Source: Deltaproteobacteria bacterium (GTDB lineage: Bacteria; Myxococcota_C; UBA6777). Taken from it: a stretch of 60,790 bases of DNA. Below, piece by piece: positions 1-60,790 of the stretch (position 1 is the stretch's first letter; each line of letters begins with the position of its first letter). Below the pieces are notes generated by a model. The model made no database searches and was not told where the DNA came from. It saw nothing but the letters and a program-made list of their open reading frames with translations. Both the position numbers and the translations under genes were made by a program. The stretch lies in NCBI GenBank assembly GCA_002731275.1, contig PCBK01000020.1, forward strand, positions 1 through 60,790, given 5' to 3'.

Positions 1-23
1 ATTGTGCGAGACACAATGCAGCT

Positions 24-96
24 TCTGGTGTAGCTCAGTCGGTAGAGCAAGTGGCTGTTAACCACTGGGTCGGGGGTTCGAATCCCTCCACCAGAG
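24..96 (+). tRNA. tRNA-Asn (GTT anticodon)
   Basis: Full cloverleaf of 73 nt. The acceptor stem TCTGGTG (24-30) pairs with CACCAGA (89-95), and G96 is the discriminator. The anticodon loop CTGTTAA (55-61) carries GTT at 57-59. The T stem (72-76 with 84-88, one G-T pair) closes the loop TTCGAAT. CCA is not encoded, so it would be added after transcription. A strong terminator follows at once, so this looks like a single-tRNA transcript or the end of one that begins before the window. Confidence 0.97.
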
Positions 97-97
97 C

Positions 98-141
98 AAA
101 AAAAGGTCGCTATTCGTTGAGAATAGCGACCTTTTTTGTTT
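98..141 (+). terminator. Rho-independent terminator of tRNA-Asn
   Basis: A perfect 11-bp stem GGTCGCTATTC (105-115) / GAATAGCGACC (121-131) closes a 5-nt loop. It is preceded by an A run and followed by six T and a second T-rich stretch. The A-tract/T-tract symmetry means it could also stop transcripts coming from the minus-strand gene that ends at 288. Confidence 0.93.
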
Positions 142-287
142 TTAGGACTGCGCTCCGAAAACGGTGGAATTTGTGCCTACGCTCGTGTCAAAACGCGATC
201 GGAAAAGCGGGCGCTTTCGTAAGGGTACGCCCTCCCCCGTTGCCTAGGCGACCGCTTGTTCCCCTGCCCCAGCATTTGAGGGAATCG

Positions 288-3038
288 TCACTTAACAAAG
301 CACACATGAGAACTCCCCGTGATAACGCGCTTTGCGGTAAGGCTTGTTCTCAGGTCGATCGGCGTCGCGCTTGGAACCAAAGCGACCGTAAATCTGGTTC
401 CATCTGCCAGTATCCCGTATGTATTGTCCCCCCAGCATTTGATAGAACCATCGTCCAACAAAGCACATGAGTAGCCCAGACCCGCAACAACCTGTTTTGC
501 GGTACGACCCGTTCCCAGGTTGATCGCCGTACCTGGTTGATTTGCATTCACCTTCGTGCCATTGCCCAACTGACCTCCACTATTGAGCCCCCAACATTTG
601 ATGGTGTTGTTGTCCAGCAAAACACATGTGTGGTTCTCACCAGCGAAAATCTGTTTTGCGCTACGACCTGCTCCCAGATTGAGCACTGTCGTGGGTGGTT
701 TTCCTTTGCGCGTGTTGGTACCATCACCAAGCTGTCCGTATCTGTTTTCCCCCCAACATTTGAGGGTGTCATTGTCGAGGATGGCACATACGTGACTCCT
801 CCCCAAAGCCACCTGTTTTGCTGTGCGACCTGACCCGAGAGCAATCGGGCTCGAATTCGATTGATTTCCCCCAAATCCATTTCCCCAGCATTTGAGGGCA
901 CCATTGTCGAGGATGACACACACGCGATCCCACCTTGCGAAAACCTGTTTTGCGGTACGACCTGTTCCCAGGTTAAGCGGCGTCGCGGGTGGCTTTGTGG
1001 TAAAGCTTACACTGGTTCCATCTCCCAGTTGTCCCTCATAGTTCGCTCCCCAACACTTGAGCGTGTTGTTGTCAAGGATAGCACACGTATGATAATAACC
1101 CGCAGCAACCTGCTTTGCGGTACGCCCCGTTCCCAAATCGACCGGGGCAGCAGGCGGCCGAGAAACAGATGACCTCGTGCCATAGCCCAACTGCCCTTGG
1201 CTGCCCGAGCCCCAACACCTGAGCGTGTTGTTATCGATGATTGCGCATGTATGACCATCACCCGCACTGGCTTGCAGCACGTCAGGCTGGCATCTTGCAG
1301 CCTGACATCGAACACCTGCAGCGCAAGCACTTCCACAAGCACTGCAATTCTGTGCGTCAAGATTGAGGTTGACACATGTTCCATTGCAATCGGTTTCCCC
1401 TGAAGGACACGTGCAAGCTCCCGTTTTACAGGTCTTGCCGCCTGTACAAGCAGTGCCACAAGCACCACAGTTTTGTAAAGCGGTGTTGAGGTTGACGCAT
1501 GTTCCATTGCAATCGGTTTCCCCAGAAGGACACACACAAGCACCCATCTCACAGGTTTTTCCACCTGTACAGTCGGCAGAAGCACAGCAAGCTTGGCAAG
1601 TGCCATTGCAGTCTTTTTGACCCGAAGGACACGCACAGGTCCCCATTTGGCAGGTTTGTCCACCTGTGCAATCGGTAGAAGCACAACAAGCCTGGCAGGT
1701 GCCATTGCAGTCTTTTTGACCCGAAGGACATGTGCAGGCTCCACTTACACAGGACTTTCCGCCCGTGCATTTGGTACCACACGTACCACAGTGTGTGTTG
1801 TCTGTTTGGCGATTCACACAAGCACCAGCGCAGACGTCTGGATTGGCTGAAGGACAGGAACAGTTTCCTGTGGTGCAGCTGCCCCCTGTAGGACATGCTT
1901 TTGAGCACATCCCACAGTTCGCGAGATCGGTTTGGAGATTGATACAGGAAGCTCCACAAGCCGTTTCACCTTGGGGACAATTCAGCGCGCAAGTTCCATT
2001 GGCACAAAGCTCCATCGCACCACATGCCTTGCCACAAGCACCACAGTGTTTGGGTTCCTGGTTTGTATTGACACAAGTACCGCTGCAGTCTTGAATACCA
2101 GCCATCGCAGGGCACTTGCAGCCTCCGCTTGTGCATTGCTTTCCACCTGTACAGGCGTTGTCGCAAGCTCCACAATGAACATTGTCCGTGTTGAGGTCAT
2201 GGCAGCTTTGTCCACAAACGGACTGTCCTTGGGGACAATCCAGCTCACACTTCCCTGCTTTACAGACTTTCCCGGATGGGCAGGCGTTGTCGCAAGCTCC
2301 ACAATGAGCATTGTCGGTGTTGAGGTCATGGCAGCTTTGCCCGCAAATGGACTGCCCTTGGGGACAATCCAGCTCACACTTCCCGGCTTTGCAGACTTCT
2401 CCAGACGAACAAGCGTTTCCACAACCCCCGCAGTGCGAACGATTGGTGTTGGTATCGACACAAGCCCCCCCGCATTTGGTTTGTCCCTGTCCACATTGAA
2501 GTTCGCATTTCCCAGCCTTGCATGCTTCGTTTGTCTGGCAAGCATTGTTGCAAGCTCCACAATGAGCATTGTCCGCGTTGAGGTCATGGCAGCTTTGCCC
2601 ACAAACGGACTGCCCTTGGGGACAATCCAGCTCGCATGTGCCTGTATCACAGACTTGCCCAGACGAGCAGGCGTTTCCACAACCCCCGCAGTGTGAATGA
2701 TCAGTGTTGGTATCGACGCAAGCTCCTGCACATTCGGTTTGCCCCGATGCACATGAGACCTCGCACTTTCCGTCTTTGCAAGTACTTCCGCTCCCACAAG
2801 GGACATTGCATTGACCACAATGTTCAGAAGAAGTTTGAAGATCGATACAGGAACCATTACAGAACGTTTGGTCTGCGTTGCATTGTTGTGTAGGAGAGCA
2901 TGTCCCCTCTTTGCAGGTCTCACCGGCGTTGCAGGTGACAGAGGCACAAGGATCCGGTATCGCAGAATTACATCCAGGCGAAAAGCACACCAGGACAAAC
3001 ATTGCCAAGCACAAAGGATACATGGAGCGAGTAAACAT
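288..3038 (-). CDS. Cys-rich (Stig1-like) repeat lipoprotein with C-terminal RCC1 propeller
   Basis: 916 aa. The N-terminus is a lipoprotein-type signal (hydrophobic core, then SPGC with Cys 23), so the protein is probably anchored at the cell surface. Residues about 30-570 hold roughly 11 Cys-rich units of the form C..C...C.DL....HCGxC...C..G..C..G.C, plus two short CCAS variants. The last third is a set of RCC1-type repeats: six KCWG/RCWG motifs followed by GQLGDGT-like turns, and a half repeat at the end that could close the ring. An AGGA lies about 7 nt before the ATG. Known: such Cys-rich units are frequent in myxobacterial surface proteins. Inferred: a disulfide-rich stalk carrying a propeller, perhaps for binding or adhesion. 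No catalytic residues are visible. Confidence 0.88.
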   Translation of the reverse strand: MFTRSMYPLCLAMFVLVCFSPGCNSAIPDPCASVTCNAGETCKEGTCSPTQQCNADQTFCNGSCIDLQTSSEHCGQCNVPCGSGSTCKDGKCEVSCASGQTECAGACVDTNTDHSHCGGCGNACSSGQVCDTGTCELDCPQGQSVCGQSCHDLNADNAHCGACNNACQTNEACKAGKCELQCGQGQTKCGGACVDTNTNRSHCGGCGNACSSGEVCKAGKCELDCPQGQSICGQSCHDLNTDNAHCGACDNACPSGKVCKAGKCELDCPQGQSVCGQSCHDLNTDNVHCGACDNACTGGKQCTSGGCKCPAMAGIQDCSGTCVNTNQEPKHCGACGKACGAMELCANGTCALNCPQGETACGASCINLQTDLANCGMCSKACPTGGSCTTGNCSCPSANPDVCAGACVNRQTDNTHCGTCGTKCTGGKSCVSGACTCPSGQKDCNGTCQACCASTDCTGGQTCQMGTCACPSGQKDCNGTCQACCASADCTGGKTCEMGACVCPSGETDCNGTCVNLNTALQNCGACGTACTGGKTCKTGACTCPSGETDCNGTCVNLNLDAQNCSACGSACAAGVRCQAARCQPDVLQASAGDGHTCAIIDNNTLRCWGSGSQGQLGYGTRSSVSRPPAAPVDLGTGRTAKQVAAGYYHTCAILDNNTLKCWGANYEGQLGDGTSVSFTTKPPATPLNLGTGRTAKQVFARWDRVCVILDNGALKCWGNGFGGNQSNSSPIALGSGRTAKQVALGRSHVCAILDNDTLKCWGENRYGQLGDGTNTRKGKPPTTVLNLGAGRSAKQIFAGENHTCVLLDNNTIKCWGLNSGGQLGNGTKVNANQPGTAINLGTGRTAKQVVAGLGYSCALLDDGSIKCWGDNTYGILADGTRFTVALVPSATPIDLRTSLTAKRVITGSSHVCFVK
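2155..2700. repeat. Near-identical 129-bp (43-codon) in-gene repeats
   Basis: Units beginning near 2155 and 2284, and again near 2542, share long near-identical stretches (for example the TTGAGGTCATGGCAGCTTTG block). They encode the 43-aa Cys-rich unit with a CPQGQS...CHDLN core. Nucleotide identity is much higher here than between other repeats of the gene, which suggests recent duplication or gene conversion. Confidence 0.8.
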
Positions 3039-3860
3039 AAAACGATCCTATTCTCAAGTGCTTCATGGTTTAGAGGAGCAATTGTCTTCAAATAGCCACA
3101 AAGTGTTTTTGGGAGGACGCTCATACAATCATATTCAAAGGCGTCTGTACTATTGAGAATGTATCAAACTCCACAATACAAAGCAATCACGGACAGGTTT
3201 GCGGATGGCTTGTTCTCGACTTGTGCGACTCATATATCGGCGCGCTCACTCTTTTTCAAGTCGTCCAACCTGGCTTTGCAACAACAGAGCCGCCCAACTT
3301 GGTGAAAGTTTCGACATAAGGCCAAAACCTGCCAACCTCTCGCTTAAAACCTGATTGCTTTGAGTGCGTTCTCAAACGCGACCCCGAACCCTATCAAATA
3401 TACTCGTTGTTTCCGAACACGGGATACAACATACCAACAGACGTTCACAGAGCCGAAAGTATGGTTTATCAGAAAACAAAAAAGGTACTAAAGTACTACT
3501 CGCACAAAATCAGGATCATAAACCACCGTCCACAAAGGAAAAATCCTACCTCGCGACTGACACCACGCTCTATTTCTCTCAAGAATCTCTTTGCATATTT
3601 TATTTTCGATTGACAGACTCCCAACCATCACTATGATGCCCTACGGACAACAAGTCCAAAAACGGAAAAGTAAATCATTTGTAGACTCAGTAAGGCTACT
3701 CCAATCGACTTTTTATTTGGAATTGCCGAAGTAGCATTCTCATACTTATTTGTACTGGAGGTCTTCTGTGAACAATCGAGTATGGCAACACCTTTCGACT
3801 CTGGCATGTTACTTATACGCAGTAAAGGACACATTCGAGCATCCCCATAACAGAAGGAAG
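3039..3860. other. Long intergenic region, no supported gene
   Basis: About 820 bp between divergently transcribed genes. It is AT-rich compared with its flanks. The short open frames here (up to about 90 codons) have no signal peptide, no clear ribosome site and no recognisable motif. It should contain the promoters of both neighbours. I see no tRNA, terminator or long inverted repeat. Confidence 0.5.
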
Positions 3861-4898
3861 ATGCTTCGACTGGAGACACTCAACCTGAAGTACTTCCTTG
3901 GTACAACAGGAATGCTCCTTCTGATGCTAACAGGCTGTAGCAACGATTTCGTTTACTTCCCCAACTCCATACAGGAAGAGGTCAAAAAAGGACTCGATTC
4001 AGGATATGATGGCATCATCGTTTATGTCAACCAAGCGGGAAAATCTTCACTTTATCGCGCAGGCTGGAAAGATCGAGCAAAGAAAACCCCTGCTGCTCCC
4101 AACGCCTTATTCAAAATTGCGAGCATCAGTAAACTGTACATTGCCGCCGCAGTGGCAAAGTTAGTCGCCGATCAAAGTTTATCTTTGGACACAACCTTGA
4201 GTACATTCATACCGGATGTAGATGGACGGATTGCTCATGCAGATAAAATCACCTTACGAATGCTCATTCAACATCGAAGTGGAATACCTGAGTTTATCTA
4301 TCATCCCGACTTTGCCAAGAGCGATCCACAAGACAGTTACCTGACCACTGCCGCTCTGATCTACGATCGAAAAGCTCACTTTGAACCGGGTACAAGTTAC
4401 AAATACTCAAACACCAACTACTTGCTTATTGGCGAAATACTCAATCGAACTTTAGGCTATAGCTACCACGACTATATCAAAGACAAGATTCTCAAACCGC
4501 TTGGTTTGAAGAATACTTTTGGCCTGCAAAGTGACATCGATTCAAATCAACTGATGAGTGGATACCAAGTCAACCAAGAAGATGACTTTAAAGTCCTACA
4601 ACATACAAGACCCAGCGGTTCGATGATTGCGACCGCGGAAGATGTAGGTATCTTCTTACGCGCCTTGATCGATGGCACCCTACTCACACCGAAAGAACAA
4701 GCCATTTATTCCTCCATCTATGTTTACGAACATACAGGTTGGCTGCCAGGATACACAAGTATTGCTCGGTATCATGAGGATTTGGATGCCGTTGTCATTC
4801 TATTCGTAAGTACAAGTGACTCTCAAATGTTTTGGATTGGATTAGAACGATTTTACAGTAGAATCGTAAGAGCCCTTGAAAGGAACAGTTTGCAATGA
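3861..4898 (+). CDS. Serine hydrolase lipoprotein, beta-lactamase/DD-peptidase family
   Basis: 345 aa from the ATG at 3861. An upstream in-frame start at 3750 would place 37 residues before the signal, so 3861 is preferred, with AGAAGG just upstream. The signal ends in LTGC (Cys 26), a good lipobox. The family triad is visible: SISK with Ser 88 and Lys 91, YSN in YKYSNTN, and HTG near the C-terminus. Known: members of this class C/PBP-like family include DD-carboxypeptidases, beta-lactamases and esterases, and the motifs do not separate them. The stop overlaps the next start by 4 nt (ATGA), so the two genes are translationally coupled. Confidence 0.88.
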   Translation: MLRLETLNLKYFLGTTGMLLLMLTGCSNDFVYFPNSIQEEVKKGLDSGYDGIIVYVNQAGKSSLYRAGWKDRAKKTPAAPNALFKIASISKLYIAAAVAKLVADQSLSLDTTLSTFIPDVDGRIAHADKITLRMLIQHRSGIPEFIYHPDFAKSDPQDSYLTTAALIYDRKAHFEPGTSYKYSNTNYLLIGEILNRTLGYSYHDYIKDKILKPLGLKNTFGLQSDIDSNQLMSGYQVNQEDDFKVLQHTRPSGSMIATAEDVGIFLRALIDGTLLTPKEQAIYSSIYVYEHTGWLPGYTSIARYHEDLDAVVILFVSTSDSQMFWIGLERFYSRIVRALERNSLQ

Positions 4899-5464
4899 AG
4901 ATGTATCGCACACTGCTACACTCTTGTCTCTTTGTCGTTGTCGTATTGTTTCCCTGTATTGGTCATGCGAAGCAAACAAACACGCTGGACAAGAAGTTCT
5001 CCATCTCGCTGAATTCGAGTTATAACACCGAAGTCACCCCTTATCGATTGACCCTTTGTGGTTCGTACTACTTCAAGAAACATCAACTCGCGCTAGGCGT
5101 TGGATTTCATCCTTTTTTTGAAAAAAATGAACGTGTCATCAGCGGTGAACTCCATTACAAATATTTTATGAATGGCATGGATACAAAGTTCAGCATGTAT
5201 GTAATGGCATCCTTGCTGTATATGAACCGATTGCGTTCAAATTACCATCCTGTATCCTACAACTATCTCTTTTTGCAAGGAGGATACGGATTTCAAGTCC
5301 GAGCATTTGGTGGATTATACCTTGGGACAAGTGTCAGCGCTGGAACTTTCACCAACAGCAGAGAATCAGAGCACCCCCTGAATAATGACTACGATAACAA
5401 AAGCCTCTTTGAGCATTTTGGGATACATTTGGAGCTACAAGCGAACATTCGGTTTCGGTTTTAA
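4895..5464 (+). CDS. Small putative outer-membrane beta-barrel protein
   Basis: 189 aa. A signal peptide (MKMYRTLLHSCLFVVVVLF, cleaved after GHAKA-like residues) is followed by alternating hydrophobic/aromatic strands typical of an outer-membrane barrel. The chain ends in IRFRF, and a C-terminal Phe is the usual assembly signal for such barrels. The ATG overlaps the stop of the serine hydrolase by 4 nt and AAGGAA lies upstream. I recognise no specific family. About eight strands could fit the length, but this is a guess. The pairing suggests a cell-envelope role. Confidence 0.7.
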   Translation: MKMYRTLLHSCLFVVVVLFPCIGHAKQTNTLDKKFSISLNSSYNTEVTPYRLTLCGSYYFKKHQLALGVGFHPFFEKNERVISGELHYKYFMNGMDTKFSMYVMASLLYMNRLRSNYHPVSYNYLFLQGGYGFQVRAFGGLYLGTSVSAGTFTNSRESEHPLNNDYDNKSLFEHFGIHLELQANIRFRF

Positions 5465-5521
5465 ATGACTGCCAACATCCCCAAAACTTGTTTCTACTGC
5501 GTTCTCCCCTTGATACAAGCT

Positions 5522-5624
5522 GCCGCGCTCCTCTTGGCGAAGTGGGCTTGCCGCCCACACCCGCTTGGGGTTCTCACCCCAAACCCCACGATACTGCGTA
5601 TCGTTTGTGTTCCGACTTCGTCGG
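5522..5624. repeat. Structured dispersed repeat, copy A
   Basis: One of four related elements in the window. Hairpins in order: H1 at 5542-5558 (GTGGGC/GCCCAC), H2 at 5565-5582 (TTGGGG/CCCCAA), H3 at 5589-5603 (CGATAC/GTATCG), H4 at 5612-5624 (CCGAC/GTCGG). They are preceded by a diverged H0 (GCCGCGC...TTGGC). The linkers ACCCGC, ACCCCA and TTTGTGTT match the other copies. It lies between convergent genes ending at 5464 and 5834. Confidence 0.88.
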
Positions 5625-5833
5625 TGTGCGGAACATCAACCCCTCCTCCCTCTGATCGAAAAATAGCCTTCCTTATGTCACAACAGCACATATGGGTACA
5701 CATTTCTCATTACAAATTGCTCGCGAAATGAATGTCAACGTCCCACATCACGAAAAAAACTCACACATTCCCCCCTCACAACCAAAATCACCCCCCCTAC
5801 ATTCGCCGCACAAAAAGAAGCCCTCAATAGACC

Positions 5834-6688
5834 TCACACCTCGGAAAATACCCCATTTGATGGATCGAACTCCAGAGGGTAACACCCCTCGATCAAACGC
5901 TCGGACTTTAACACCTCCAACCCAGCCCGCCTCGAATCAAACGCCCGATGCAAGCCCAACACCAACGAAAAATGTCGATGGACATGAGGATGTCCCTTCA
6001 GATCAGAGAGCGTTGGTTGTTCCTCTGTAGGTCGTTGCAATTGCCCCAAAAAGAAAAAAGAATGTTGTTTTCGTCTCACAACCTTTTTGAGCTCGACCAT
6101 GAATGACTCGTACATATCGACCTCCTGCTCAAAATGACCGAGTGCTTGCAAATAATCAAAGAAGAAAAGCGTTTGTGTTGGTGCCTTGTCGACACGTTCG
6201 ATCAGGTCTTCTTTTCGTATCTGCGGGCAACTACACAGCAAGAGTGAAAGTCCCTCAAATTCAGAGATACTCGTGGACATTTTGCTCAGGGCGTCAGAGG
6301 TGAGTTCTTGCGCTGGACGCTGAAGCAGTGCATGAGGAAGCAGAGTATTCATCGCATGCAGGCGCATGTTCAGAGCAGCTTCGTCGAGCATGGTCGAGAG
6401 GAACACGACACGTTGGCCAGACTTCGCAGCCTGGAGCGCAAAGTTGAGCATCAAGGTCGTTTTGCCAACGTACATCTTCGCCGCAAGTAACGATAACTCG
6501 CCCGGTTGTTGCCACAATTGTTCGAGAGAGGTGAGTGGTTGCTTCTGGCGCTTCTTGATCAACAAAGACCACGAAGAAAATCCCTCTTGTTGTGCAATCA
6601 CATCGAGCGCCTGGCTGTGAGATATCTGTTTTGTTTGGCGGAGAATTTTGGCGTGTTTTTTCAGTGTTTGGATACTACGATAGGACAT
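5834..6688 (-). CDS. DnaB-like RecA-fold ATPase with N-terminal Glyoxalase_8-type helical motif
   Basis: 284 aa from the ATG at 6688. AGAGGT lies 6 nt upstream, whereas an upstream start at 6754 has no such site. The N-terminus (LKKHAKILRQ...SHSQALDVIAQQEGF) matches the short helical motif found in front of many plasmid-type proteins (Glyoxalase_8-like). The rest resembles the DnaB C-terminal domain: Walker A AAKMYVGKTT (DnaB has AARPSMGKT), a Walker B-like FFFDYLQALG, and the sensor-like FFLGQLQR. There is no primase-binding N-terminal domain, so it is not the replicative helicase. Likely a DNA-dependent ATPase of mobile or accessory origin. An IS lies just upstream. Confidence 0.72.
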   Translation of the reverse strand: MSYRSIQTLKKHAKILRQTKQISHSQALDVIAQQEGFSSWSLLIKKRQKQPLTSLEQLWQQPGELSLLAAKMYVGKTTLMLNFALQAAKSGQRVVFLSTMLDEAALNMRLHAMNTLLPHALLQRPAQELTSDALSKMSTSISEFEGLSLLLCSCPQIRKEDLIERVDKAPTQTLFFFDYLQALGHFEQEVDMYESFMVELKKVVRRKQHSFFFLGQLQRPTEEQPTLSDLKGHPHVHRHFSLVLGLHRAFDSRRAGLEVLKSERLIEGCYPLEFDPSNGVFSEV

Positions 6689-6914
6689 GTTTTGACCTCT
6701 TTGGTGACGAAAACAACAACCCCTCTCATATGTCTGCTTTCCAAAGAAGCTCAATCAAGCAACTCATTCCCTTGTACTCGAAGTACTTTCCCATCAAATC
6801 GGAGAGGGAGGAGGTATAGGGAGATACCATTTGCCAAAACATACCACCCCCCACCCAAATACGCAAATCCTAACAGGCAAGCAACCACGGTTTTGTTTGT
6901 GGGTAAGTTTTTGC

Positions 6915-6940
6915 TGACTCTACCGTTTTTTATGTAAAGG
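6915..6940. repeat. IS terminal inverted repeat, left
   Basis: Perfect 26-bp inverted match to 8230-8255. The transposase stop codon (TAG, 6920-6922 on the minus strand) and its last six codons lie within this repeat. Confidence 0.93.
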
Positions 6941-8158
6941 CCGCTCTCCCTTGAGAGACGCGGCGCAAAGCAAGTTTTGGAGCCAGTTTTCGTGGTACTG
7001 AAATCCATTGATTTTCTCAAACACCGACCTCGGAGCCTCATCCTCACTGTCGCTTGCGTGAGGTCGAAAGTTCCACAGCAAACATACTGCCCGGAAAAAC
7101 CGGTCTGTCGAATCCTCAAACCCACAAAGACCTCGCATCGATTTGATCTGCCGTTTTTGGAAATCCATCATCCTGTCCACTTCGTTCGACGTCCTTCTCG
7201 CTCCTTCGAAGTCATATGCTTTCGAAAACTCCGCTCGCTTCGAGCAAAGTTTCAGCACTTTCTCTTTTACAATCCCTTCACTCAACTCCTTCTCTGCCCA
7301 CTCTCGAAGCCTCCGTATTCTTTGAGAAAAGAGCCTTTTGGTCTTCGCGCGGTAAGCATCCCAAACTCGGTCTCCAATCGAATTCAGCAGGGCTTTGGCC
7401 TTTTTGCAACGATCACGAATCGAAATCCAGCTGTGCAAGAAACACAAAATGATTGTAATTCCCGGAAACAACGCGGCAAATGCTTTTTGCGTAGCACCCC
7501 AACCATCGGTATTGACCGTCTTGGGGGTGAACTCTGGAGCGAGCAGGCTGAGTTCCTTTGCAAAAACGCCGTAACCCTCGATAAGATCGTCCTCGGAAGC
7601 TCCGTATTGGAAAGAGGCGCCGAGCATGGCTCCGTTTCCAGCAGTGGTTGCGATATAGCCCTTGACACCGAAATATTTGACGTGTTTTTCATCTCCCGTG
7701 AGATGCTCAGGCAAAGATTCCTCCGACTTGATGGTGGTTCCAACAACATTGTTGCGTCCGAGAGAGGTGAAGGCCCGATACCAAAACATGTCGTATCCCC
7801 CGAAGCAGTATGTCAAAGCATGAAAGGGAACTCCCCAAGACCTGAGGTAGAGGGCCCTCTCAAAATCTTCGGTAAGACCAGTCATATAGGGCATGATAAA
7901 CGATGGTCGAACCTGGTATGTTTCGTTGTTGGCGAGCAAGCGGATCTTTCGTTGAGTGATGCCAAGTTTCTTGGACTCAATGGTTCCTACAAAATGAAAA
8001 CGCCCTTCAAAATCAGGGGGAAAGAGTTCAGGGTGTTTTTCAAAAATGGACAGAAGCTCTTCACGAAACTTCTCAGTATCCGGAATCATCGCGATGTAGT
8101 CCTCGGGGCTTGTAAAAGGGAGCGTGATCGTTTTTGCTTGTCGTGTAGATGGTTTCAC
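6920..8158 (-). CDS. IS transposase, DDE type (MULE/IS256-like features)
   Basis: 412 aa, GTG start at 8158 with AAGGAGGT 6 nt before it. Likely catalytic-core features: Asp 156 in GDEKHVK, Asp 218 in NTDGW, then C239-x2-H242 (CFLHSW). A D-then-CxxH order is typical of the MULE/IS256 superfamily. The third acidic residue cannot be fixed by eye. A long basic helical region follows (about 250-345). The C-terminus is encoded by the terminal repeat. The frame is intact, so the transposase may be active. I cannot assign a named IS family. Confidence 0.82.
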   Translation of the reverse strand: MKPSTRQAKTITLPFTSPEDYIAMIPDTEKFREELLSIFEKHPELFPPDFEGRFHFVGTIESKKLGITQRKIRLLANNETYQVRPSFIMPYMTGLTEDFERALYLRSWGVPFHALTYCFGGYDMFWYRAFTSLGRNNVVGTTIKSEESLPEHLTGDEKHVKYFGVKGYIATTAGNGAMLGASFQYGASEDDLIEGYGVFAKELSLLAPEFTPKTVNTDGWGATQKAFAALFPGITIILCFLHSWISIRDRCKKAKALLNSIGDRVWDAYRAKTKRLFSQRIRRLREWAEKELSEGIVKEKVLKLCSKRAEFSKAYDFEGARRTSNEVDRMMDFQKRQIKSMRGLCGFEDSTDRFFRAVCLLWNFRPHASDSEDEAPRSVFEKINGFQYHENWLQNLLCAASLKGERPLHKKR

Positions 8159-8229
8159 CGTAGACCTCCTTTATTCCGAAAGGATTTTTTTTTACAAGGT
8201 CTATGGTACCATCTTTTCTCAGTTTTTTC

Positions 8230-8255
8230 CCTTTACATAAAAAACGGTAGAGTCA
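8230..8255. repeat. IS terminal inverted repeat, right
   Basis: Perfect 26-bp inverted match to 6915-6940. Immediately outside it is the open frame of the truncated secreted-protein gene. Confidence 0.93.
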
Positions 8256-8695
8256 GGAAAAAAGTTCTCTTGACTGCTCTCGCTGCGCTCTTTCTCTTCC
8301 CCGCGACAAGCTTCGCTGGCGCAGATGGCACATACAAACTCGACACCGCCAAAATGATGGAGTTTGTGATCAACCGCATGAAAAAACGCGGTATGCCCGA
8401 AAAACGCATCGCGATGATGAAAGAACGCATCAAAGCACGCATGTCCATGAGAAAAATGTGGATGGTGCTCACCAAAGATGGGAAGTTCAAGGGTATGTCC
8501 CAAAAAGGTAAAAAGAAGCCCGAGCTTGGCGCGACTGGTTCTTGGGCCCAAAAAGGCAAAACGTTGACAGTCACCTCTGTCTCCATCAAAAACAAGCGCA
8601 AAAGCACAATCTCCTGCGAAGTGTCCGCCAAAAAACTCAAGTGCCACGATATCAAGCGCCCCACCATGCACATCCACTTCATCAAAACAAAGTAA
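8256..8695 (+). pseudogene. Small basic secreted protein, 5' end removed by the IS
   Basis: The frame reads RKKVLLTALAALFLF...FAGADG, an almost complete signal peptide with cleavage near SFA/GAD. The mature part is about 120 aa of Lys/Met-rich sequence with a GSW motif and two late Cys. No ATG, GTG or good SD lies in frame between the IS end and this signal. The first possible codon, TTG at 8270, would remove the positive N-region. I infer that the IS inserted at or just before the original start codon. The left flank of the IS shows no matching start. The family is unknown. Confidence 0.6.
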
Positions 8696-8862
8696 TCATC
8701 CCCCCACCTTTCCTCCCAACTTGTACGAGCAACAAAGCCGACATCATCACCAGCCGCTTCCTTCCTTTCTCAATATTTCTACTTGCAATTTGATGTGATA
8801 TCGTTTTTCCTTATACGGAAAATGAGATACGCTATTCCATCTGAATTGAGGTAAAATATACG

Positions 8863-10212
8863 ATGACACATACCTCCCTGCCCAGAGCCATGATTGTACT
8901 TTCTCTCTTTGTCTTCGTACACATAAGCCATGCGTCAACACCACAAGCCAATATTCCCGTGAGTATCCAACGTTTTCTCTCCAGACTCCCCGTCTCCAAA
9001 AATACACTTGAGACCACACTCAGCCTCCAACCGCTCGATAAGAAATGGTTACATACATTACGCCGACAGGATCTCAGACTCCTACGGAATACACTTTTTG
9101 CGCTCCAAGGAGGTCGCTTTCGCTCAGAGGATTTACAGCAATTTTTTAAGAAGCAATCATGGTACAAAAGCAATAAGAGAGCGGTACATATCACCCTAAC
9201 AGGTACCGCAAAAGCCAACCTCAAAACCCTACTGACTTTCGAAGCAACAGCGTTACAAGGCTCCTTATTTCACTCGATCGCTTCACTCGAAAGTGTAGGG
9301 GGTGTGAGCACTACCATGTCAAAAGCCTGTCGGCAAAGACTCTTTCAGGCGGTACAAAACTCTTTGGCCAAATCGACACACAAAATCCACCTCGCAGGGC
9401 TCCCAAAAGTGCTCTACACCAAAGACAAACAAGGCGTGCTTTGGGCCATGGCAAGAGCAACTCATTTCATCGATAAGTCAGGAATTTGGACACCACAAAA
9501 GGGCCTCATCCTGATGAAGGGAAGCTGTGAAAAATGGTCGCTCATACACCAAGGATACACCTGCCCAACATCACATCTCCCCCAAGAGCTAAGAAGGAGG
9601 CACCCCAACCCAAATTGCACAAGGCAGGTCGCCGACTCACAGCCAATGTTCGCGTGGGTTGGATTTGCGATATTGCTGCTGGGGGTGGGAGGATTTTTCA
9701 TCCGCAGGGCCTTCAGCACTCCCAACTCAAATGCTCTCGAAGAGCCGATAGAGACAGAGAAAACAGAAGATACTGAAGATACAAATCATGAGAGCGTGGT
9801 GATCACGAGAGTCTTCGACGCCAAGATGAGACATCCTCACCCCATACAAGCAGAGGAATCAAGTCCAGAAGGGCTCGCGGAGCAGTTTGGCTTGAACAAA
9901 ACTTCAAGCCAAACGCTCCATCTCTATCTCAGCGGGCAATCTGTCGAAGACATTGCACAAACAAGAGAGTTAGCCGAATCAACAATCAAAAACCACCTGA
10001 AACAAGCGTTGGAGTGTGGTGCACTTGAGATTCAGCAAGTATTGCTTTTGCGCCAAGAGGAGTACCGCCGCATCAAAGTCGTGTGGGATAGTTTGGGAGC
10101 AAGAAAGAAGCTGAACCCCGCATATAAGGAGCTTGACGGCGCATTCGATTACGATGTTTTGGGATTTGTATTTGCAGCCCTTAAGCATCATCCCAACGCA
10201 CTTCCGATATAG
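8863..10212 (+). CDS. Membrane protein with extracytoplasmic YARHG domain and cytoplasmic RecQ-type HTH (HTH_40)
   Basis: 449 aa. Signal peptide at residues 8-24. Residues about 64-102 (LRLLRNTLFALQGGRF...WY) match the YARHG domain, an extracellular domain of unknown ligand. A single membrane span covers 262-282, followed by an acidic linker. Residues about 345-390 (LYLSGQSVEDIA...STIKNHL) match the HTH_40 domain normally found at the end of RecQ helicases, and the following 45 residues also resemble the RecQ tail. With the N-terminus exported and the span inserted once, the HTH would face the cytoplasm, suggesting a one-component membrane-bound regulator. GAGGT lies 10 nt before the ATG. Confidence 0.75.
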   Translation: MTHTSLPRAMIVLSLFVFVHISHASTPQANIPVSIQRFLSRLPVSKNTLETTLSLQPLDKKWLHTLRRQDLRLLRNTLFALQGGRFRSEDLQQFFKKQSWYKSNKRAVHITLTGTAKANLKTLLTFEATALQGSLFHSIASLESVGGVSTTMSKACRQRLFQAVQNSLAKSTHKIHLAGLPKVLYTKDKQGVLWAMARATHFIDKSGIWTPQKGLILMKGSCEKWSLIHQGYTCPTSHLPQELRRRHPNPNCTRQVADSQPMFAWVGFAILLLGVGGFFIRRAFSTPNSNALEEPIETEKTEDTEDTNHESVVITRVFDAKMRHPHPIQAEESSPEGLAEQFGLNKTSSQTLHLYLSGQSVEDIAQTRELAESTIKNHLKQALECGALEIQQVLLLRQEEYRRIKVVWDSLGARKKLNPAYKELDGAFDYDVLGFVFAALKHHPNALPI

Positions 10213-10261
10213 TAGGGGGTGTTGTATACAAGAAAATACGGGAGGAAAGAGATAGGGGAGC

Positions 10262-11659
10262 TTACTGTAAGGCGTCTTTGAAGATTTGTTGAGCTTTATC
10301 CTTCGATGTGCCTGGAGGAGGTACAAAGACTCTCATCACAAACTTTCGATAGCCCCTTATCCTGATCAAATAAGAGCCTGTATCGGGGACAAGAAACCAG
10401 AAAATACTTTTCCTTTCTCGGAGTGGCTCCACGCTCGTGTTATTTTGGCGAAAAATTTGAAAGCGGCTGGGATACTTTGTTTTCAAGATGACATGTTGTC
10501 CTCGTTGCAGGGACATTTGAAAACACAACATCCTGTTGCGTTTCAATCTTTTCTTCACTGTGAGCTCTGTGGCGCCCCTCCCAAAACGCAACGTTCGACA
10601 ACGAACAGACGGCCAGAAGAATCCAGAAAAACGAACATAAGCCCCTGGAAACTTGCGCTTTAAACGACGTAACAGATAGCGCGCTTTCCGCGAAGAGCGC
10701 GCTCTTCGAGCGACGAGGATGTACCAGCCGGGCCGCATACTGGAATAGTCGTTACTCCATAGTAAATCGGTCTTCAAGCCTTTTTCTCGTATTCGTTTTT
10801 GCTTTTGCTTTGCTTTTTTTACAGAGCGAGCTCCATCGACGATCAGGACATGGTGTCGTGCAAATCGAGAAGCATTTCGTAAACGAGAAAACAATCTGTG
10901 ATCATCTTCTTTCTTTGGGCACCCTCTTTGACAACACGAGCGGCAACCGAGTCGACAGGCCTTCTGAAACGCGGCTCCTGAGCGGACACAATCCTTTGTA
11001 TGCCCTCGCCCCTTCTCAAAAAAATACCCTTCATTAAAACATCCAATCCTGTAATCCAGCGCACAGGCTTTTTGATAAAAGAAGAGCGCCTTTGCATCAC
11101 TTTTCCTGGTACCATATCCTTTTTGATACGAACGTCCGACCTGTTGACACCCCAAACCGCTCCGCAAACGACAGGCTTTTTGGTAGAAAGCCAACGCCTT
11201 GTAGAAGTCTTTTCGTCTTCCGAGTCCTTTTTGCAACATAAACCCCGCATGACTACACCCGTTCCCATATCCCAACTTACATGCATGTTGATATCGCTGA
11301 AATGCCTTCGCAAGATCTTTCCGAACCCCTACCCCACGCTGAAAAAACCACCCCTCGTATACACAAGCCCTTACAAAACGATGTGTACAAGCAAGTTGAT
11401 AGAAAAACCGGGCAGAAGCCCGATCTTCAGGACCGTAGACTCCGTGCGCATAGGATCTTGCGAGTTGATAACAGGACTCACCATCTCCTCGCTCACAAAG
11501 CAAAAACAACCCCTTCAAATCATGAGGAACTGGTGATACAAAGGCAGGCAACTCCAACTTATTTTGTGACACAGGCTCATCACTTGCCCCACAACCAGCG
11601 AGAAAGGAACAAAGAAAAACAGCGACAAAGACATGGTATAACCGAACAAAGAACCCCAC
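10262..11659 (-). CDS. Sel1-repeat lipoprotein with SPOR-like domain
   Basis: 465 aa from the GTG at 11659, which has AAGGAG 6 nt upstream. A longer TTG frame to 11686 lacks a site. The signal ends LAGC, so this is a lipoprotein. Residues about 45-235 contain five or six Sel1-like repeats (A..FYQ.AC..G...GC...G....KG.G). They are followed by about 80 residues like a SPOR domain (two beta-alpha halves, PGWYILVARRARSSRKA) and a C-terminal beta-rich domain ending IRGYRKFVMRVFVPP, like the prepeptidase C-terminal fold. Inferred role: periplasmic scaffold, possibly binding denuded peptidoglycan. It is last in a row of minus-strand genes, 101 nt after its neighbour. Confidence 0.78.
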   Translation of the reverse strand: MGFFVRLYHVFVAVFLCSFLAGCGASDEPVSQNKLELPAFVSPVPHDLKGLFLLCERGDGESCYQLARSYAHGVYGPEDRASARFFYQLACTHRFVRACVYEGWFFQRGVGVRKDLAKAFQRYQHACKLGYGNGCSHAGFMLQKGLGRRKDFYKALAFYQKACRLRSGLGCQQVGRSYQKGYGTRKSDAKALFFYQKACALDYRIGCFNEGYFFEKGRGHTKDCVRSGAAFQKACRLGCRSCCQRGCPKKEDDHRLFSRLRNASRFARHHVLIVDGARSVKKAKQKQKRIREKGLKTDLLWSNDYSSMRPGWYILVARRARSSRKARYLLRRLKRKFPGAYVRFSGFFWPSVRCRTLRFGRGATELTVKKRLKRNRMLCFQMSLQRGQHVILKTKYPSRFQIFRQNNTSVEPLRERKSIFWFLVPDTGSYLIRIRGYRKFVMRVFVPPPGTSKDKAQQIFKDALQ

Positions 11660-11760
11660 AAGAGTCTCCTTCTTCCATATGCACAACCATCACAACAACA
11701 GCGAGTCTCTTCTCTATACTACAAGTCGAGATGTATGGAAAGTGTATCGCCCCCATCAAA

Positions 11761-13620
11761 TCACGAAAGTCGCGTCCCCCGAAGTCTTTCATACAAAACA
11801 ACACACACAAATAACCACAACAGAACGAGACATACATCGACATCGCTGTGCCCTGTCGCAACACAAACGCATCCCTGCCCCCTCGGTGTATATGAGGTCT
11901 CTTTCGCTGTCGTACCATCGCTCCCTCCAGCGTCCTGGTAAGACTCAACATACAAAGGACGCTCTCCCTCTCTCGCCTTGCATTGCCCTTCCTCGCAACG
12001 CTCGCCAGCTGAACAAGCATTCCCACAAGCACCACAATGTGCAGGATGGCTCCGCACATCGACACATTGCCCACCACATTGCAATTGTTCGGCAGTACAC
12101 CCCGAAGTCACCTTACAGATGCTCGCGACACACGTCTCACCAGGCTGACATAACTTGAAACACCCACCACAGTGGTTGGGATCTGTGTACGGATCAAAAC
12201 AATTCCCGTTGCACTTGATCTCGTTGGGGTTGCATTGTTTAAGACACTTTCCATCGACACAAACCTCCCCTTCACCACACCCCGTGTTACACGCTCCACA
12301 ATGAGATGCGTTGGTCTGCACATCGACACATTGTCCACCACAAGTCTTTCGAGGCGATTGACACGTCTCCTGACAAACACCTTTGAGGCAAAATTGTCCG
12401 GATGAGCAGGCCTTCCCACACGCACCACAATGCTGAAGTGTATCCTGTGTGTTGACACATTGCCCACCACATAACGTCTCACCAGAAGGACAAGTCACCA
12501 CACACACACCGGAAACACAAGATTGTCCGGCAACACAAGCCTTCCCACAGCCACCACAATGTAAAGCGTTGGTCGAAAGATCGACACACGCTCCAGCGCA
12601 AAGTTGTTGCCCAGAAGGACACGTTTGACCAGATATCTTGTAGGTAATTTGAATCTCAAAAGCATCGATCCAGGCGTCACTGTCACGCTTTCCACCGGGA
12701 TGGCTGTTCAATCCAACTTTTAACTCTAACGCGTTCAGATCGTTGATGGTCCAAGAAGCTTTGGTCGATGTAATGTCACCATAAACCCATTGTAACGATG
12801 TTTGCGAGAAGGTGAAGCGCTTCCCGCCTCCTTCGAGATAGAGGATCAATTTGTAGGGACCGCTGTCGTACTGCATCTTCGCCATCACACCGATACGGAC
12901 CTTTGTGATCTGAAAACTCCCTGGTGGCGTGCAAAAATTGAAGTCAGAGGCGGTGACGACTTCTCCGCTGTCGACGTTTGGGCTGGAGATGAGCTGGCCA
13001 TCAGCGCTGCCTTTTCCATTCCCCGAAGACGCCCAATCTCCAGACGCAGAGACAGCCCCAGCGTGTCTGGTCAATGTATACGTCCCTGGGGATTGTTGGG
13101 TACACTTTTGCGGGGGTGGAGGTGGATTTGTACTCGAAAAGACCCATTGGACAGCATCCGCCTCATCGGATTGTGTGTCGTCTGTTCCGTCGAGGACGAC
13201 CTTCATCGTCTGGCCTTTTTTGTAATAGAATGTCCCGAGACGATGCCACCCAGAAGCGAGTTTTTGCTGGTTCAGCGAAAAATGATGACGTTTTCCGTTA
13301 CCATCGTAGACATTGTAGTCAGCATCTGTGGTCCGGTTGACCGTCTGTCGAAAGTGAACACTGACATCATATTGCCCATCGTATGGCGCAGCAACCTGCC
13401 ATGTCGCCGTACCAACACGCTTGAGCCCTTTCCCCTGGTGGCTAAGATATCTGTAATTGTTATTGTACCCACCAACGTTCCACGTCGCCCACGCGTTGCC
13501 AGTCTCAGAGTATCCAGGCTGGTTATTATCGATGATCTTCTGCCACTTTTGAGCCGAGACATCAGACCCAAAAACACAAACGAACAACATCAAAAAAGAA
13601 GAGAATGGGAACCATCGCAT
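11761..13620 (-). CDS. Secreted golvesin-like, Cys-rich repeat protein with MYXO-CTERM-like tail
   Basis: 619 aa from the ATG at 13620 (GGAG 8 nt upstream). This start gives a clean signal peptide ending VSAQ. Order: golvesin/Xly-type carbohydrate-binding-like domain (IDNNQPGYSETG, then ATWQV..., about 27-165), a Pro-rich linker, a beta-sandwich of about 150 aa, five Cys-rich HCGxC units, then GQGCVC, a hydrophobic stretch and a basic end (YERLRG). The tail resembles MYXO-CTERM, a signal thought to attach proteins to the myxobacterial outer surface. A second protein here (22826-24556) shares the GQGCxC form. Inferred: a surface glycan-binding protein. Confidence 0.82.
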   Translation of the reverse strand: MRWFPFSSFLMLFVCVFGSDVSAQKWQKIIDNNQPGYSETGNAWATWNVGGYNNNYRYLSHQGKGLKRVGTATWQVAAPYDGQYDVSVHFRQTVNRTTDADYNVYDGNGKRHHFSLNQQKLASGWHRLGTFYYKKGQTMKVVLDGTDDTQSDEADAVQWVFSSTNPPPPPQKCTQQSPGTYTLTRHAGAVSASGDWASSGNGKGSADGQLISSPNVDSGEVVTASDFNFCTPPGSFQITKVRIGVMAKMQYDSGPYKLILYLEGGGKRFTFSQTSLQWVYGDITSTKASWTINDLNALELKVGLNSHPGGKRDSDAWIDAFEIQITYKISGQTCPSGQQLCAGACVDLSTNALHCGGCGKACVAGQSCVSGVCVVTCPSGETLCGGQCVNTQDTLQHCGACGKACSSGQFCLKGVCQETCQSPRKTCGGQCVDVQTNASHCGACNTGCGEGEVCVDGKCLKQCNPNEIKCNGNCFDPYTDPNHCGGCFKLCQPGETCVASICKVTSGCTAEQLQCGGQCVDVRSHPAHCGACGNACSAGERCEEGQCKAREGERPLYVESYQDAGGSDGTTAKETSYTPRGQGCVCVATGHSDVDVCLVLLWLFVCVVLYERLRGTRLS

Positions 13621-13689
13621 CTCGCTCACTCCACTTGACTCTGAGGACTTTGCAAACACCTTTTTCAAAAGGGATATTTTCAAAGGGTA

Positions 13690-14373
13690 TCAGTCATCGA
13701 TGGCAGAAGCAAGACCTTGCGCTCTCTTGCCGAGCGCACGTGAGATATCCCATATCAAAGGTGGGTAGGTTTTGATGTACGCATCGACAATTTCATTTGC
13801 GCAACGTATCACCGCCGGTTCGTCTTCCTGCAACACCTGGTAGAGCGAATGTTTTCCTTCCTTGTGTGTAAACAACGAAGCAGCAGGAGACGTCGGGTAT
13901 GGGTGCTCGTATAGATCGAGCTGCGCTCCTCGGTAGGTGAAACGCCACCATGTATCAGCCCATCCAGGCCTCGTCAACGGCTTCAACTTACATCTCATCT
14001 TCTTTTCGAGCTGTTTGTGGACAAATGACAACCTCTCCACATCCACCACAAAGCGAAGATACACACCCTTCCGCGCTCCCTGCTCAGCGTACTCTAAAAA
14101 ATGGGAGTACGATGGTGTCGTATGTTCCAAGACATAGGACAGCGCTGTTGGCAATGTCGAAGCCTCCCACGTACAAAGCAATCCCTCGATCCTCTGCCAC
14201 TGCTCAGGCGAAGCAGGTTCTACCAACAACCCACGTAGTCCCGCAAAATCCTGATGAAGTGTAGTCCCCGCGTCCTCACGAAGACGTACCAGCTCATCAC
14301 ACAGGGACTCGATCTTTTGGATTGTGTACTCTCCCTCCCACCACAAACGAAGCCTCTGCAACACCCCAGGCAT
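13690..14373 (-). CDS. Conserved-looking hypothetical protein
   Basis: 227 aa with no signal peptide, membrane span or motif I recognise. Likely soluble, mixed alpha/beta, rich in Trp and Tyr. AGGAGA lies 7 nt before the ATG. It sits between genes for exported Cys-rich proteins (62 nt after one, 69 nt before the next), so it is probably co-transcribed with them. As a cytoplasmic member of this set it could assist their production, but nothing in its sequence shows this. Confidence 0.7.
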   Translation of the reverse strand: MPGVLQRLRLWWEGEYTIQKIESLCDELVRLREDAGTTLHQDFAGLRGLLVEPASPEQWQRIEGLLCTWEASTLPTALSYVLEHTTPSYSHFLEYAEQGARKGVYLRFVVDVERLSFVHKQLEKKMRCKLKPLTRPGWADTWWRFTYRGAQLDLYEHPYPTSPAASLFTHKEGKHSLYQVLQEDEPAVIRCANEIVDAYIKTYPPLIWDISRALGKRAQGLASAIDD

Positions 14374-14435
14374 ACTAGACTCTCCTTTCTATCCCCATCC
14401 CTTGACACACAAACCCCTCACGGCAAAGCAAAGCC

Positions 14436-16505
14436 TTATGGGGACCGACAGGCGCTATTTTTACAGACTTTGGAATCTGGACAACTGTTATTGCACCCTC
14501 CACAGAACTTCGAGTTATACCGGGTATCAACACACGCCCCACCACAACACGTCAACGGCGCAGGACAACAGCTGCTCCCACAAACAGGTGTCCCTGCGGG
14601 ACATTGACTGCACGTCCCTTGGATACACAACATATTCACAGGACAGGCGTTCCCACATACACCACAGTGCTTGGGATCGAGCTGTGTATCGACACATGCT
14701 CCACCACACTCTTCGCCAACACTGCAAACACACTTTCCAGCCTGACAACGTTGACCAGGGATACATGGATTGTTACACGCTCCACAGTGCAAAAAAGAAG
14801 CCTTTACATCGACACATTGCGTACCACAAAGGGTCTCGGTGGATTTGGCACATTTGATTTGACACTTGCCCTCAATACACTTTTCGCCTTGCTGACATGC
14901 CGCTCCGCAGCCGCCACAGTGGGATACATCGACACGGGTATCGACACATCGACCACCACAAAACGCCTGGTATGTCTGTGGACACACACACGCTCCTTGT
15001 TGACACACCTGAATCCCCGGACAAACCTTGCCACACGCACCACAGTGTTGTTTGTCGTCCTGGAGCTTGACACACAAACCGCCACACTTTGTGAGCGAAG
15101 TATCCGCACAATCACACTTGCCCTCCTTGCAAGTCAATCCACTCGCGCAGATATACTCGCACTTTCCGCAATGTAGACGATCATTTTGAAGGTCCACACA
15201 CACATCACGACATAGAGACAGGTTACCAGGACAAACACATTGTCCCCCCTGACATTCTCGTCCAGCAGGGCAACGCTTTCCGCATCGTCCACAGTGCTCA
15301 TTGTCGCGCTGAAGATCGACACAGCCACCATAACAAATCGCAGGTGTATCTTTTGGACATCTCCCAACACAATCACCAGCTGCGCAATACGTCCCCGAAG
15401 CACATTTTCGACCACACTTTCCACAATGTAGGACGTGATGTTGCGTATTCACACACAACCCATCACACTTCTCTCTCCCATCAGCACAAGCACATTGTCC
15501 ACCTTTACAAAGCTCACGTCCCTGACATCGAGTCCCGCACTTTCCACAATGATTGATATTCGTTTTGGTCTCGTAACAACCACCGTAGCAGACATCTGGT
15601 GTGGCCTTTGGACAATTTGCGATACACTGGCCTTCACTGCACAGGCTACCTTTTGGACATGTTTTTCCACATTGGCCGCAATGATCGGCATCGCTGCTGA
15701 GTGAAACACATCGCCCATCACACTCTCGCAAACCGTGAGAGCATCGACATCGTCCGTCTACACAGCGCTGATCACTTCGGCAGGCTGAACCACAACGCCC
15801 ACAGTGTTTGGCGTCTGTGTTGGTGTCCACACAAGCTCCATAACACACAGAAGGCGTAGAAGGCGGGCACTTCGTCTCACACTGTCCACTCGCACAACGT
15901 TGTCCATCCTTACAGATGGTCCCACAAGCCCCACAGTGAGAGCCGTTCGTTTGTGGCTCAACACATTGCCCTTCACAACTGATTTGGCCAGGAGGACATG
16001 TACACTGACCTTCGATACACACTTGACCGGCAGCGCATGCATTTCCGCAAGCACCACAGTGTGTGCGCTCATAACGTGTGTTGACACAAGCACCTTCGCA
16101 GATCGTAGGCGTTCCAAGTGGACACTTCGTGAGACATCGTCCAGAGACACAGAACTCCTCAGAAGCACAAGCGTTCCCGCACTGACCACAATGTGCAGCG
16201 TTTGTGGAGAGAGACACACACGCTTCACCACACAGGCTCTGCTCAAAAGGACATGTACATTGGCCTTGTGTACATTGTTGTTCGGACTCACACTTTTGAT
16301 CACAGCGTCCACAATGCGCCTTTGACGTAAGCAGGGAGACACATTGCGTACCACATCGTGCTGTCCCCTCTGGACATAGACAAAAAGATGCCTGACAGGT
16401 CTTGCCATCGGAACAATCGGCGTTTGTCGTACACTCACTTGTAGGCCCACACGCGGACACATACAACAAAAGACCTAAGACAAGAGAAAAGAGAGTATAT
16501 TTCAT
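14436..16505 (-). CDS. Cys-rich (Stig1-like) repeat lipoprotein
   Basis: 689 aa. The signal ends VSAC, so lipid-anchored. Almost the whole mature chain is about 15 Cys-rich units (for example DAKHCGRCGSAC) of 40-50 residues, each with six to eight Cys. The spacers alternate between CPPSTPSVCYGACV and shorter forms. There is no added enzymatic or propeller domain, unlike its upstream neighbour. AGGAGA lies 9 nt before the ATG, 26 nt after the stop of the 1458-aa gene, so the two form an operon. Inferred: a disulfide-stabilised surface fibre or spacer. Confidence 0.86.
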   Translation of the reverse strand: MKYTLFSLVLGLLLYVSACGPTSECTTNADCSDGKTCQASFCLCPEGTARCGTQCVSLLTSKAHCGRCDQKCESEQQCTQGQCTCPFEQSLCGEACVSLSTNAAHCGQCGNACASEEFCVSGRCLTKCPLGTPTICEGACVNTRYERTHCGACGNACAAGQVCIEGQCTCPPGQISCEGQCVEPQTNGSHCGACGTICKDGQRCASGQCETKCPPSTPSVCYGACVDTNTDAKHCGRCGSACRSDQRCVDGRCRCSHGLRECDGRCVSLSSDADHCGQCGKTCPKGSLCSEGQCIANCPKATPDVCYGGCYETKTNINHCGKCGTRCQGRELCKGGQCACADGREKCDGLCVNTQHHVLHCGKCGRKCASGTYCAAGDCVGRCPKDTPAICYGGCVDLQRDNEHCGRCGKRCPAGRECQGGQCVCPGNLSLCRDVCVDLQNDRLHCGKCEYICASGLTCKEGKCDCADTSLTKCGGLCVKLQDDKQHCGACGKVCPGIQVCQQGACVCPQTYQAFCGGRCVDTRVDVSHCGGCGAACQQGEKCIEGKCQIKCAKSTETLCGTQCVDVKASFLHCGACNNPCIPGQRCQAGKCVCSVGEECGGACVDTQLDPKHCGVCGNACPVNMLCIQGTCSQCPAGTPVCGSSCCPAPLTCCGGACVDTRYNSKFCGGCNNSCPDSKVCKNSACRSP

Positions 16506-16531
16506 AATTTGCGTTCTCCTGTTAGGTTGCT

Positions 16532-19500
16532 TTAAGGTGTGGAGATCTTCCAGATGAAGGTCTGTGTGTTGGTGCCAGCTTGTGGAGTCACCTGGAGATG
16601 ACCAAACTGAGAGGGAGTTGAACCTTTCGATGTATATCCAGCAACATACAGATTCCCACCGTTGTCGAACTCCAACAATAATCCCGCATCACTTCGACTC
16701 GCACCGGCTTTCTCTGCCCAGAGCCAATTGCCAGTGTTCTTGTCCACCTTGGCAAAGAAGATGTAGGAAGAACCAGACGTCACCAAAGAGATGGGACCAA
16801 ATCGCGCTGTAAGATAGAAGTGACCGGCAATATAGGGATTCCCCTGCGCATCCACAGTGACTCCATACCCGCGGCTGCTCGTGCCGCTACCACCAGTGGT
16901 GACCCATTTAAAGGTACCATTGGTGTCGACCTTTGCCAAAAAGATGCCGCTCTGTCCGGGTGGGTTGGCAGTGATGCTGCCAAATGTACACGGCTTCGCG
17001 CAAGCTCCGGAGATATAGAGATGTCCAGCTTGATCGGAGACCAAACCACCAAAGTAATTGCGACTCGCCCCCCCCATCTTTTTCGCCCACATCCACGCAC
17101 CTGTTGTGCCATTCATTTTTGCGATGAAGCCGAGCTGCGAGTTTGCAGTGAGGGTCGTGCTGCCAAACTTCACCGTTCCAGAGAACGTCCCCAATATATA
17201 AAGATGGCCATTGGCGTCCACGGCGACAGGACCGGCGGTCATATTCGATGTCAGATCTGTCGTAAGCTGCGCCCAGTCCGTTGTGGGATTCGTTCCTCCA
17301 ACAGAGAAACGAGCGCCACCCAATTGGTTGACATTTTTCGTGCTCGTTACGCTCTTTGTCCCAATCGTCGAAATCCCAGAGCCACTGACGAGATAGGAGA
17401 GATACATCGCAGAAGTTCCAAAAGTACCGATATCCCCAATGCTTTTTGTGTAGCCACTGCTAGCAAATGAGTTTAAAAAGGCCCCATTACTTGGGTTCAT
17501 CAAGCTGTAGAAGATCTGTCCAGGCTGCTTTGTAAAAGATTGGCTACCCAACGTCACACTTCCGTTGAAATATCCAGCTGCATAGAGTTTGTTTCCAGCG
17601 CTCTTCACGCTATTGACAATGCTACTTCCACCACCAATTGTCTGCGCCCAGCGCCAACTTCCTGTTGGGCTCAGACTCGCGATAAACCCATCCCGACTGT
17701 TGGCTGGCTGCTTGACAATGGAACCAAATGTGATGGGTTTCGAAAAAGCCCCGCTGAGGTACACGTTCCCGCTCTGATCGAGTGTCATCATTTTCAGTTG
17801 TGAAGATGCCTGCTCCTGGATCAAACGAACCCAGCCACAAGAAGTCGATGTCGATTGACACGTTACACACTTACCAAAGCGACACAACTGACCACTCGGA
17901 CACTCAGAAGAAGTACGACAACTGTCACATGTTCCATTGCGACAGAGTTGACCACTCGCGCACTTTTTACCACATCCACCGCAGTGATTAACATCGGTGT
18001 TTGTATTCAAGCACGCTCCACCACAACAAGAGGTCCCTGAGGCACACTTATTCCCGCACTTTCCGCAGTGGTTGTTGTCCGCGTTGTAATCCCGACATGT
18101 CAGCTGACAACATTGTTTGCCTCCACTACAAGCGTTCCCACAGCTACCACAGTGTGCGTTTGTTGTGAACGTCACACACGAACTGTTACAACATGATTGA
18201 CCTGACGCACAACGTCTTCCGCACGCTCCACAGTGAGCAATATTCGTTGTTAGATCGCGACAACTCCCACTACAGCAAGATTGACCAGAAGAACACTTCT
18301 TCCCACAAGCGCCACAGTGATTTGCGTCCGTCTGGAGAGCCTTACACACCCCCGCACAACACGCAGAACCTGACGCACATCTCCTGCCACATCCACCACA
18401 GTTGTTAGCGTCTGTGGTTGTATTGACACATGTTCCACCGCAACAGGCCGAGCCAAAGGCACACCTGTTCCCACACGCACCACAGTGATTGATGTTACTT
18501 TGGAAGTCCACACATGCTCCCCCACAGCACGATTGCCCAGAAGTACAGGTCTTTCCACAGGCACCACAATTTGTAGAGGAGGTCTGTGTGTTGACACACC
18601 CACCTGCACAACACGATGTGCCTGTTGCGCATGTCCTCCCGCACTTCCCGCAATGATTAGCGTTTGTATTAAGATTGACACAGACAGCACCACAACACGA
18701 TGTTCCACGACCACACTGTCTGCCACAAGCGCCGCAATGATTGGCATCCGTCGTCAACGACGCACAGGTGCCGCTACAGCAAACAGCCCCTGTTAGGCAC
18801 TTCTTCCCACACGCACCACAGTGGAGGCTGTTGTTTTTTGTATCCGTACACACATTCTGTCCAGAGGAATCCGCACAGCAATCGATCCCAGCAGGACAAC
18901 AGCTCGCGCCACAAGCCTTCAGTGACGTTGAACCACACGGGACACACTTTCCAGAGAGACAAACTTCGGCTCCCTGGCATGCCTTTCCACATCCACCACA
19001 GTGGGAAGGATCGAGCTGCGTTTGTACACATTTCCCTGCACACAGGGTCGTACCAGGTGCACATGTACAGCTCCCCTTGTCACAAAATTGCCCTGTTTTA
19101 CAAGTATTCCCACAAGCACCACAGTGTTGGGGGTCACTCTGTGTCAAGACACAGGTATCACCACACGCAGTTTGGCCGACTGGACATTCGAGGACACATT
19201 TTCCGAGCTTACAGGTCTCGTTACTTTGGCAGGCTGTCCCACACGCACCACAGTGCGCGCTGGCTTTTTGAAGATCGACACACTCATCGTTACAAGATGT
19301 CAGGTTATTCGGGCATTCGCAACGACCTTCAAAACAGACCAACTCCCCCTTACATACGTTGCTACAAGTCCCACAATGACTCGCGTTTGTTTTGAGATCG
19401 ACACATTGTCCCTGACAATTCTCAAAACCCGCGCTACAAATCCTCACACACTTGCCTGCCTGACAGACCTCCGCGCTCCCACAGGGGTTCCCACAAGCAC

Positions 19501-20908
19501 CACAGTGTTTTGCGTCCTTTTGAATGTCCACACAGCGACCGGCACAGCGAGTCTGTCCGGTGGGGCAAGAACACACGCCTTGTTGACAGACCTCGCCTTC
19601 TCGACAGGCGCTCGCACACGCTCCACAGTGGAGACGATTGCTCTTGAGATCGACACACCCACGAAAGCAAATGTCCGGTGTCTTCGCAGGGCATGTACCG
19701 AGGCATCCTCCTGCAGCACATAGCTGACCACTTTCACAAGCCTTGTCACAACTCCCACAGTGAAGAGGGTGGATATTTGGATCGATACATTCACCGTGAC
19801 AGGCGATTAAATCGGAAGGACAGGAACATTTCCCTTGTACACACTTTTGTCCCCCGACACAGGCATTACCACACGCACCACAATGTTTGTTGTCACTCTG
19901 AAGATCGGCACATCCCCCATAACAGACCGTCTCCGTTGCATTGGGACACTCACTCAAACAATTTCCTCTCGCGCAAACAGCACCATCGGGACAGGCTCTG
20001 TCACACTTTCCACAATGTGCGCGTGTGTTATCAGGATTGAAACACTCACCATTGCATTCGATCTGGCCGTAAGGACAGACACATGCTCCCCCAACACAAA
20101 GCGCCCCACCGGTACATTCATTGCCACATTTACCACAGTGGCGAGCGTTGCTTTGTGTATCGACACATGCACCAAAGCAGCTCGAAGGGGTCGGATTTGG
20201 ACATTTTTGCAAACATCTCCCGGAGGCACACAATTGGCTGTCTGTACAGGATTTGTCACAGCCTCCACAGTGTTTATTGTCCGTAAGCAGATCGACACAA
20301 GCTCCACCACACAGGACACGTCCAATAGCACATTGACACTTCCCTTGTACACACTCTTGTCCCGGTGTGCAGGCATTGTCACACGCACCACAATGTTGTG
20401 TACTGGTCTGCGCATCGAAGCAACCATCACCACAGCGTGTTTGTTCTTTGGGACACTGGGCCTCACAGCTGCCTTTGTTGCAAAGTTGTCCAGTTGAACA
20501 GATGTTCCCACAAGCGCCACAGTGTGCAGTGTCTGACGTCGTATCGACACACTTTCCGCCACAGTCGAGTGTACTCATTGGACATTGACAATCTGCCTGT
20601 GTACATGTCTTCCCTCCCTCACAGATATTGCCGCAAGCACCACAGTGCTTGCCATCAGTAAGGAGATCAACACAGGTGTTGTCACACAATGTTGAGGAAG
20701 GTGGACAGACACAATAACCCTTTGTGCACTGTTGTCCGGTTGGGCAGGTATCATCACTCTCACACATCGCAGGTGGTGTGGAACACGATGTAAAGGAAAG
20801 TAAACTCAGGCACACAAACAAAAAACCAAGACGAAATACGCCCCACGTTGTTCGGCGTGGTGGGTTGGCTTCGATTGTGCGGTTCTCTTGTAGGATGTTG
20901 GTCTCCAC
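16532..20908 (-). CDS. Giant Cys-rich repeat lipoprotein with C-terminal SBBP-type beta-propeller
   Basis: 1458 aa, GTG start with AGGAGA 6 nt upstream. A long N-region precedes a signal ending TSC. About 25 HCGxC-type units fill residues 50-1045. In the first half the units open with CP..., while from about 690 on many open with a CC pair (SCCGGACVNT), marking two sub-types. Residues about 1060-1458 form repeated strands of the kind VYLSGAF...TFGS...FIA...G.W.W, as in SBBP beta-propeller repeats. First gene of a likely five-gene run down to 10262. Inferred: a large surface or adhesion-type protein needing heavy disulfide formation. Confidence 0.86.
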   Translation of the reverse strand: METNILQENRTIEANPPRRTTWGVFRLGFLFVCLSLLSFTSCSTPPAMCESDDTCPTGQQCTKGYCVCPPSSTLCDNTCVDLLTDGKHCGACGNICEGGKTCTQADCQCPMSTLDCGGKCVDTTSDTAHCGACGNICSTGQLCNKGSCEAQCPKEQTRCGDGCFDAQTSTQHCGACDNACTPGQECVQGKCQCAIGRVLCGGACVDLLTDNKHCGGCDKSCTDSQLCASGRCLQKCPNPTPSSCFGACVDTQSNARHCGKCGNECTGGALCVGGACVCPYGQIECNGECFNPDNTRAHCGKCDRACPDGAVCARGNCLSECPNATETVCYGGCADLQSDNKHCGACGNACVGGQKCVQGKCSCPSDLIACHGECIDPNIHPLHCGSCDKACESGQLCAAGGCLGTCPAKTPDICFRGCVDLKSNRLHCGACASACREGEVCQQGVCSCPTGQTRCAGRCVDIQKDAKHCGACGNPCGSAEVCQAGKCVRICSAGFENCQGQCVDLKTNASHCGTCSNVCKGELVCFEGRCECPNNLTSCNDECVDLQKASAHCGACGTACQSNETCKLGKCVLECPVGQTACGDTCVLTQSDPQHCGACGNTCKTGQFCDKGSCTCAPGTTLCAGKCVQTQLDPSHCGGCGKACQGAEVCLSGKCVPCGSTSLKACGASCCPAGIDCCADSSGQNVCTDTKNNSLHCGACGKKCLTGAVCCSGTCASLTTDANHCGACGRQCGRGTSCCGAVCVNLNTNANHCGKCGRTCATGTSCCAGGCVNTQTSSTNCGACGKTCTSGQSCCGGACVDFQSNINHCGACGNRCAFGSACCGGTCVNTTTDANNCGGCGRRCASGSACCAGVCKALQTDANHCGACGKKCSSGQSCCSGSCRDLTTNIAHCGACGRRCASGQSCCNSSCVTFTTNAHCGSCGNACSGGKQCCQLTCRDYNADNNHCGKCGNKCASGTSCCGGACLNTNTDVNHCGGCGKKCASGQLCRNGTCDSCRTSSECPSGQLCRFGKCVTCQSTSTSCGWVRLIQEQASSQLKMMTLDQSGNVYLSGAFSKPITFGSIVKQPANSRDGFIASLSPTGSWRWAQTIGGGSSIVNSVKSAGNKLYAAGYFNGSVTLGSQSFTKQPGQIFYSLMNPSNGAFLNSFASSGYTKSIGDIGTFGTSAMYLSYLVSGSGISTIGTKSVTSTKNVNQLGGARFSVGGTNPTTDWAQLTTDLTSNMTAGPVAVDANGHLYILGTFSGTVKFGSTTLTANSQLGFIAKMNGTTGAWMWAKKMGGASRNYFGGLVSDQAGHLYISGACAKPCTFGSITANPPGQSGIFLAKVDTNGTFKWVTTGGSGTSSRGYGVTVDAQGNPYIAGHFYLTARFGPISLVTSGSSYIFFAKVDKNTGNWLWAEKAGASRSDAGLLLEFDNGGNLYVAGYTSKGSTPSQFGHLQVTPQAGTNTQTFIWKISTP

Positions 20909-21212
20909 GGCGCTCTCCTCTTCCTTTCAGGGAACTTGGACCGTTATAGGCATGATATGAGGTGGTATGAACCCTATTCACTATAGCACACATGCATTGG
21001 GATTTGTGGCAATTTATCCTTTGGGGCTCATGGGCATGTTCAGGAGCAGAATGAAATGTAGGATGATTGGAGCAGAGGGATCACTTGGCCGGACTCACCA
21101 GGATGTACGCTGGTACTACAGAGAGGGTACGCTTGCTAGTGGCGTTGTGTGGATGAAATATACGGGTGACTCGAAGCCCTCACCTCAATACATAAACACA
21201 CACGAAAGTATA
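20909..21212. other. Intergenic region, probable promoter of the Cys-rich operon
   Basis: About 300 bp downstream of the small lipopeptide gene and upstream of the GTG at 20908, both on the minus strand. It must hold the promoter of the Cys-rich gene run if that run starts here. I see the SD (AGGAGA) but cannot assign a -35/-10 pair with normal spacing, and no T-rich terminator hairpin stands out. Confidence 0.4.
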
Positions 21213-21413
21213 TCACTCACCAGTTTTGGCTTCTTTCGCGGGCTCATCTGTTGTTGATGCGTCAGAAGAGCTTGGGTTCTCTTGGGGGATGGGGTTGGTC
21301 ACCACATCACTGCAGCCATAGGCACCAGAGAGCGCGGTTGTCGCAACGAAGCCTGCAACCGCAAGCTTTCGAGAGACTTTGAATGTGAGCGTTTTTTTGG
21401 ATTGTTCGGACAT
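21213..21413 (-). CDS. Small lipopeptide, paralogue 2 of the diiron operon
   Basis: 66 aa. N-terminus MSEQSKKTLTF, then VSRKLAVAG and a hydrophobic run to GAYGC, a lipoprotein-like cleavage site. The short mature part has TNPIPQ and an acidic tail SSDASTTDEP. A GGAGG sits 7 nt before the ATG. The peptide at 22345-22542 shares the N-terminus, NPIPQ and DASTTDEP almost exactly. No known family recognised. Two reasonable readings: a small surface lipoprotein, or a leader-bearing substrate of the diiron protein next door. Confidence 0.78.
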   Translation of the reverse strand: MSEQSKKTLTFKVSRKLAVAGFVATTALSGAYGCSDVVTNPIPQENPSSSDASTTDEPAKEAKTGE

Positions 21414-21478
21414 AGAAAAACCTCCATTACATAAGAAAAGAACACCAGGACAATCATCAAAAGAATGGTCTCACCTCT

Positions 21479-22342
21479 TCAAGAGGTCGGGTAACGTGTC
21501 CTCCAGGCCTCTTCGGGATCCAACCCCAGAGCCTGAAAACGAGGGAACAAGGTGTCTTCGACGGTCGCATAGAAAATAGCGGCATATCCCTCAGAGGGGA
21601 GCGTCCCAAGGTTTGAAGCCCCCTCCTCGAAGGTCAACGCAGTATCGACGAGTTGTTCGAAGATCTCTGGACTACCATGGCAAGAGCGCTCAAAACTCCG
21701 AAATAGCGTCGGAAGCAGCATTTGGACATCATCTTTTTGAGTGGCATTCATCTGCTGAAGGAAGTAGGTGAGTGCTTCCCAACCAAAGCGAGAGTGGTAC
21801 TCTTCGTCACCTGCGATGACTGTTGAGATACGCTTCGCGAGTGGATCCGTTGAGACCTCTGCGAGCACACGCAAAACGGGAACAGAGAGTGTTTCTCCAA
21901 AACAACAAGCGGTCAAGATGCTCTTCGCACAAGCCATCATCAAAGGCGCTTCGTTGTACAATGAGAGCGTCTCTGGCGCAATGTCAATATCCCCTCCGCC
22001 CATAATTTTGGAAAAGTTTGCGCACAGCTCGGCGTGACGACACTCATCAGTCACCAATCTTGTGGCTGCTCCGATCATATCGAGCGGCGCTCCCAACAAT
22101 GTAAGGCGATAGAGAAGCTGGCTGAATTGCGCTGTCGATTGATACTCCGCGATGGCACGTTGTGCCCATTGACTTTGCGCAATAGCAAGCTGCTGATTCG
22201 TATATTGTTCTGGTGTAAACGACCAATCAACACCTCGCCCCTTGTCCATTAACGCGCGATGGAATTGCGTGAGTGTTGGTTGCTTCGCGGAATAGACGAT
22301 CGGAAACGTATCGACGTGTTCATCAGGCACGTAAAAACTCAT
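21479..22342 (-). CDS. Ferritin-like diiron protein
   Basis: 287 aa, soluble, mostly helical. A full set of carboxylate-bridged diiron ligands is visible: Glu 66, E100-x-x-H103 (DECRHAE), Glu 150 (CFGE) and E180-x-x-H183 (DEEYHSR). This is the four-helix pattern of the ferritin-like superfamily (oxygenases such as AurF, rubrerythrin-like proteins and others). The substrate cannot be read from the sequence. The start lies 2 nt after the stop of the upstream lipopeptide gene, so translation is coupled. A second lipopeptide gene follows 65 nt downstream. Confidence 0.82.
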   Translation of the reverse strand: MSFYVPDEHVDTFPIVYSAKQPTLTQFHRALMDKGRGVDWSFTPEQYTNQQLAIAQSQWAQRAIAEYQSTAQFSQLLYRLTLLGAPLDMIGAATRLVTDECRHAELCANFSKIMGGGDIDIAPETLSLYNEAPLMMACAKSILTACCFGETLSVPVLRVLAEVSTDPLAKRISTVIAGDEEYHSRFGWEALTYFLQQMNATQKDDVQMLLPTLFRSFERSCHGSPEIFEQLVDTALTFEEGASNLGTLPSEGYAAIFYATVEDTLFPRFQALGLDPEEAWRTRYPTS

Positions 22343-22344
22343 CT

Positions 22345-22542
22345 CTACTCGCCTGATGTCACTTCTTTTACAGGTTCGTCAGTCGTCGACGCATCAGAGA
22401 CCTGTTCATTGTTTTGTGGGATGGGATTCGTTGTTGCGCAACCATGTGCACCAATCGTCAAAGCGGTTGTTGCGACAAGGCCTGCAACTGCAAGCTTTCG
22501 AGAGACTTGAAAGGTAAGTGACTTTTTGGGTGTTTCAGACAT
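22345..22542 (-). CDS. Small lipopeptide, paralogue 1 of the diiron operon
   Basis: 65 aa. MSETPKKSLTF, VSRKLAVAG, hydrophobic run to GAHGC, then TNPIPQ and DASTTDEP. AGAGAGGT lies about 6 nt before the ATG. First gene of the three-gene set. Its stop is 2 nt from the ATG of the diiron gene. Conservation between the two paralogues is strongest in the signal/leader half and in the acidic tail and weakest in between, an arrangement also seen in leader-core peptides, although a plain lipoprotein pair is equally possible. Confidence 0.78.
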   Translation of the reverse strand: MSETPKKSLTFQVSRKLAVAGLVATTALTIGAHGCATTNPIPQNNEQVSDASTTDEPVKEVTSGE

Positions 22543-22622
22543 ATGAACCTCTCTACGGATGACTTTTCGCCTCCCGCCGTCTTAGCCTTTGGAAGGGGCT
22601 TCTTGAGAACCGAGTTCCATTC

Positions 22623-22640
22623 AGAGACCATCGAGTCTCT
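22623..22640. promoter_or_regulatory. Short inverted repeat upstream of the diiron operon
   Basis: AGAGAC (22623-22628) and GTCTCT (22635-22640) form a perfect 6-bp dyad with a 6-nt centre, about 80 bp upstream of the first lipopeptide start and within the 283-bp gap between divergent genes. It could be an operator. The evidence is only the symmetry and position. Confidence 0.3.
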
Positions 22641-22825
22641 CAGAAGTCGCTTATCAAAAATGTATATGTTTTTTTGAACATACCTCACTGAATGGACAGT
22701 GTCAACATGCTCCAAGGAAGCGAGAGAGAAAGCTTGAAGCATCCGGCATCCTTGACTTTTATGATCGGAGTTGATATGTCCAAACCATTGTTTACAATGT
22801 CCATTTCAACACGAGAGGTAGTGAT

Positions 22826-24556
22826 ATGTGGCAACGATGTATGCTCGTGATGTACCTGATGACCATTGGTCACAGTGCCCTGGCCGCAGATTTTTACATA
22901 GATCCGGCATCTGGTAACGATAACAATTCAGGCTCCAAATCCAAACCTTGGAAGTCGCTGCAGGCCGTTTTTGATGGCAAAAAGATACAGACACAAGGGT
23001 GGCCAGCTCTGCCTTACAAAGCGGGTATGACACTTGTTGACAAACATCCAGGTGGTGTTGTCAAACCAGGGGACACGCTCTGGCTCCTCTCTGGATACTA
23101 CGGAGCCATCACCATAAGTGGCCACTACAACAAGGGCGTTATTACCATCGCAGCAGTGCCAGGACACACACCACAATTGAAGACTTTGTTGGTTCGCGCG
23201 AGCAGTCACTGGAAGGTCAAAGGCATCCATGTCAGTCCCTCTTTTGCCCCTTCATACGAGAGAAAGACAGCCGTTGTGATCCAATCACATGGCTACAATG
23301 GCCCTGTTCGGGATATCACCCTCGAAGACGCCAAAATCTTCTCCGTCAAAGACATCAAGCCATGGACCGCGAGTGATTGGAACAACAAAGCGGTGAATGG
23401 CGTTCAGGCTTCAGGCTCACGTATCACGATCAAAAACAACGTCGTCAAAAACATCAACTTTGGCATCTCCGTGACAGCGAAAGATTCAATGATTGAAGGC
23501 AACTTGGTCGAGAACTTTTCAGGGGATGGACTTCGAGGACTTGGGGACAATTGTGTTTTTCAGTACAACACAGTCATGAATTGTTACGATGTCAATGACA
23601 ACCATGATGATGGGTTCCAGTCGTGGTCCGTCGGAGCAGACGGCAAAGTTGGAACGGGTGTCGTCAAAAATGTGACGTTACGTGGCAACACTATCATCAA
23701 TTACACTGATCCCAATCAGCCTCTACGAGGGCCCCTTCAAGGGATTGGGATGTTTGATGGCACCTTTGATGGATGGGTCATCGAAAACAACGTCATCATC
23801 GTCGATCATTGGCATGGAATTTCTTTGTACGGTGTCAAAAACTCACGCGTTGTCAACAACACGTTGATGGACCCCAATAGCACGAGGCCAGGTCCTCCCT
23901 GGATCAAGATGACCAAACACAAGAATGGGACGGCTGCCTCAAACTGTCTCGTTCGCAACAACCTGACACCATCCCTCAGTAATGACAAGGCCGGTGTGAA
24001 AGAAGACAACAACATTGTGTACAAAGATCCTACAAGCTTGTTTGTCTCTCCAGGCACATACGATTTACATCTGCTTCCAAACAGCGCAGCTATCGATAAA
24101 GGGAGCAGTGACAAAGCACCTGCATTGGATAGAGATGCCTATCCACGCCCCTTTGGAAATGCCATTGATATTGGAGCTTATGAATGGCACACCAAAACCA
24201 ATCCTCCCACAGAACCACATATAGACGCAGGTCCAGCCGATGACCCTCCCCACGAGGTGAAGCCGCAAGAACCGACTTCACCAGAACAGCTCCAGACAGA
24301 GAGCGACCAACAGGACACAGCGCCGGTGGAGTTGATACCAACGGAGAAAAGCATTCATCCAAAAGACGCAAGTGTTCCAGAGCATCCACACACAGTAGAG
24401 GCACCTCACACGAAAGAAGAGACGAAGCAAGACAACGAACCACTTCCAACACCGAAAGGACAAGGTTGTAATTGTAATGTGCAATCAAGTTCATCTGACT
24501 CGCTCTGGCTTTTTTTGTTGGTGCTGATGGTTTTTGTGGTACGCCCTCGACAATAA
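22826..24556 (+). CDS. Secreted parallel beta-helix protein with MYXO-CTERM-like tail
   Basis: 576 aa. A signal peptide ends SALAADFYID. The next part starts with the DFYIDPASGNDNNSG block typical of secreted right-handed beta-helix proteins (PbH1/polysaccharide-lyase-like), followed by N-rich rungs (NNVVKNIN, GNLVENFSGDG, ENNVII) to about residue 440. The late IDIGAYEW motif is also typical. A Pro/Glu-rich linker (455-545) leads to GQGCNC, a hydrophobic segment and RPRQ. Known: such helices bind or cleave acidic polysaccharides, but no lyase residues can be assigned here. GAGG lies upstream of the ATG. The gene ends against repeat copy B. Confidence 0.83.
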   Translation: MWQRCMLVMYLMTIGHSALAADFYIDPASGNDNNSGSKSKPWKSLQAVFDGKKIQTQGWPALPYKAGMTLVDKHPGGVVKPGDTLWLLSGYYGAITISGHYNKGVITIAAVPGHTPQLKTLLVRASSHWKVKGIHVSPSFAPSYERKTAVVIQSHGYNGPVRDITLEDAKIFSVKDIKPWTASDWNNKAVNGVQASGSRITIKNNVVKNINFGISVTAKDSMIEGNLVENFSGDGLRGLGDNCVFQYNTVMNCYDVNDNHDDGFQSWSVGADGKVGTGVVKNVTLRGNTIINYTDPNQPLRGPLQGIGMFDGTFDGWVIENNVIIVDHWHGISLYGVKNSRVVNNTLMDPNSTRPGPPWIKMTKHKNGTAASNCLVRNNLTPSLSNDKAGVKEDNNIVYKDPTSLFVSPGTYDLHLLPNSAAIDKGSSDKAPALDRDAYPRPFGNAIDIGAYEWHTKTNPPTEPHIDAGPADDPPHEVKPQEPTSPEQLQTESDQQDTAPVELIPTEKSIHPKDASVPEHPHTVEAPHTKEETKQDNEPLPTPKGQGCNCNVQSSSSDSLWLFLLVLMVFVVRPRQ

Positions 24557-24589
24557 CTGGGGACGAATTCCCACATACTGCTGGAGCTA

Positions 24590-24735
24590 GGGCAAGTTTC
24601 CACTTGCCCCTTGCAGCTGCCGCGCTTCGCTTGCCTTACAACTGCCGCGCTTCGCTTGCCTTGCAACTGTCGCGCTTCGCTTGCCTTGCAACTGTCGCGC
24701 TTCGCTTGCCCTCTACAACTGCCGCGCTTCGCTTG
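24590..24735. repeat. Hairpin plus five tandem 25-bp modules beside copy B
   Basis: A perfect 8-bp-stem hairpin GGGCAAGTTTCCACTTGCCC (24590-24609) is followed by five direct units of 25 bp starting at 24611, 24636, 24661, 24686 and 24711. Each contains CTG(C/T)CGCGCTTCGCTTG. The last unit merges into the first stem (H0) of the structured repeat. There are no spacers, so it is not a CRISPR array. Confidence 0.87.
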
Positions 24736-24824
24736 GCATAGTGGGTTTGCCACCCACACCCGCTCGGGGGCGCTGCCCCCGAACCCCACGATACTACGTA
24801 TCGTTTGTGTTCCGCCTTCGGCGG
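24721..24824. repeat. Structured dispersed repeat, copy B
   Basis: Hairpins: H1 24741-24757 (GTGGGT/ACCCAC), H2 24765-24781 (CGGGGG/CCCCCG), H3 24789-24803 (CGATAC/GTATCG), H4 24812-24824 (CCGCC/GGCGG). It sits between the convergent genes ending at 24556 and 24830, only 5 bp from the latter stop. Stem sequences differ from copies A and C by paired changes. Confidence 0.9.
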
Positions 24825-24829
24825 GGAGG

Positions 24830-26014
24830 TCATATTTGGGCGATGCTGTGTTTCGTCAGGAAGACTTCGGACCAACGTCGCAAGACAATATCGCCTTCAT
24901 CGCGTTGTCCTCCCGTAATCCGAAGAAATACCCCCTCTTCCAGAGCAAATGATACACCAGGAAAATCTTTTGCGTATACAACAGCACAATCCTCTCCGTT
25001 TACAAGTTTTCCTGTAAAACCATATCCTCCTCGCAAGGCTTGAACTTGCACCTCTACGTCCTTGCTCTCTTTTGTCGAGGAGATATCCATCCAGTACGTG
25101 TCACAATATTGGCGAACGTCACACCAAGAACACATATCATTTTTCAAAGAGAGTGCGGGAACAGAACTCACGACTTCGAGGTAATGTGCTACTTTGATAG
25201 AGATCTCATCTTCCATGGTTATCAGTGTTTCAACATCGACTCCCCAACATCTCGTTTCATTGAGATAGTAGATTTCTGCACGGGCGGGTACAACGCCAGT
25301 ACAACTCCACCACAACAAACAGTAAAGCATCACCTGTTCTTTGTGGGTATCATGCACCTTTCCAGTTTTGTAATCCGCAATGACAACCTCCTCTCCTTCC
25401 TTATAGATGACATCTACATATCCACAAATAGGTATGTTCGGATGTTCCAGGTACACCTCCGAGAGCGAACGCTCTCGCTGTAATCGGTGTACCAAACTCG
25501 AAGCTCTGTCTCTTCTTGGATTCTGTTCTTTTGTTGTGTTCTTTTGTAAAGCACGATGAGCTTGCGAGGACAGACTTCTCAACTCAGCATGTTGATAGTG
25601 TTCTTGGAACAAACGAGCGCACTCGCGAAACACCTCATGGGGTGTTTTACGTATCACAACCCCTCTCCCCCGAGGGTGATTTTGCAACGTTGTTTGCAAA
25701 TGAGTGAGTTTTTTCTCAATGAATGTCAAAGGCTTTAATGTTTTGAGAACCTCACGAAACGCTGGACTCCTCCTCTTTGGAAAACCCACCTCCTTGAGCG
25801 CTTTAAACAACACCTCCAATACCTCATGGACAATTGTGCCAACCTCTGTGGCTTCGCTTGGCTTTGAAGGAAAACGCTCAAAATCTCCATATCTAGAACG
25901 CTCTAGCTGCCACTGTAGAGGGCAACGTTCGAGTACTTTTAGTGAGGAGTAACTGAGCACGGATCGGTTGGTTCTCCACTCCGTAGGACCTTGCAATGTG
26001 TACATATCGCTCAT
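24830..26014 (-). CDS. PD-(D/E)XK nuclease with Fe-S cluster motif (RecB/AddB/Cas4-like)
   Basis: 394 aa. His 63 (IVHEVLE), Asp 201 (GYVDVIY) and D214-x-K216 (IADYKTG) form the RecB-type nuclease core. Cys 31 (LERCPLQW) together with C295-x2-C298-x5-C304 is the four-Cys pattern that holds a 4Fe-4S cluster in AddB and Cas4 proteins. A small beta domain (about 325-380) follows. Known activity of the family: single-strand exonuclease or nickase on DNA ends. Last gene of the eight-gene operon. Its ATG overlaps the stop of the DUF1998 helicase by 4 nt (ATGA), so it is produced with it and probably acts as the operon's DNA-cutting subunit. Confidence 0.85.
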   Translation of the reverse strand: MSDMYTLQGPTEWRTNRSVLSYSSLKVLERCPLQWQLERSRYGDFERFPSKPSEATEVGTIVHEVLEVLFKALKEVGFPKRRSPAFREVLKTLKPLTFIEKKLTHLQTTLQNHPRGRGVVIRKTPHEVFRECARLFQEHYQHAELRSLSSQAHRALQKNTTKEQNPRRDRASSLVHRLQRERSLSEVYLEHPNIPICGYVDVIYKEGEEVVIADYKTGKVHDTHKEQVMLYCLLWWSCTGVVPARAEIYYLNETRCWGVDVETLITMEDEISIKVAHYLEVVSSVPALSLKNDMCSWCDVRQYCDTYWMDISSTKESKDVEVQVQALRGGYGFTGKLVNGEDCAVVYAKDFPGVSFALEEGVFLRITGGQRDEGDIVLRRWSEVFLTKHSIAQI

Positions 26015-29000
26015 CTTGAAGAACCATTGTCAATGAACTTCTCGAGCTTCCCACTGGCAGTTGGTAAATCAAACTCCAACTCGTAGGCATTCAAGCACTC
26101 TGCAAGCTCCATATCAAGCAGCGAAGCATCCAATACATCTGAAATACCGCTCTCAAGCGCGAGGAAAGGATGAATGACATCTAACCATAAATCCACCCCT
26201 TCCTTGATGTGGACAACCACAGGTATCTCAAGCTGCTCTTCCTCAATCAACATGTTTCGAGTGTATCGTACATTCTTCAGCTTCAACATGTCACATAACC
26301 GCTCTGTGAGATAAGCAGTACGTGTAGCATCTTGCACAGGAAGTATTCCACTCCGCACGTACTGAACCAGTGAAAGTCCAAGATGACGGTGTAATGCTCC
26401 ATGGTAGTGTTTATTTTGATAGCTACTCAAACAGTCATAACAAGAAGAATCGCAAGAACATCCTGACAAAATCGACTCTGCGACGGCAAAGATCTCCTCA
26501 AGAACACTAGGTTGACCAATACTGCGTGCATATCCCGCGCCGCCTGCGAGCTTATCATACAAGTAAATATCGGCGCAGTGACCATTCATGTCCTCGACAG
26601 GGCTCCAGTTTCCTAACAACTCACCTTCTTCGACTTGCAAGACACGACACGCAGCCAAACACAGCACTTCGACCAACGTCGTCAACGCTGAACGCCCCTC
26701 AGCAGATGTCACTTCGCACTTGAAAGGACGTGTAAACTTCAACCTCATCAAAATCACATCAGTGAGAAAACGATGGCCAAGGAAAAATGGTCCCACAGGG
26801 TGTCCATTACATACAACCCCTTCCTGCGTAGGATGCTTGTGTGGACGAACTTTTCCTTTCTTGTCAAACAAAACAGACTTTGTGAAATCTTTCCCGTATT
26901 TCGGTTCAGCTCGACCACAATCAGGACAAATCATGAACCCTCGATCTCCAAGACCTTTATTCACGACCACAAGAAAGTCGGGCCTCGCAACAGCCTGTAG
27001 TCGTTCATCAAAGCAGTGAAAATCCCAGTCTTGGATATGCTTGACCTCCATCCTCGCTTTTGAAGCAGAGCCCGCCCAATCCATCGACCCTCCGTCTGCT
27101 TTTTTGTCTTCGAGGTTGACATCAACAGCAAACCCCGGCGGGACCAAAAATGGCAAGCGAAACAACTCAACCTCCCCACATACAGGACAACAATCCCTGG
27201 GAATTGGCTTGGGAGCAACTTCGACATACCCACAATGGTCACACGCCAGATAGTGGGATGCCTCCTCAAGGAGTGTACTCAGTGAAGAGATATAGGGTGA
27301 ATACAACGCCGCCGAACGAAAACGTTTTTTGTCAATGACCAGCTCACGACCTGGTGCATACTCACTGAGCGCGATCTGCAAGTCTCGGCTCGGAGAATAC
27401 CGAAACTCAGGGCGGTGTGGAGACTTCCACGCCTGGCGTCCTTTCAAAACGTACAAGGAGACAATATCTGAAGGGAACGCATAGCGTGGAAAAATCCCTC
27501 TCTCAATGAAGGTCTGTAAAAGATTTTCCTTGAGACGATGTTCCAACACACCAATCTCAGCGACAGTGAGTTCATCCTCCTCTTTTTCGTACAGCTCGAG
27601 AGGAAGTTCTTTTCGCAACAACACCAGAAGCTGCTCAACACATGTTGTTACGACATCCTCTGTGTCAATCTCTTCACCCAAAGCATGACTGCAAGCAGGA
27701 GCCCATCGTCGAATCTCGTCCATCAGCTTTTGTTTATGAATAGCCAACCATTTCGAAAGTTTGACAAAAGAGCAGTCTTTTTTTTCGTCTAAGAAGTCCT
27801 CTACAGAACCAAGCGCCTCAAACAACTGAGAACGTTTCGTGCTGCCCTCAACCGCCTCGTGAAAAAACCTTTGAACGAGATACGCATACGCATGACGCCT
27901 CAGGATCTCTTGGTTCTCAACATACACAACGGGAGGACGCACATCTCCAGAGATGATCTTCTCGGGATTGTCGAAATAATACGAATCATGTGTCCAGCCA
28001 TGAGCGTACGTCATAACAGAGGCGATCGAAGAACCTCGACGACCAGCACGACCAGCACGTTGCTGATAGTTGGAGACATGTGGAGGCACATTCCTGAGCG
28101 CCACCGCACTCAGTTGACCAATGTCGATCCCAACCTCCATCGTCGTGGTACAGCTTAAGACATCAATCGAGGGTCCTTCTCCCACTGCGATATCTTGAAA
28201 GCGCAACTCATACTCTTCAGTCAGCGCGTAGGCTTCGCTATCATCGACATTTGACAGCTGCGCCGAGTGCTCCATCGCGACCAGACCGAAGGGCTCGGCG
28301 TTGCTCTCCGCGATTGCGCGCTTCACCTTGTCCCGGTAAAAGCCGGAGCGCGCATCCAACAGCAAAGGTGCGTGGTGAACAGAGATAAGTTGTCCACAAC
28401 AATTGGGACACACATGCCTTATATGATCGACATAGAGGCGGTTACACGTCTCACACTGAAACCATTCGTCATCCAATCGCATCTTCAACAGCAAAGAAGC
28501 AGGGTTGAGATATCGACCTCGATCGAATGTTCGCGTAAGTGTGCTCTTTCTCGCCAACTCGAAGAGCCAATTCGACACCTCTGTGTATGTAGCCTGCTCA
28601 GGTAGCAGCTTCTCCAAATATTCACGAAAGCGTCTTGGAATGATAGTGCTGTCCCTAAAGATCCCCATCGGCTTATCATAGCTTGCATCCGCAAGTGCAT
28701 GTCTCGATGCACCCGGAGGCATAAAGCAATTACGCTCCAGTTGTACTCTGATCCAATGACGCAATAGGATACGCGCTTCTTCATGGGATAATTTTGTAGG
28801 CAATGTACTCTGCATCGACTTCCAGATCTTTGAATTCACCTGGACTGTCGCCATCCCCAAAGACCACAGAGAGTAGAACTTAAAAGTAAACTCTGCGTAA
28901 AGCATCTTTGCATACGGCAATTTAGGGCTGATATAACCCTGTTGTGCAAGATTGAGCACCTCGACGAGCGTCTCCCCCGCAGCCAAACGCAAGTCATGAT

Positions 29001-31866
29001 GAAAGTCATCAGGTTTGGCCTCTGGGAACAAATCAATGTTGTACTCATTACACACCCACAATACAGCTGGATACAGACGATCAAGTCGCGGCTCTTGGCT
29101 CAGCCCCTCAAGCGCACGCGCAGCCAACACCAGCACTTGGCGAAAAGCATCTTTTGAATGGCTGGACTCCAACGCAGGCGCAAGACGAGCTGCTTTTTGA
29201 CGACCATCACTAAACACCAACACTTTTCGTCCTCTGTTTGGCAACACGATAGGCGAGTGTTGACTTCTTTTGATCTCTTGTAGTGACTTGATCTGTGGTG
29301 GTTGCTCCGCAAATTGGGTCTCGATGAGCGATGTAAAGGGAGGCTCACCGAGCGTTCGAAATGTCTGGAGCTTTCGTTTCTCTCCGGCCTCATAGGACTG
29401 ACATTCAGGACAACAAGTAAACTCGGCTTTTCTGCTGCCTTGCTGATGATCTCGAGGTAGCCAAATAGAACGAGACTCCTTCTCGTCAAACTGCATCTTT
29501 GGATCCAAAAAGCCCGTCTTCAAGTGGACGCGGACCTCTTCACAGATGGGACTTTGCTGGGGGGATGGCAAGAACTCTATCTTGTCAACACTTCCTTCTG
29601 GCTCGCCCCACAAGTAGTCCAGCTCTGCAAATGTCTGTTCCTTTCGTTTGTACGCAACCATATACGCCAACCCACAGCTACGGCAGGACGCCAACTCAAA
29701 CACGCGACTCTCACAAACATCACAGCGTTGTCGTGGTCCAGCAAACATCTTTCCAACAGGACTTGGTGCGCCTTCGTTTGCTGGACAATGGCGATTGATG
29801 CACGCAAACAACCCATTCAAACCCCGAAACATCATATGCAATCGCGTAGGGATCAAACCAGGCTCATCACTCTTGGGTTTCGCGAGCGTTCCCAATGTCA
29901 GCAAAACCTCTGTCGCACGACGACGTTCATCACTCTCAGGAAAGATTTTGTGTGCAAGTTCATCGAGTGAACACGCACTTCCCGATGTCTCAGCGAGGAC
30001 CATATTGACAACAGGCAGCCGCAATAGCCAACGATATAAGTTTCGAAACACTTCCTCTTCGGATTGAACAGACTCATGCTCTGCACCAAAGTACGCAAAA
30101 AGAGGCTGTAAAGCCCCCTGTAGTGCATCCACACTCGAAGCTTCATGTAAACCTTCCAAGTCAACATCGACCAGCGCTGATGCGAAGTCACCTTTCCCAA
30201 CGCCAACAGGTTGAGGGACCTCTCTCTCACTTGTGATCACCTGGAATTGTTCAGGTTTTTTCCCCGTCAAATCAGCAGAAAAACGACGCACGACCTCTTG
30301 CGCCTCCTCGCCAGAGCCCAAAGACGCACTTGTGCAGATGACCCGAAACTTTGAGGCGTCTCCAGAGATCCCCAAACGAGCAAGTAGACGACGTATTAAC
30401 AACGCGACCTCAGCGCCTTGCGCCCCTCTGTACATGTGCGCCTCATCGATGACGAGCACAAACTCACTGCCATCCTCAGCCAACCACTCCCTCGTCTGCT
30501 CAAACAACGGGCGCTCAAACGGTCTCATCAACATATACTCTAACATTGAGTAGTTGGTTACGAGAATATCGGGCGCTCCACCCTCACCCGTCGCAGGGTT
30601 GTGGATCATCTCATGCCTTGTAAATAACTCACTATCCTCTGGACCTGTGAGGAGTCTCTTGTCCCAATTTGGATCAGGTGCAAGTTGACCTTTTCTCTTC
30701 CCTCTCGTGATACGTCTCTCGCCGATATGCTCCTCTCCCAAGAATCGACGAAGGTCTTTGGCTGGATAGCGTCCTCTTGCACGTAATTCAGACTCCAACT
30801 CAGGTGCAAGATCCAAGTAATACCGAAGCAAAGGCTCAACACGTCCACCATCTTTTTGTCCCTTACGTGGACCAGGATAGCGTGTGCGACTCGTGTACAT
30901 TCCAAACAGTGGGTGGCGTTGGTTATTGGGCAACGCATGAAATATATCCCTCAGCTCAGCGTTCCCAAACAACAGACGCAAACGAGACAGTTGATCGTTG
31001 ACAAGCGCGTTCATAGGATACAGAATCAACGCCCGTACCGCGCGCTTTTGATAGCTCTGAGGCCGCGTCGATACCTCCTGGTACAGTTGACCCAGCAGCG
31101 GAATCAAAAAGCACTCCGTCTTCCCTGATCCCGTACCTGTCGCAACGATGAGATCTTTCCGGTTGGAGAAAAAATGTTGAAATGCATCCCCTTGATGCTT
31201 GTAAAACTGCGGATACAGTAAAGTCTTTCCACCTCCCCCCTCGACATGAACCTCCGTCAACTCCGACAAAAATTGCCCAAGCTGTTTGTCACAACCTAAT
31301 GACGTATACGTTTTGGATGAAAAGGGATACTTTGGTGTCGTCTCGATAAACGGCTCTTGTGCGATGAGTTTGCGATTCTCTGATGAACTCAACAACGATC
31401 GACGAGCCCGAATCAATGAAGGGTTCTTAAGAGGATATGCGCTCTCAATGTACGACTGTAACTGCTTTCTCAAACGTGCAAAGAGACGGGTGGGTGTGTA
31501 CTTGGAGTGTGTATGATCTTCGAAGAGACCATCTCCCTCCTGTATCATCTGAGGGCCATCTTTCCAAGGCTTTGTATGCTCATCAGAAGCAGGTCCAACG
31601 TCAGAAACGGGCTCCTGCTGCTTCATCCACGCCGCGAGTGTCGACGCGACTGCGTCATTTAATGCTGTATCATCAATACGTTCGATGAGATCATCAAAGT
31701 CTACCTCTTCCTTGAACAACTCATTCAAGAACGCAATGGTCACCTCTTTGATCCCCTCGAATGAAAACATCGCCCCTGGCTTGATCTTTCTGTCGCGAAC
31801 CCACTCGGCGATCTCCAAGTCGGCGAGTACACCATCTACAGAAAAAGGCTCTAATACGATCTTCAT
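26011..31866 (-). CDS. Giant DEAD/DEAH helicase with DUF1998 C-terminus (DruE/DrmA-like class)
   Basis: 1951 aa from the ATG at 31866 (GGGGGAG 6 nt upstream, 4-nt overlap with the preceding stop). A longer TTG frame to 31890 is less likely. Domains: residues 1-60 resemble a STAS-like domain (FSFEGIKEVTIAFLNELF). The helicase core has Walker A ATGTGSGKT (242-250), IDEAHMYRGAQG and, in the second lobe, QQRAGRAGRRG. Two or three zinc-ribbon-like pairs follow (CETCNRLY...CPNC, CDHCGY...CPVC). The DUF1998 end has YDKLAGGAGYA and CSCDSSCYDCL. Known: DUF1998 helicases are core parts of DISARM and Druantia. Size fits the DruE class better than DrmA, but partners differ. Confidence 0.87.
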   Translation of the reverse strand: MKIVLEPFSVDGVLADLEIAEWVRDRKIKPGAMFSFEGIKEVTIAFLNELFKEEVDFDDLIERIDDTALNDAVASTLAAWMKQQEPVSDVGPASDEHTKPWKDGPQMIQEGDGLFEDHTHSKYTPTRLFARLRKQLQSYIESAYPLKNPSLIRARRSLLSSSENRKLIAQEPFIETTPKYPFSSKTYTSLGCDKQLGQFLSELTEVHVEGGGGKTLLYPQFYKHQGDAFQHFFSNRKDLIVATGTGSGKTECFLIPLLGQLYQEVSTRPQSYQKRAVRALILYPMNALVNDQLSRLRLLFGNAELRDIFHALPNNQRHPLFGMYTSRTRYPGPRKGQKDGGRVEPLLRYYLDLAPELESELRARGRYPAKDLRRFLGEEHIGERRITRGKRKGQLAPDPNWDKRLLTGPEDSELFTRHEMIHNPATGEGGAPDILVTNYSMLEYMLMRPFERPLFEQTREWLAEDGSEFVLVIDEAHMYRGAQGAEVALLIRRLLARLGISGDASKFRVICTSASLGSGEEAQEVVRRFSADLTGKKPEQFQVITSEREVPQPVGVGKGDFASALVDVDLEGLHEASSVDALQGALQPLFAYFGAEHESVQSEEEVFRNLYRWLLRLPVVNMVLAETSGSACSLDELAHKIFPESDERRRATEVLLTLGTLAKPKSDEPGLIPTRLHMMFRGLNGLFACINRHCPANEGAPSPVGKMFAGPRQRCDVCESRVFELASCRSCGLAYMVAYKRKEQTFAELDYLWGEPEGSVDKIEFLPSPQQSPICEEVRVHLKTGFLDPKMQFDEKESRSIWLPRDHQQGSRKAEFTCCPECQSYEAGEKRKLQTFRTLGEPPFTSLIETQFAEQPPQIKSLQEIKRSQHSPIVLPNRGRKVLVFSDGRQKAARLAPALESSHSKDAFRQVLVLAARALEGLSQEPRLDRLYPAVLWVCNEYNIDLFPEAKPDDFHHDLRLAAGETLVEVLNLAQQGYISPKLPYAKMLYAEFTFKFYSLWSLGMATVQVNSKIWKSMQSTLPTKLSHEEARILLRHWIRVQLERNCFMPPGASRHALADASYDKPMGIFRDSTIIPRRFREYLEKLLPEQATYTEVSNWLFELARKSTLTRTFDRGRYLNPASLLLKMRLDDEWFQCETCNRLYVDHIRHVCPNCCGQLISVHHAPLLLDARSGFYRDKVKRAIAESNAEPFGLVAMEHSAQLSNVDDSEAYALTEEYELRFQDIAVGEGPSIDVLSCTTTMEVGIDIGQLSAVALRNVPPHVSNYQQRAGRAGRRGSSIASVMTYAHGWTHDSYYFDNPEKIISGDVRPPVVYVENQEILRRHAYAYLVQRFFHEAVEGSTKRSQLFEALGSVEDFLDEKKDCSFVKLSKWLAIHKQKLMDEIRRWAPACSHALGEEIDTEDVVTTCVEQLLVLLRKELPLELYEKEEDELTVAEIGVLEHRLKENLLQTFIERGIFPRYAFPSDIVSLYVLKGRQAWKSPHRPEFRYSPSRDLQIALSEYAPGRELVIDKKRFRSAALYSPYISSLSTLLEEASHYLACDHCGYVEVAPKPIPRDCCPVCGEVELFRLPFLVPPGFAVDVNLEDKKADGGSMDWAGSASKARMEVKHIQDWDFHCFDERLQAVARPDFLVVVNKGLGDRGFMICPDCGRAEPKYGKDFTKSVLFDKKGKVRPHKHPTQEGVVCNGHPVGPFFLGHRFLTDVILMRLKFTRPFKCEVTSAEGRSALTTLVEVLCLAACRVLQVEEGELLGNWSPVEDMNGHCADIYLYDKLAGGAGYARSIGQPSVLEEIFAVAESILSGCSCDSSCYDCLSSYQNKHYHGALHRHLGLSLVQYVRSGILPVQDATRTAYLTERLCDMLKLKNVRYTRNMLIEEEQLEIPVVVHIKEGVDLWLDVIHPFLALESGISDVLDASLLDMELAECLNAYELEFDLPTASGKLEKFIDNGSSR

Positions 31867-33968
31867 TTGATCTCCCCCATCACTTCCCAATCATCTGTGT
31901 CCAAACGTTCCAAAGCAGGATTATCTGTTTCATTCGGGTATATGACCATGAGTCCACGCATCGCACGGGTCATCCCGACAAATATCAACTTATTATAATC
32001 TCGACTCCGTTCTTCGAATTCAGCTTCTGTGAGCGTCTCCTTTGAAGGAAATGTCCCCTCACCTAACCCACATATCACAACAGCGGGGAACTCCAACCCT
32101 TTCGCAGAGTGAAGCGTCAACACCTTCACTTCGGGTGTAGAGATATCCAACTCTCGCCCCTTGAAGAAACGAGCTGGCACACCCTGCTCTGTGAGTGCTT
32201 TGGCGACAAGCTCCCCCACGTCGGATTTAGGAACCAGCACACCACATGCACCGACCTTCAAGCGAAGGTGCTTGGACATTTGACGGACGAAACGAGCTGC
32301 CCAAACAGCCTCTTCCTTGCCAGCATCACAACGAATGAGCAAAGGCATCGGTCCATGATGTATACAATCCGATCGACCTAAGTCTTCGGATTCTTCTGAC
32401 TGTTGTAATGGGAGCGCAGCTTGTTCAATTTCGAACGTCGAACGGTAATTGTGCTTGAGATAACGTGTGCGCCCCTTAAACTGAAGTGCGGGATGGATCG
32501 AGTGGAGTGATTGACCTTTTGTGTGGATGGATTGCTTCACATCAGCCGCAAAGAAGATCCCATCAGGTTCCTTTGCAAGCTCCGCCAACAAGGCGAGCGC
32601 AACAGGAGAAAAGTCTTGCGCTTCGTCGACGATGACAAAGTCAAAACGCTTGGCATACATGCCTTCCTTGACCGCATCAAGCGCTTTTTGTCGAAGCGTC
32701 TCCCAAGAGACATACTCTCCCTGCTCCAGTTCTTTGGTATACACTTCGTACAGTGACCACACAGCCTCACGCATACTCTTGTTGAATCCAACTTTTCGAC
32801 CCGCTCGACTTGCAACGAGGTAAGCGTCCAAACTCTCAACTTGTTGCCCCTCGATCACCCAGCGAAACTCATCGAGGAGATAAGAGAGGGTCAGCTTTTT
32901 GATCCGCCGAAGACGTTTATTCTGTTCGAACTCATTGCGTCCAGGTGGCAACCATGTGCGAAGTATCCTCTCAAGTACATTCTTGTTGTACCCAGGAGGC
33001 ATCGTTTGGAAAGAGAAACCACTCTCCTTGATCACCTCGTAGACGAGCTGATCAATCGTTCGAACCTCCACCCTCCTGGCTTGCTGTTTGCTCAGCAAGC
33101 TATCGATGAGCTGTCCATTGAAGTGGGACAGTGAGCGCGTATATGTCGTAAATAATGCGGTCTCTTTCCCTGTGGACTTGGGCATCGTTAACAGTGAACG
33201 AATGCGGTATAGCGCCACAGTGCTCTTTCCCGTCCCAGGGCCTCCCTTGACCATCGTCGGCCCCTTTAATGCCCAATCACATAATTTGAGCTGCCGCGGA
33301 TCTAAGCGCAGCAAGAAATCTTGTAATTCGCCTTGCTTCAGCTTCACCAAATCTTGTGGCGCTTGGAGCACAAGGTCCGGTTGTTGCAGGACTTGATCGA
33401 CAGGACGAGGAAACAGATTGTCCATCACACGACTGAGTACCTTCTCAGGTACATTTGCGTTGAGCAAGGCCTCCTCACTTTCACAGTGGAGGAGATCTGG
33501 GATATAATCGTTGGGGATTTTGAGTTCTTCGAGCCATTCAACCTCTATCGAACGAGGCAAAGGTGTTGCATCGGGTACTTTTTTTGTCGCTTGTTCTTTA
33601 AAGGACCACAGCTTCTGCTTTTTGTGCTCGTTAAGTTGTGCTTCGTCGAGTAAGTCTTCCTCTTCATCAGGAAGAAACACAGGCTCCTCATAGTCAACTC
33701 TCCCCGTCGTATATGTCTTTTCCGAGCGACGTCGAATCGTCAAGAGGCGTATCCACTCATCACCAAATGTATAGAGAATACGAAAATTCCCCATCCTCAA
33801 GCGATAGATATCATGTTGTCCTTTGAGCTTCTTCTTCAGCTTTCCATCGGGAAATGGATCTTTGACAAGTTTATCAATTTTTTCCCACAACATCTTCATA
33901 TCAGCGCTGGGAAACCCCATTACTTCACTTGAAAAACTCGGCTTCATGTTGAGCTCTCGAACTTTCAT
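31863..33968 (-). CDS. UvrD/Rep-type helicase with N-terminal RelE-like domain
   Basis: 701 aa from the ATG at 33968 (GGAGG 7 nt upstream), overlapping the previous stop by 1 nt (TGATG). Residues about 15-87 match the RelE/ParE toxin fold (DPFPDGKLKKKLKG, YRLRMGNFRILYTF, RRRSEKTY). After a linker comes a superfamily 1A helicase: Walker A GGPGTGKS (242-249), VDEAQDFS, LTLHSAKGLEFP, and the C-terminal YNKLIFVGMTRA. The helicase motifs look intact. The RelE-like part has no antitoxin gene beside it, so it may serve as an RNA- or ribosome-binding module rather than a free toxin. Confidence 0.85.
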   Translation of the reverse strand: MKVRELNMKPSFSSEVMGFPSADMKMLWEKIDKLVKDPFPDGKLKKKLKGQHDIYRLRMGNFRILYTFGDEWIRLLTIRRRSEKTYTTGRVDYEEPVFLPDEEEDLLDEAQLNEHKKQKLWSFKEQATKKVPDATPLPRSIEVEWLEELKIPNDYIPDLLHCESEEALLNANVPEKVLSRVMDNLFPRPVDQVLQQPDLVLQAPQDLVKLKQGELQDFLLRLDPRQLKLCDWALKGPTMVKGGPGTGKSTVALYRIRSLLTMPKSTGKETALFTTYTRSLSHFNGQLIDSLLSKQQARRVEVRTIDQLVYEVIKESGFSFQTMPPGYNKNVLERILRTWLPPGRNEFEQNKRLRRIKKLTLSYLLDEFRWVIEGQQVESLDAYLVASRAGRKVGFNKSMREAVWSLYEVYTKELEQGEYVSWETLRQKALDAVKEGMYAKRFDFVIVDEAQDFSPVALALLAELAKEPDGIFFAADVKQSIHTKGQSLHSIHPALQFKGRTRYLKHNYRSTFEIEQAALPLQQSEESEDLGRSDCIHHGPMPLLIRCDAGKEEAVWAARFVRQMSKHLRLKVGACGVLVPKSDVGELVAKALTEQGVPARFFKGRELDISTPEVKVLTLHSAKGLEFPAVVICGLGEGTFPSKETLTEAEFEERSRDYNKLIFVGMTRAMRGLMVIYPNETDNPALERLDTDDWEVMGEIK

Positions 33969-34987
33969 CAAGATACCTCCGCTTCAGATACAAACAACAC
34001 ACCCAATCTTCTCTCAAACAACCTCTGAAGCGCCTCAAAAGACGACCTCTTCAAAAGAAACTTCATAGGAAAAGTGTCTCTCATGACATCCTTGATCACA
34101 GATAAAAGATATCGATACTCCGGTACTGGGAGCATATTTTCGAGATACAGTAGGACATCCTCTTCAGATCGACCCTCCACATGAATCTTTGTCGGCACAT
34201 CGTTCAATCGATCAAAAGCATAACATAAGCGGGCGACATCTTCTGGCATACATTCGAGAAAACGAATCCCTTCCCCTCCAGGCTTGGCCAATACATGCCG
34301 ATACCCACGATCAGCTCGAACACGCAGCAAAGAGAAGGTGCACAGTTCATCGACCCCCTCCCAGCAACGATATTGAAGCCTATCTTTCGTAGGTTGGTAA
34401 CATTGAGGACGCAGCTCACCAAAGATCTCCCCTAACGATGCGACCTCCTCCGCAAGTTCAACACGGGCTTCCCACGAAGACAACCACTTGTCATCTACAA
34501 CATCAGCATCGTCGAGTCCAAGCCAATCAGCCAATGTGATCACTCCTCCACCAAGCTGCTCGATCTTCTCGGTGCAAAGAGCAAGCTCACGTGAAACTCG
34601 ACAGTGTCCTGCGCTCTCAAGAGAGAGACCCAACAACTCCTCCAACATCGAGGTAGGAAGCGCACACAATACACGAATGTGTTCGTCAGGAAAAACAACA
34701 CCTCGCAAAGGCGCACCCGCAAGAATACCATATCCTCCAGTGAGAATGTCTCCTTGAAGAAGCAATTGGTTGAGCAGCTCGTTTGCGTGCTCTTCTGTGA
34801 TAGAGAAGAAAGGATCTGCAAACGCCAAAACACGCTTGAGCAAGACACGACGTGTGAGGCTTTTGTGCGCCGCAAGTTCGTGAAGGAGTAATTCAACAAC
34901 ACACCGTTCATCAGACCATGTACGCTTGAAGCCGTAATATGACCTCGACTTTTCAGCCATGTCCGTTGATGTAAGAGCCTTTATCAT
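33968..34987 (-). CDS. Uncharacterised operon protein, probable N-terminal winged helix
   Basis: 339 aa from the ATG at 34987, which has GAGG 6 nt upstream and lies 7 nt after the stop of the Lhr-like gene. A TTG frame extends to 35047 but would lie inside the helicase gene. Residues about 30-100 (RRVLLKRVLAF...ITEEHANELLNQLLLQGDIL..GYGI) have the helix-helix-wing look of a winged helix domain. The rest is acidic and gives no family. It is fixed between two helicases in a coupled operon, so a DNA-binding or adaptor subunit is likely, but the exact role is unknown. Confidence 0.72.
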   Translation of the reverse strand: MIKALTSTDMAEKSRSYYGFKRTWSDERCVVELLLHELAAHKSLTRRVLLKRVLAFADPFFSITEEHANELLNQLLLQGDILTGGYGILAGAPLRGVVFPDEHIRVLCALPTSMLEELLGLSLESAGHCRVSRELALCTEKIEQLGGGVITLADWLGLDDADVVDDKWLSSWEARVELAEEVASLGEIFGELRPQCYQPTKDRLQYRCWEGVDELCTFSLLRVRADRGYRHVLAKPGGEGIRFLECMPEDVARLCYAFDRLNDVPTKIHVEGRSEEDVLLYLENMLPVPEYRYLLSVIKDVMRDTFPMKFLLKRSSFEALQRLFERRLGVLFVSEAEVS

Positions 34988-34994
34988 CGCAACC

Positions 34995-37900
34995 TCACGC
35001 CATGAAATCGTTGAGAAATTCTTCAAATAGCAGAGAGTGTGCCTCAAACATCATCTCATCGAAATCGTTGGGTCTTCGACGCAAACGCTGTCTAGACTTG
35101 TACATCGTCCACACCTTTCCATCTGTCACAAAGATACGTTTATACGACGCTCTTCTGGCGATCAAACCGAGCGTATGAAGCAACGAGTGCCCCTTCTCAA
35201 TGCTGACGAGATCCTGTCCCTGCGCCACAACAAAGAGCAGCGCAGAACACTCAAACCGCCCTCTTTTTCCATGATATTGGAAAGCATGAAGTTCTCGCTG
35301 AAATAACACACGTTCATCTTCAACATCTAACGCGACATGAACGCTTCGATACCCCAACATATACGTCACTTCATCGATCCACGTGCCCAAGTGATACCGA
35401 TCGTGAAGAGACTCTCTTGTCACAGCCCAACTACCTTCCAGCCGGACCTTCGCAGAGGACAAAAATCCACTCGTGAGTTCTTTCTCGTGTTCAAGCACCA
35501 ACGTGTGACCTTCTCCGCACGTGATCGAGAGTTGACCGCGCAAAAGATGCTCCAACTCTCTCGCAAATGAACCCAACCATGCAATCACATCAAGAGAACC
35601 TTCGGCTCCACACCTTCCCAAACTGAATGGACGTGTCTCTAGACCATACCACTCACCCTTCGCACTCCAGTAAGGCGGCAGTGTGAGCATCCATGTCTGT
35701 CCATCCCGCGTAAGCCGAGAGAGGTCCATTCGTATACGACATTCTCCTCGGAACTCCGTCGTCTGAAGTGCTTCCTTCGCCCCAAAGATCATCGCGAAAC
35801 GATAAGGGATGAGAGCTGGCTCGTATTGCTCGACGAGCTCGACAAAGAGACGCTCTGATGACCATTCACCATCTCCTGAGCAGGCTTCGATACCGTACAT
35901 CCCCTGCTCCAAACCCCCCAATGCAAAGTGACTGCCTTGTCTCAAATCGACGTCGTGCAGTTCGACTTCCTTTCCAGAGGCCACAATCACAGTGACACCG
36001 CCTACAGCAGAAGGTTCATGACAGTTCAATGAAACATAGAGGGGATCGTCCACAGCATAACGTTGTAAAAGCTGCCCCTTCGAAGACATACGATACGACC
36101 GAGCCGAGAAAGTAGGTCGCAACGTCAACATCTCTTGCTTGGCGAAAAGTCCAAGTGATTCGAGTCGCTCAGACCACGCCTGATCGCGCTGTTCAGGGAG
36201 CAACCAAGATAAAACACACCAATCGCCCTCCCACCAAGCCACCTCTTCTTCATCAAGTTGTCCTACCAGCGCAGGAGGTACCAACACAAAGTATTGTTGC
36301 CCCACAGACAATACGTTTGACCGCACAATGCGACCCATACCACTCGCATCTTCCTTGAATACAGTCACAACCTCTTGAGAGAGCCCCTCCAAGCGGAGTG
36401 TAGAGAGCGCTTCTTGCACATCCTCATCATCCTCAAAACCATCTGCTGTAACGATGTACGACTCCACATCAGGTGGAACACTCTCAAACCAACAACCATT
36501 TCGCAGGTTTGACGCCAACATTCGTATCGTCATCTCCCCAGCAGTCACCGTGAGCACACGGATAAAACCCAAGAGACCCTGTAACGGAGAAAACTCGATC
36601 GACAATCCACCTCTATCAGCAGCCCTCATCACAAAGGCGCTTGTCCAATCCACGTCACGGCGTTGGGTCTCTGGTGCGACTTCAGAGGTTACCCGTTCAT
36701 CGAAAAAACCAACGAGTGCACGAGACAAAAACATCCCTTTGCGTTCGCGCTTTTCACCAGGCGTCAGAGACTTTCGCTCCAGAGAAGACCTCGTCTGAAC
36801 GCGGATATACGGACGCTCTAAGGTGTCCAAAAAGGACGCAAGAACAGTGACTTCATCATCCTCTGAGAGAGAGATGTCTGGATAACGCGTCTTATCCTTG
36901 TTGAGAGAGCAAAGGGTCGCACCTTCGCGGCCTCTCTTGCTCAAACGCTTGACGGCGTAGTGACCGAATTCAGGATCGAGACCTGCTCCACGAAGCAAGA
37001 CGATCGGCTCATCACCGCCACGACTCGGACCAAACTCAAAGACGACGTAGGCTCCATCTTTGAGCCCAGACCTGCCATCATCCATACTGTGGCCAACGAT
37101 CTGCGCAACAAACATTTTGTTTGTGAGAGACCAGCGTTCGGAGTGGAGCTTCACCCAACCGAGAGGCTCAACATACTGTGAAGGTGCTTTGTCTCCCCAC
37201 TCACCACCAGGTACAGAAGCCGCGACAGCCTTCAGCGAATACACAGGTAGATGTGTCTTATATTGCTCTTCCTCCGAAGGCTCGTCTTCCAAGACGAGTT
37301 CTTCTAAATCAATATCTTCCTTGACGTCCTCCTTTTGGTTGCGTTGGTCAGGCTGCTCTGTAGGGACAGCTTGTCCACGAAATTGATTCAAAAAGGTCTG
37401 TGTTTGGGGGAAGTCCAGCAGGAAAGAGCCTATAAACTCCATTGATTGGGCTTTGGGCAAGACCTTCTGGAATTTGCTCAGGCGATAATCAGGGAGACGA
37501 CTCATATACTTATCAAGCAGCCGATCATCACGCCAAAATGACGGTGAGATAAGAGTCTTTAGCACCTGTTTGATACGCTCACGTTGAGCGAGTCCTGCTT
37601 TGATCTCGAGCTTGAAGTTATCCGCTCGTACAGTCCAACCCCCTTCAATGTTGATGGCATATCGCAAGGTCTGATTGACCTTTCCTCCGGCAAACGTCCA
37701 CCACGTTGTCGAATCTTCTGTAAACGCAAGCGCTGGACCTGTTGTCTCAAGAACAGCCTGCAGATCAGCACGGAACTCTTTGAGGACATCGAGCGCGTTG
37801 GACTTCACGTACTTGAAGGCTTCGTTTGAGAGGATGATATCGCGTATCTTTTGGCAGATCTCATAGCCTAACAATTGAGGGATAAAACTCGTCCATTTTG

Positions 37901-39482
37901 GTTGTGTCCCGAATGTACCGGGCTTCACATACACAGCTCTCTCTGCATGGTCGATACGGATGACATCCCAAGGCCTCCCACTCAATAAAAAAGAACTACT
38001 GTCTTCGTAGAGTTGATCCACAAAGGATTGTTCGAGTGAGCCGACTTTATGGCGTGCAGTGTTCTTCACCTCATAGAGGAGTGGCGTTGAGAAGACAGCA
38101 TACATATCCATAAAATTCTTGCGCCCGAAGAGTTTTTCGGCTTTTTCACCCATCACTAATAAACCGGAGACTCGATCCAAAGACCCATCCTGGATCATCC
38201 ACTTGATGAGCTCCTTGAACTCGTCCTTTTGGATGCCTGAAAAATCGGGAACACTCGACAGATGCTCCCAAAGTGCAGAGGCCCCAATGCCTTTGGAGGC
38301 CAGACACATCGCGAGGACTTGGTGTACGAGTACAGGCCAATGACGCGTGTCGATCTTGACATGCTCAACCCACTTCGACTTGGCGAGCTCGATCAGCGCG
38401 ATGGCTTGGAGAACAGACTCCTTGGAGGTGCAAAAGAAAAACGTGTTCGCGGCCTTCCCCTCTCGTCGCCCCGTGCGTCCCATCCTCTGCAAAAACGAAT
38501 TGACAGAGCTTGGTGCGTCAACTTGCAAAACTTTGTCGAGGTCACCAATATCGATCCCCAACTCCAACGTCGAAGTACACACAATACAGGCCGCGCCCCC
38601 TTCCTGAAAGTGGGCTTCAGCCTCTTGTCTCTCCTCTTTCGAGATAGAGCCGTGGTGCACATACATATCCACATGGCGAGAGGCCAATCGACGACCGATG
38701 TTCTCAGCGAGGCTGCGACTTTGGCAAAAAAGCAAGGACTTCACTTCGCGGGCAGACGCCGCAGCAGACAAAGCAAGCTCAGGTTCAGTCTCTCTATACA
38801 CAATGGACAGTTGTCGTCTAGAAGGCTTAGCGGGTGGGTCGATGACGATCCCCTCACGACTTGAATCACTCCCTATCCAATCGAGGATGTCATCGGGGTT
38901 GCCAACTGTCGCGCTCAAACCAATCCTCTGCACATCAAAACGAGAGAGGCGCATAATCCGCGCCAACACACTCCGTAGATGTGCCCCCCTATCCGAACCT
39001 GCGAGTGCGTGAATCTCATCGATGATCGCAAAACGCAGATTCGAGAAGATCTTTGTTTCGTCTGTTTTCTCAGAGATACACATCACCTCCAAGGACTCAG
39101 GTGTCGTCATCAATACAGTCGTAGGTCCTCGTAGGAACTTCTTTTTTTGGCTGGCTTTTGTGTCACCATGCCAGACAAAACGGTCCAATCCAACCATCCC
39201 AGTGTAGGTCGCGAGTCGGTCCGCTTGGTTGTTCAACAACGCCTTGATCGGCGCGATGTACAGAATCTGCACCCCCTCTTCTTGTCTCGATAACACCTCG
39301 GATAAGGCAGGAAAGAACGCCGCTTCTGTCTTTCCGCCTGCGGTAGGAGCGAGGATAATTGCATCTTTCCCGTCGAGCAGTGCCTCACCAGACAACTCCT
39401 GCACAGGACGCAATGAGCTCCAACCCAATGTCCTGACAATCGCCTCTTGAAGCAGCTCGTGAAAACGGGAAAAAACGCTCAC
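34995..39482 (-). CDS. Lhr-like DEAD/DEAH helicase fused to S24 (LexA-like) peptidase domain
   Basis: 1495 aa. GTG at 39482 overlaps the brxD stop by 4 nt (GTGA) with AGGAGG 7 nt upstream. In numbering from the alternative GTG at 39485: Walker A APTAGGKT (46-53), DEIH (156-159), SAT (191-193), QRMGRTGR (333-340), then an Lhr-type middle to about 700 and an acidic linker. Residues 790-850 are an S24 peptidase: VGHSMDD with Ser 800 and YAVKRLSK with Lys 846, the Ser-Lys dyad of LexA-type proteases. The last 600 residues are unassigned. Known: BREX type 2 pairs BrxD with an Lhr-like helicase, BrxHI. This protein is much longer than a plain Lhr core. Confidence 0.85.
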   Translation of the reverse strand: MSVFSRFHELLQEAIVRTLGWSSLRPVQELSGEALLDGKDAIILAPTAGGKTEAAFFPALSEVLSRQEEGVQILYIAPIKALLNNQADRLATYTGMVGLDRFVWHGDTKASQKKKFLRGPTTVLMTTPESLEVMCISEKTDETKIFSNLRFAIIDEIHALAGSDRGAHLRSVLARIMRLSRFDVQRIGLSATVGNPDDILDWIGSDSSREGIVIDPPAKPSRRQLSIVYRETEPELALSAAASAREVKSLLFCQSRSLAENIGRRLASRHVDMYVHHGSISKEERQEAEAHFQEGGAACIVCTSTLELGIDIGDLDKVLQVDAPSSVNSFLQRMGRTGRREGKAANTFFFCTSKESVLQAIALIELAKSKWVEHVKIDTRHWPVLVHQVLAMCLASKGIGASALWEHLSSVPDFSGIQKDEFKELIKWMIQDGSLDRVSGLLVMGEKAEKLFGRKNFMDMYAVFSTPLLYEVKNTARHKVGSLEQSFVDQLYEDSSSFLLSGRPWDVIRIDHAERAVYVKPGTFGTQPKWTSFIPQLLGYEICQKIRDIILSNEAFKYVKSNALDVLKEFRADLQAVLETTGPALAFTEDSTTWWTFAGGKVNQTLRYAINIEGGWTVRADNFKLEIKAGLAQRERIKQVLKTLISPSFWRDDRLLDKYMSRLPDYRLSKFQKVLPKAQSMEFIGSFLLDFPQTQTFLNQFRGQAVPTEQPDQRNQKEDVKEDIDLEELVLEDEPSEEEQYKTHLPVYSLKAVAASVPGGEWGDKAPSQYVEPLGWVKLHSERWSLTNKMFVAQIVGHSMDDGRSGLKDGAYVVFEFGPSRGGDEPIVLLRGAGLDPEFGHYAVKRLSKRGREGATLCSLNKDKTRYPDISLSEDDEVTVLASFLDTLERPYIRVQTRSSLERKSLTPGEKRERKGMFLSRALVGFFDERVTSEVAPETQRRDVDWTSAFVMRAADRGGLSIEFSPLQGLLGFIRVLTVTAGEMTIRMLASNLRNGCWFESVPPDVESYIVTADGFEDDEDVQEALSTLRLEGLSQEVVTVFKEDASGMGRIVRSNVLSVGQQYFVLVPPALVGQLDEEEVAWWEGDWCVLSWLLPEQRDQAWSERLESLGLFAKQEMLTLRPTFSARSYRMSSKGQLLQRYAVDDPLYVSLNCHEPSAVGGVTVIVASGKEVELHDVDLRQGSHFALGGLEQGMYGIEACSGDGEWSSERLFVELVEQYEPALIPYRFAMIFGAKEALQTTEFRGECRIRMDLSRLTRDGQTWMLTLPPYWSAKGEWYGLETRPFSLGRCGAEGSLDVIAWLGSFARELEHLLRGQLSITCGEGHTLVLEHEKELTSGFLSSAKVRLEGSWAVTRESLHDRYHLGTWIDEVTYMLGYRSVHVALDVEDERVLFQRELHAFQYHGKRGRFECSALLFVVAQGQDLVSIEKGHSLLHTLGLIARRASYKRIFVTDGKVWTMYKSRQRLRRRPNDFDEMMFEAHSLLFEEFLNDFMA

Positions 39483-40792
39483 CACACATCCTCCTCAGGG
39501 ACCAAATCGTCTTCTACATCCTCAGTCGTCTCTGGCACCTTCTCTTCAAGTCGTTCCCGCTCTGTGTCTGTCATCGACGAAGGAGAGAAATTATACTCTT
39601 CATTAGGGACATACTCTTCGTGCTCATCGACGAGATCCATGACCCCTACAAACTCGCGTAAGAATTGCCTTGGGACGATCCCAACATCCCCCTTAAAGCC
39701 CTTGGTGACTTGTCCAACCAATTGCTCGATAAAAGAATCCGTGACCTTTTCTTCGAGGATAGCCCGTTTGGCAGACGGATAAATGGAACGCAATCTCACC
39801 GCGACATTCCGCAATCGCTCCTCATTGAAGGGCGATAACTCGAGCTGTGGCTGCCGCATACTTGCAAATGCACCCTGTTTTTTAAACTCAATTCGTTGGT
39901 GAAGTGGTTCCAAGCCTGCGACACCCTTTTTGGTGTCAAAGAACTCTTTTGTACCTGTGAAAATCCATAACAACCCAGGAAAATCGGAGGTCGCGTCGTG
40001 GATCTGGCGTAGACCATTTAGCGACTTTTTGCGAACATCCCTCCTCATTCGTAGGATGGTTTCAACCTCATCGACGACGATCAAGAGCCCTTTGTATCCT
40101 GCGGCTTTTACAATGGCGAGGACACCACGTAGATAATCGAGCGCGTCGCGGCTTGAGATGTCTCCCTTGATCCGGGCGAGTCTCTTGGCCGACGCCGAGA
40201 CATTCTGAGAGCCTCCAAGCCACGATAACAACGCCCCTGCATCCGCGAAGTTATTCTCTTGCTTGAGACGGAAGATCGTTTGTACAGCGCGCACAAAGTC
40301 CTCGGAGGCTTTCCCGCCTGTCAACGACAACAACTCTTGGTTGAGTCGATCGTGTACTTTATCATCAAAGTCGTCGGCCTCTTCATCTTCACCGACCTCG
40401 ATCAATCCATCTTCAATTCGACCGATCCACTGGTCCAAAATGTCACCAAACGCGCCTCGACCACATGTCTTTGTGGATAACTCTTGCATGACCTTTCTGT
40501 AGACGTCGTTGAACCTATGAAAATGTAGGTCGTTATCAGAGACGACGACAAAACTCGTCGCAAAACCTCGTTCACGGGCGTCGAGAGTCGCCATTTTAGA
40601 CATAAATGTCTTTCCACATCCATACCCACCACGTAGAAACTTGATCGCGCCTTCACTCGACTCTGCAAGTTCTATTTGACGATGAATTTCCTCTCTGACT
40701 TTTTCAACACCAACAGCAAAGTGCTCAAGGCCTTTATCGGGGACAGCTCCTTGACGAAGGCGCTCAAAAATATGCTCAGTTTCTCGGCTCAT
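39479..40792 (-). CDS. brxD: BrxD-type BREX ATP-binding protein (DUF2791)
   Basis: 437 aa. The opening IFERLRQGAVPDKGLEHFAVG and LRGGYGCGKT (Walker A, residues 55-62) are characteristic of the BREX ATP-binding family. Walker B is LLIVVDEVE (DE at 241-242). A late FTGTKEFFD segment fits the sensor region, and the tail is acidic. AGGAG lies 5 nt before the ATG, which overlaps the previous stop by 4 nt. Known: in BREX type 2, brxD sits with an Lhr-like helicase gene, as here. No PglX, PglY, PglZ or PglW gene lies in the window, so this is a BREX-derived module rather than a full BREX. Confidence 0.88.
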   Translation of the reverse strand: MSRETEHIFERLRQGAVPDKGLEHFAVGVEKVREEIHRQIELAESSEGAIKFLRGGYGCGKTFMSKMATLDARERGFATSFVVVSDNDLHFHRFNDVYRKVMQELSTKTCGRGAFGDILDQWIGRIEDGLIEVGEDEEADDFDDKVHDRLNQELLSLTGGKASEDFVRAVQTIFRLKQENNFADAGALLSWLGGSQNVSASAKRLARIKGDISSRDALDYLRGVLAIVKAAGYKGLLIVVDEVETILRMRRDVRKKSLNGLRQIHDATSDFPGLLWIFTGTKEFFDTKKGVAGLEPLHQRIEFKKQGAFASMRQPQLELSPFNEERLRNVAVRLRSIYPSAKRAILEEKVTDSFIEQLVGQVTKGFKGDVGIVPRQFLREFVGVMDLVDEHEEYVPNEEYNFSPSSMTDTERERLEEKVPETTEDVEDDLVPEEDVW

Positions 40793-41094
40793 AACATCTC
40801 CTTCTCTAACAAGGTTCTTCTTCTATCAGCATTCTCTTGTGCGTTTGCGATCCTCTTGTCCGAACCATGTGGGCTCTCCCCCTCCCAGCATAACACCGCC
40901 CCTTCGATGTTATCTTGGTATTGAGTTGCGTCTATAGGCTTCTTCTTGGTCACAAACAAGATGATCTTGTTGTCCTTTTTTGGTGTGATGACCCCTCTGT
41001 ACAGTGCGTGTGCAGAAGCATAGCCCCAAAGCTCCGCGAGGGTGTTTCGATTGTACAATTCACGAACGACCAGTTCTTCAAAAGAGACGGGCAT
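40789..41094 (-). CDS. 101-aa protein resembling the first half of a DUF3427 domain
   Basis: 101 aa with GGAGG 5 nt before the ATG. The segment LYRGVITP...ILFVTKKK...TQYQD...LCWEGES..GSDKR lines up with LRRIREGV...LLFVTLEK...TRYQD...FHWESQS..GSPTGQR in the DUF3427 region of the SauUSI-like protein on the other side of the intergenic gap. It is thus a stand-alone relative of a domain that in SauUSI-type enzymes is the likely reader of modified DNA. Ends in a 4-nt overlap with brxD. A modified-base or substrate sensor for the operon is plausible, but this is inference from an alignment done by eye. Confidence 0.68.
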   Translation of the reverse strand: MPVSFEELVVRELYNRNTLAELWGYASAHALYRGVITPKKDNKIILFVTKKKPIDATQYQDNIEGAVLCWEGESPHGSDKRIANAQENADRRRTLLEKEML

Positions 41095-41124
41095 ACCATC
41101 CTCCTTTCTTACCCCTGAGATATC

Positions 41125-42258
41125 TTAAAAGACTTCTCCTTTTTTCTCACGGATATATTTGAGTTTACCCTTCGCGCTACGAACACGGACACGAAAGGGT
41201 AGATGCTCCTGTAAGCTCTCAAGATCATTGCGAAGGCGACGCACCTTTCTTGCATTCCCTAGGATGATTGCAGCATCCTCTTCAGCCAAAGATCCACGTT
41301 CATCAAGTGTCTGAAAGAAACGCTTGTACTTTTTTGGGATATGCTTGAGCCAAGAAAGTCCTTTGTCACTCCTGACATCGACGTCATTAAGCAGCTCAGA
41401 AGAACCATTATGATCGTCTTTTATGAGAACCCCAAGAGCCTTTTCCCCTGCTTGAATAAAAGTATCTCTCCACTCTTCAACAAGGGACTTTGGAACTTTG
41501 TACAGGTGATTTGCCGTTTCAAAGTCAATCTCTCCCTTAAGGAGCGCCATCACCAACCACGCTTTCTCTTGTGCTGTCCAAATAGAGGAGGTTTGTGATG
41601 GGATAGAGCGAATCCTTTTACCAAACTCTCCCCAACGCATGATGACATCGAGTTGTGGATAGTTCTCAACCCCTAGTGTAAAATTGCTCAACAAAATCTC
41701 TCCACCATTACAAAAGAATCGCGTTGCGATGGTATTTTTCCGAGGACTCAAGATAAGGTACTCAATGTCATCCTCGTGAAACACTTCATGATAGCAGTAT
41801 ATCCCGTAAGTAAAGCTGTCGAACCTGGACTTAGAAAAACTATTGGTTTCAGGTACATAATCGACAAGCTGGCAACCTTTTGTGTTCCTGGTATTTGTCA
41901 TTGTAAAGTCGATTTGTGTCTGACCAAACCAACATAATACGACAAAATCCTCCCCCCACAACACGTTGTGAAAGTCGGAAGGCAATAATGCGGGAGGAAA
42001 CATCAGAATACGACCAGCGTTCGCAAGAAACGTGTCCAGTTCACGTTTACATGTTTTTTTCTCGAAGACATCGAAGGTCTCTCGATCATGAAAGGCGAGT
42101 CTCGGAGGAAAAATCAAAAACTGAAACTCACCAAACCCACCCGCGGCTTTTGTGGCGATGTTCGTCGCATCGATCATCTCATAGGAGATCTCACGTTGGC
42201 GAAAATACACTTGGAGGTCAAAATCAAGTCCTTGTCCAATCACACCAATTCGGGCCAT
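41125..42258 (-). CDS. Uncharacterised first operon protein with central HTH
   Basis: 377 aa with GGAGTGAG before the ATG. The first 120 residues (MARIGVIGQG..., FQFLIFPP, GRILMFPP) alternate strands and helices in a Rossmann-like way, without a clear nucleotide-binding motif. Residues 226-276 (WTAQEKAWLVMALLKGEIDFETAN...LVEEWRDTF) read as a helix-turn-helix of the kind found in transposase N-termini. A basic C-terminal part ends KLKYIREKKG. First gene of the eight-gene operon and nearest to the divergent promoter region, so it could bind DNA as a regulator or as a target-recognition subunit. No family recognised. Confidence 0.72.
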   Translation of the reverse strand: MARIGVIGQGLDFDLQVYFRQREISYEMIDATNIATKAAGGFGEFQFLIFPPRLAFHDRETFDVFEKKTCKRELDTFLANAGRILMFPPALLPSDFHNVLWGEDFVVLCWFGQTQIDFTMTNTRNTKGCQLVDYVPETNSFSKSRFDSFTYGIYCYHEVFHEDDIEYLILSPRKNTIATRFFCNGGEILLSNFTLGVENYPQLDVIMRWGEFGKRIRSIPSQTSSIWTAQEKAWLVMALLKGEIDFETANHLYKVPKSLVEEWRDTFIQAGEKALGVLIKDDHNGSSELLNDVDVRSDKGLSWLKHIPKKYKRFFQTLDERGSLAEEDAAIILGNARKVRRLRNDLESLQEHLPFRVRVRSAKGKLKYIREKKGEVF

Positions 42259-42549
42259 CTCGTAGACTCACTCCTTCTCAAAAAGTACGCAACACAACTT
42301 CGCGCGTATCATACCCGAATCCTGTACAGGATACCAGCACACACATCTCCAAAGTAGGTTTTTTTACACCAGACATCAGCACAACTCTTTCGGTAACTGA
42401 TAGATTTGCCGATTCACACCAAGGCAATGAGCACACAACGACTCGACACAATCAGAAGAAAATCATGTCTATTGGATCAATGGGAAACAATTTGCTATGG
42501 TGTATGTGTTTGTTGAGAAATGTACCTAACACAATGAGGAGACATTGTC
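42259..42549. promoter_or_regulatory. Divergent promoter region of the two defence units
   Basis: 291 bp between the eight-gene operon (minus) and the SauUSI-like gene (plus). It must drive both, as no other gap over 31 bp exists within the operon. AGGAG at 42536-42540 is the ribosome site of the plus-strand gene. I could not assign convincing -35/-10 pairs or operators. Confidence 0.5.
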
Positions 42550-45500
42550 TTGCGAGAGAAAACCTTGCCTGTTGGTTTGTATGAGTCACTTATGACAAAC
42601 GCTCTTCGCGAACAAGTCGAACGATACGCAGATGAAGAAAGACAAATTGAAGAACTTGATTCTTCGGCCTCCGCACAAGTATTGAGTCAGTGGTTTCAGG
42701 AACGGCTTGAGCGAGCTCTTGAGACCTTGCCTAAAGACCAAGTCGCGGATCGCATTGCTATCACCAATCAACTCTTTTCCACTCTTACTGAGCTCATCCC
42801 GAAAAGTGGAGTCGATGAAAAAGATCATGTTGACCCCTCAGGTCGACAATTGTATGCGATACACGAAACGCAGAAGCTCCCCCTCCCCATCAAAACACTC
42901 ATGCGACCTAGTATTCCACTCAACAACAGCGATCTCTTGGTGAATGGAAGGCACGACCTCAGCCTTGGACCAGAGTTACAAAGAGAGCTTGCGTCTTCTG
43001 ATAGGGTCGATTTGCTTTGCTCTTTTCTCAAATGGAGTGGGGTTCGGTTACTGCTTCCATCCATAAAAGACTTCGTTCAGCGAAAGGGAAGAGGTGCCTT
43101 TCGGGTACTTACAACAACGTATATGGGTGTGACAGAGCAGCGTGCGCTTGATGAGCTAAAAACGTTCGGTGGAGATATTCAAATATCATACGACACACAA
43201 CACACCCGCTTACACGCAAAGGCCTGGCTCTTTCATAGAGAGAGTGGATATTCAACTGCATACGTAGGCTCCTCAAACCTCTCCCGCCAAGCGATGTTAG
43301 ATGGATTAGAATGGAACGTCAGACTCTCCAACACAGACAACCACGCGATCCTCGAAAAAATCAGGGGAACCTTCGAACAATACTGGAATAGTCATGATTT
43401 TCGCTCTTACGATGCAAAAGAATTTTCAGACCGCCTACAGCTCGCCAAACCACAGCAAATTGAAGGACTGAAAGTCTCCATAGATATCCACCCCTTCCCA
43501 CACCAAGAAGAGATGCTAGAGGCGCTGCGACTGGAAAGACAACAAGGACATACAAAAAACCTTGTCGTTGCGGCGACAGGGACAGGGAAGACGATCGTTG
43601 CGGCACTTGACTATAGAGAGCTTAGAAAGCAAGGGTATGAAACACTCCTGTTTGTCGCACACAGACAAGAAATCCTTCGCCAAAGTCAACAAACATTCCA
43701 ATTAACACTCAAAGAAGGCACTTTTGGCGAACTGTTGACCGCAAATTACAAACCAAATAGATGGCAACACGTCTTCGCAAGTGTTCAATCCCTTCATGAA
43801 GACACACTCCAACAAATCGCGAGTGAACACTTTGACATCGTGATTGTAGATGAATTCCATCACGCAGCCGCTCCAACCTATGAGAGAATACTCCAGCACT
43901 TTTCACCCAAGTTCCTACTTGGCCTGACTGCCACACCAGAACGCGCTGACGGCAAGAGCATCTTAGAGTGGTTCGATGAGCGCGTAGCAGCTGAGTTACG
44001 ACTCTGGAAGGCCCTCGATCAAGGTTTACTGTGTCCTTTTCAATACTTTGGGATAGGTGGGGCTCCGGACCTCGCAAGTCAAAAGTGGACTCGCGGTCGA
44101 TACGATGCAAAAGACGTAAGTCAATTGTACTCAACAGATCACATGTTTATCAAACGCATACTACAAGAAGTCTCGAAAAAAGTTGCAGACCCCCTCAAGA
44201 TGAGAGCGTTAGGGTTTTGTGTTGATGTAACCCACGCGACTTTGATGGCAGAACGATTCACACATGCTGGTATCCCAGCAAAAGCTGTCTCTGCTCACAC
44301 ATCAATGACCGACCGAAACCAAATACTACGCGAGCTATCAAGTGGCCAGATTAATTGTATTTTCTCCGTTGATTTATTCAACGAAGGAGTTGACCTTCCA
44401 GATGTAGACACGGTGCTCTTCTTGCGTCCGACAGAGAGCGCGACGATATTTTTGCAACAGCTCGGACGAGGATTGAGGCGTTCTCCAAATAAGGATTGTT
44501 TGACTGTTTTAGATTTCATCGGAAATGCTCACAAAAAATTCCGTTTTGACAAGCGTTTCCGAGCCATTTTGGGAGGGACACGGAAAGAGATTCTGTCCCA
44601 CATCCAAAGAGATTTCCCAAAGCTCCCTCCAGGGTGCTCGATCCAACTCGATGAAGTCGCACAAAAAGATATCATCAAAAATATCAAGAGCGCGTTGAGA
44701 CTTGGGTACAAAGGACTCATCGAAGATCTTCGAGAACTACGGAGGAATGGAGATGAACCAACACTCGCTCAGTTTTTACACAAGACAGAGAGCGAGCTCG
44801 AAGATATTTATTCTGGCCAAGGAAAAAGCTGGACAGCCTTACAAAGGGACGCAGGTGTAGGACATAGAGTCTTATCGAAAGATGAACAAAAAATGGAGAA
44901 AGCACTTGTCCGCATGCTTCACCTTGATGACTTCTCAAGATTGCGGGCATATCAGGATTTTCTCTCGACATCAACTCCTATCAAAGCAAATGACAAAGAC
45001 ACCAAACAACGCATGCTCTTTGCGCTCTTAGGACACATGGATATCGAACTATCATCAATGCAAGATGTCTGGGATCGACTCTGGTTATGTAAACCACTGA
45101 AAGAGGAACTCTTGTCCCTATTCGACATTCTAGAGGACAAATTGCGCCACCCAACCATCCCGCTCCCAAGCGCGCTGGCTCCTCTCTCCTTTGAAATACA
45201 CGGAACGTACAGCCTAGACGAAATCACAGCAGCGGTAGATCTCCGCTCAAAGAAGGGGACTCTGCGACGAATACGTGAAGGTGTCCTCTACATACCTTCT
45301 CTACGGACGGATCTGCTTTTCGTTACGCTCGAAAAAAGTGACAAGGACTACTCTCCAACGACAAGATACCAAGATTACCCACTCTCCAACCTTCGCTTTC
45401 ACTGGGAGTCACAAAGCAATTGCCGTCCAGGCTCTCCCACAGGTCAAAGATATCAATCCATCAAGAAAAATGGAAACCAACACGCCTTGATGTTTGTCCG

Positions 45501-45663
45501 ACAACGAAAAAAGGACGCTCGTGGTATCACGATGCCCTACACCTTGCTCGGTCGTTGTTTTTACGAAACCCACCAAGGAAGTCGACCCATGCAAATTATT
45601 TGGCACCTAGAGCATCCTATGCCACCAGGACTTTACCAAGAGACGAAGCTCGCTGCAGGTTAA
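42550..45663 (+). CDS. SauUSI-like modification-dependent restriction enzyme (PLD nuclease, helicase, DUF3427)
   Basis: 1037 aa. TTG start at 42550 with AGGAG 9 nt upstream, chosen because LPVGLYESL just after it is conserved in this family. Residues about 150-260 are a PLD-type nuclease: H222-x-K224 and SSN at 241-243. A superfamily 2 helicase follows: Walker A AATGTGKT (341-348), VDEFHH, LTATPER, and motif VI LGRGLRRS. From about 900 is the DUF3427 domain ending YQSIKKNG...LFVR-like...LGRCFYETHQG..PMQIIWHLEHPMP. Known: SauUSI of Staphylococcus is a type IV enzyme cutting DNA with methylated or hydroxymethylated cytosine. Motifs all look intact. Diverges from the eight-gene operon. Confidence 0.88.
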   Translation: MREKTLPVGLYESLMTNALREQVERYADEERQIEELDSSASAQVLSQWFQERLERALETLPKDQVADRIAITNQLFSTLTELIPKSGVDEKDHVDPSGRQLYAIHETQKLPLPIKTLMRPSIPLNNSDLLVNGRHDLSLGPELQRELASSDRVDLLCSFLKWSGVRLLLPSIKDFVQRKGRGAFRVLTTTYMGVTEQRALDELKTFGGDIQISYDTQHTRLHAKAWLFHRESGYSTAYVGSSNLSRQAMLDGLEWNVRLSNTDNHAILEKIRGTFEQYWNSHDFRSYDAKEFSDRLQLAKPQQIEGLKVSIDIHPFPHQEEMLEALRLERQQGHTKNLVVAATGTGKTIVAALDYRELRKQGYETLLFVAHRQEILRQSQQTFQLTLKEGTFGELLTANYKPNRWQHVFASVQSLHEDTLQQIASEHFDIVIVDEFHHAAAPTYERILQHFSPKFLLGLTATPERADGKSILEWFDERVAAELRLWKALDQGLLCPFQYFGIGGAPDLASQKWTRGRYDAKDVSQLYSTDHMFIKRILQEVSKKVADPLKMRALGFCVDVTHATLMAERFTHAGIPAKAVSAHTSMTDRNQILRELSSGQINCIFSVDLFNEGVDLPDVDTVLFLRPTESATIFLQQLGRGLRRSPNKDCLTVLDFIGNAHKKFRFDKRFRAILGGTRKEILSHIQRDFPKLPPGCSIQLDEVAQKDIIKNIKSALRLGYKGLIEDLRELRRNGDEPTLAQFLHKTESELEDIYSGQGKSWTALQRDAGVGHRVLSKDEQKMEKALVRMLHLDDFSRLRAYQDFLSTSTPIKANDKDTKQRMLFALLGHMDIELSSMQDVWDRLWLCKPLKEELLSLFDILEDKLRHPTIPLPSALAPLSFEIHGTYSLDEITAAVDLRSKKGTLRRIREGVLYIPSLRTDLLFVTLEKSDKDYSPTTRYQDYPLSNLRFHWESQSNCRPGSPTGQRYQSIKKNGNQHALMFVRQRKKDARGITMPYTLLGRCFYETHQGSRPMQIIWHLEHPMPPGLYQETKLAAG

Positions 45664-45667
45664 CATC

Positions 45668-46732
45668 ATGAAATTCATATACATAATCACCATCCCCCTC
45701 CTCTTTTGGGTTGTCACTTGCACACATCCCCAAACAACCCCTCCAAAAGAACAACTCCATATAGACGGTTTAGTTGCAGAAAACCTCCCACACGAACCTA
45801 TCAAGGACGCGACAACACACGACCCCAGCCCAACCGAAGTATCACCCGAGCTTTCCCCAACCCCCGATACAAACACCACTGAAACACATCACGAACACAC
45901 ACAAGAGCTCCCCACGCCAACAGACACCAACCCAGATACATCCATCCCCGAACCTATAGAAGTCCCCACCCCTGAACAACAAATAGAGGGTACTCCCAGC
46001 ACAGAGTACGTCACTGATAATGTCTCGATCCCCGAACGCATACCACCTGCAAAACCCCCCTTCTCTGGGACGATCTTTGTCGAAAAAAACATCATCCAAG
46101 ACACAGATCCCACCACTTTTGTCTCGCTCACACCAAAAGGCACAGGGACACGTCGAATGTACGATCGACGAATCGCACGATTCCAGAACTTCAACGCCAT
46201 CCTCTTCCTCGCCACGTTCTCTGATGGCCTGTCCATCGAAGTCCAGGTCAACCCCGAATTCACACAGGCTGACGCCCTCACAGAAGCCAAACGTTATCTC
46301 CCCGTTATCGGCCAACTCCCTTACGCTCTTCGTGTTGATGTCAAAACAGTATGGATTCACAAAGGTGTCCAACCCTTTGGTGGTGGAAATAACAACCTCC
46401 TCATTCACACAGGACAAGGACTCCAGTATATCCAAAAAGGTATCCTCGCCGAGACATTCGTACATGAGAGCGCACACACATCGCTCGATGCCAAACACGC
46501 CAAACATCCAGACTGGCTCGCCGCACAGAAAAAAGATGGACAGTTCATCTCCACCTACGCCCGCGACTATCCAACACGCGAAGACATCGCTGAGACCTTC
46601 CTCATGTATCTCGCCCTCAAATACAAACCCAATCGCATCTCAAACACACTCAAGCAAACCCTCACACGAACCATCCCCCAACGCATCCAATACTTCGAAG
46701 CACTATCACTCAACATGCAGCCCATCAAATAA
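45668..46732 (+). CDS. Putative secreted zincin-type metallopeptidase lipoprotein
   Basis: 354 aa. A short signal ends VVTC (Cys 18), then a Pro/Thr/Glu-rich linker runs to about residue 130. The folded part carries H266-E-S-A-H270 (FVHESAH), the HExxH zinc motif, and EDIAET about 40 residues on, whose Glu could be the third ligand, in the manner of gluzincins. HPDWL and YARDYPTREDIAETF recur in secreted bacterial zincins of unknown substrate. It begins only 4 nt after the SauUSI-like stop and so may be co-transcribed, though its exported nature makes a shared function unlikely. Repeat copy C follows 45 nt after the stop. Confidence 0.77.
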   Translation: MKFIYIITIPLLFWVVTCTHPQTTPPKEQLHIDGLVAENLPHEPIKDATTHDPSPTEVSPELSPTPDTNTTETHHEHTQELPTPTDTNPDTSIPEPIEVPTPEQQIEGTPSTEYVTDNVSIPERIPPAKPPFSGTIFVEKNIIQDTDPTTFVSLTPKGTGTRRMYDRRIARFQNFNAILFLATFSDGLSIEVQVNPEFTQADALTEAKRYLPVIGQLPYALRVDVKTVWIHKGVQPFGGGNNNLLIHTGQGLQYIQKGILAETFVHESAHTSLDAKHAKHPDWLAAQKKDGQFISTYARDYPTREDIAETFLMYLALKYKPNRISNTLKQTLTRTIPQRIQYFEALSLNMQPIK

Positions 46733-46756
46733 GACCACAACAAAACAACACAGCCC

Positions 46757-46773
46757 GCCAAGCGAAGCGCGGC
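46757..46773. repeat. Extra H0 stem unit beyond copy C
   Basis: GCCAAGCGAAGCGCGGC (17 nt) is the reverse complement of the H0 stem unit that opens the other copies. Here it lies on the far side of H4, so copy C is bracketed by H0 units. Confidence 0.75.
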
Positions 46774-46777
46774 AGCA

Positions 46778-46883
46778 CCGCCCGCAGGCGGAACACAAAC
46801 GATGCGTAAGCATCGTGGGGTCTGGGGGCAACGACCCCAGGCGGGTGTGGGCAGCCAGCCCACAATGCCAAGCGGAGCGCGCC
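46778..46883. repeat. Structured dispersed repeat, copy C (inverted)
   Basis: Reverse orientation relative to A, B and D. On the plus strand: H4 46778-46791, H3 46800-46815, H2 46822-46840, H1 46847-46863, H0 46867-46883. H3 reads CGATGC/GCATCG where the others have CGATAC/GTATCG, a paired change that keeps the stem. It lies between convergent genes ending at 46732 and 47052. Confidence 0.9.
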
Positions 46884-47034
46884 AGCCAGGGGCAAGCGGA
46901 GCGCGCCAGTAAGGGCAAGTGGCAACTTGCCCAACTCCCAGCTCTCAGAGAGTGGCAAGTTGCCCAACTCCCAGCTCTCAGAGAGTGGCAACTTGCCCCC
47001 ATCCCAGACAACTTGCCCCCATCCTAGACAACTC
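46884..47034. repeat. Hairpin and tandem repeat array beside copy C
   Basis: Contains GGGCAAGTGGCAACTTGCCC (46913-46932), the same hairpin type as at copies B and D. Two 33-bp direct units (46923-46955 and 46956-46988) share CCCAACTCCCAGCTCTCAG, and two units of about 20 bp with ACTTGCCCCCATCC follow. No coding potential beyond simple repeats. Confidence 0.85.
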
Positions 47035-47051
47035 AAACCCAAAAAAAGACC

Positions 47052-48566
47052 TCAATGACCTGCCAGGGAAAACATATCCTTGATGAAAGAACGATACGTG
47101 TGCTTGCTGGGTCTCCTCCTGTAATCATCCCTCACAGCACGACGCATACGAACTCCCACCAACTTATGCGTTGTGTCAATCACGAGATATTGACCAAGCC
47201 ATCCTTGTGCAGCGAACATCAAGTGACTCTTCGGAGACATCGCACCAAACTTCGCACCTCTTTGAAGAGCCATCTTGATCTGTTTGTTTGCAGTCTTATT
47301 CCCACCGAGTGCTGTGTTGATAGCCTTTCGGTACGCAACGAGTCCCATACGTTTGTGGAGCAATGGCTTCAACTTCGCCAAAAAGACCTTATCAACTCCA
47401 CGTACACGCCATTGTTTGAGGATATTCTCTGTCAAGATGTAATCGTACAACCTCGCCCTTCTCCACCAAAGCAAACCACAGTGTGAGCTCTTCTTGCTCG
47501 CTCTCCATGAACGCTTTACCCACGACGTAGGCACGATCTGCTGACCTCTCCATACTCCCTTTTGTAACATCAACAACCCAATCTTTGCCAAATCAACGGG
47601 GAGAATCGACATCTCTCCAGCTCCACGGGGCACACCTGCAGCGTCCTTCATCCACGATACAGAGCGGATCCCCAACTTCGAAAACAGGTGCTCTTGCAGA
47701 TACACATCCAAAGACTTTCCACTGATACGCCCCACAAAGAGCGCCAACAAATCAATCGCCCTGTTATTATACCGAAACACATCACCTGGTTTGCTCACGA
47801 GGCGACCTTTGAGACCATCTGAGATATGTCCTAAAACCCACTTCCCCTTGACTCTTTTCCCTAATGTCCTCGCGTGATGCAAGCCAGATGTGTGTGTCAG
47901 CATCTGGTACAGTGTAATGTCCTTTTTTGGCGTCCCTCTCCACTCCTTAAAGACATCAGACATCTTCATATCAAGTGACTTGATCTTACCTTGCTTCCAC
48001 AATAAACCTATCGCCAAACTCACGAATGACTTACTCACGGACATCGCCATGATCGGCGTAGCTTTTTTCCCAAAATACTCCTCCACGACTAACTTCCCGT
48101 CCTTGATAAGCACAAGGGCTGATGAAGACTCACTGCGAGCCTTCTCAACCATCCGACGGACAGCATCCACTCGAAGCCCAACAGAGTCAGGTGTTCCAAC
48201 AGGCAACCCATGTGAAGAGTTTTTTGTCAACCTCACAGGTTTGTCTTGCGTCTTTCTATACCCACCGGGCTTGGAAGTAGGCTGACTTGCAGGTTGCTGA
48301 ATACGCACCACCGAGATCAGTCGTATCCTCTTTCCAGATTTTTGTTGTCTCTTGATGAATGTTACCACATGCTCAGCTGAAGAAAATCGCTGATGCCACG
48401 TCTTCTCTCCATTTTGAAACACCGCCAACATATGAGTTTGTGTTCGACACACTGATAAAACATTCTTTTCAGCATATGCAGACCAAGAAACTCCGACCAC
48501 AAGGACGGTTGAGACGAAAACAATTCCAAGATAAACGAACGGTACACGACGACACAACTTTATCAT
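47052..48566 (-). CDS. Exported serine hydrolase, beta-lactamase/PBP-like family
   Basis: 504 aa with AAGGAG 6 nt before the ATG. The N-terminal hydrophobic segment (about 8-31, ending SAYA) is a signal peptide. An extra domain of about 65 residues and a QPASQPTSKP linker come before the catalytic part. The SxxK motif is S176-V-S-K179, the second motif is YNN in FRYNNRAI, and the third is likely AQGW near 460. Known: the family includes DD-peptidases and esterases. Only distantly similar to the serine hydrolase at 3861, with which it shares these motifs but not the N-terminal domain. Confidence 0.84.
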   Translation of the reverse strand: MIKLCRRVPFVYLGIVFVSTVLVVGVSWSAYAEKNVLSVCRTQTHMLAVFQNGEKTWHQRFSSAEHVVTFIKRQQKSGKRIRLISVVRIQQPASQPTSKPGGYRKTQDKPVRLTKNSSHGLPVGTPDSVGLRVDAVRRMVEKARSESSSALVLIKDGKLVVEEYFGKKATPIMAMSVSKSFVSLAIGLLWKQGKIKSLDMKMSDVFKEWRGTPKKDITLYQMLTHTSGLHHARTLGKRVKGKWVLGHISDGLKGRLVSKPGDVFRYNNRAIDLLALFVGRISGKSLDVYLQEHLFSKLGIRSVSWMKDAAGVPRGAGEMSILPVDLAKIGLLMLQKGVWRGQQIVPTSWVKRSWRASKKSSHCGLLWWRRARLYDYILTENILKQWRVRGVDKVFLAKLKPLLHKRMGLVAYRKAINTALGGNKTANKQIKMALQRGAKFGAMSPKSHLMFAAQGWLGQYLVIDTTHKLVGVRMRRAVRDDYRRRPSKHTYRSFIKDMFSLAGH

Positions 48567-48751
48567 GACAACTCCTTTAGGTCGCTAAATGCAAATAACG
48601 GATGAAGCCTTATGCTTTGCTTGAGGCCTATTCGACCGCTATCTTACGGATGTCTATCTCTATCGAACAGTACTCAACAAAGCAGCCAAAGCATACGCTG
48701 ACAACCAACGCATACTGCAACATGAAACCAGAGCAAACAAAGAGAACATTC

Positions 48752-51610
48752 CTATCGGGATCGCTGATCAAATGTAATATTTCGAATGGGTTTTCGACTC
48801 GCATTGTACAGGTACTTTCTCCAGGACGTTCCTGTCAAAGGCACACGACGGGACACAACCTCCAACACAAAATCATCACACCATACAATCCCCTTCCCCT
48901 TAAGACCGCAGCCGAAAGACAGTCGGTCTGCAGACCGTGGGATATCCAGGACAATCTGAGTTCGAACCCAACCAGTCCTTGTTGCAGCTCTGTCTGGTAT
49001 CAGCCGTTTATACAATAAGGTCTTTTTTCGCCTGGAACTTCCCATCACGAGCCAGGGTGTTGTTGCATCCTTCGACTTGATATAACCAGTCAAACGTACA
49101 CGCTTTCCACGATAATATCTGGCTGATACAAATTGTAACAGTTGTGCAAAACCGCCTGCCTTCATCTTCTTCTTCAGTCTCACAAAGGCACCCGCCGGAT
49201 ATGTCCGGTATACCTTGCGAGAGACCCCAACGAGATAGTCCTTCGGATACATCCCCCAACGCTCCCAATACATAGGAAATACACCCTTTCTGCTCCTATG
49301 AACCCCTTTGGAAAAGCTCATATTTTGAGGACGTTCAGAGTATGCCACTGTAGATGACGGAGTACCAACTCCTGGAGAGTGGACCCACTGTAGAAATGGG
49401 TGTCCAAAGATAGGATGCCTCCAATCTGCGGACGTTTTCTCCCCCTGATGTCTGGACTCTCCAATGATCTTCACAGAGACATGATCACAGTACAACGGAC
49501 CGACCCCATTCAATTGACACCCCACCCGTATAGACGCAGCCCGCAGAGGGACATCCAGTTGAAGAGAGACCTTTGTCCAACGGTGGGGAGCTTGTAAAGG
49601 ACGACTTGATTGTCTCACAAGAAGACGATGACGCCGACTCCTGACATTGCCCCAAAGGCTCGACTTTCCTTGCCCTTTATTGTATACAAATGCCTGTATT
49701 TGGATGCGCTTTCCAAGGTATCGACGTGCCGAAAATTGCTGACAAAGAGCTACACGACCGCGCGCTCTCTTGTTGTTTGGCTTAATATACGCGCTTGCTC
49801 TCCCATGATAACGGATACGTTCTGTGATACCAATAGAGAACGTCTTCCGAGAGGCACCCACTAGCCACCAAGAAGAGAGGTGATCGAGTTGGTGTGTAGA
49901 GGTCTCAAAGCTTGGACTACGTAAGCTCGACATGTTTCCTTCAAAACCCTTCAGCCATCCGTTATTGACAGGAATCCCTTTATCGACAATCTCAATCCGA
50001 AACGCATCACACCACAACGTCCCTCTACCGTCAAATGTAAAACAGGTCAACATCATATTTGTCGCATGTTTGGGAACATCCAAGATGATCTCGTGCCTCT
50101 TCCATCCTTTTTTCCCAACAACACCAGAATGATACTTTGCGCCTTTTCGAAGCACTGTAAATTCAGTATTCCCGAACGTAAGTCTTTTATGATCATCATT
50201 CACACGAAGCGTCACAAAGGCATGACTGTTAGGATGAGAGGTCTTGAGATATCCGGAGAGACGAATACGTTTCCCACGATAGGGAGCTGCTCGAAAATGT
50301 TGCCGCAAGCCAAGAAATCCTCTGTGTCCTTTTGTGGCAGCTTGTATGCGCTTGATATATGCGCTTGCGTGACCGTCGTAGTATGTTTTCCTATCAATTC
50401 CAATCTCAAACCCCTTGGGATTGCCCACAACAGACCATCCCTCAGGAACACGCTTCACTCTTGTTGGATAGGGTGCTTGAGCCGCCTCTAGATGCCAGGG
50501 AAACAAACCCGCTGTCGCGATAAGAGCGAATAAGAGAAACAATGTGCTGTGTTTTTGTGTCGATATTTCATCGTAGTGCTTCATCGCAGCGATCCGGCTG
50601 CGCAACATTGTGAAGGTTCGAAAAGCCCCAAAGGTCGCAAAGACACGCTCCGTCCTCTTCTGAAGCTGGGCAAACTCCAACAACAAATGACCATACAAAG
50701 AAAGACCATCAGAGCACTCCTTCAATGCTCTCTCATCTGCACGCAGCTCCTGATGAAGCATCCATGAACGATTGGCCAGATACGCAAGCGGATGGAAGAA
50801 AAAGCAGCTCTGTACGATCCCTGGAAGCCATTGCCAGAGCAAATCACCATGAGCATGATGTGCCAACTCATGTGCAAATATGAGCCTCCACTCCTCCACA
50901 TTGCAATCACTGACAACGCTCATCGGGAGCAAAATAACAGGACTCCACACACCTGTTATCAATGGACTCTCCAACTCCTCCACGAGTGCGACTTTTGGAG
51001 GACGCCCCACCTTCATTTGCTCACACAGTTGCGCAAAAACAGTGAACACACTTTCATCCTTCAGTGGTATGGAGCGTCTGCGAAGATTGCGTATATTACG
51101 CAAAAGTAGACACTGCATCGCGATCTGATAAAGCACAACAGCTCCCCATATAAGAAATAAAAAAGTGGAGAGATGCCACCACAACCAACCACCAAGAGCG
51201 ATATTCTCTCGTTGGAGTCGGTTGGACAATGCCCCAGACACCTTCGCCTCTCGACGTCTCTTCCCATGCTCTGCATACTCAACGCCTTTTTTTACAGGCG
51301 TTCTTGTGCTTGTCATGCGCTTGTGATTCACGCTACTCTGTGTCGGATAATCCGTCTTTTGAGTTGTATTTGAAGGTGTATTGGGTGATGATAGGATAGG
51401 AATCCCAATAGAAGGAACCCCCAACACAAGAATGACAACTTTTAAATACCCAAGACGCCAACACCAACCAGCCCATTGAGGGCTTGTCTTCCGCAGGAAC
51501 CAGACAAGTACAAACACCACGGAGAGCACGATTGTCACGTATAAAGAGAGCTTCACCATGTTGTGAAGCCAAATGTCTGTAAAGTGATGAAACCAATGTA
51601 CACTTTTCAT
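48752..51610 (-). CDS. BlaR1-like M56 membrane metallopeptidase with carbohydrate-binding-like repeats
   Basis: 952 aa. Membrane segments lie near 18-40, 52-72 and 145-170. The M56 zinc site is H247-E-L-A-H251 with Glu 288 (HQELRADE) as third ligand, and a further span is near 358-375. In place of a penicillin-sensor domain the exported C-terminus holds three related beta-sandwich units (about 385-560, 575-735, 790-930), each with IGI...YHG.ASAYIK-like, YRGKRI..SGY and CDHV/CDDF-like motifs, as in carbohydrate-binding modules. The start is 3 nt after the stop of the BlaI-like gene. Inferred: the ligand is a glycan or wall fragment, whose binding leads to cleavage of the repressor. Confidence 0.84.
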   Translation of the reverse strand: MKSVHWFHHFTDIWLHNMVKLSLYVTIVLSVVFVLVWFLRKTSPQWAGWCWRLGYLKVVILVLGVPSIGIPILSSPNTPSNTTQKTDYPTQSSVNHKRMTSTRTPVKKGVEYAEHGKRRREAKVSGALSNRLQRENIALGGWLWWHLSTFLFLIWGAVVLYQIAMQCLLLRNIRNLRRRSIPLKDESVFTVFAQLCEQMKVGRPPKVALVEELESPLITGVWSPVILLPMSVVSDCNVEEWRLIFAHELAHHAHGDLLWQWLPGIVQSCFFFHPLAYLANRSWMLHQELRADERALKECSDGLSLYGHLLLEFAQLQKRTERVFATFGAFRTFTMLRSRIAAMKHYDEISTQKHSTLFLLFALIATAGLFPWHLEAAQAPYPTRVKRVPEGWSVVGNPKGFEIGIDRKTYYDGHASAYIKRIQAATKGHRGFLGLRQHFRAAPYRGKRIRLSGYLKTSHPNSHAFVTLRVNDDHKRLTFGNTEFTVLRKGAKYHSGVVGKKGWKRHEIILDVPKHATNMMLTCFTFDGRGTLWCDAFRIEIVDKGIPVNNGWLKGFEGNMSSLRSPSFETSTHQLDHLSSWWLVGASRKTFSIGITERIRYHGRASAYIKPNNKRARGRVALCQQFSARRYLGKRIQIQAFVYNKGQGKSSLWGNVRSRRHRLLVRQSSRPLQAPHRWTKVSLQLDVPLRAASIRVGCQLNGVGPLYCDHVSVKIIGESRHQGEKTSADWRHPIFGHPFLQWVHSPGVGTPSSTVAYSERPQNMSFSKGVHRSRKGVFPMYWERWGMYPKDYLVGVSRKVYRTYPAGAFVRLKKKMKAGGFAQLLQFVSARYYRGKRVRLTGYIKSKDATTPWLVMGSSRRKKTLLYKRLIPDRAATRTGWVRTQIVLDIPRSADRLSFGCGLKGKGIVWCDDFVLEVVSRRVPLTGTSWRKYLYNASRKPIRNITFDQRSR

Positions 51611-51613
51611 GGT

Positions 51614-52006
51614 TTACTCTTTCGACTTCTGGCGCTTTTCTAACGAATTGACCATCTCCTTAAGCTCCTGGATCTCTTCGTCACTGTATTCACGCTCTTG
51701 GGACAAATACGTGACCAACGGAGAAATCGATCCGCCAAGGGTCTTCTGAAAAAATGTATTCATCGATTTTTTCAGGATCTGATACAGTGGGACCTTGAGC
51801 TCATACATGTAAAACTTGTCTTTTTTTGAACGCGTAAGGACACTCTTCTTGCACAACCGATCCAACATCGTCACAACTGTCGCCCGTGCAAGCCCTCTCT
51901 CCTCACCAAATTCACTCACAGCCTCACGAACCCTCACCGGTCCATTCTCCGCAATGTAATTGACCAACTCCATCTCCAAATCACCAATCCCTGCCTTCTT
52001 GACCAT
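51614..52006 (-). CDS. BlaI/MecI-family repressor
   Basis: 130 aa from the ATG at 52006, which has AGGAG 7 nt upstream. A GTG two codons earlier is too close to that site. The winged helix (residues about 5-75: LEMELVNYIAENGPVRVREAV...TVVTMLDRLCKKSVL) matches BlaI/MecI/CopY regulators, and the helical C-terminus would dimerise. It is coupled to the M56 peptidase gene, as in bla and mec loci, and TACA-N2-TGTA dyads lie in its own promoter, which implies autorepression. Confidence 0.88.
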   Translation of the reverse strand: MVKKAGIGDLEMELVNYIAENGPVRVREAVSEFGEERGLARATVVTMLDRLCKKSVLTRSKKDKFYMYELKVPLYQILKKSMNTFFQKTLGGSISPLVTYLSQEREYSDEEIQELKEMVNSLEKRQKSKE

Positions 52007-52024
52007 CTTCACACTCCTGCTTGT

Positions 52025-52110
52025 ATCGCACAGTTTTTATCTACACATGTCAACAGTTTTTATCTACACACGTAAACAAAAACTGTCAAGGAAAAAATTT
52101 ACAACTGTAA
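52025..52110 (-). promoter_or_regulatory. Promoter and BlaI-type operator array
   Basis: On the minus strand TTGACA (52084-52089) and TAGATA (52061-52066) are 17 bp apart, close to the sigma-70 consensus. A second TTGACA lies at 52048-52053 with a weak -10. Three BlaI-type dyads overlap them: TACAACTGTA (52100-52109, perfect), TACACACGTA (52065-52074) and TACACATGTC (52042-52051). An 18-bp direct repeat ACAGTTTTTATCTACACA occurs at 52030 and 52053. Repressor bound here would block RNA polymerase. Confidence 0.8.
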
Positions 52111-52200
52111 ACAAAATGCTCACAGCTCGAAGTGCAAAAAGTTCATTTTATCTGATGAGAACGGCTTTTTGGAGGTGTGAAAAGCGGAGTGTTTTACGTC

Positions 52201-53037
52201 TTATCTGTGGAAGTCAGCAGGAACAAAGAAGATAGGGGGGAGGTCTTTGCCTTTGTCAACGACGAGCACAAGGGCAGTTGCGACCCATTCAGCCATGTAG
52301 ATGAGACGAGCTTCTTCGGAGTCGATCCCCAAAAAGTCGGATTGTGCCATCGCATCCCAGATATCCACACAGAACGCGGAGCCACCGTCTTCGACAAGTT
52401 TATTGGTGTCGAGAGTGTAGCCACTCGCATCGTTGAACACGATGGCGTACTCTTCGTGTGCACCTTCGAGCATGAGGATTGAGGAGTCTTTTTCTTCCAG
52501 TGTCGAGATCAACTGCTCACCTGTCGGTGTAAATGCAGCTCCACCTTGCGCCTTTGCGATCGCTTTGTAAGCGTTGAGGACGCCATTCCAAAGATCTCTG
52601 TTGTTGTCGTTGATCGCGTCCTTGAAGACGGAGTTGATCACAGCATCAAAGCCTTCGGTGTTGGCGATGCGGTTGACGATCGCGGTGCGGTTATCTGCAT
52701 ATCCACATCCACTTGATGTTTCGTGTCCGTGACTGTGGTCATCTCTGTGTCCACCAAGGTCAAACTTTTTGGCCAACACATCAAGAGCTTCGTTGACCGC
52801 ATCTTTGTATGAGACTTCTTCACCTTGTCGCCACTTGCTCACAAAGTAGACAGTCGCAGCGCCCAAAGAACCACCAAAGTTTTTAATGAAGACTGTGCCG
52901 TTGTGGGCTCTCCGACCATCACCACAGCTACGTTCTGTTTTGACGATGTCAGCGGACACCATATACTCACTGATCGCTTTGTTTTGCTCTTCGTAAGAGA
53001 GTCCACCAAAGACTTCGGGTTTCATGTTCTCTGCCAT
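52201..53037 (-). CDS. Candidate metalloenzyme, cadmium-carbonic-anhydrase-like motifs
   Basis: 278 aa, soluble, acidic, GGAGA 7 nt before the ATG. It shows C38-G-D-G-R42, then a His-rich segment H97...H101-S-H-G-H105 and C111 (SSGCGYAD). In cadmium carbonic anhydrases the metal is held by Cys, His and Cys, with a CxDGR motif and His-to-Cys spacing of 10, which H101 and C111 match. This is similarity of motifs only and I have not shown the fold. Alternatives are another zinc protein or a beta-carbonic-anhydrase relative. A good SD and clean frame support a real gene. Confidence 0.7.
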   Translation of the reverse strand: MAENMKPEVFGGLSYEEQNKAISEYMVSADIVKTERSCGDGRRAHNGTVFIKNFGGSLGAATVYFVSKWRQGEEVSYKDAVNEALDVLAKKFDLGGHRDDHSHGHETSSGCGYADNRTAIVNRIANTEGFDAVINSVFKDAINDNNRDLWNGVLNAYKAIAKAQGGAAFTPTGEQLISTLEEKDSSILMLEGAHEEYAIVFNDASGYTLDTNKLVEDGGSAFCVDIWDAMAQSDFLGIDSEEARLIYMAEWVATALVLVVDKGKDLPPIFFVPADFHR

Positions 53038-53241
53038 ATTTTGTCTCCTCTGTCAGACAATGTGGATGGAAATCACACCTGCGCTTCCAAATGGTGTTGT
53101 CATAGCAACGCGAAAGTCATTTTCGTCCAACACCCTATTCACAGAACCATCATTTGTAAAGACCGCTTCATCAAAACACACAAGAAAGAATTTGACGACA
53201 AGACGGACTTGTGGTTTCTATGCCACCAGGAAGGAGAACAG

Positions 53242-54324
53242 ATGAAGACACTTACACTCTTTTATGTTGGGTTGTTTCTCACGATATTCTCGGGATCTGC
53301 GCACGCATCCTGTCCAAGCAAAGTGAAGCTCCCCATTCACCTAAAGACCTATGGACACTGCCAACACCAGGCGATCATTTACCTCCATGGCGGTCCTGGT
53401 GACCACACACAGGTCTTTACACACACAACTGCAAAAGCCATCGCCCAAAAAGGCTTCTTCGTCGTAACATACGATCGCCGAGGCACAGGACGTAGCTCCA
53501 GGCAGACAAAACCAACAGATTTCACGTTCAAACGGGCTATTGAGGATTTACATCAAATCATCACACAGCTGAAGCTGAAGTCTGGCGTCATCTTGTTAGG
53601 ACATTCATTTGGTGGTGTTCTCGGACTCAAATATCTAGAATCGCACCCTGACACCCACGCGAAACTCGTACTTGTCAGTGCACCACTCGATTACCCCAAG
53701 CTGTTCAAGCAGCTTCTTGATCGTTTCCTGAAGATGTATCCAGCCTTTATCCAACGCGCCACCCAACAAAAACGTCACAACATGGCTTCCGCGATGAAGC
53801 GAGCGATGGGCACATGTCAAATGCTCAGGACATTTATGTTCCCCAAAAAGGGCCCACTCTCGCCACTGTGGTACTCCACAAGACAGATCGGCTTTATCTT
53901 TTCACTGGCGATGCAATTTGGACTCTACACCCCCAAAAACATCTCGCAAGCCGCAAAAGCCCGTTACGCAAAGCTCTCCAAAAAAGGTCACATCCGCATG
54001 GCATACAAACCTTTTGCCGGATTCATCCGCAATGAACAATATGCAATGAAGGACTACACACCACTCGCTCAAACGCTGAAACAACATATCTACGGTGTGT
54101 ACGGACAACAGGATGGGCTGTTCAACAAAACGCGCCTTGCACATATCCAACGTGTATTGGGCAAACAAAGGATGACAATCCTGCAACGTGCAGGACATGC
54201 CCCCTTCGTAGACAGACAACAAGCCTTTCTTCAGGCACTCAAACGTATCTCTTCCAACCCCACATCAAAACCAACCTCACAACCTTCTTCGCAACCTTCT
54301 TCGCAACCTTCCTCCAACCCCTGA
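53242..54324 (+). CDS. Secreted alpha/beta hydrolase
   Basis: 360 aa from the ATG at 53242 (AAGGAGA about 5 nt upstream). An open frame extends back to 52825 but overlaps the divergent gene and lacks a site. A signal peptide ends AHAS. HGGPG (49-53) supplies the oxyanion hole and GHSFGG holds the nucleophile Ser 122. The late YGQQDG and AGHAPF give the Asp and His of the triad. HGGPG-type hydrolases include prolyl aminopeptidases and epoxide or ester hydrolases. The C-terminus is a Pro/Ser/Thr tail built of QPSS repeats. It runs into repeat array D. Confidence 0.83.
   Translation: MKTLTLFYVGLFLTIFSGSAHASCPSKVKLPIHLKTYGHCQHQAIIYLHGGPGDHTQVFTHTTAKAIAQKGFFVVTYDRRGTGRSSRQTKPTDFTFKRAIEDLHQIITQLKLKSGVILLGHSFGGVLGLKYLESHPDTHAKLVLVSAPLDYPKLFKQLLDRFLKMYPAFIQRATQQKRHNMASAMKRAMGTCQMLRTFMFPKKGPLSPLWYSTRQIGFIFSLAMQFGLYTPKNISQAAKARYAKLSKKGHIRMAYKPFAGFIRNEQYAMKDYTPLAQTLKQHIYGVYGQQDGLFNKTRLAHIQRVLGKQRMTILQRAGHAPFVDRQQAFLQALKRISSNPTSKPTSQPSSQPSSQPSSNP
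54263..54323. repeat. 12-bp direct repeats coding the QPSS tail
   Basis: Repeats of the type CAACCTTCTTCG lie at the 3' end of the hydrolase gene and code for TSQPSSQPSSQPSS. Simple in-frame repetition, likely variable in copy number between strains. Confidence 0.7.
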
Positions 54325-54348
54325 CGCTTTTTTGGGTCTGCTTTTTCT

Positions 54349-54585
54349 GGGCAAGTTGCCACTCTTTTTGGAGCGAGTTGCCACTCTTTTTTGGGCGAGT
54401 TACCACTCGCCCTTACTTGCTTTGGGCGAGTTACCACTCGCCCTTACTTGCTGCCGCGCTTCGCTTGCCCCTGCTGCCTTTTTTGGGGCGAGTTGCCACT
54501 CGCCCTTACTTTACTTGCTTACTGCCGCGCTTTGCTTGACACTGGCTGCCTTTTTTGGGCGAGTTGCCACTCGCCCTTACTGACT
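54349..54585. repeat. Array of GGGCGAGT hairpins beside copy D
   Basis: Four perfect hairpins with 8-bp stems GGGCGAGT/ACTCGCCC at 54393-54412, 54424-54443, 54486-54505 and 54557-54576, plus two degenerate copies near 54349-54385. They are separated by H0-type units (CTGCCGCGCTT(C/T)GCTTG) and T-runs. The 4-nt loops are TACC or TGCC. Confidence 0.88.
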
Positions 54586-54678
54586 GCCGCGCTTCGCTTG
54601 GCATAGTGGGTTTGCCACCCACACCCGCCTGGGGTTTGTTCAACCCCAGACCCCACGATACTCCGTATCGTTTGTGTT
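54586..54678. repeat. Structured dispersed repeat, copy D (H4 missing)
   Basis: H0 54586-54602, H1 54606-54622, H2 54629-54649 (CTGGGGTT/AACCCCAG), H3 54656-54670 (CGATAC/GTATCG), linker TTTGTGTT 54671-54678. H4 is absent: the sequence passes straight into the stop codon of the minus-strand gene at 54678-54680. It lies between convergent genes ending at 54324 and 54678. Confidence 0.88.
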
Positions 54679-56282
54679 TAGCGTTTTTTATGGAAGAGTC
54701 GATATATCCGTACGTTTTTGTCATGATAGGCCAGCTTCGCGTATGGGCTGCGTTCCAGTTGGAGTGCGAGCCGGAAGTTTTGTCTACGCCCCATCAAAAA
54801 GACAAACTTCGAATCAAAATGATGTTGGATCAACTTCGCAGGTTGGCGACTCATACCTCTGCCGATCTTCATGTATGTCTTGTAGAGTTTTGGATTCCAG
54901 CTGTATAGGAAGTGAGGATTGAGGCCGGAAATGTAGCGATTGTGTGTGTTGTGAAAGAACAAGAACGAAAACGTCACCCAATGTGTGTGAAATACAATAC
55001 TGTCCTTAGGGGTATGCTTTTTGAGCCATAAAGCCGCTTTTTGTGCGCGCTGTGGGTGGATATCAAATGCGTGTTTGTGAATGTCGATATGATAAACCAC
55101 TCCCATCCCCACAAACGCGATAACAAATGCTGCGACAGCTGGTCTCATCAAGCGCGCTTGCATCAACGGCGCAGGACCATCTTCATCAGGTGTATCCAAG
55201 GGGGTGATGGTATCAGCTCGGCGCCACAATAAGCTGTCAAAGATACGCGCACCGAACAACACACAAAACGGAACTGCATACTCAAGCATCCGAATGGAGC
55301 GAAGTGAGGCCAACAACAACACAAACGCACCACACCCAATCATTCCGACACTCTTAGGCCAGCGACGCCACGCTCCAATGCCTACAATCGGCACAAGTAC
55401 ACCCATCACGACCGCCGGAAAACACCGATACACCAGATCGTACAAAGCGAGCGCATGCCACTCCTCTCCAATCACGACCTTCGTATCCATATGACCTGAT
55501 ATCAAATGAAAAAACAGGAAGTCAAAACTGTGAGGTACAAAAGGATTGAGCGTCAAGCCAAGCAAGATCCCCGCAAACGCATACAAAACAGGCTTGATAT
55601 CGAGCTTGCGTTCAAGCACCCCAAACCAAACCACCGCACAACACGCCATCGGGATCAAGACAACTGCCGTCTGATACGACCAAATAAACACAACACCCAA
55701 TGGCAAGAGCCACCTATCACGTCGCGTCTCCAACAACCAAAGACCCACAAGCAATAAGATCAAGGAGAGCCCCATCGCCCGTGGCATCGAGATCCGGAAC
55801 AAAAAATAATCCGATGACATGAGCAAGACGAGACCATACACCCATGCATGACGAATGCGGTGTGCGTAAAGATACGCGACACATGCTGTCAAAGCGAGCG
55901 CACCAAAGACAACCGCCGAAGCCCTCATTCCTTCGAACAGATCACCAAGCGTAAAGGGGATCAACAGCAAGTGGTAGAGGAAGTGATGATCCGCCCAATA
56001 ATCCCGCGCGACTGAAAAGTACATCCACGGAAAATCCGTAAACAAACCCCGCTCCCAGTACAAACGAGCTAGCCGGATGTGAAACAAACTATCGACAGAG
56101 TTCGTCGCGCTGTGGCTGTATACATGAATCCCCATCACAACCGTATACAAGACAAACATCAAGCCAAGGATACGCCACGGAATATCCACAGCTCGTTCCT
56201 TCGCGTTGTCGTTTGTGGTCCCGACAGAATCGTCCTTGTCGACAACTGTCTCTAGTACGTCTCCCTCAACTTTCTCACTCAC
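54678..56282 (-). CDS. Polytopic membrane protein, GT-C glycosyltransferase-like
   Basis: 534 aa. GTG at 56282 was chosen because AGGAG lies 6 nt upstream. This gives an 8-nt overlap with the upstream gene, whereas the ATG at 56348 has no site. A polar cytoplasmic N-terminus of about 35 residues is followed by roughly ten membrane spans. The first periplasmic loop after span 1 (SVDSLFHIRLARLYWERG) has an acidic residue placed as in GT-C transferases, with a late soluble part containing HTHW and RYISGLNPHF. Inferred: a lipid-linked-sugar-dependent transferase. No close family is recognised. The stop codon falls beside repeat copy D. Confidence 0.76.
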   Translation of the reverse strand: MSEKVEGDVLETVVDKDDSVGTTNDNAKERAVDIPWRILGLMFVLYTVVMGIHVYSHSATNSVDSLFHIRLARLYWERGLFTDFPWMYFSVARDYWADHHFLYHLLLIPFTLGDLFEGMRASAVVFGALALTACVAYLYAHRIRHAWVYGLVLLMSSDYFLFRISMPRAMGLSLILLLVGLWLLETRRDRWLLPLGVVFIWSYQTAVVLIPMACCAVVWFGVLERKLDIKPVLYAFAGILLGLTLNPFVPHSFDFLFFHLISGHMDTKVVIGEEWHALALYDLVYRCFPAVVMGVLVPIVGIGAWRRWPKSVGMIGCGAFVLLLASLRSIRMLEYAVPFCVLFGARIFDSLLWRRADTITPLDTPDEDGPAPLMQARLMRPAVAAFVIAFVGMGVVYHIDIHKHAFDIHPQRAQKAALWLKKHTPKDSIVFHTHWVTFSFLFFHNTHNRYISGLNPHFLYSWNPKLYKTYMKIGRGMSRQPAKLIQHHFDSKFVFLMGRRQNFRLALQLERSPYAKLAYHDKNVRIYRLFHKKR

Positions 56283-58521
56283 TTTCGGCTCCTGCTTCCT
56301 TTGGTAATCTATCCTCGCCAGACAGGCGTCTCCAACATACAAACGCAAACATACACAAAAACGCGACCAAACTCAGCAACGAAATCCACTTCATCCCCTC
56401 CCAATAAATCGGTCGAAAACGCAACTCCAAACGCCCTCCTCCCGCCGGAACCCACACTCCCATCAGGGCAATATCAGCCCGATACAAACGAATGGGTCGA
56501 CCATTGAAAGTCGCTCGCCAACCGGGATGCCAGACCTCGCTGATACGCAAGAACCGACGTGTGTCAGTCTTGAGTAACAGGAGCAATTCTCCTGGCCTTT
56601 TACGCGACAAGTGTATGCTTCCAGAGGGTTGCTTTATTGTCTTCATAGGTTTTGGGATGGCTCGACGACCTGTCAACACAACGGTCGTGTTTTGGATCGA
56701 GTGGCCGAGCACACCTCTCATCATGTCCCTTGCATCTTTGGCCTCAATCACACGATACATCCACACAGCACGCCCTTGGGATGATTTGTTCCTGTATACA
56801 CTCAGGTGGGTCTTCACCCAACCTCGATAAAACAAAAATGTCCGTTGGCCAGGATATGAACCGATCTTTTCGAGCTGTTTGGGTAACTTGAGTGGCGCAG
56901 CAGAGAGCAGATGTGTCGTGTTGAGCGCGTTGAACAGATCCCATCGCTTGATACCATTCAGATCGGTCCACACTCTCGCTCCCATCCTTACGGGACGTCC
57001 ATGCTGCATCAAGGAAAAATATTTTTGGTAGTGACGTAGATTGTAAGGTTCATAACCAGAGATAAGCTCGACCTTTAACGGCCCTGACCAGCCATAATTC
57101 AGGCTAAAACGTCCAACTGTTGCGAGTCGCCCACGCTCTTTGGCGCTGCCCAGCTTTGTACGCCAAGCAGGTGTGGGGATGATGTCTTTGTGTTTGCGCA
57201 TCGTAATGTACGACCTCGCATATGACATCCCTTCGACACTGATCACGGCGAGGCAGAGTGTGACAGCGATGACGCCCCCCCAACGAAAACGCTCGGACCA
57301 CCGAAGTAACAGCTCGACACCGACACCAGCCAGGATGATCCCAAAGTACATCGCGATAAATGACATCCTCGCGGGACAACGGAAGAGTTTGAATCCTGGC
57401 ACCCATTTATACACGATCCACAACAAAGGTGTATCCGCTGCTAGGAAGAAAAGCCCCACAAAGCTGACCGTCAAAAACCGCACATAAGGACGCTTCCATC
57501 CACCGAAGCTCCCCACACAAGCTAACAACAGAGGCAGCAAACCAAAGTAGGCGACATCTTCCCACAGCTCGGCGCCTGGATACGTCCCTAGCAATGGACT
57601 CCCAAGTGCTTCTGGTGCGAAGAGCGTCAGGAGATGACGCCATTCAAACGCGTGGCCACTTAAAAAGAAGGCATACGACGTCCCCGTCCTCGACGCAAGC
57701 GAAGCCTCAAACAGCAACGGGAACCACAGATATGCAGAGACCCCAACAGCCAGTGCCACGGCAAAGAATAACCATCCTCCCATCTTCAAAAATGGCAACG
57801 CAGCGTGGACGACACGTCCTTTGTTGTTATCATCACCATGTTCCGCCAGCGCCTTCTTGCCGAGTGAGACACCTTTTGCAGCCCATAACCCAACGGCCAG
57901 CAGACCTGAGTAGAAGATCAGCTGGATGTAACCAACGTGGAGACACCACATCCCGACAAAGGCAAGCGCGAGTGAGCGAACGAGAGAAGGCTTTTCAAAA
58001 AAGGCGAGCAAGGCAGCCCACAACCAAGGCAGCAGAACAATCGCAGAGAGAGGCACGAGCCACCCTGCGTAGACAGCGATCAGTAGCTTGAAGGCGAAGA
58101 GACCAGCTGCCGCCATCACCAATCGTGCACCTGTCCGCAATTTGAGGACCATTCCCAAGACATAGCAGCCGAGAGATGAACACAGCAACAACAACCAAAA
58201 AACCGGCCCCATTGCTTGTTCGGGAGGGAGAAACCAAAAAGGAAGATGGAGAGGAAAAAAGTACAGAGCTTGCGGGTTGTTTAGGACAGGCATCCCTGAG
58301 AGTTGGTCTGCGCGCCAAAAGGGAGGCATGTGTCCTTGGGAGATGGACTGGTAGAGGGTGCTCTTCATGCTCAGGTGGTAAGTCAAAACATCCGAATGTA
58401 CCGAGTACGGAAGCATCCCTCCTTGCCACAGATACCCCAACCCCAAACACGCGAGCAAGACGATGAAGATGATGTGCATCCATGTCTTGTCCAACAAAGT
58501 AACGTGGTCACTCTCTCCCAC
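56275..58521 (-). CDS. YfhO-family membrane protein
   Basis: 748 aa, GTG start with AAGGAG 7 nt upstream. At least ten membrane spans, with a first periplasmic loop GGMLPYSVHSD, then a large exported domain (about 455-700), and a last span near 710-730. The ends resemble YfhO: WRATFNGRPI, YRADIALMGVWVPAG and LRFRPIYWEGMKWISL fit the 'Pgw.a.vNG..v....a....v.vpaG...v.f.Y.P' signature. Known: YfhO-type proteins act in glycosylation of cell-envelope polymers. Its stop overlaps the start of the GT-C-like gene, so the two are likely a two-gene envelope glycosylation unit. Confidence 0.84.
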   Translation of the reverse strand: MGESDHVTLLDKTWMHIIFIVLLACLGLGYLWQGGMLPYSVHSDVLTYHLSMKSTLYQSISQGHMPPFWRADQLSGMPVLNNPQALYFFPLHLPFWFLPPEQAMGPVFWLLLLCSSLGCYVLGMVLKLRTGARLVMAAAGLFAFKLLIAVYAGWLVPLSAIVLLPWLWAALLAFFEKPSLVRSLALAFVGMWCLHVGYIQLIFYSGLLAVGLWAAKGVSLGKKALAEHGDDNNKGRVVHAALPFLKMGGWLFFAVALAVGVSAYLWFPLLFEASLASRTGTSYAFFLSGHAFEWRHLLTLFAPEALGSPLLGTYPGAELWEDVAYFGLLPLLLACVGSFGGWKRPYVRFLTVSFVGLFFLAADTPLLWIVYKWVPGFKLFRCPARMSFIAMYFGIILAGVGVELLLRWSERFRWGGVIAVTLCLAVISVEGMSYARSYITMRKHKDIIPTPAWRTKLGSAKERGRLATVGRFSLNYGWSGPLKVELISGYEPYNLRHYQKYFSLMQHGRPVRMGARVWTDLNGIKRWDLFNALNTTHLLSAAPLKLPKQLEKIGSYPGQRTFLFYRGWVKTHLSVYRNKSSQGRAVWMYRVIEAKDARDMMRGVLGHSIQNTTVVLTGRRAIPKPMKTIKQPSGSIHLSRKRPGELLLLLKTDTRRFLRISEVWHPGWRATFNGRPIRLYRADIALMGVWVPAGGGRLELRFRPIYWEGMKWISLLSLVAFLCMFAFVCWRRLSGEDRLPKEAGAESE

Positions 58522-58829
58522 CTTCGACTCCTTCAGGTCTCATATCCAATTGATGTGGAGGCCATAGAACAACGGAGAGCAAAGGTATCAAGAGGCGATG
58601 TGTGGGTCAAGACAAAACGATAGGAGGACAGAAATGACACCAAACCCAAGTCAGATCAAAGTATTTGCCTAGGAAAAGAAGTCACCAACAAAACCCTCAA
58701 TGCCCCCTCAAAACGTTCATCTCACAGAATCAATGACCAACGTCGTCCAGGGAAGAGACTTCCTTTTAGGTCGCCGGATGGAAAAAAGGAAACGGAAAAT
58801 GAGACAAAGACAGAAGGTTGTTGCTGAAA
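58522..58829. other. Intergenic region
   Basis: 308 bp between same-strand genes. It contains the SD of the YfhO-like gene (AAGGAG) at its left edge. A short dyad AATCACA...TGTGATT (58828-58846) lies over the end of the next gene, without a T run, so it is a weak terminator candidate. No supported ORF or RNA gene. Confidence 0.4.
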
Positions 58830-59888
58830 TCACAGGCTTTGTGATTCGTTGTCGACATCGGCAAGATCATATAGATCGACCAATAACGAGGTCGCTTTGT
58901 CATACTTTTTGGATTGTTTCGTTTGAATCAGTTCGTCAATTTCCTCCCATATCTCGTTTTCTTTTTTTGAGAGGTTGAGCAGATAGGTTTGGCGTTTTTT
59001 CTCTTGCACCAAGCTCGCTTGGATTTTTTCTTGCTCTTCGATCTCGTCCGCGATTTGTTCCAAGTCTCTGGTAGATCGATTGCTTTCTGGAACTTGGATG
59101 GGAGCGGTAGATTGTCCTGATAGTTTTCGTAACCGATCATTCAGTTTAAATGCCAGTCCAGGTTCTTGACGGCTCAAACGCTCAAGGAAATCAAGCTTTT
59201 CTTCGTCGGGGAGTTGGGGAAGATACTTGGTGAGTTGCTGCCCTGTTGGTTTGGTGAGGCGGGGGCTTTGTAAGGCAGCAGCTTTGATGAGGTAAGGGTC
59301 GATGTCGAGAAATTGCACCAATGTGTTTTGCGCGGGCGATAAAGTTTGCAATCCTGGTGGAACAAAGGGTTCTATCCTTTCTTCTCCATCTTCGTCGCTC
59401 TCTTGGTGATATCGCCAGGGTATTTCCATTTCGGCGAACTTGAGCCAAAACAGGTAGAGACATCTGAAGTCTCCTTCTAGTAATTCTCTACGTAGATCGA
59501 CAAGTTGATCAAGCCAGCCTTCACCTTCGATCCAGCTGTAGTGACCCTCATCATCAATCAAGAGGTTAAGAATCAAGTGTGTGTCTGTTTGGTCAAGTTC
59601 AATAACATCTTCTATTGTGAACAAAGACGTGATGTTTTGATCGAGTGTTCCGAGTGGGAACCGGAAGATGAGCTGTCGTGTCCCATGACTGGCCATGAAC
59701 AGCATGGCATCAAAGCATTCGGCTACAAGGGCATAAGGATCGCCTGGAAAGCTACTGTAGTTATACTCGTAAGAAGCCGTAGTTGAGGTGACATGCGCTC
59801 GACTGGAAAGTGCAGAGAGTTCTTCTCTTTGCTCATAGGTCAAGCGTGCGTCGATAGCTCGAAATTCGTGGTATTCACAAAAACTCAT
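58830..59888 (-). CDS. Conserved hypothetical protein (YEFxAID-type)
   Basis: 352 aa from the ATG at 59888. An alternative GTG at 60032, with AGAGG 6 nt upstream, would add 48 polar residues. I prefer 59888 because CEYHEFRAIDARLT is where this family of hypothetical proteins usually begins. Further conserved-looking blocks are ELSALSSRAHVTSTT, NYSSFPGDPYALV and FDAMLFMASHGTRQLIFRFP. The C-terminal third is highly charged and coiled-coil-like (QIADEIEEQEKI...EKKRQTY). I recall such proteins next to SWIM zinc-finger proteins, but none is seen here. No enzymatic motif. Start confidence is low, gene confidence high. Confidence 0.74.
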   Translation of the reverse strand: MSFCEYHEFRAIDARLTYEQREELSALSSRAHVTSTTASYEYNYSSFPGDPYALVAECFDAMLFMASHGTRQLIFRFPLGTLDQNITSLFTIEDVIELDQTDTHLILNLLIDDEGHYSWIEGEGWLDQLVDLRRELLEGDFRCLYLFWLKFAEMEIPWRYHQESDEDGEERIEPFVPPGLQTLSPAQNTLVQFLDIDPYLIKAAALQSPRLTKPTGQQLTKYLPQLPDEEKLDFLERLSRQEPGLAFKLNDRLRKLSGQSTAPIQVPESNRSTRDLEQIADEIEEQEKIQASLVQEKKRQTYLLNLSKKENEIWEEIDELIQTKQSKKYDKATSLLVDLYDLADVDNESQSL

Positions 59889-60221
59889 GGAGTATTTTCC
59901 GTTCTCTGTTTGGTGTTTGTTGGTGCCATTCTGGCAGATGTTGGTGGAGGAAGCAAGTTGGTGTGAATCGTCTGTGTTGGGCGTCTGTTCTGGGTTGTGG
60001 TGTTCCGCCTCTTTTGGTATCATCACCTCCACAACAAACCTCTACTCAAACATACCAGCTCGGAAGAGGTGAAAATGGACATCGCATATCCGCAGTCCGA
60101 AGCCCGACAGCTTCTGGGCTCAGAACAGCTGCAACTTTTCCACGACCATGTCATCTGAAAACCCGAACTCCACGATGGAAAAGTTCGTTCAGATTCTGGC
60201 AAAACAATAATGTAGGGCTTG

Positions 60222-60671
60222 ATGCCTCTCATATACTACTGGCGTAGCGACAACTACTACCGCGACCTTGATGAAGGGGCGAGTTACCACCTGAACCAGC
60301 GAAACTCAACTCTTCACGAGCTCGAACTGGGAGACAGTCTTTGGGCGTTTACACGACGTTCTGATGGGACTTATGTTCTAGCTGCAGAACTGATCGTCAA
60401 AACCAAAACATTCAATCCCCCGAGCTTCGAATATGGCCCGTATCGAATCTGGGGAGACCTCGAAAAAAGTCGATATTTCAGATTGGAAGGGCAAAAAAGT
60501 ATCGAGCCGATTATCCGATCTTTGTCTCTCAAACCCACAGCTAGATACCTGGGGCAGGCCTTTCAAGGTAATGCTGCTGTCAGACGAATAGACTCCGAAG
60601 CTCACCTTATTCTCGCAGAAGCCGCAAGAAACCTCACTTTGGAACCTCGAGCTCACCTCCTACCAGAGTAA
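60222..60671 (+). CDS. EVE-like (PUA-superfamily) domain protein
   Basis: 149 aa from the ATG at 60222, with AGGG 5 nt upstream. A TTG one codon earlier is also open. The opening YYWRSDNYYRDL, then YHLNQ, LGDSLWAFTRRSDG, LAAELIV and YRIWGDLEKSRYF read like EVE/PUA-type domains that bind modified bases and that often stand at the front of restriction proteins. Here the domain is alone, followed by a short helical C-terminus (GQAFQGNAAVRRI). The stop is 119 bp from the window edge, and no partner nuclease is seen before the edge. Confidence 0.68.
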   Translation: MPLIYYWRSDNYYRDLDEGASYHLNQRNSTLHELELGDSLWAFTRRSDGTYVLAAELIVKTKTFNPPSFEYGPYRIWGDLEKSRYFRLEGQKSIEPIIRSLSLKPTARYLGQAFQGNAAVRRIDSEAHLILAEAARNLTLEPRAHLLPE

Positions 60672-60790
60672 CAACTAGTGTACCGGAACATTAGTCTTTT
60701 TCATAATTTAGCGTTGTAGAACTCAAGAGTTCGGTGGCAAAAACGAGCGACTTTTCCCAAGATCTGATCAGCCGTTTTGGTCCATATAAA

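Follow-up and report, generated by a model that had tools for sequence, protein, structure and literature searches.

A rare operon of the Druantia lineage with BREX-type front genes in a deltaproteobacterial genome

Introduction

Druantia, BREX and ARMADA are among the described defence systems closest to the operon reported here. In Druantia type I, the DruB, DruC and DruD proteins that accompany DruA and the helicase DruE are annotated in PADLOC as of unknown function. In Druantia III, DruE loads on 3' single-stranded DNA tails and forks and unwinds DNA of both kinds, acting as helicase-nuclease effector; DruH is the likely sensor, and the two partners of the system mix little (PMC13192584). 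ARMADA (types I and II, YprA-BrxHII-PglX, with RelE-GajB in type II) defends directly and non-abortively, and needs the RelE-GajB helicase and all its enzymes (PMC12458937). BrxD of BREX has been proposed as the loader of BrxHI (PMC12839542).

We analysed 60,790 nt of a Deltaproteobacteria bacterium (GTDB Myxococcota_C; UBA6777), positions 1 to 60,790 of the forward strand of contig PCBK01000020.1 (assembly GCA_002731275.1), hereafter the window. An eight-gene operon within it had been predicted from the letters alone to be an unnamed defence system built of BREX, Druantia-like and RecB-like parts. The parts and a gene order that recurs elsewhere stand; the eight-gene set as the unit, and the claim that the Druantia partners are missing, do not. 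The operon represents a new variant within the Druantia lineage, rare among the genomes searched, and matches no known named system; judged by homology and gene linkage, it very probably functions in anti-phage defence.

Results

Eight co-directional, translationally coupled open reading frames (g1 to g8) occupy the minus strand of the window from 42258 to 24830, checked by position and strand, and all eight frames are as originally predicted. A gap of 30 nt separates g1 and g2, g2 and g3 overlap by 4 nt, g3 and g4 by 7 or 4 nt, g4 and g5 lie 7 nt apart if g5 starts at ATG 34987, g5 and g6 overlap by 4 or 1 nt, g6 and g7 by 4 nt if g7 starts at ATG 31866, and g7 and g8 by 4 nt. The helicase and ATPase motifs are all intact. 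The host assembly consists of 200 contigs with 5.5% contamination; a false join between the BREX-like and Druantia-like halves is unlikely because G+C content is even across the operon region and the boundary lies inside g4, a single uninterrupted frame of 1496 codons.

Divergent from the operon is a gene pair (42550-46732, plus strand) encoding a 1037-aa PLD-ResIII-DUF3427 protein, scored by PADLOC at 859 bits as a Type IV methyl-directed restriction enzyme, and an uncharacterised protein of 354 aa; this is probably a second defence unit. Elsewhere in the window are large proteins of 640, 689 and 1458 aa with 5, 14 and 22 Stig1-type repeats, respectively (11761-20908, minus strand), and a further Stig1/RCC1 protein (288-3038).

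The front of the operon corresponds to the tail of a BREX locus: g1, g2, BrxD and a BrxHI that continues in one frame into the S24-DruB module described below. The first gene, g1 (41125..42258, minus strand; 377 aa), begins with about 205 aa of no recognised fold, followed by a SciP/DUF1153-like HTH (aa 217-276), in keeping with its prediction as an HTH protein, and ends in a winged-helix segment in common with BREX-6 PglZ (aa 292-372; PADLOC PglZ 7.9e-11; NCBIfam BREX_PglZ_6 2.9e-10). It is 29% identical over 58 aa (E 2e-6) to the PglZ encoded in G389, a Myxococcales genome whose BREX-6-like locus is complete and runs PglZ-BrxD-BrxHI; profile annotation found no g1 relatives in the other loci described below. 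The small g2 (40789..41094, minus strand; 101 aa) has no family match in PADLOC, Pfam or NCBIfam scans and is left without a family assignment. Its original reading as a DUF3427-like fragment is not supported, as it has no Pfam match to that effect and gives E=0.46 against the neighbouring DUF3427 protein.

The assignment of g3 (39479..40792, minus strand; 437 aa) to BrxD, an AAA+ ATPase of ORC/Cdc6 type, is upheld by PADLOC (544 bits) and by the NCBIfam equivalog (512.7 bits, cut-off 350). It carries a Walker A motif (GGYGCGKT, aa 55), is the sole BrxD copy in the host genome and is 65% identical to BrxD of the Myxococcales BREX-6 locus. The N-terminal part of g4 (aa 1-703; 37377..39485, minus strand) is the Lhr-like helicase BrxHI (825 bits over aa 3-703) with intact motifs (APTAGGKTE, aa 46; DEIH, aa 156), and its two halves are 61% and 43% identical to BrxHI of the same BREX-6 locus.

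The operon thus shares with BREX type 6 and type 2 the BrxD and BrxHI pair and a PglZ C-terminal segment; it differs in having no BrxC/PglY, PglX methylase or PglZ phosphatase domain, and in the S24-DruB module that follows BrxHI. PglX methyltransferase and BrxC/PglY were found neither among the eight genes nor in the main flanking ORFs scanned, and the PglZ phosphatase domain (PF08665) is absent from the whole host assembly; this agrees with the predicted lack of methylase, PglZ phosphatase and PglY/W, and of PglZ only the C-terminal segment is present, in g1. A BREX system split between this operon and another site in the host is rejected because the assembly has no PglZ and no second BrxD. 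Shango (SngA-SngB-SngC) likewise has a BrxD-like and BrxHI-like pair, but the BREX models score far higher (BrxD 544 vs 138.5 bits, BrxHI 825 vs 487), and SngA (TerB) has no match among the operon genes.

Behind BrxHI, g4 continues into an S24/LexA-like domain (aa ~740-905; 36771..37268, minus strand, approximate limits), so that the predicted Lhr-S24 helicase is recovered: PF00717 scores 23.8 bits against a cut-off of 23.3 when the C-terminal part is scanned alone. A putative catalytic dyad, Ser800 (GHSM) and Lys846 (YAVK), falls in the S24 motifs, and a loop A-(A/V)-A-A-S-x-P-x-G-E-W-G occupies the position of the loop that is cleaved in LexA/UmuD. Dyad and loop are conserved in all seven members that hold the domain, and Peptidase_S24 is matched in six of the seven that hold the region. 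The structure model is of low quality in the S24 region (pLDDT under 50), and profile searching of the PDB gave no LexA-type match.

The remainder of g4 (aa ~925-1496; 34995..36713, minus strand, approximate limits) is an Ig/FnIII-type beta-sandwich array with a C-terminal alpha/beta part. Its profile aligns with the DruB family (hhalign Prob 97.0, E 1.1e-10; reversed control 0.1%, reversed and unrelated controls at most 0.5%) and, at Prob 96.9, with a 955-aa protein whose gene separates DruA from DruD in other Druantia loci; it is a remote DruB homologue. A fold search with a model of the module returned generic Ig/FnIII matches only.

Next is g5 (33968..34987, minus strand; ~339 aa), a DruD-like protein whose family aligns over its full length with the DruD family (hhalign Prob 99.8, E 2.3e-28 over 322 columns). 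The aligned family sits directly upstream of DruE in Druantia I and is the one that PADLOC names DruD; g5 itself has no direct database match and is missed by the PADLOC DruD model. The winged-helix-like protein expected here is seen in the model (pLDDT 84.7) as an N-terminal WHB-type winged helix (Z ~12).

A 702-aa protein, g6 (31863..33971, minus strand), matches UvrD/GajB-type SF1 helicases (Walker A, aa 243; DEAQ, aa ~449) and, weakly, ParE/RelE at its N-terminus, where conserved K, R and Y residues are kept; it was correctly called a RelE-UvrD helicase and is ArmD-like in ARMADA terms. The giant DUF1998 helicase of the original prediction, g7 (26011..31866, minus strand; ~1951 aa), is a DruE-like YprA/DUF1998 SF2 helicase (PADLOC DruE1, 1582 bits) with GTGSGKTE and DEAH motifs, an MZB zinc domain and an N-terminal extension of ~130 aa. 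By eye, this extension (g7 aa 1-130, and the N-terminus of the L074 DruE) is a candidate STAS/DUF4325-type domain (LDFTGV...FLNALL). The last gene, g8 (24830..26014, minus strand; 394 aa), is the PD-(D/E)XK Fe-S nuclease that had been proposed, with PDDEXK_1 at 69.6 bits, active-site residues GxxD/DYK at aa 198 and 214, and Cas4/AddB-type Fe-S cysteines at aa 31 and 295-304. Aligned relatives keep its GxxD and D(Y/F)K motifs.

For relatives, bacterial genomes were scanned with a DruE profile and the loci then annotated by profiles. The scan gave eleven loci with g7 relatives 43-49% identical, all with the N-terminal extension in common; the remaining kept matches are 30-36% identical to g7. 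The S24-DruB module, g5, g6, g7 and g8, which we call the engine, are contiguous and co-directional in the window and in eight other genomes (G386, G394, G389, G388, G390, G392, G387 and G677, the last added after the DruE-profile scan). The g1, g2 and BrxD/BrxHI front is found in the window alone, so the co-occurrence expected of eight genes is seen for these five parts, with the front genes exchanged. Across the loci compared, identity to the window is 45-48% for both g6 and g7, 29-33% for g8, 27-37% for the DruB module and 23-27% for g5. The Xenophilus copy (G390; L032: 6531-17130) has g6 and g7 each split into two ORFs and is probably a broken system. Two more genomes keep only the DruB-, DruD- and DruE-like parts, and the short contigs L033 and L052 hold g6-g7 only.

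The S24-DruB module occurs in none of the 83 other DruE loci. DruA is present in 56 of those 83, and neither DruA (E up to 10) nor DruC has a match in the window operon or in any engine locus. Together g7 and its relatives form a single clade, with Druantia type I DruE as sister group (100/100 support), and their tree crosses phyla. A whole-genome search for the module added a single full locus from 377 Myxococcota; in two other groups, sampled at 395 and 399 genomes, it recovered nothing outside the starting set. The module is absent from four other genomes of the host's own phylum. Carriage on plasmids was rejected: the g4 C-terminus has no plasmid match, and full-length plasmid DruE matches are less than 37% identical. 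No stretch of the DruB module is conserved enough for a DNA-pattern scan of viral contigs.

The genes in front of the engine differ among relatives. In eight genomes the engine is preceded by a Type ISP methyltransferase, McrB and McrC, and six of the eight have a Snf2 helicase before the methyltransferase and McrBC; the contigs of G394 and G387 begin inside the methylase, and the Snf2 position lies beyond them. Four of the eight also encode a Tiamat-like TmtA to which another copy of the DruB-like part is attached. In L030, L034, L032 and L132/L133, the TmtA C-terminus is this second DruB-like module, beside a free S24-DruB protein. G386 encodes a distant BrxD-like ATPase and, after it, a fusion protein with a BrxHI-like helicase ahead of Snf2, so BrxD/BrxHI-like parts have met the engine at least twice; the BrxD/BrxHI front with a BrxHI-DruB fusion is seen once, in the window. 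In a marine Proteobacteria MAG (L124: 708-19964, minus strand, with L136), a BrxD-like ATPase, a BrxHI-Snf2 fusion (2159 aa), a Type ISP methylase, McrB, McrC and the engine form one co-directional run of ~29 kb.

In a Schekmanbacteria MAG (L074/L131: 763-18900), Zorya type I genes form the front: ZorA, ZorB, ZorC and a ZorD joined to the DruB-like part precede DruD and DruE; g6 and g8 were undetected at this locus. The ZorD part scores 321 bits to the solved helicase 8qy7, which carries only the name DEAD/DEAH box helicase in the PDB and which we take to be ZorD. A UBP9 contig has a Snf2-DruB fusion with g5 and g7. The DruB-like part is thus fused to BrxHI in the window and to TmtA, Snf2 or ZorD in relatives. 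In profile comparison, DruA and DruC do not match the McrBC-type front proteins. The Zorya-front locus falls inside the McrBC fronts on the DruE tree (100/100), which demonstrates at least one exchange of fronts. For the window, placed outside the McrBC group with branch support of only 85/83, the direction of its own exchange is uncertain.

With Druantia type I the operon shares a DruE-like helicase in the sister clade, a DruD-like protein upstream of it and a DruB-like module before DruD, and a g8-like PD-(D/E)XK gene also follows DruE in many Druantia I-like loci. This gene lies directly after DruE in about 19 such loci (L015, L016, L027, L038, L044, L062, L064, L065, L073, L082, L088, L089 and others), including a Meiothermus plasmid (L027:17412-18554) whose record has no such gene in its gene table. 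Unlike Druantia type I, the window operon has no DruA or DruC, an added S24 domain, RelE-UvrD between DruD and DruE, and an extra N-terminal domain on DruE, and the fronts are of BREX, McrBC or Zorya type. Homology of DruD, DruB and DruE, together with the clade, indicates that the engine is Druantia-derived, although, lacking DruA and DruC, it falls outside type I. Of the Druantia partners once thought missing, a DruD-like protein is present as g5 and a DruB-like one as the last part of g4; what has been replaced is DruA and DruC.

ARMADA has in common with the operon a RelE-UvrD helicase coupled to a YprA helicase (PMC12458937), and g6 presents the RelE-GajB feature of type II. The operon differs in having no BrxHII or PglX and a separate PD-(D/E)XK nuclease. 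In the tree g7 groups with Druantia I rather than ARMADA, a tentative placement since the ARMADA rows are long branches. The closest plasmid relatives of g6 adjoin an ARMADA-like YprA in Pseudanabaena. One Pseudanabaena plasmid (L024: 16109-28037) has two differing, convergent YprA-type helicases, one ARMADA-like with RelE-UvrD and the other nearer Druantia. The Schekmanbacteria relative joins Zorya type I and Druantia parts in a fused operon, whereas the published Zorya II-Druantia III synergy is between separate systems (PMC13192584). As predicted, the whole matches no known system: PADLOC, Pfam and NCBIfam return parts only, and a literature search with subscription papers and supplements outside its scope found no description of the combination.

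Discussion

We consider the operon to be, more likely than not, a chimeric anti-phage system of the Druantia lineage, in which an engine with neither DruA nor DruC is driven by a recruited BREX-6 tail and tied to it through the BrxHI-S24-DruB fusion. The most likely action is direct helicase-driven degradation of invading DNA. The order of loading, coupling, unwinding and degradation proposed here is drawn from work on Druantia III, ARMADA and the BrxD loader (PMC13192584, PMC12458937, PMC12839542). From family knowledge, g1 and g2 with a BrxD ring would mark invading or replicating DNA and load BrxHI on it; judging from the fusions and gene order, the DruB-like Ig array, likely an adaptor to the engine, would then dock BrxHI on DruD/DruE. 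By analogy with Druantia III DruE, DruE and the UvrD helicase would unwind the DNA, starting at 3' single-stranded tails or at forks, and the Fe-S nuclease g8, whose active-site residues are present, would degrade it. Given the absence of a methylase, self DNA is probably spared by DNA structure and not by a chemical mark. More speculatively, the RelE domain of g6 could be a back-up RNase, and the S24 domain a switch that cleaves itself in connection with ssDNA or RecA stress.

Abortive infection, in which detection of phage DNA intermediates by the helicases would lead the RelE-like RNase or an S24-controlled nuclease to stop the host, is an unlikely alternative, though the best placed of those considered. 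The conserved K, R and Y residues of the RelE-like N-terminus and the presence of an S24-like domain are what it would call for, but ARMADA uses the same RelE-UvrD type without host shutdown (PMC12458937), g8 is a nuclease of the DNA-processing RecB/Cas4 type, and neither g6 nor g8 was detected in the Zorya-front version.

It is more improbable still that two independent systems, a degenerate BREX-6 remnant (g1 to the g4 N-terminus) and a Druantia-like system, lie side by side and are co-transcribed, not cooperating. A remnant would fit the loss of methylase, BrxC and PglZ phosphatase domain and the reduction of g1 to a PglZ C-terminus, and neighbours do accumulate in defence islands. Yet BrxHI shares one reading frame with S24-DruB, the junctions overlap, the BrxD and BrxHI motifs are intact, and the fronts of relatives stand directly before the DruB module and are sometimes fused to it.

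YprA/MrfA, Lhr, UvrD and AddB-type nucleases also work in repair, and the RecB/AddB-, Lhr-, UvrD- and LexA-like (S24) parts of the operon could double as repair parts, but a DNA repair or stress-response operon in place of immunity is very improbable. The loci are rare and scattered (377 Myxococcota yielded a single new full locus, and two other groups of 395 and 399 genomes yielded no new one), the g7 tree crosses phyla, and the partner genes belong to defence (DruB/DruD, BrxD, McrBC, Zorya, Tiamat).

In relatives the same engine stands behind quite different sensors, so that sensors seem to be exchangeable in systems of this kind, and this stands out because the partners of Druantia III mix little (PMC13192584). 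Tentatively, and with rather less confidence than we place in the chimera itself, one DruB-DruD-DruE helicase-nuclease engine may be commanded by interchangeable sensors (BREX BrxD/BrxHI; Snf2, methylase and McrBC with or without Tiamat; complete Zorya ABCD) through an Ig-array adaptor that can be fused to any sensor ATPase, with a LexA-like self-cleaving switch. If so, DruA of classical Druantia would be just one more plug.

The engine loci link parts of BREX, McrBC restriction, Zorya and Tiamat to one common output, indicate DruB as the coupling piece, and may at present be annotated as partial systems only. They are natural domain-swap experiments that set an engine (DruB, DruD, DruE and the nuclease) against an exchangeable sensor, and through exchange of fronts they make sensing versus killing in Druantia directly testable.
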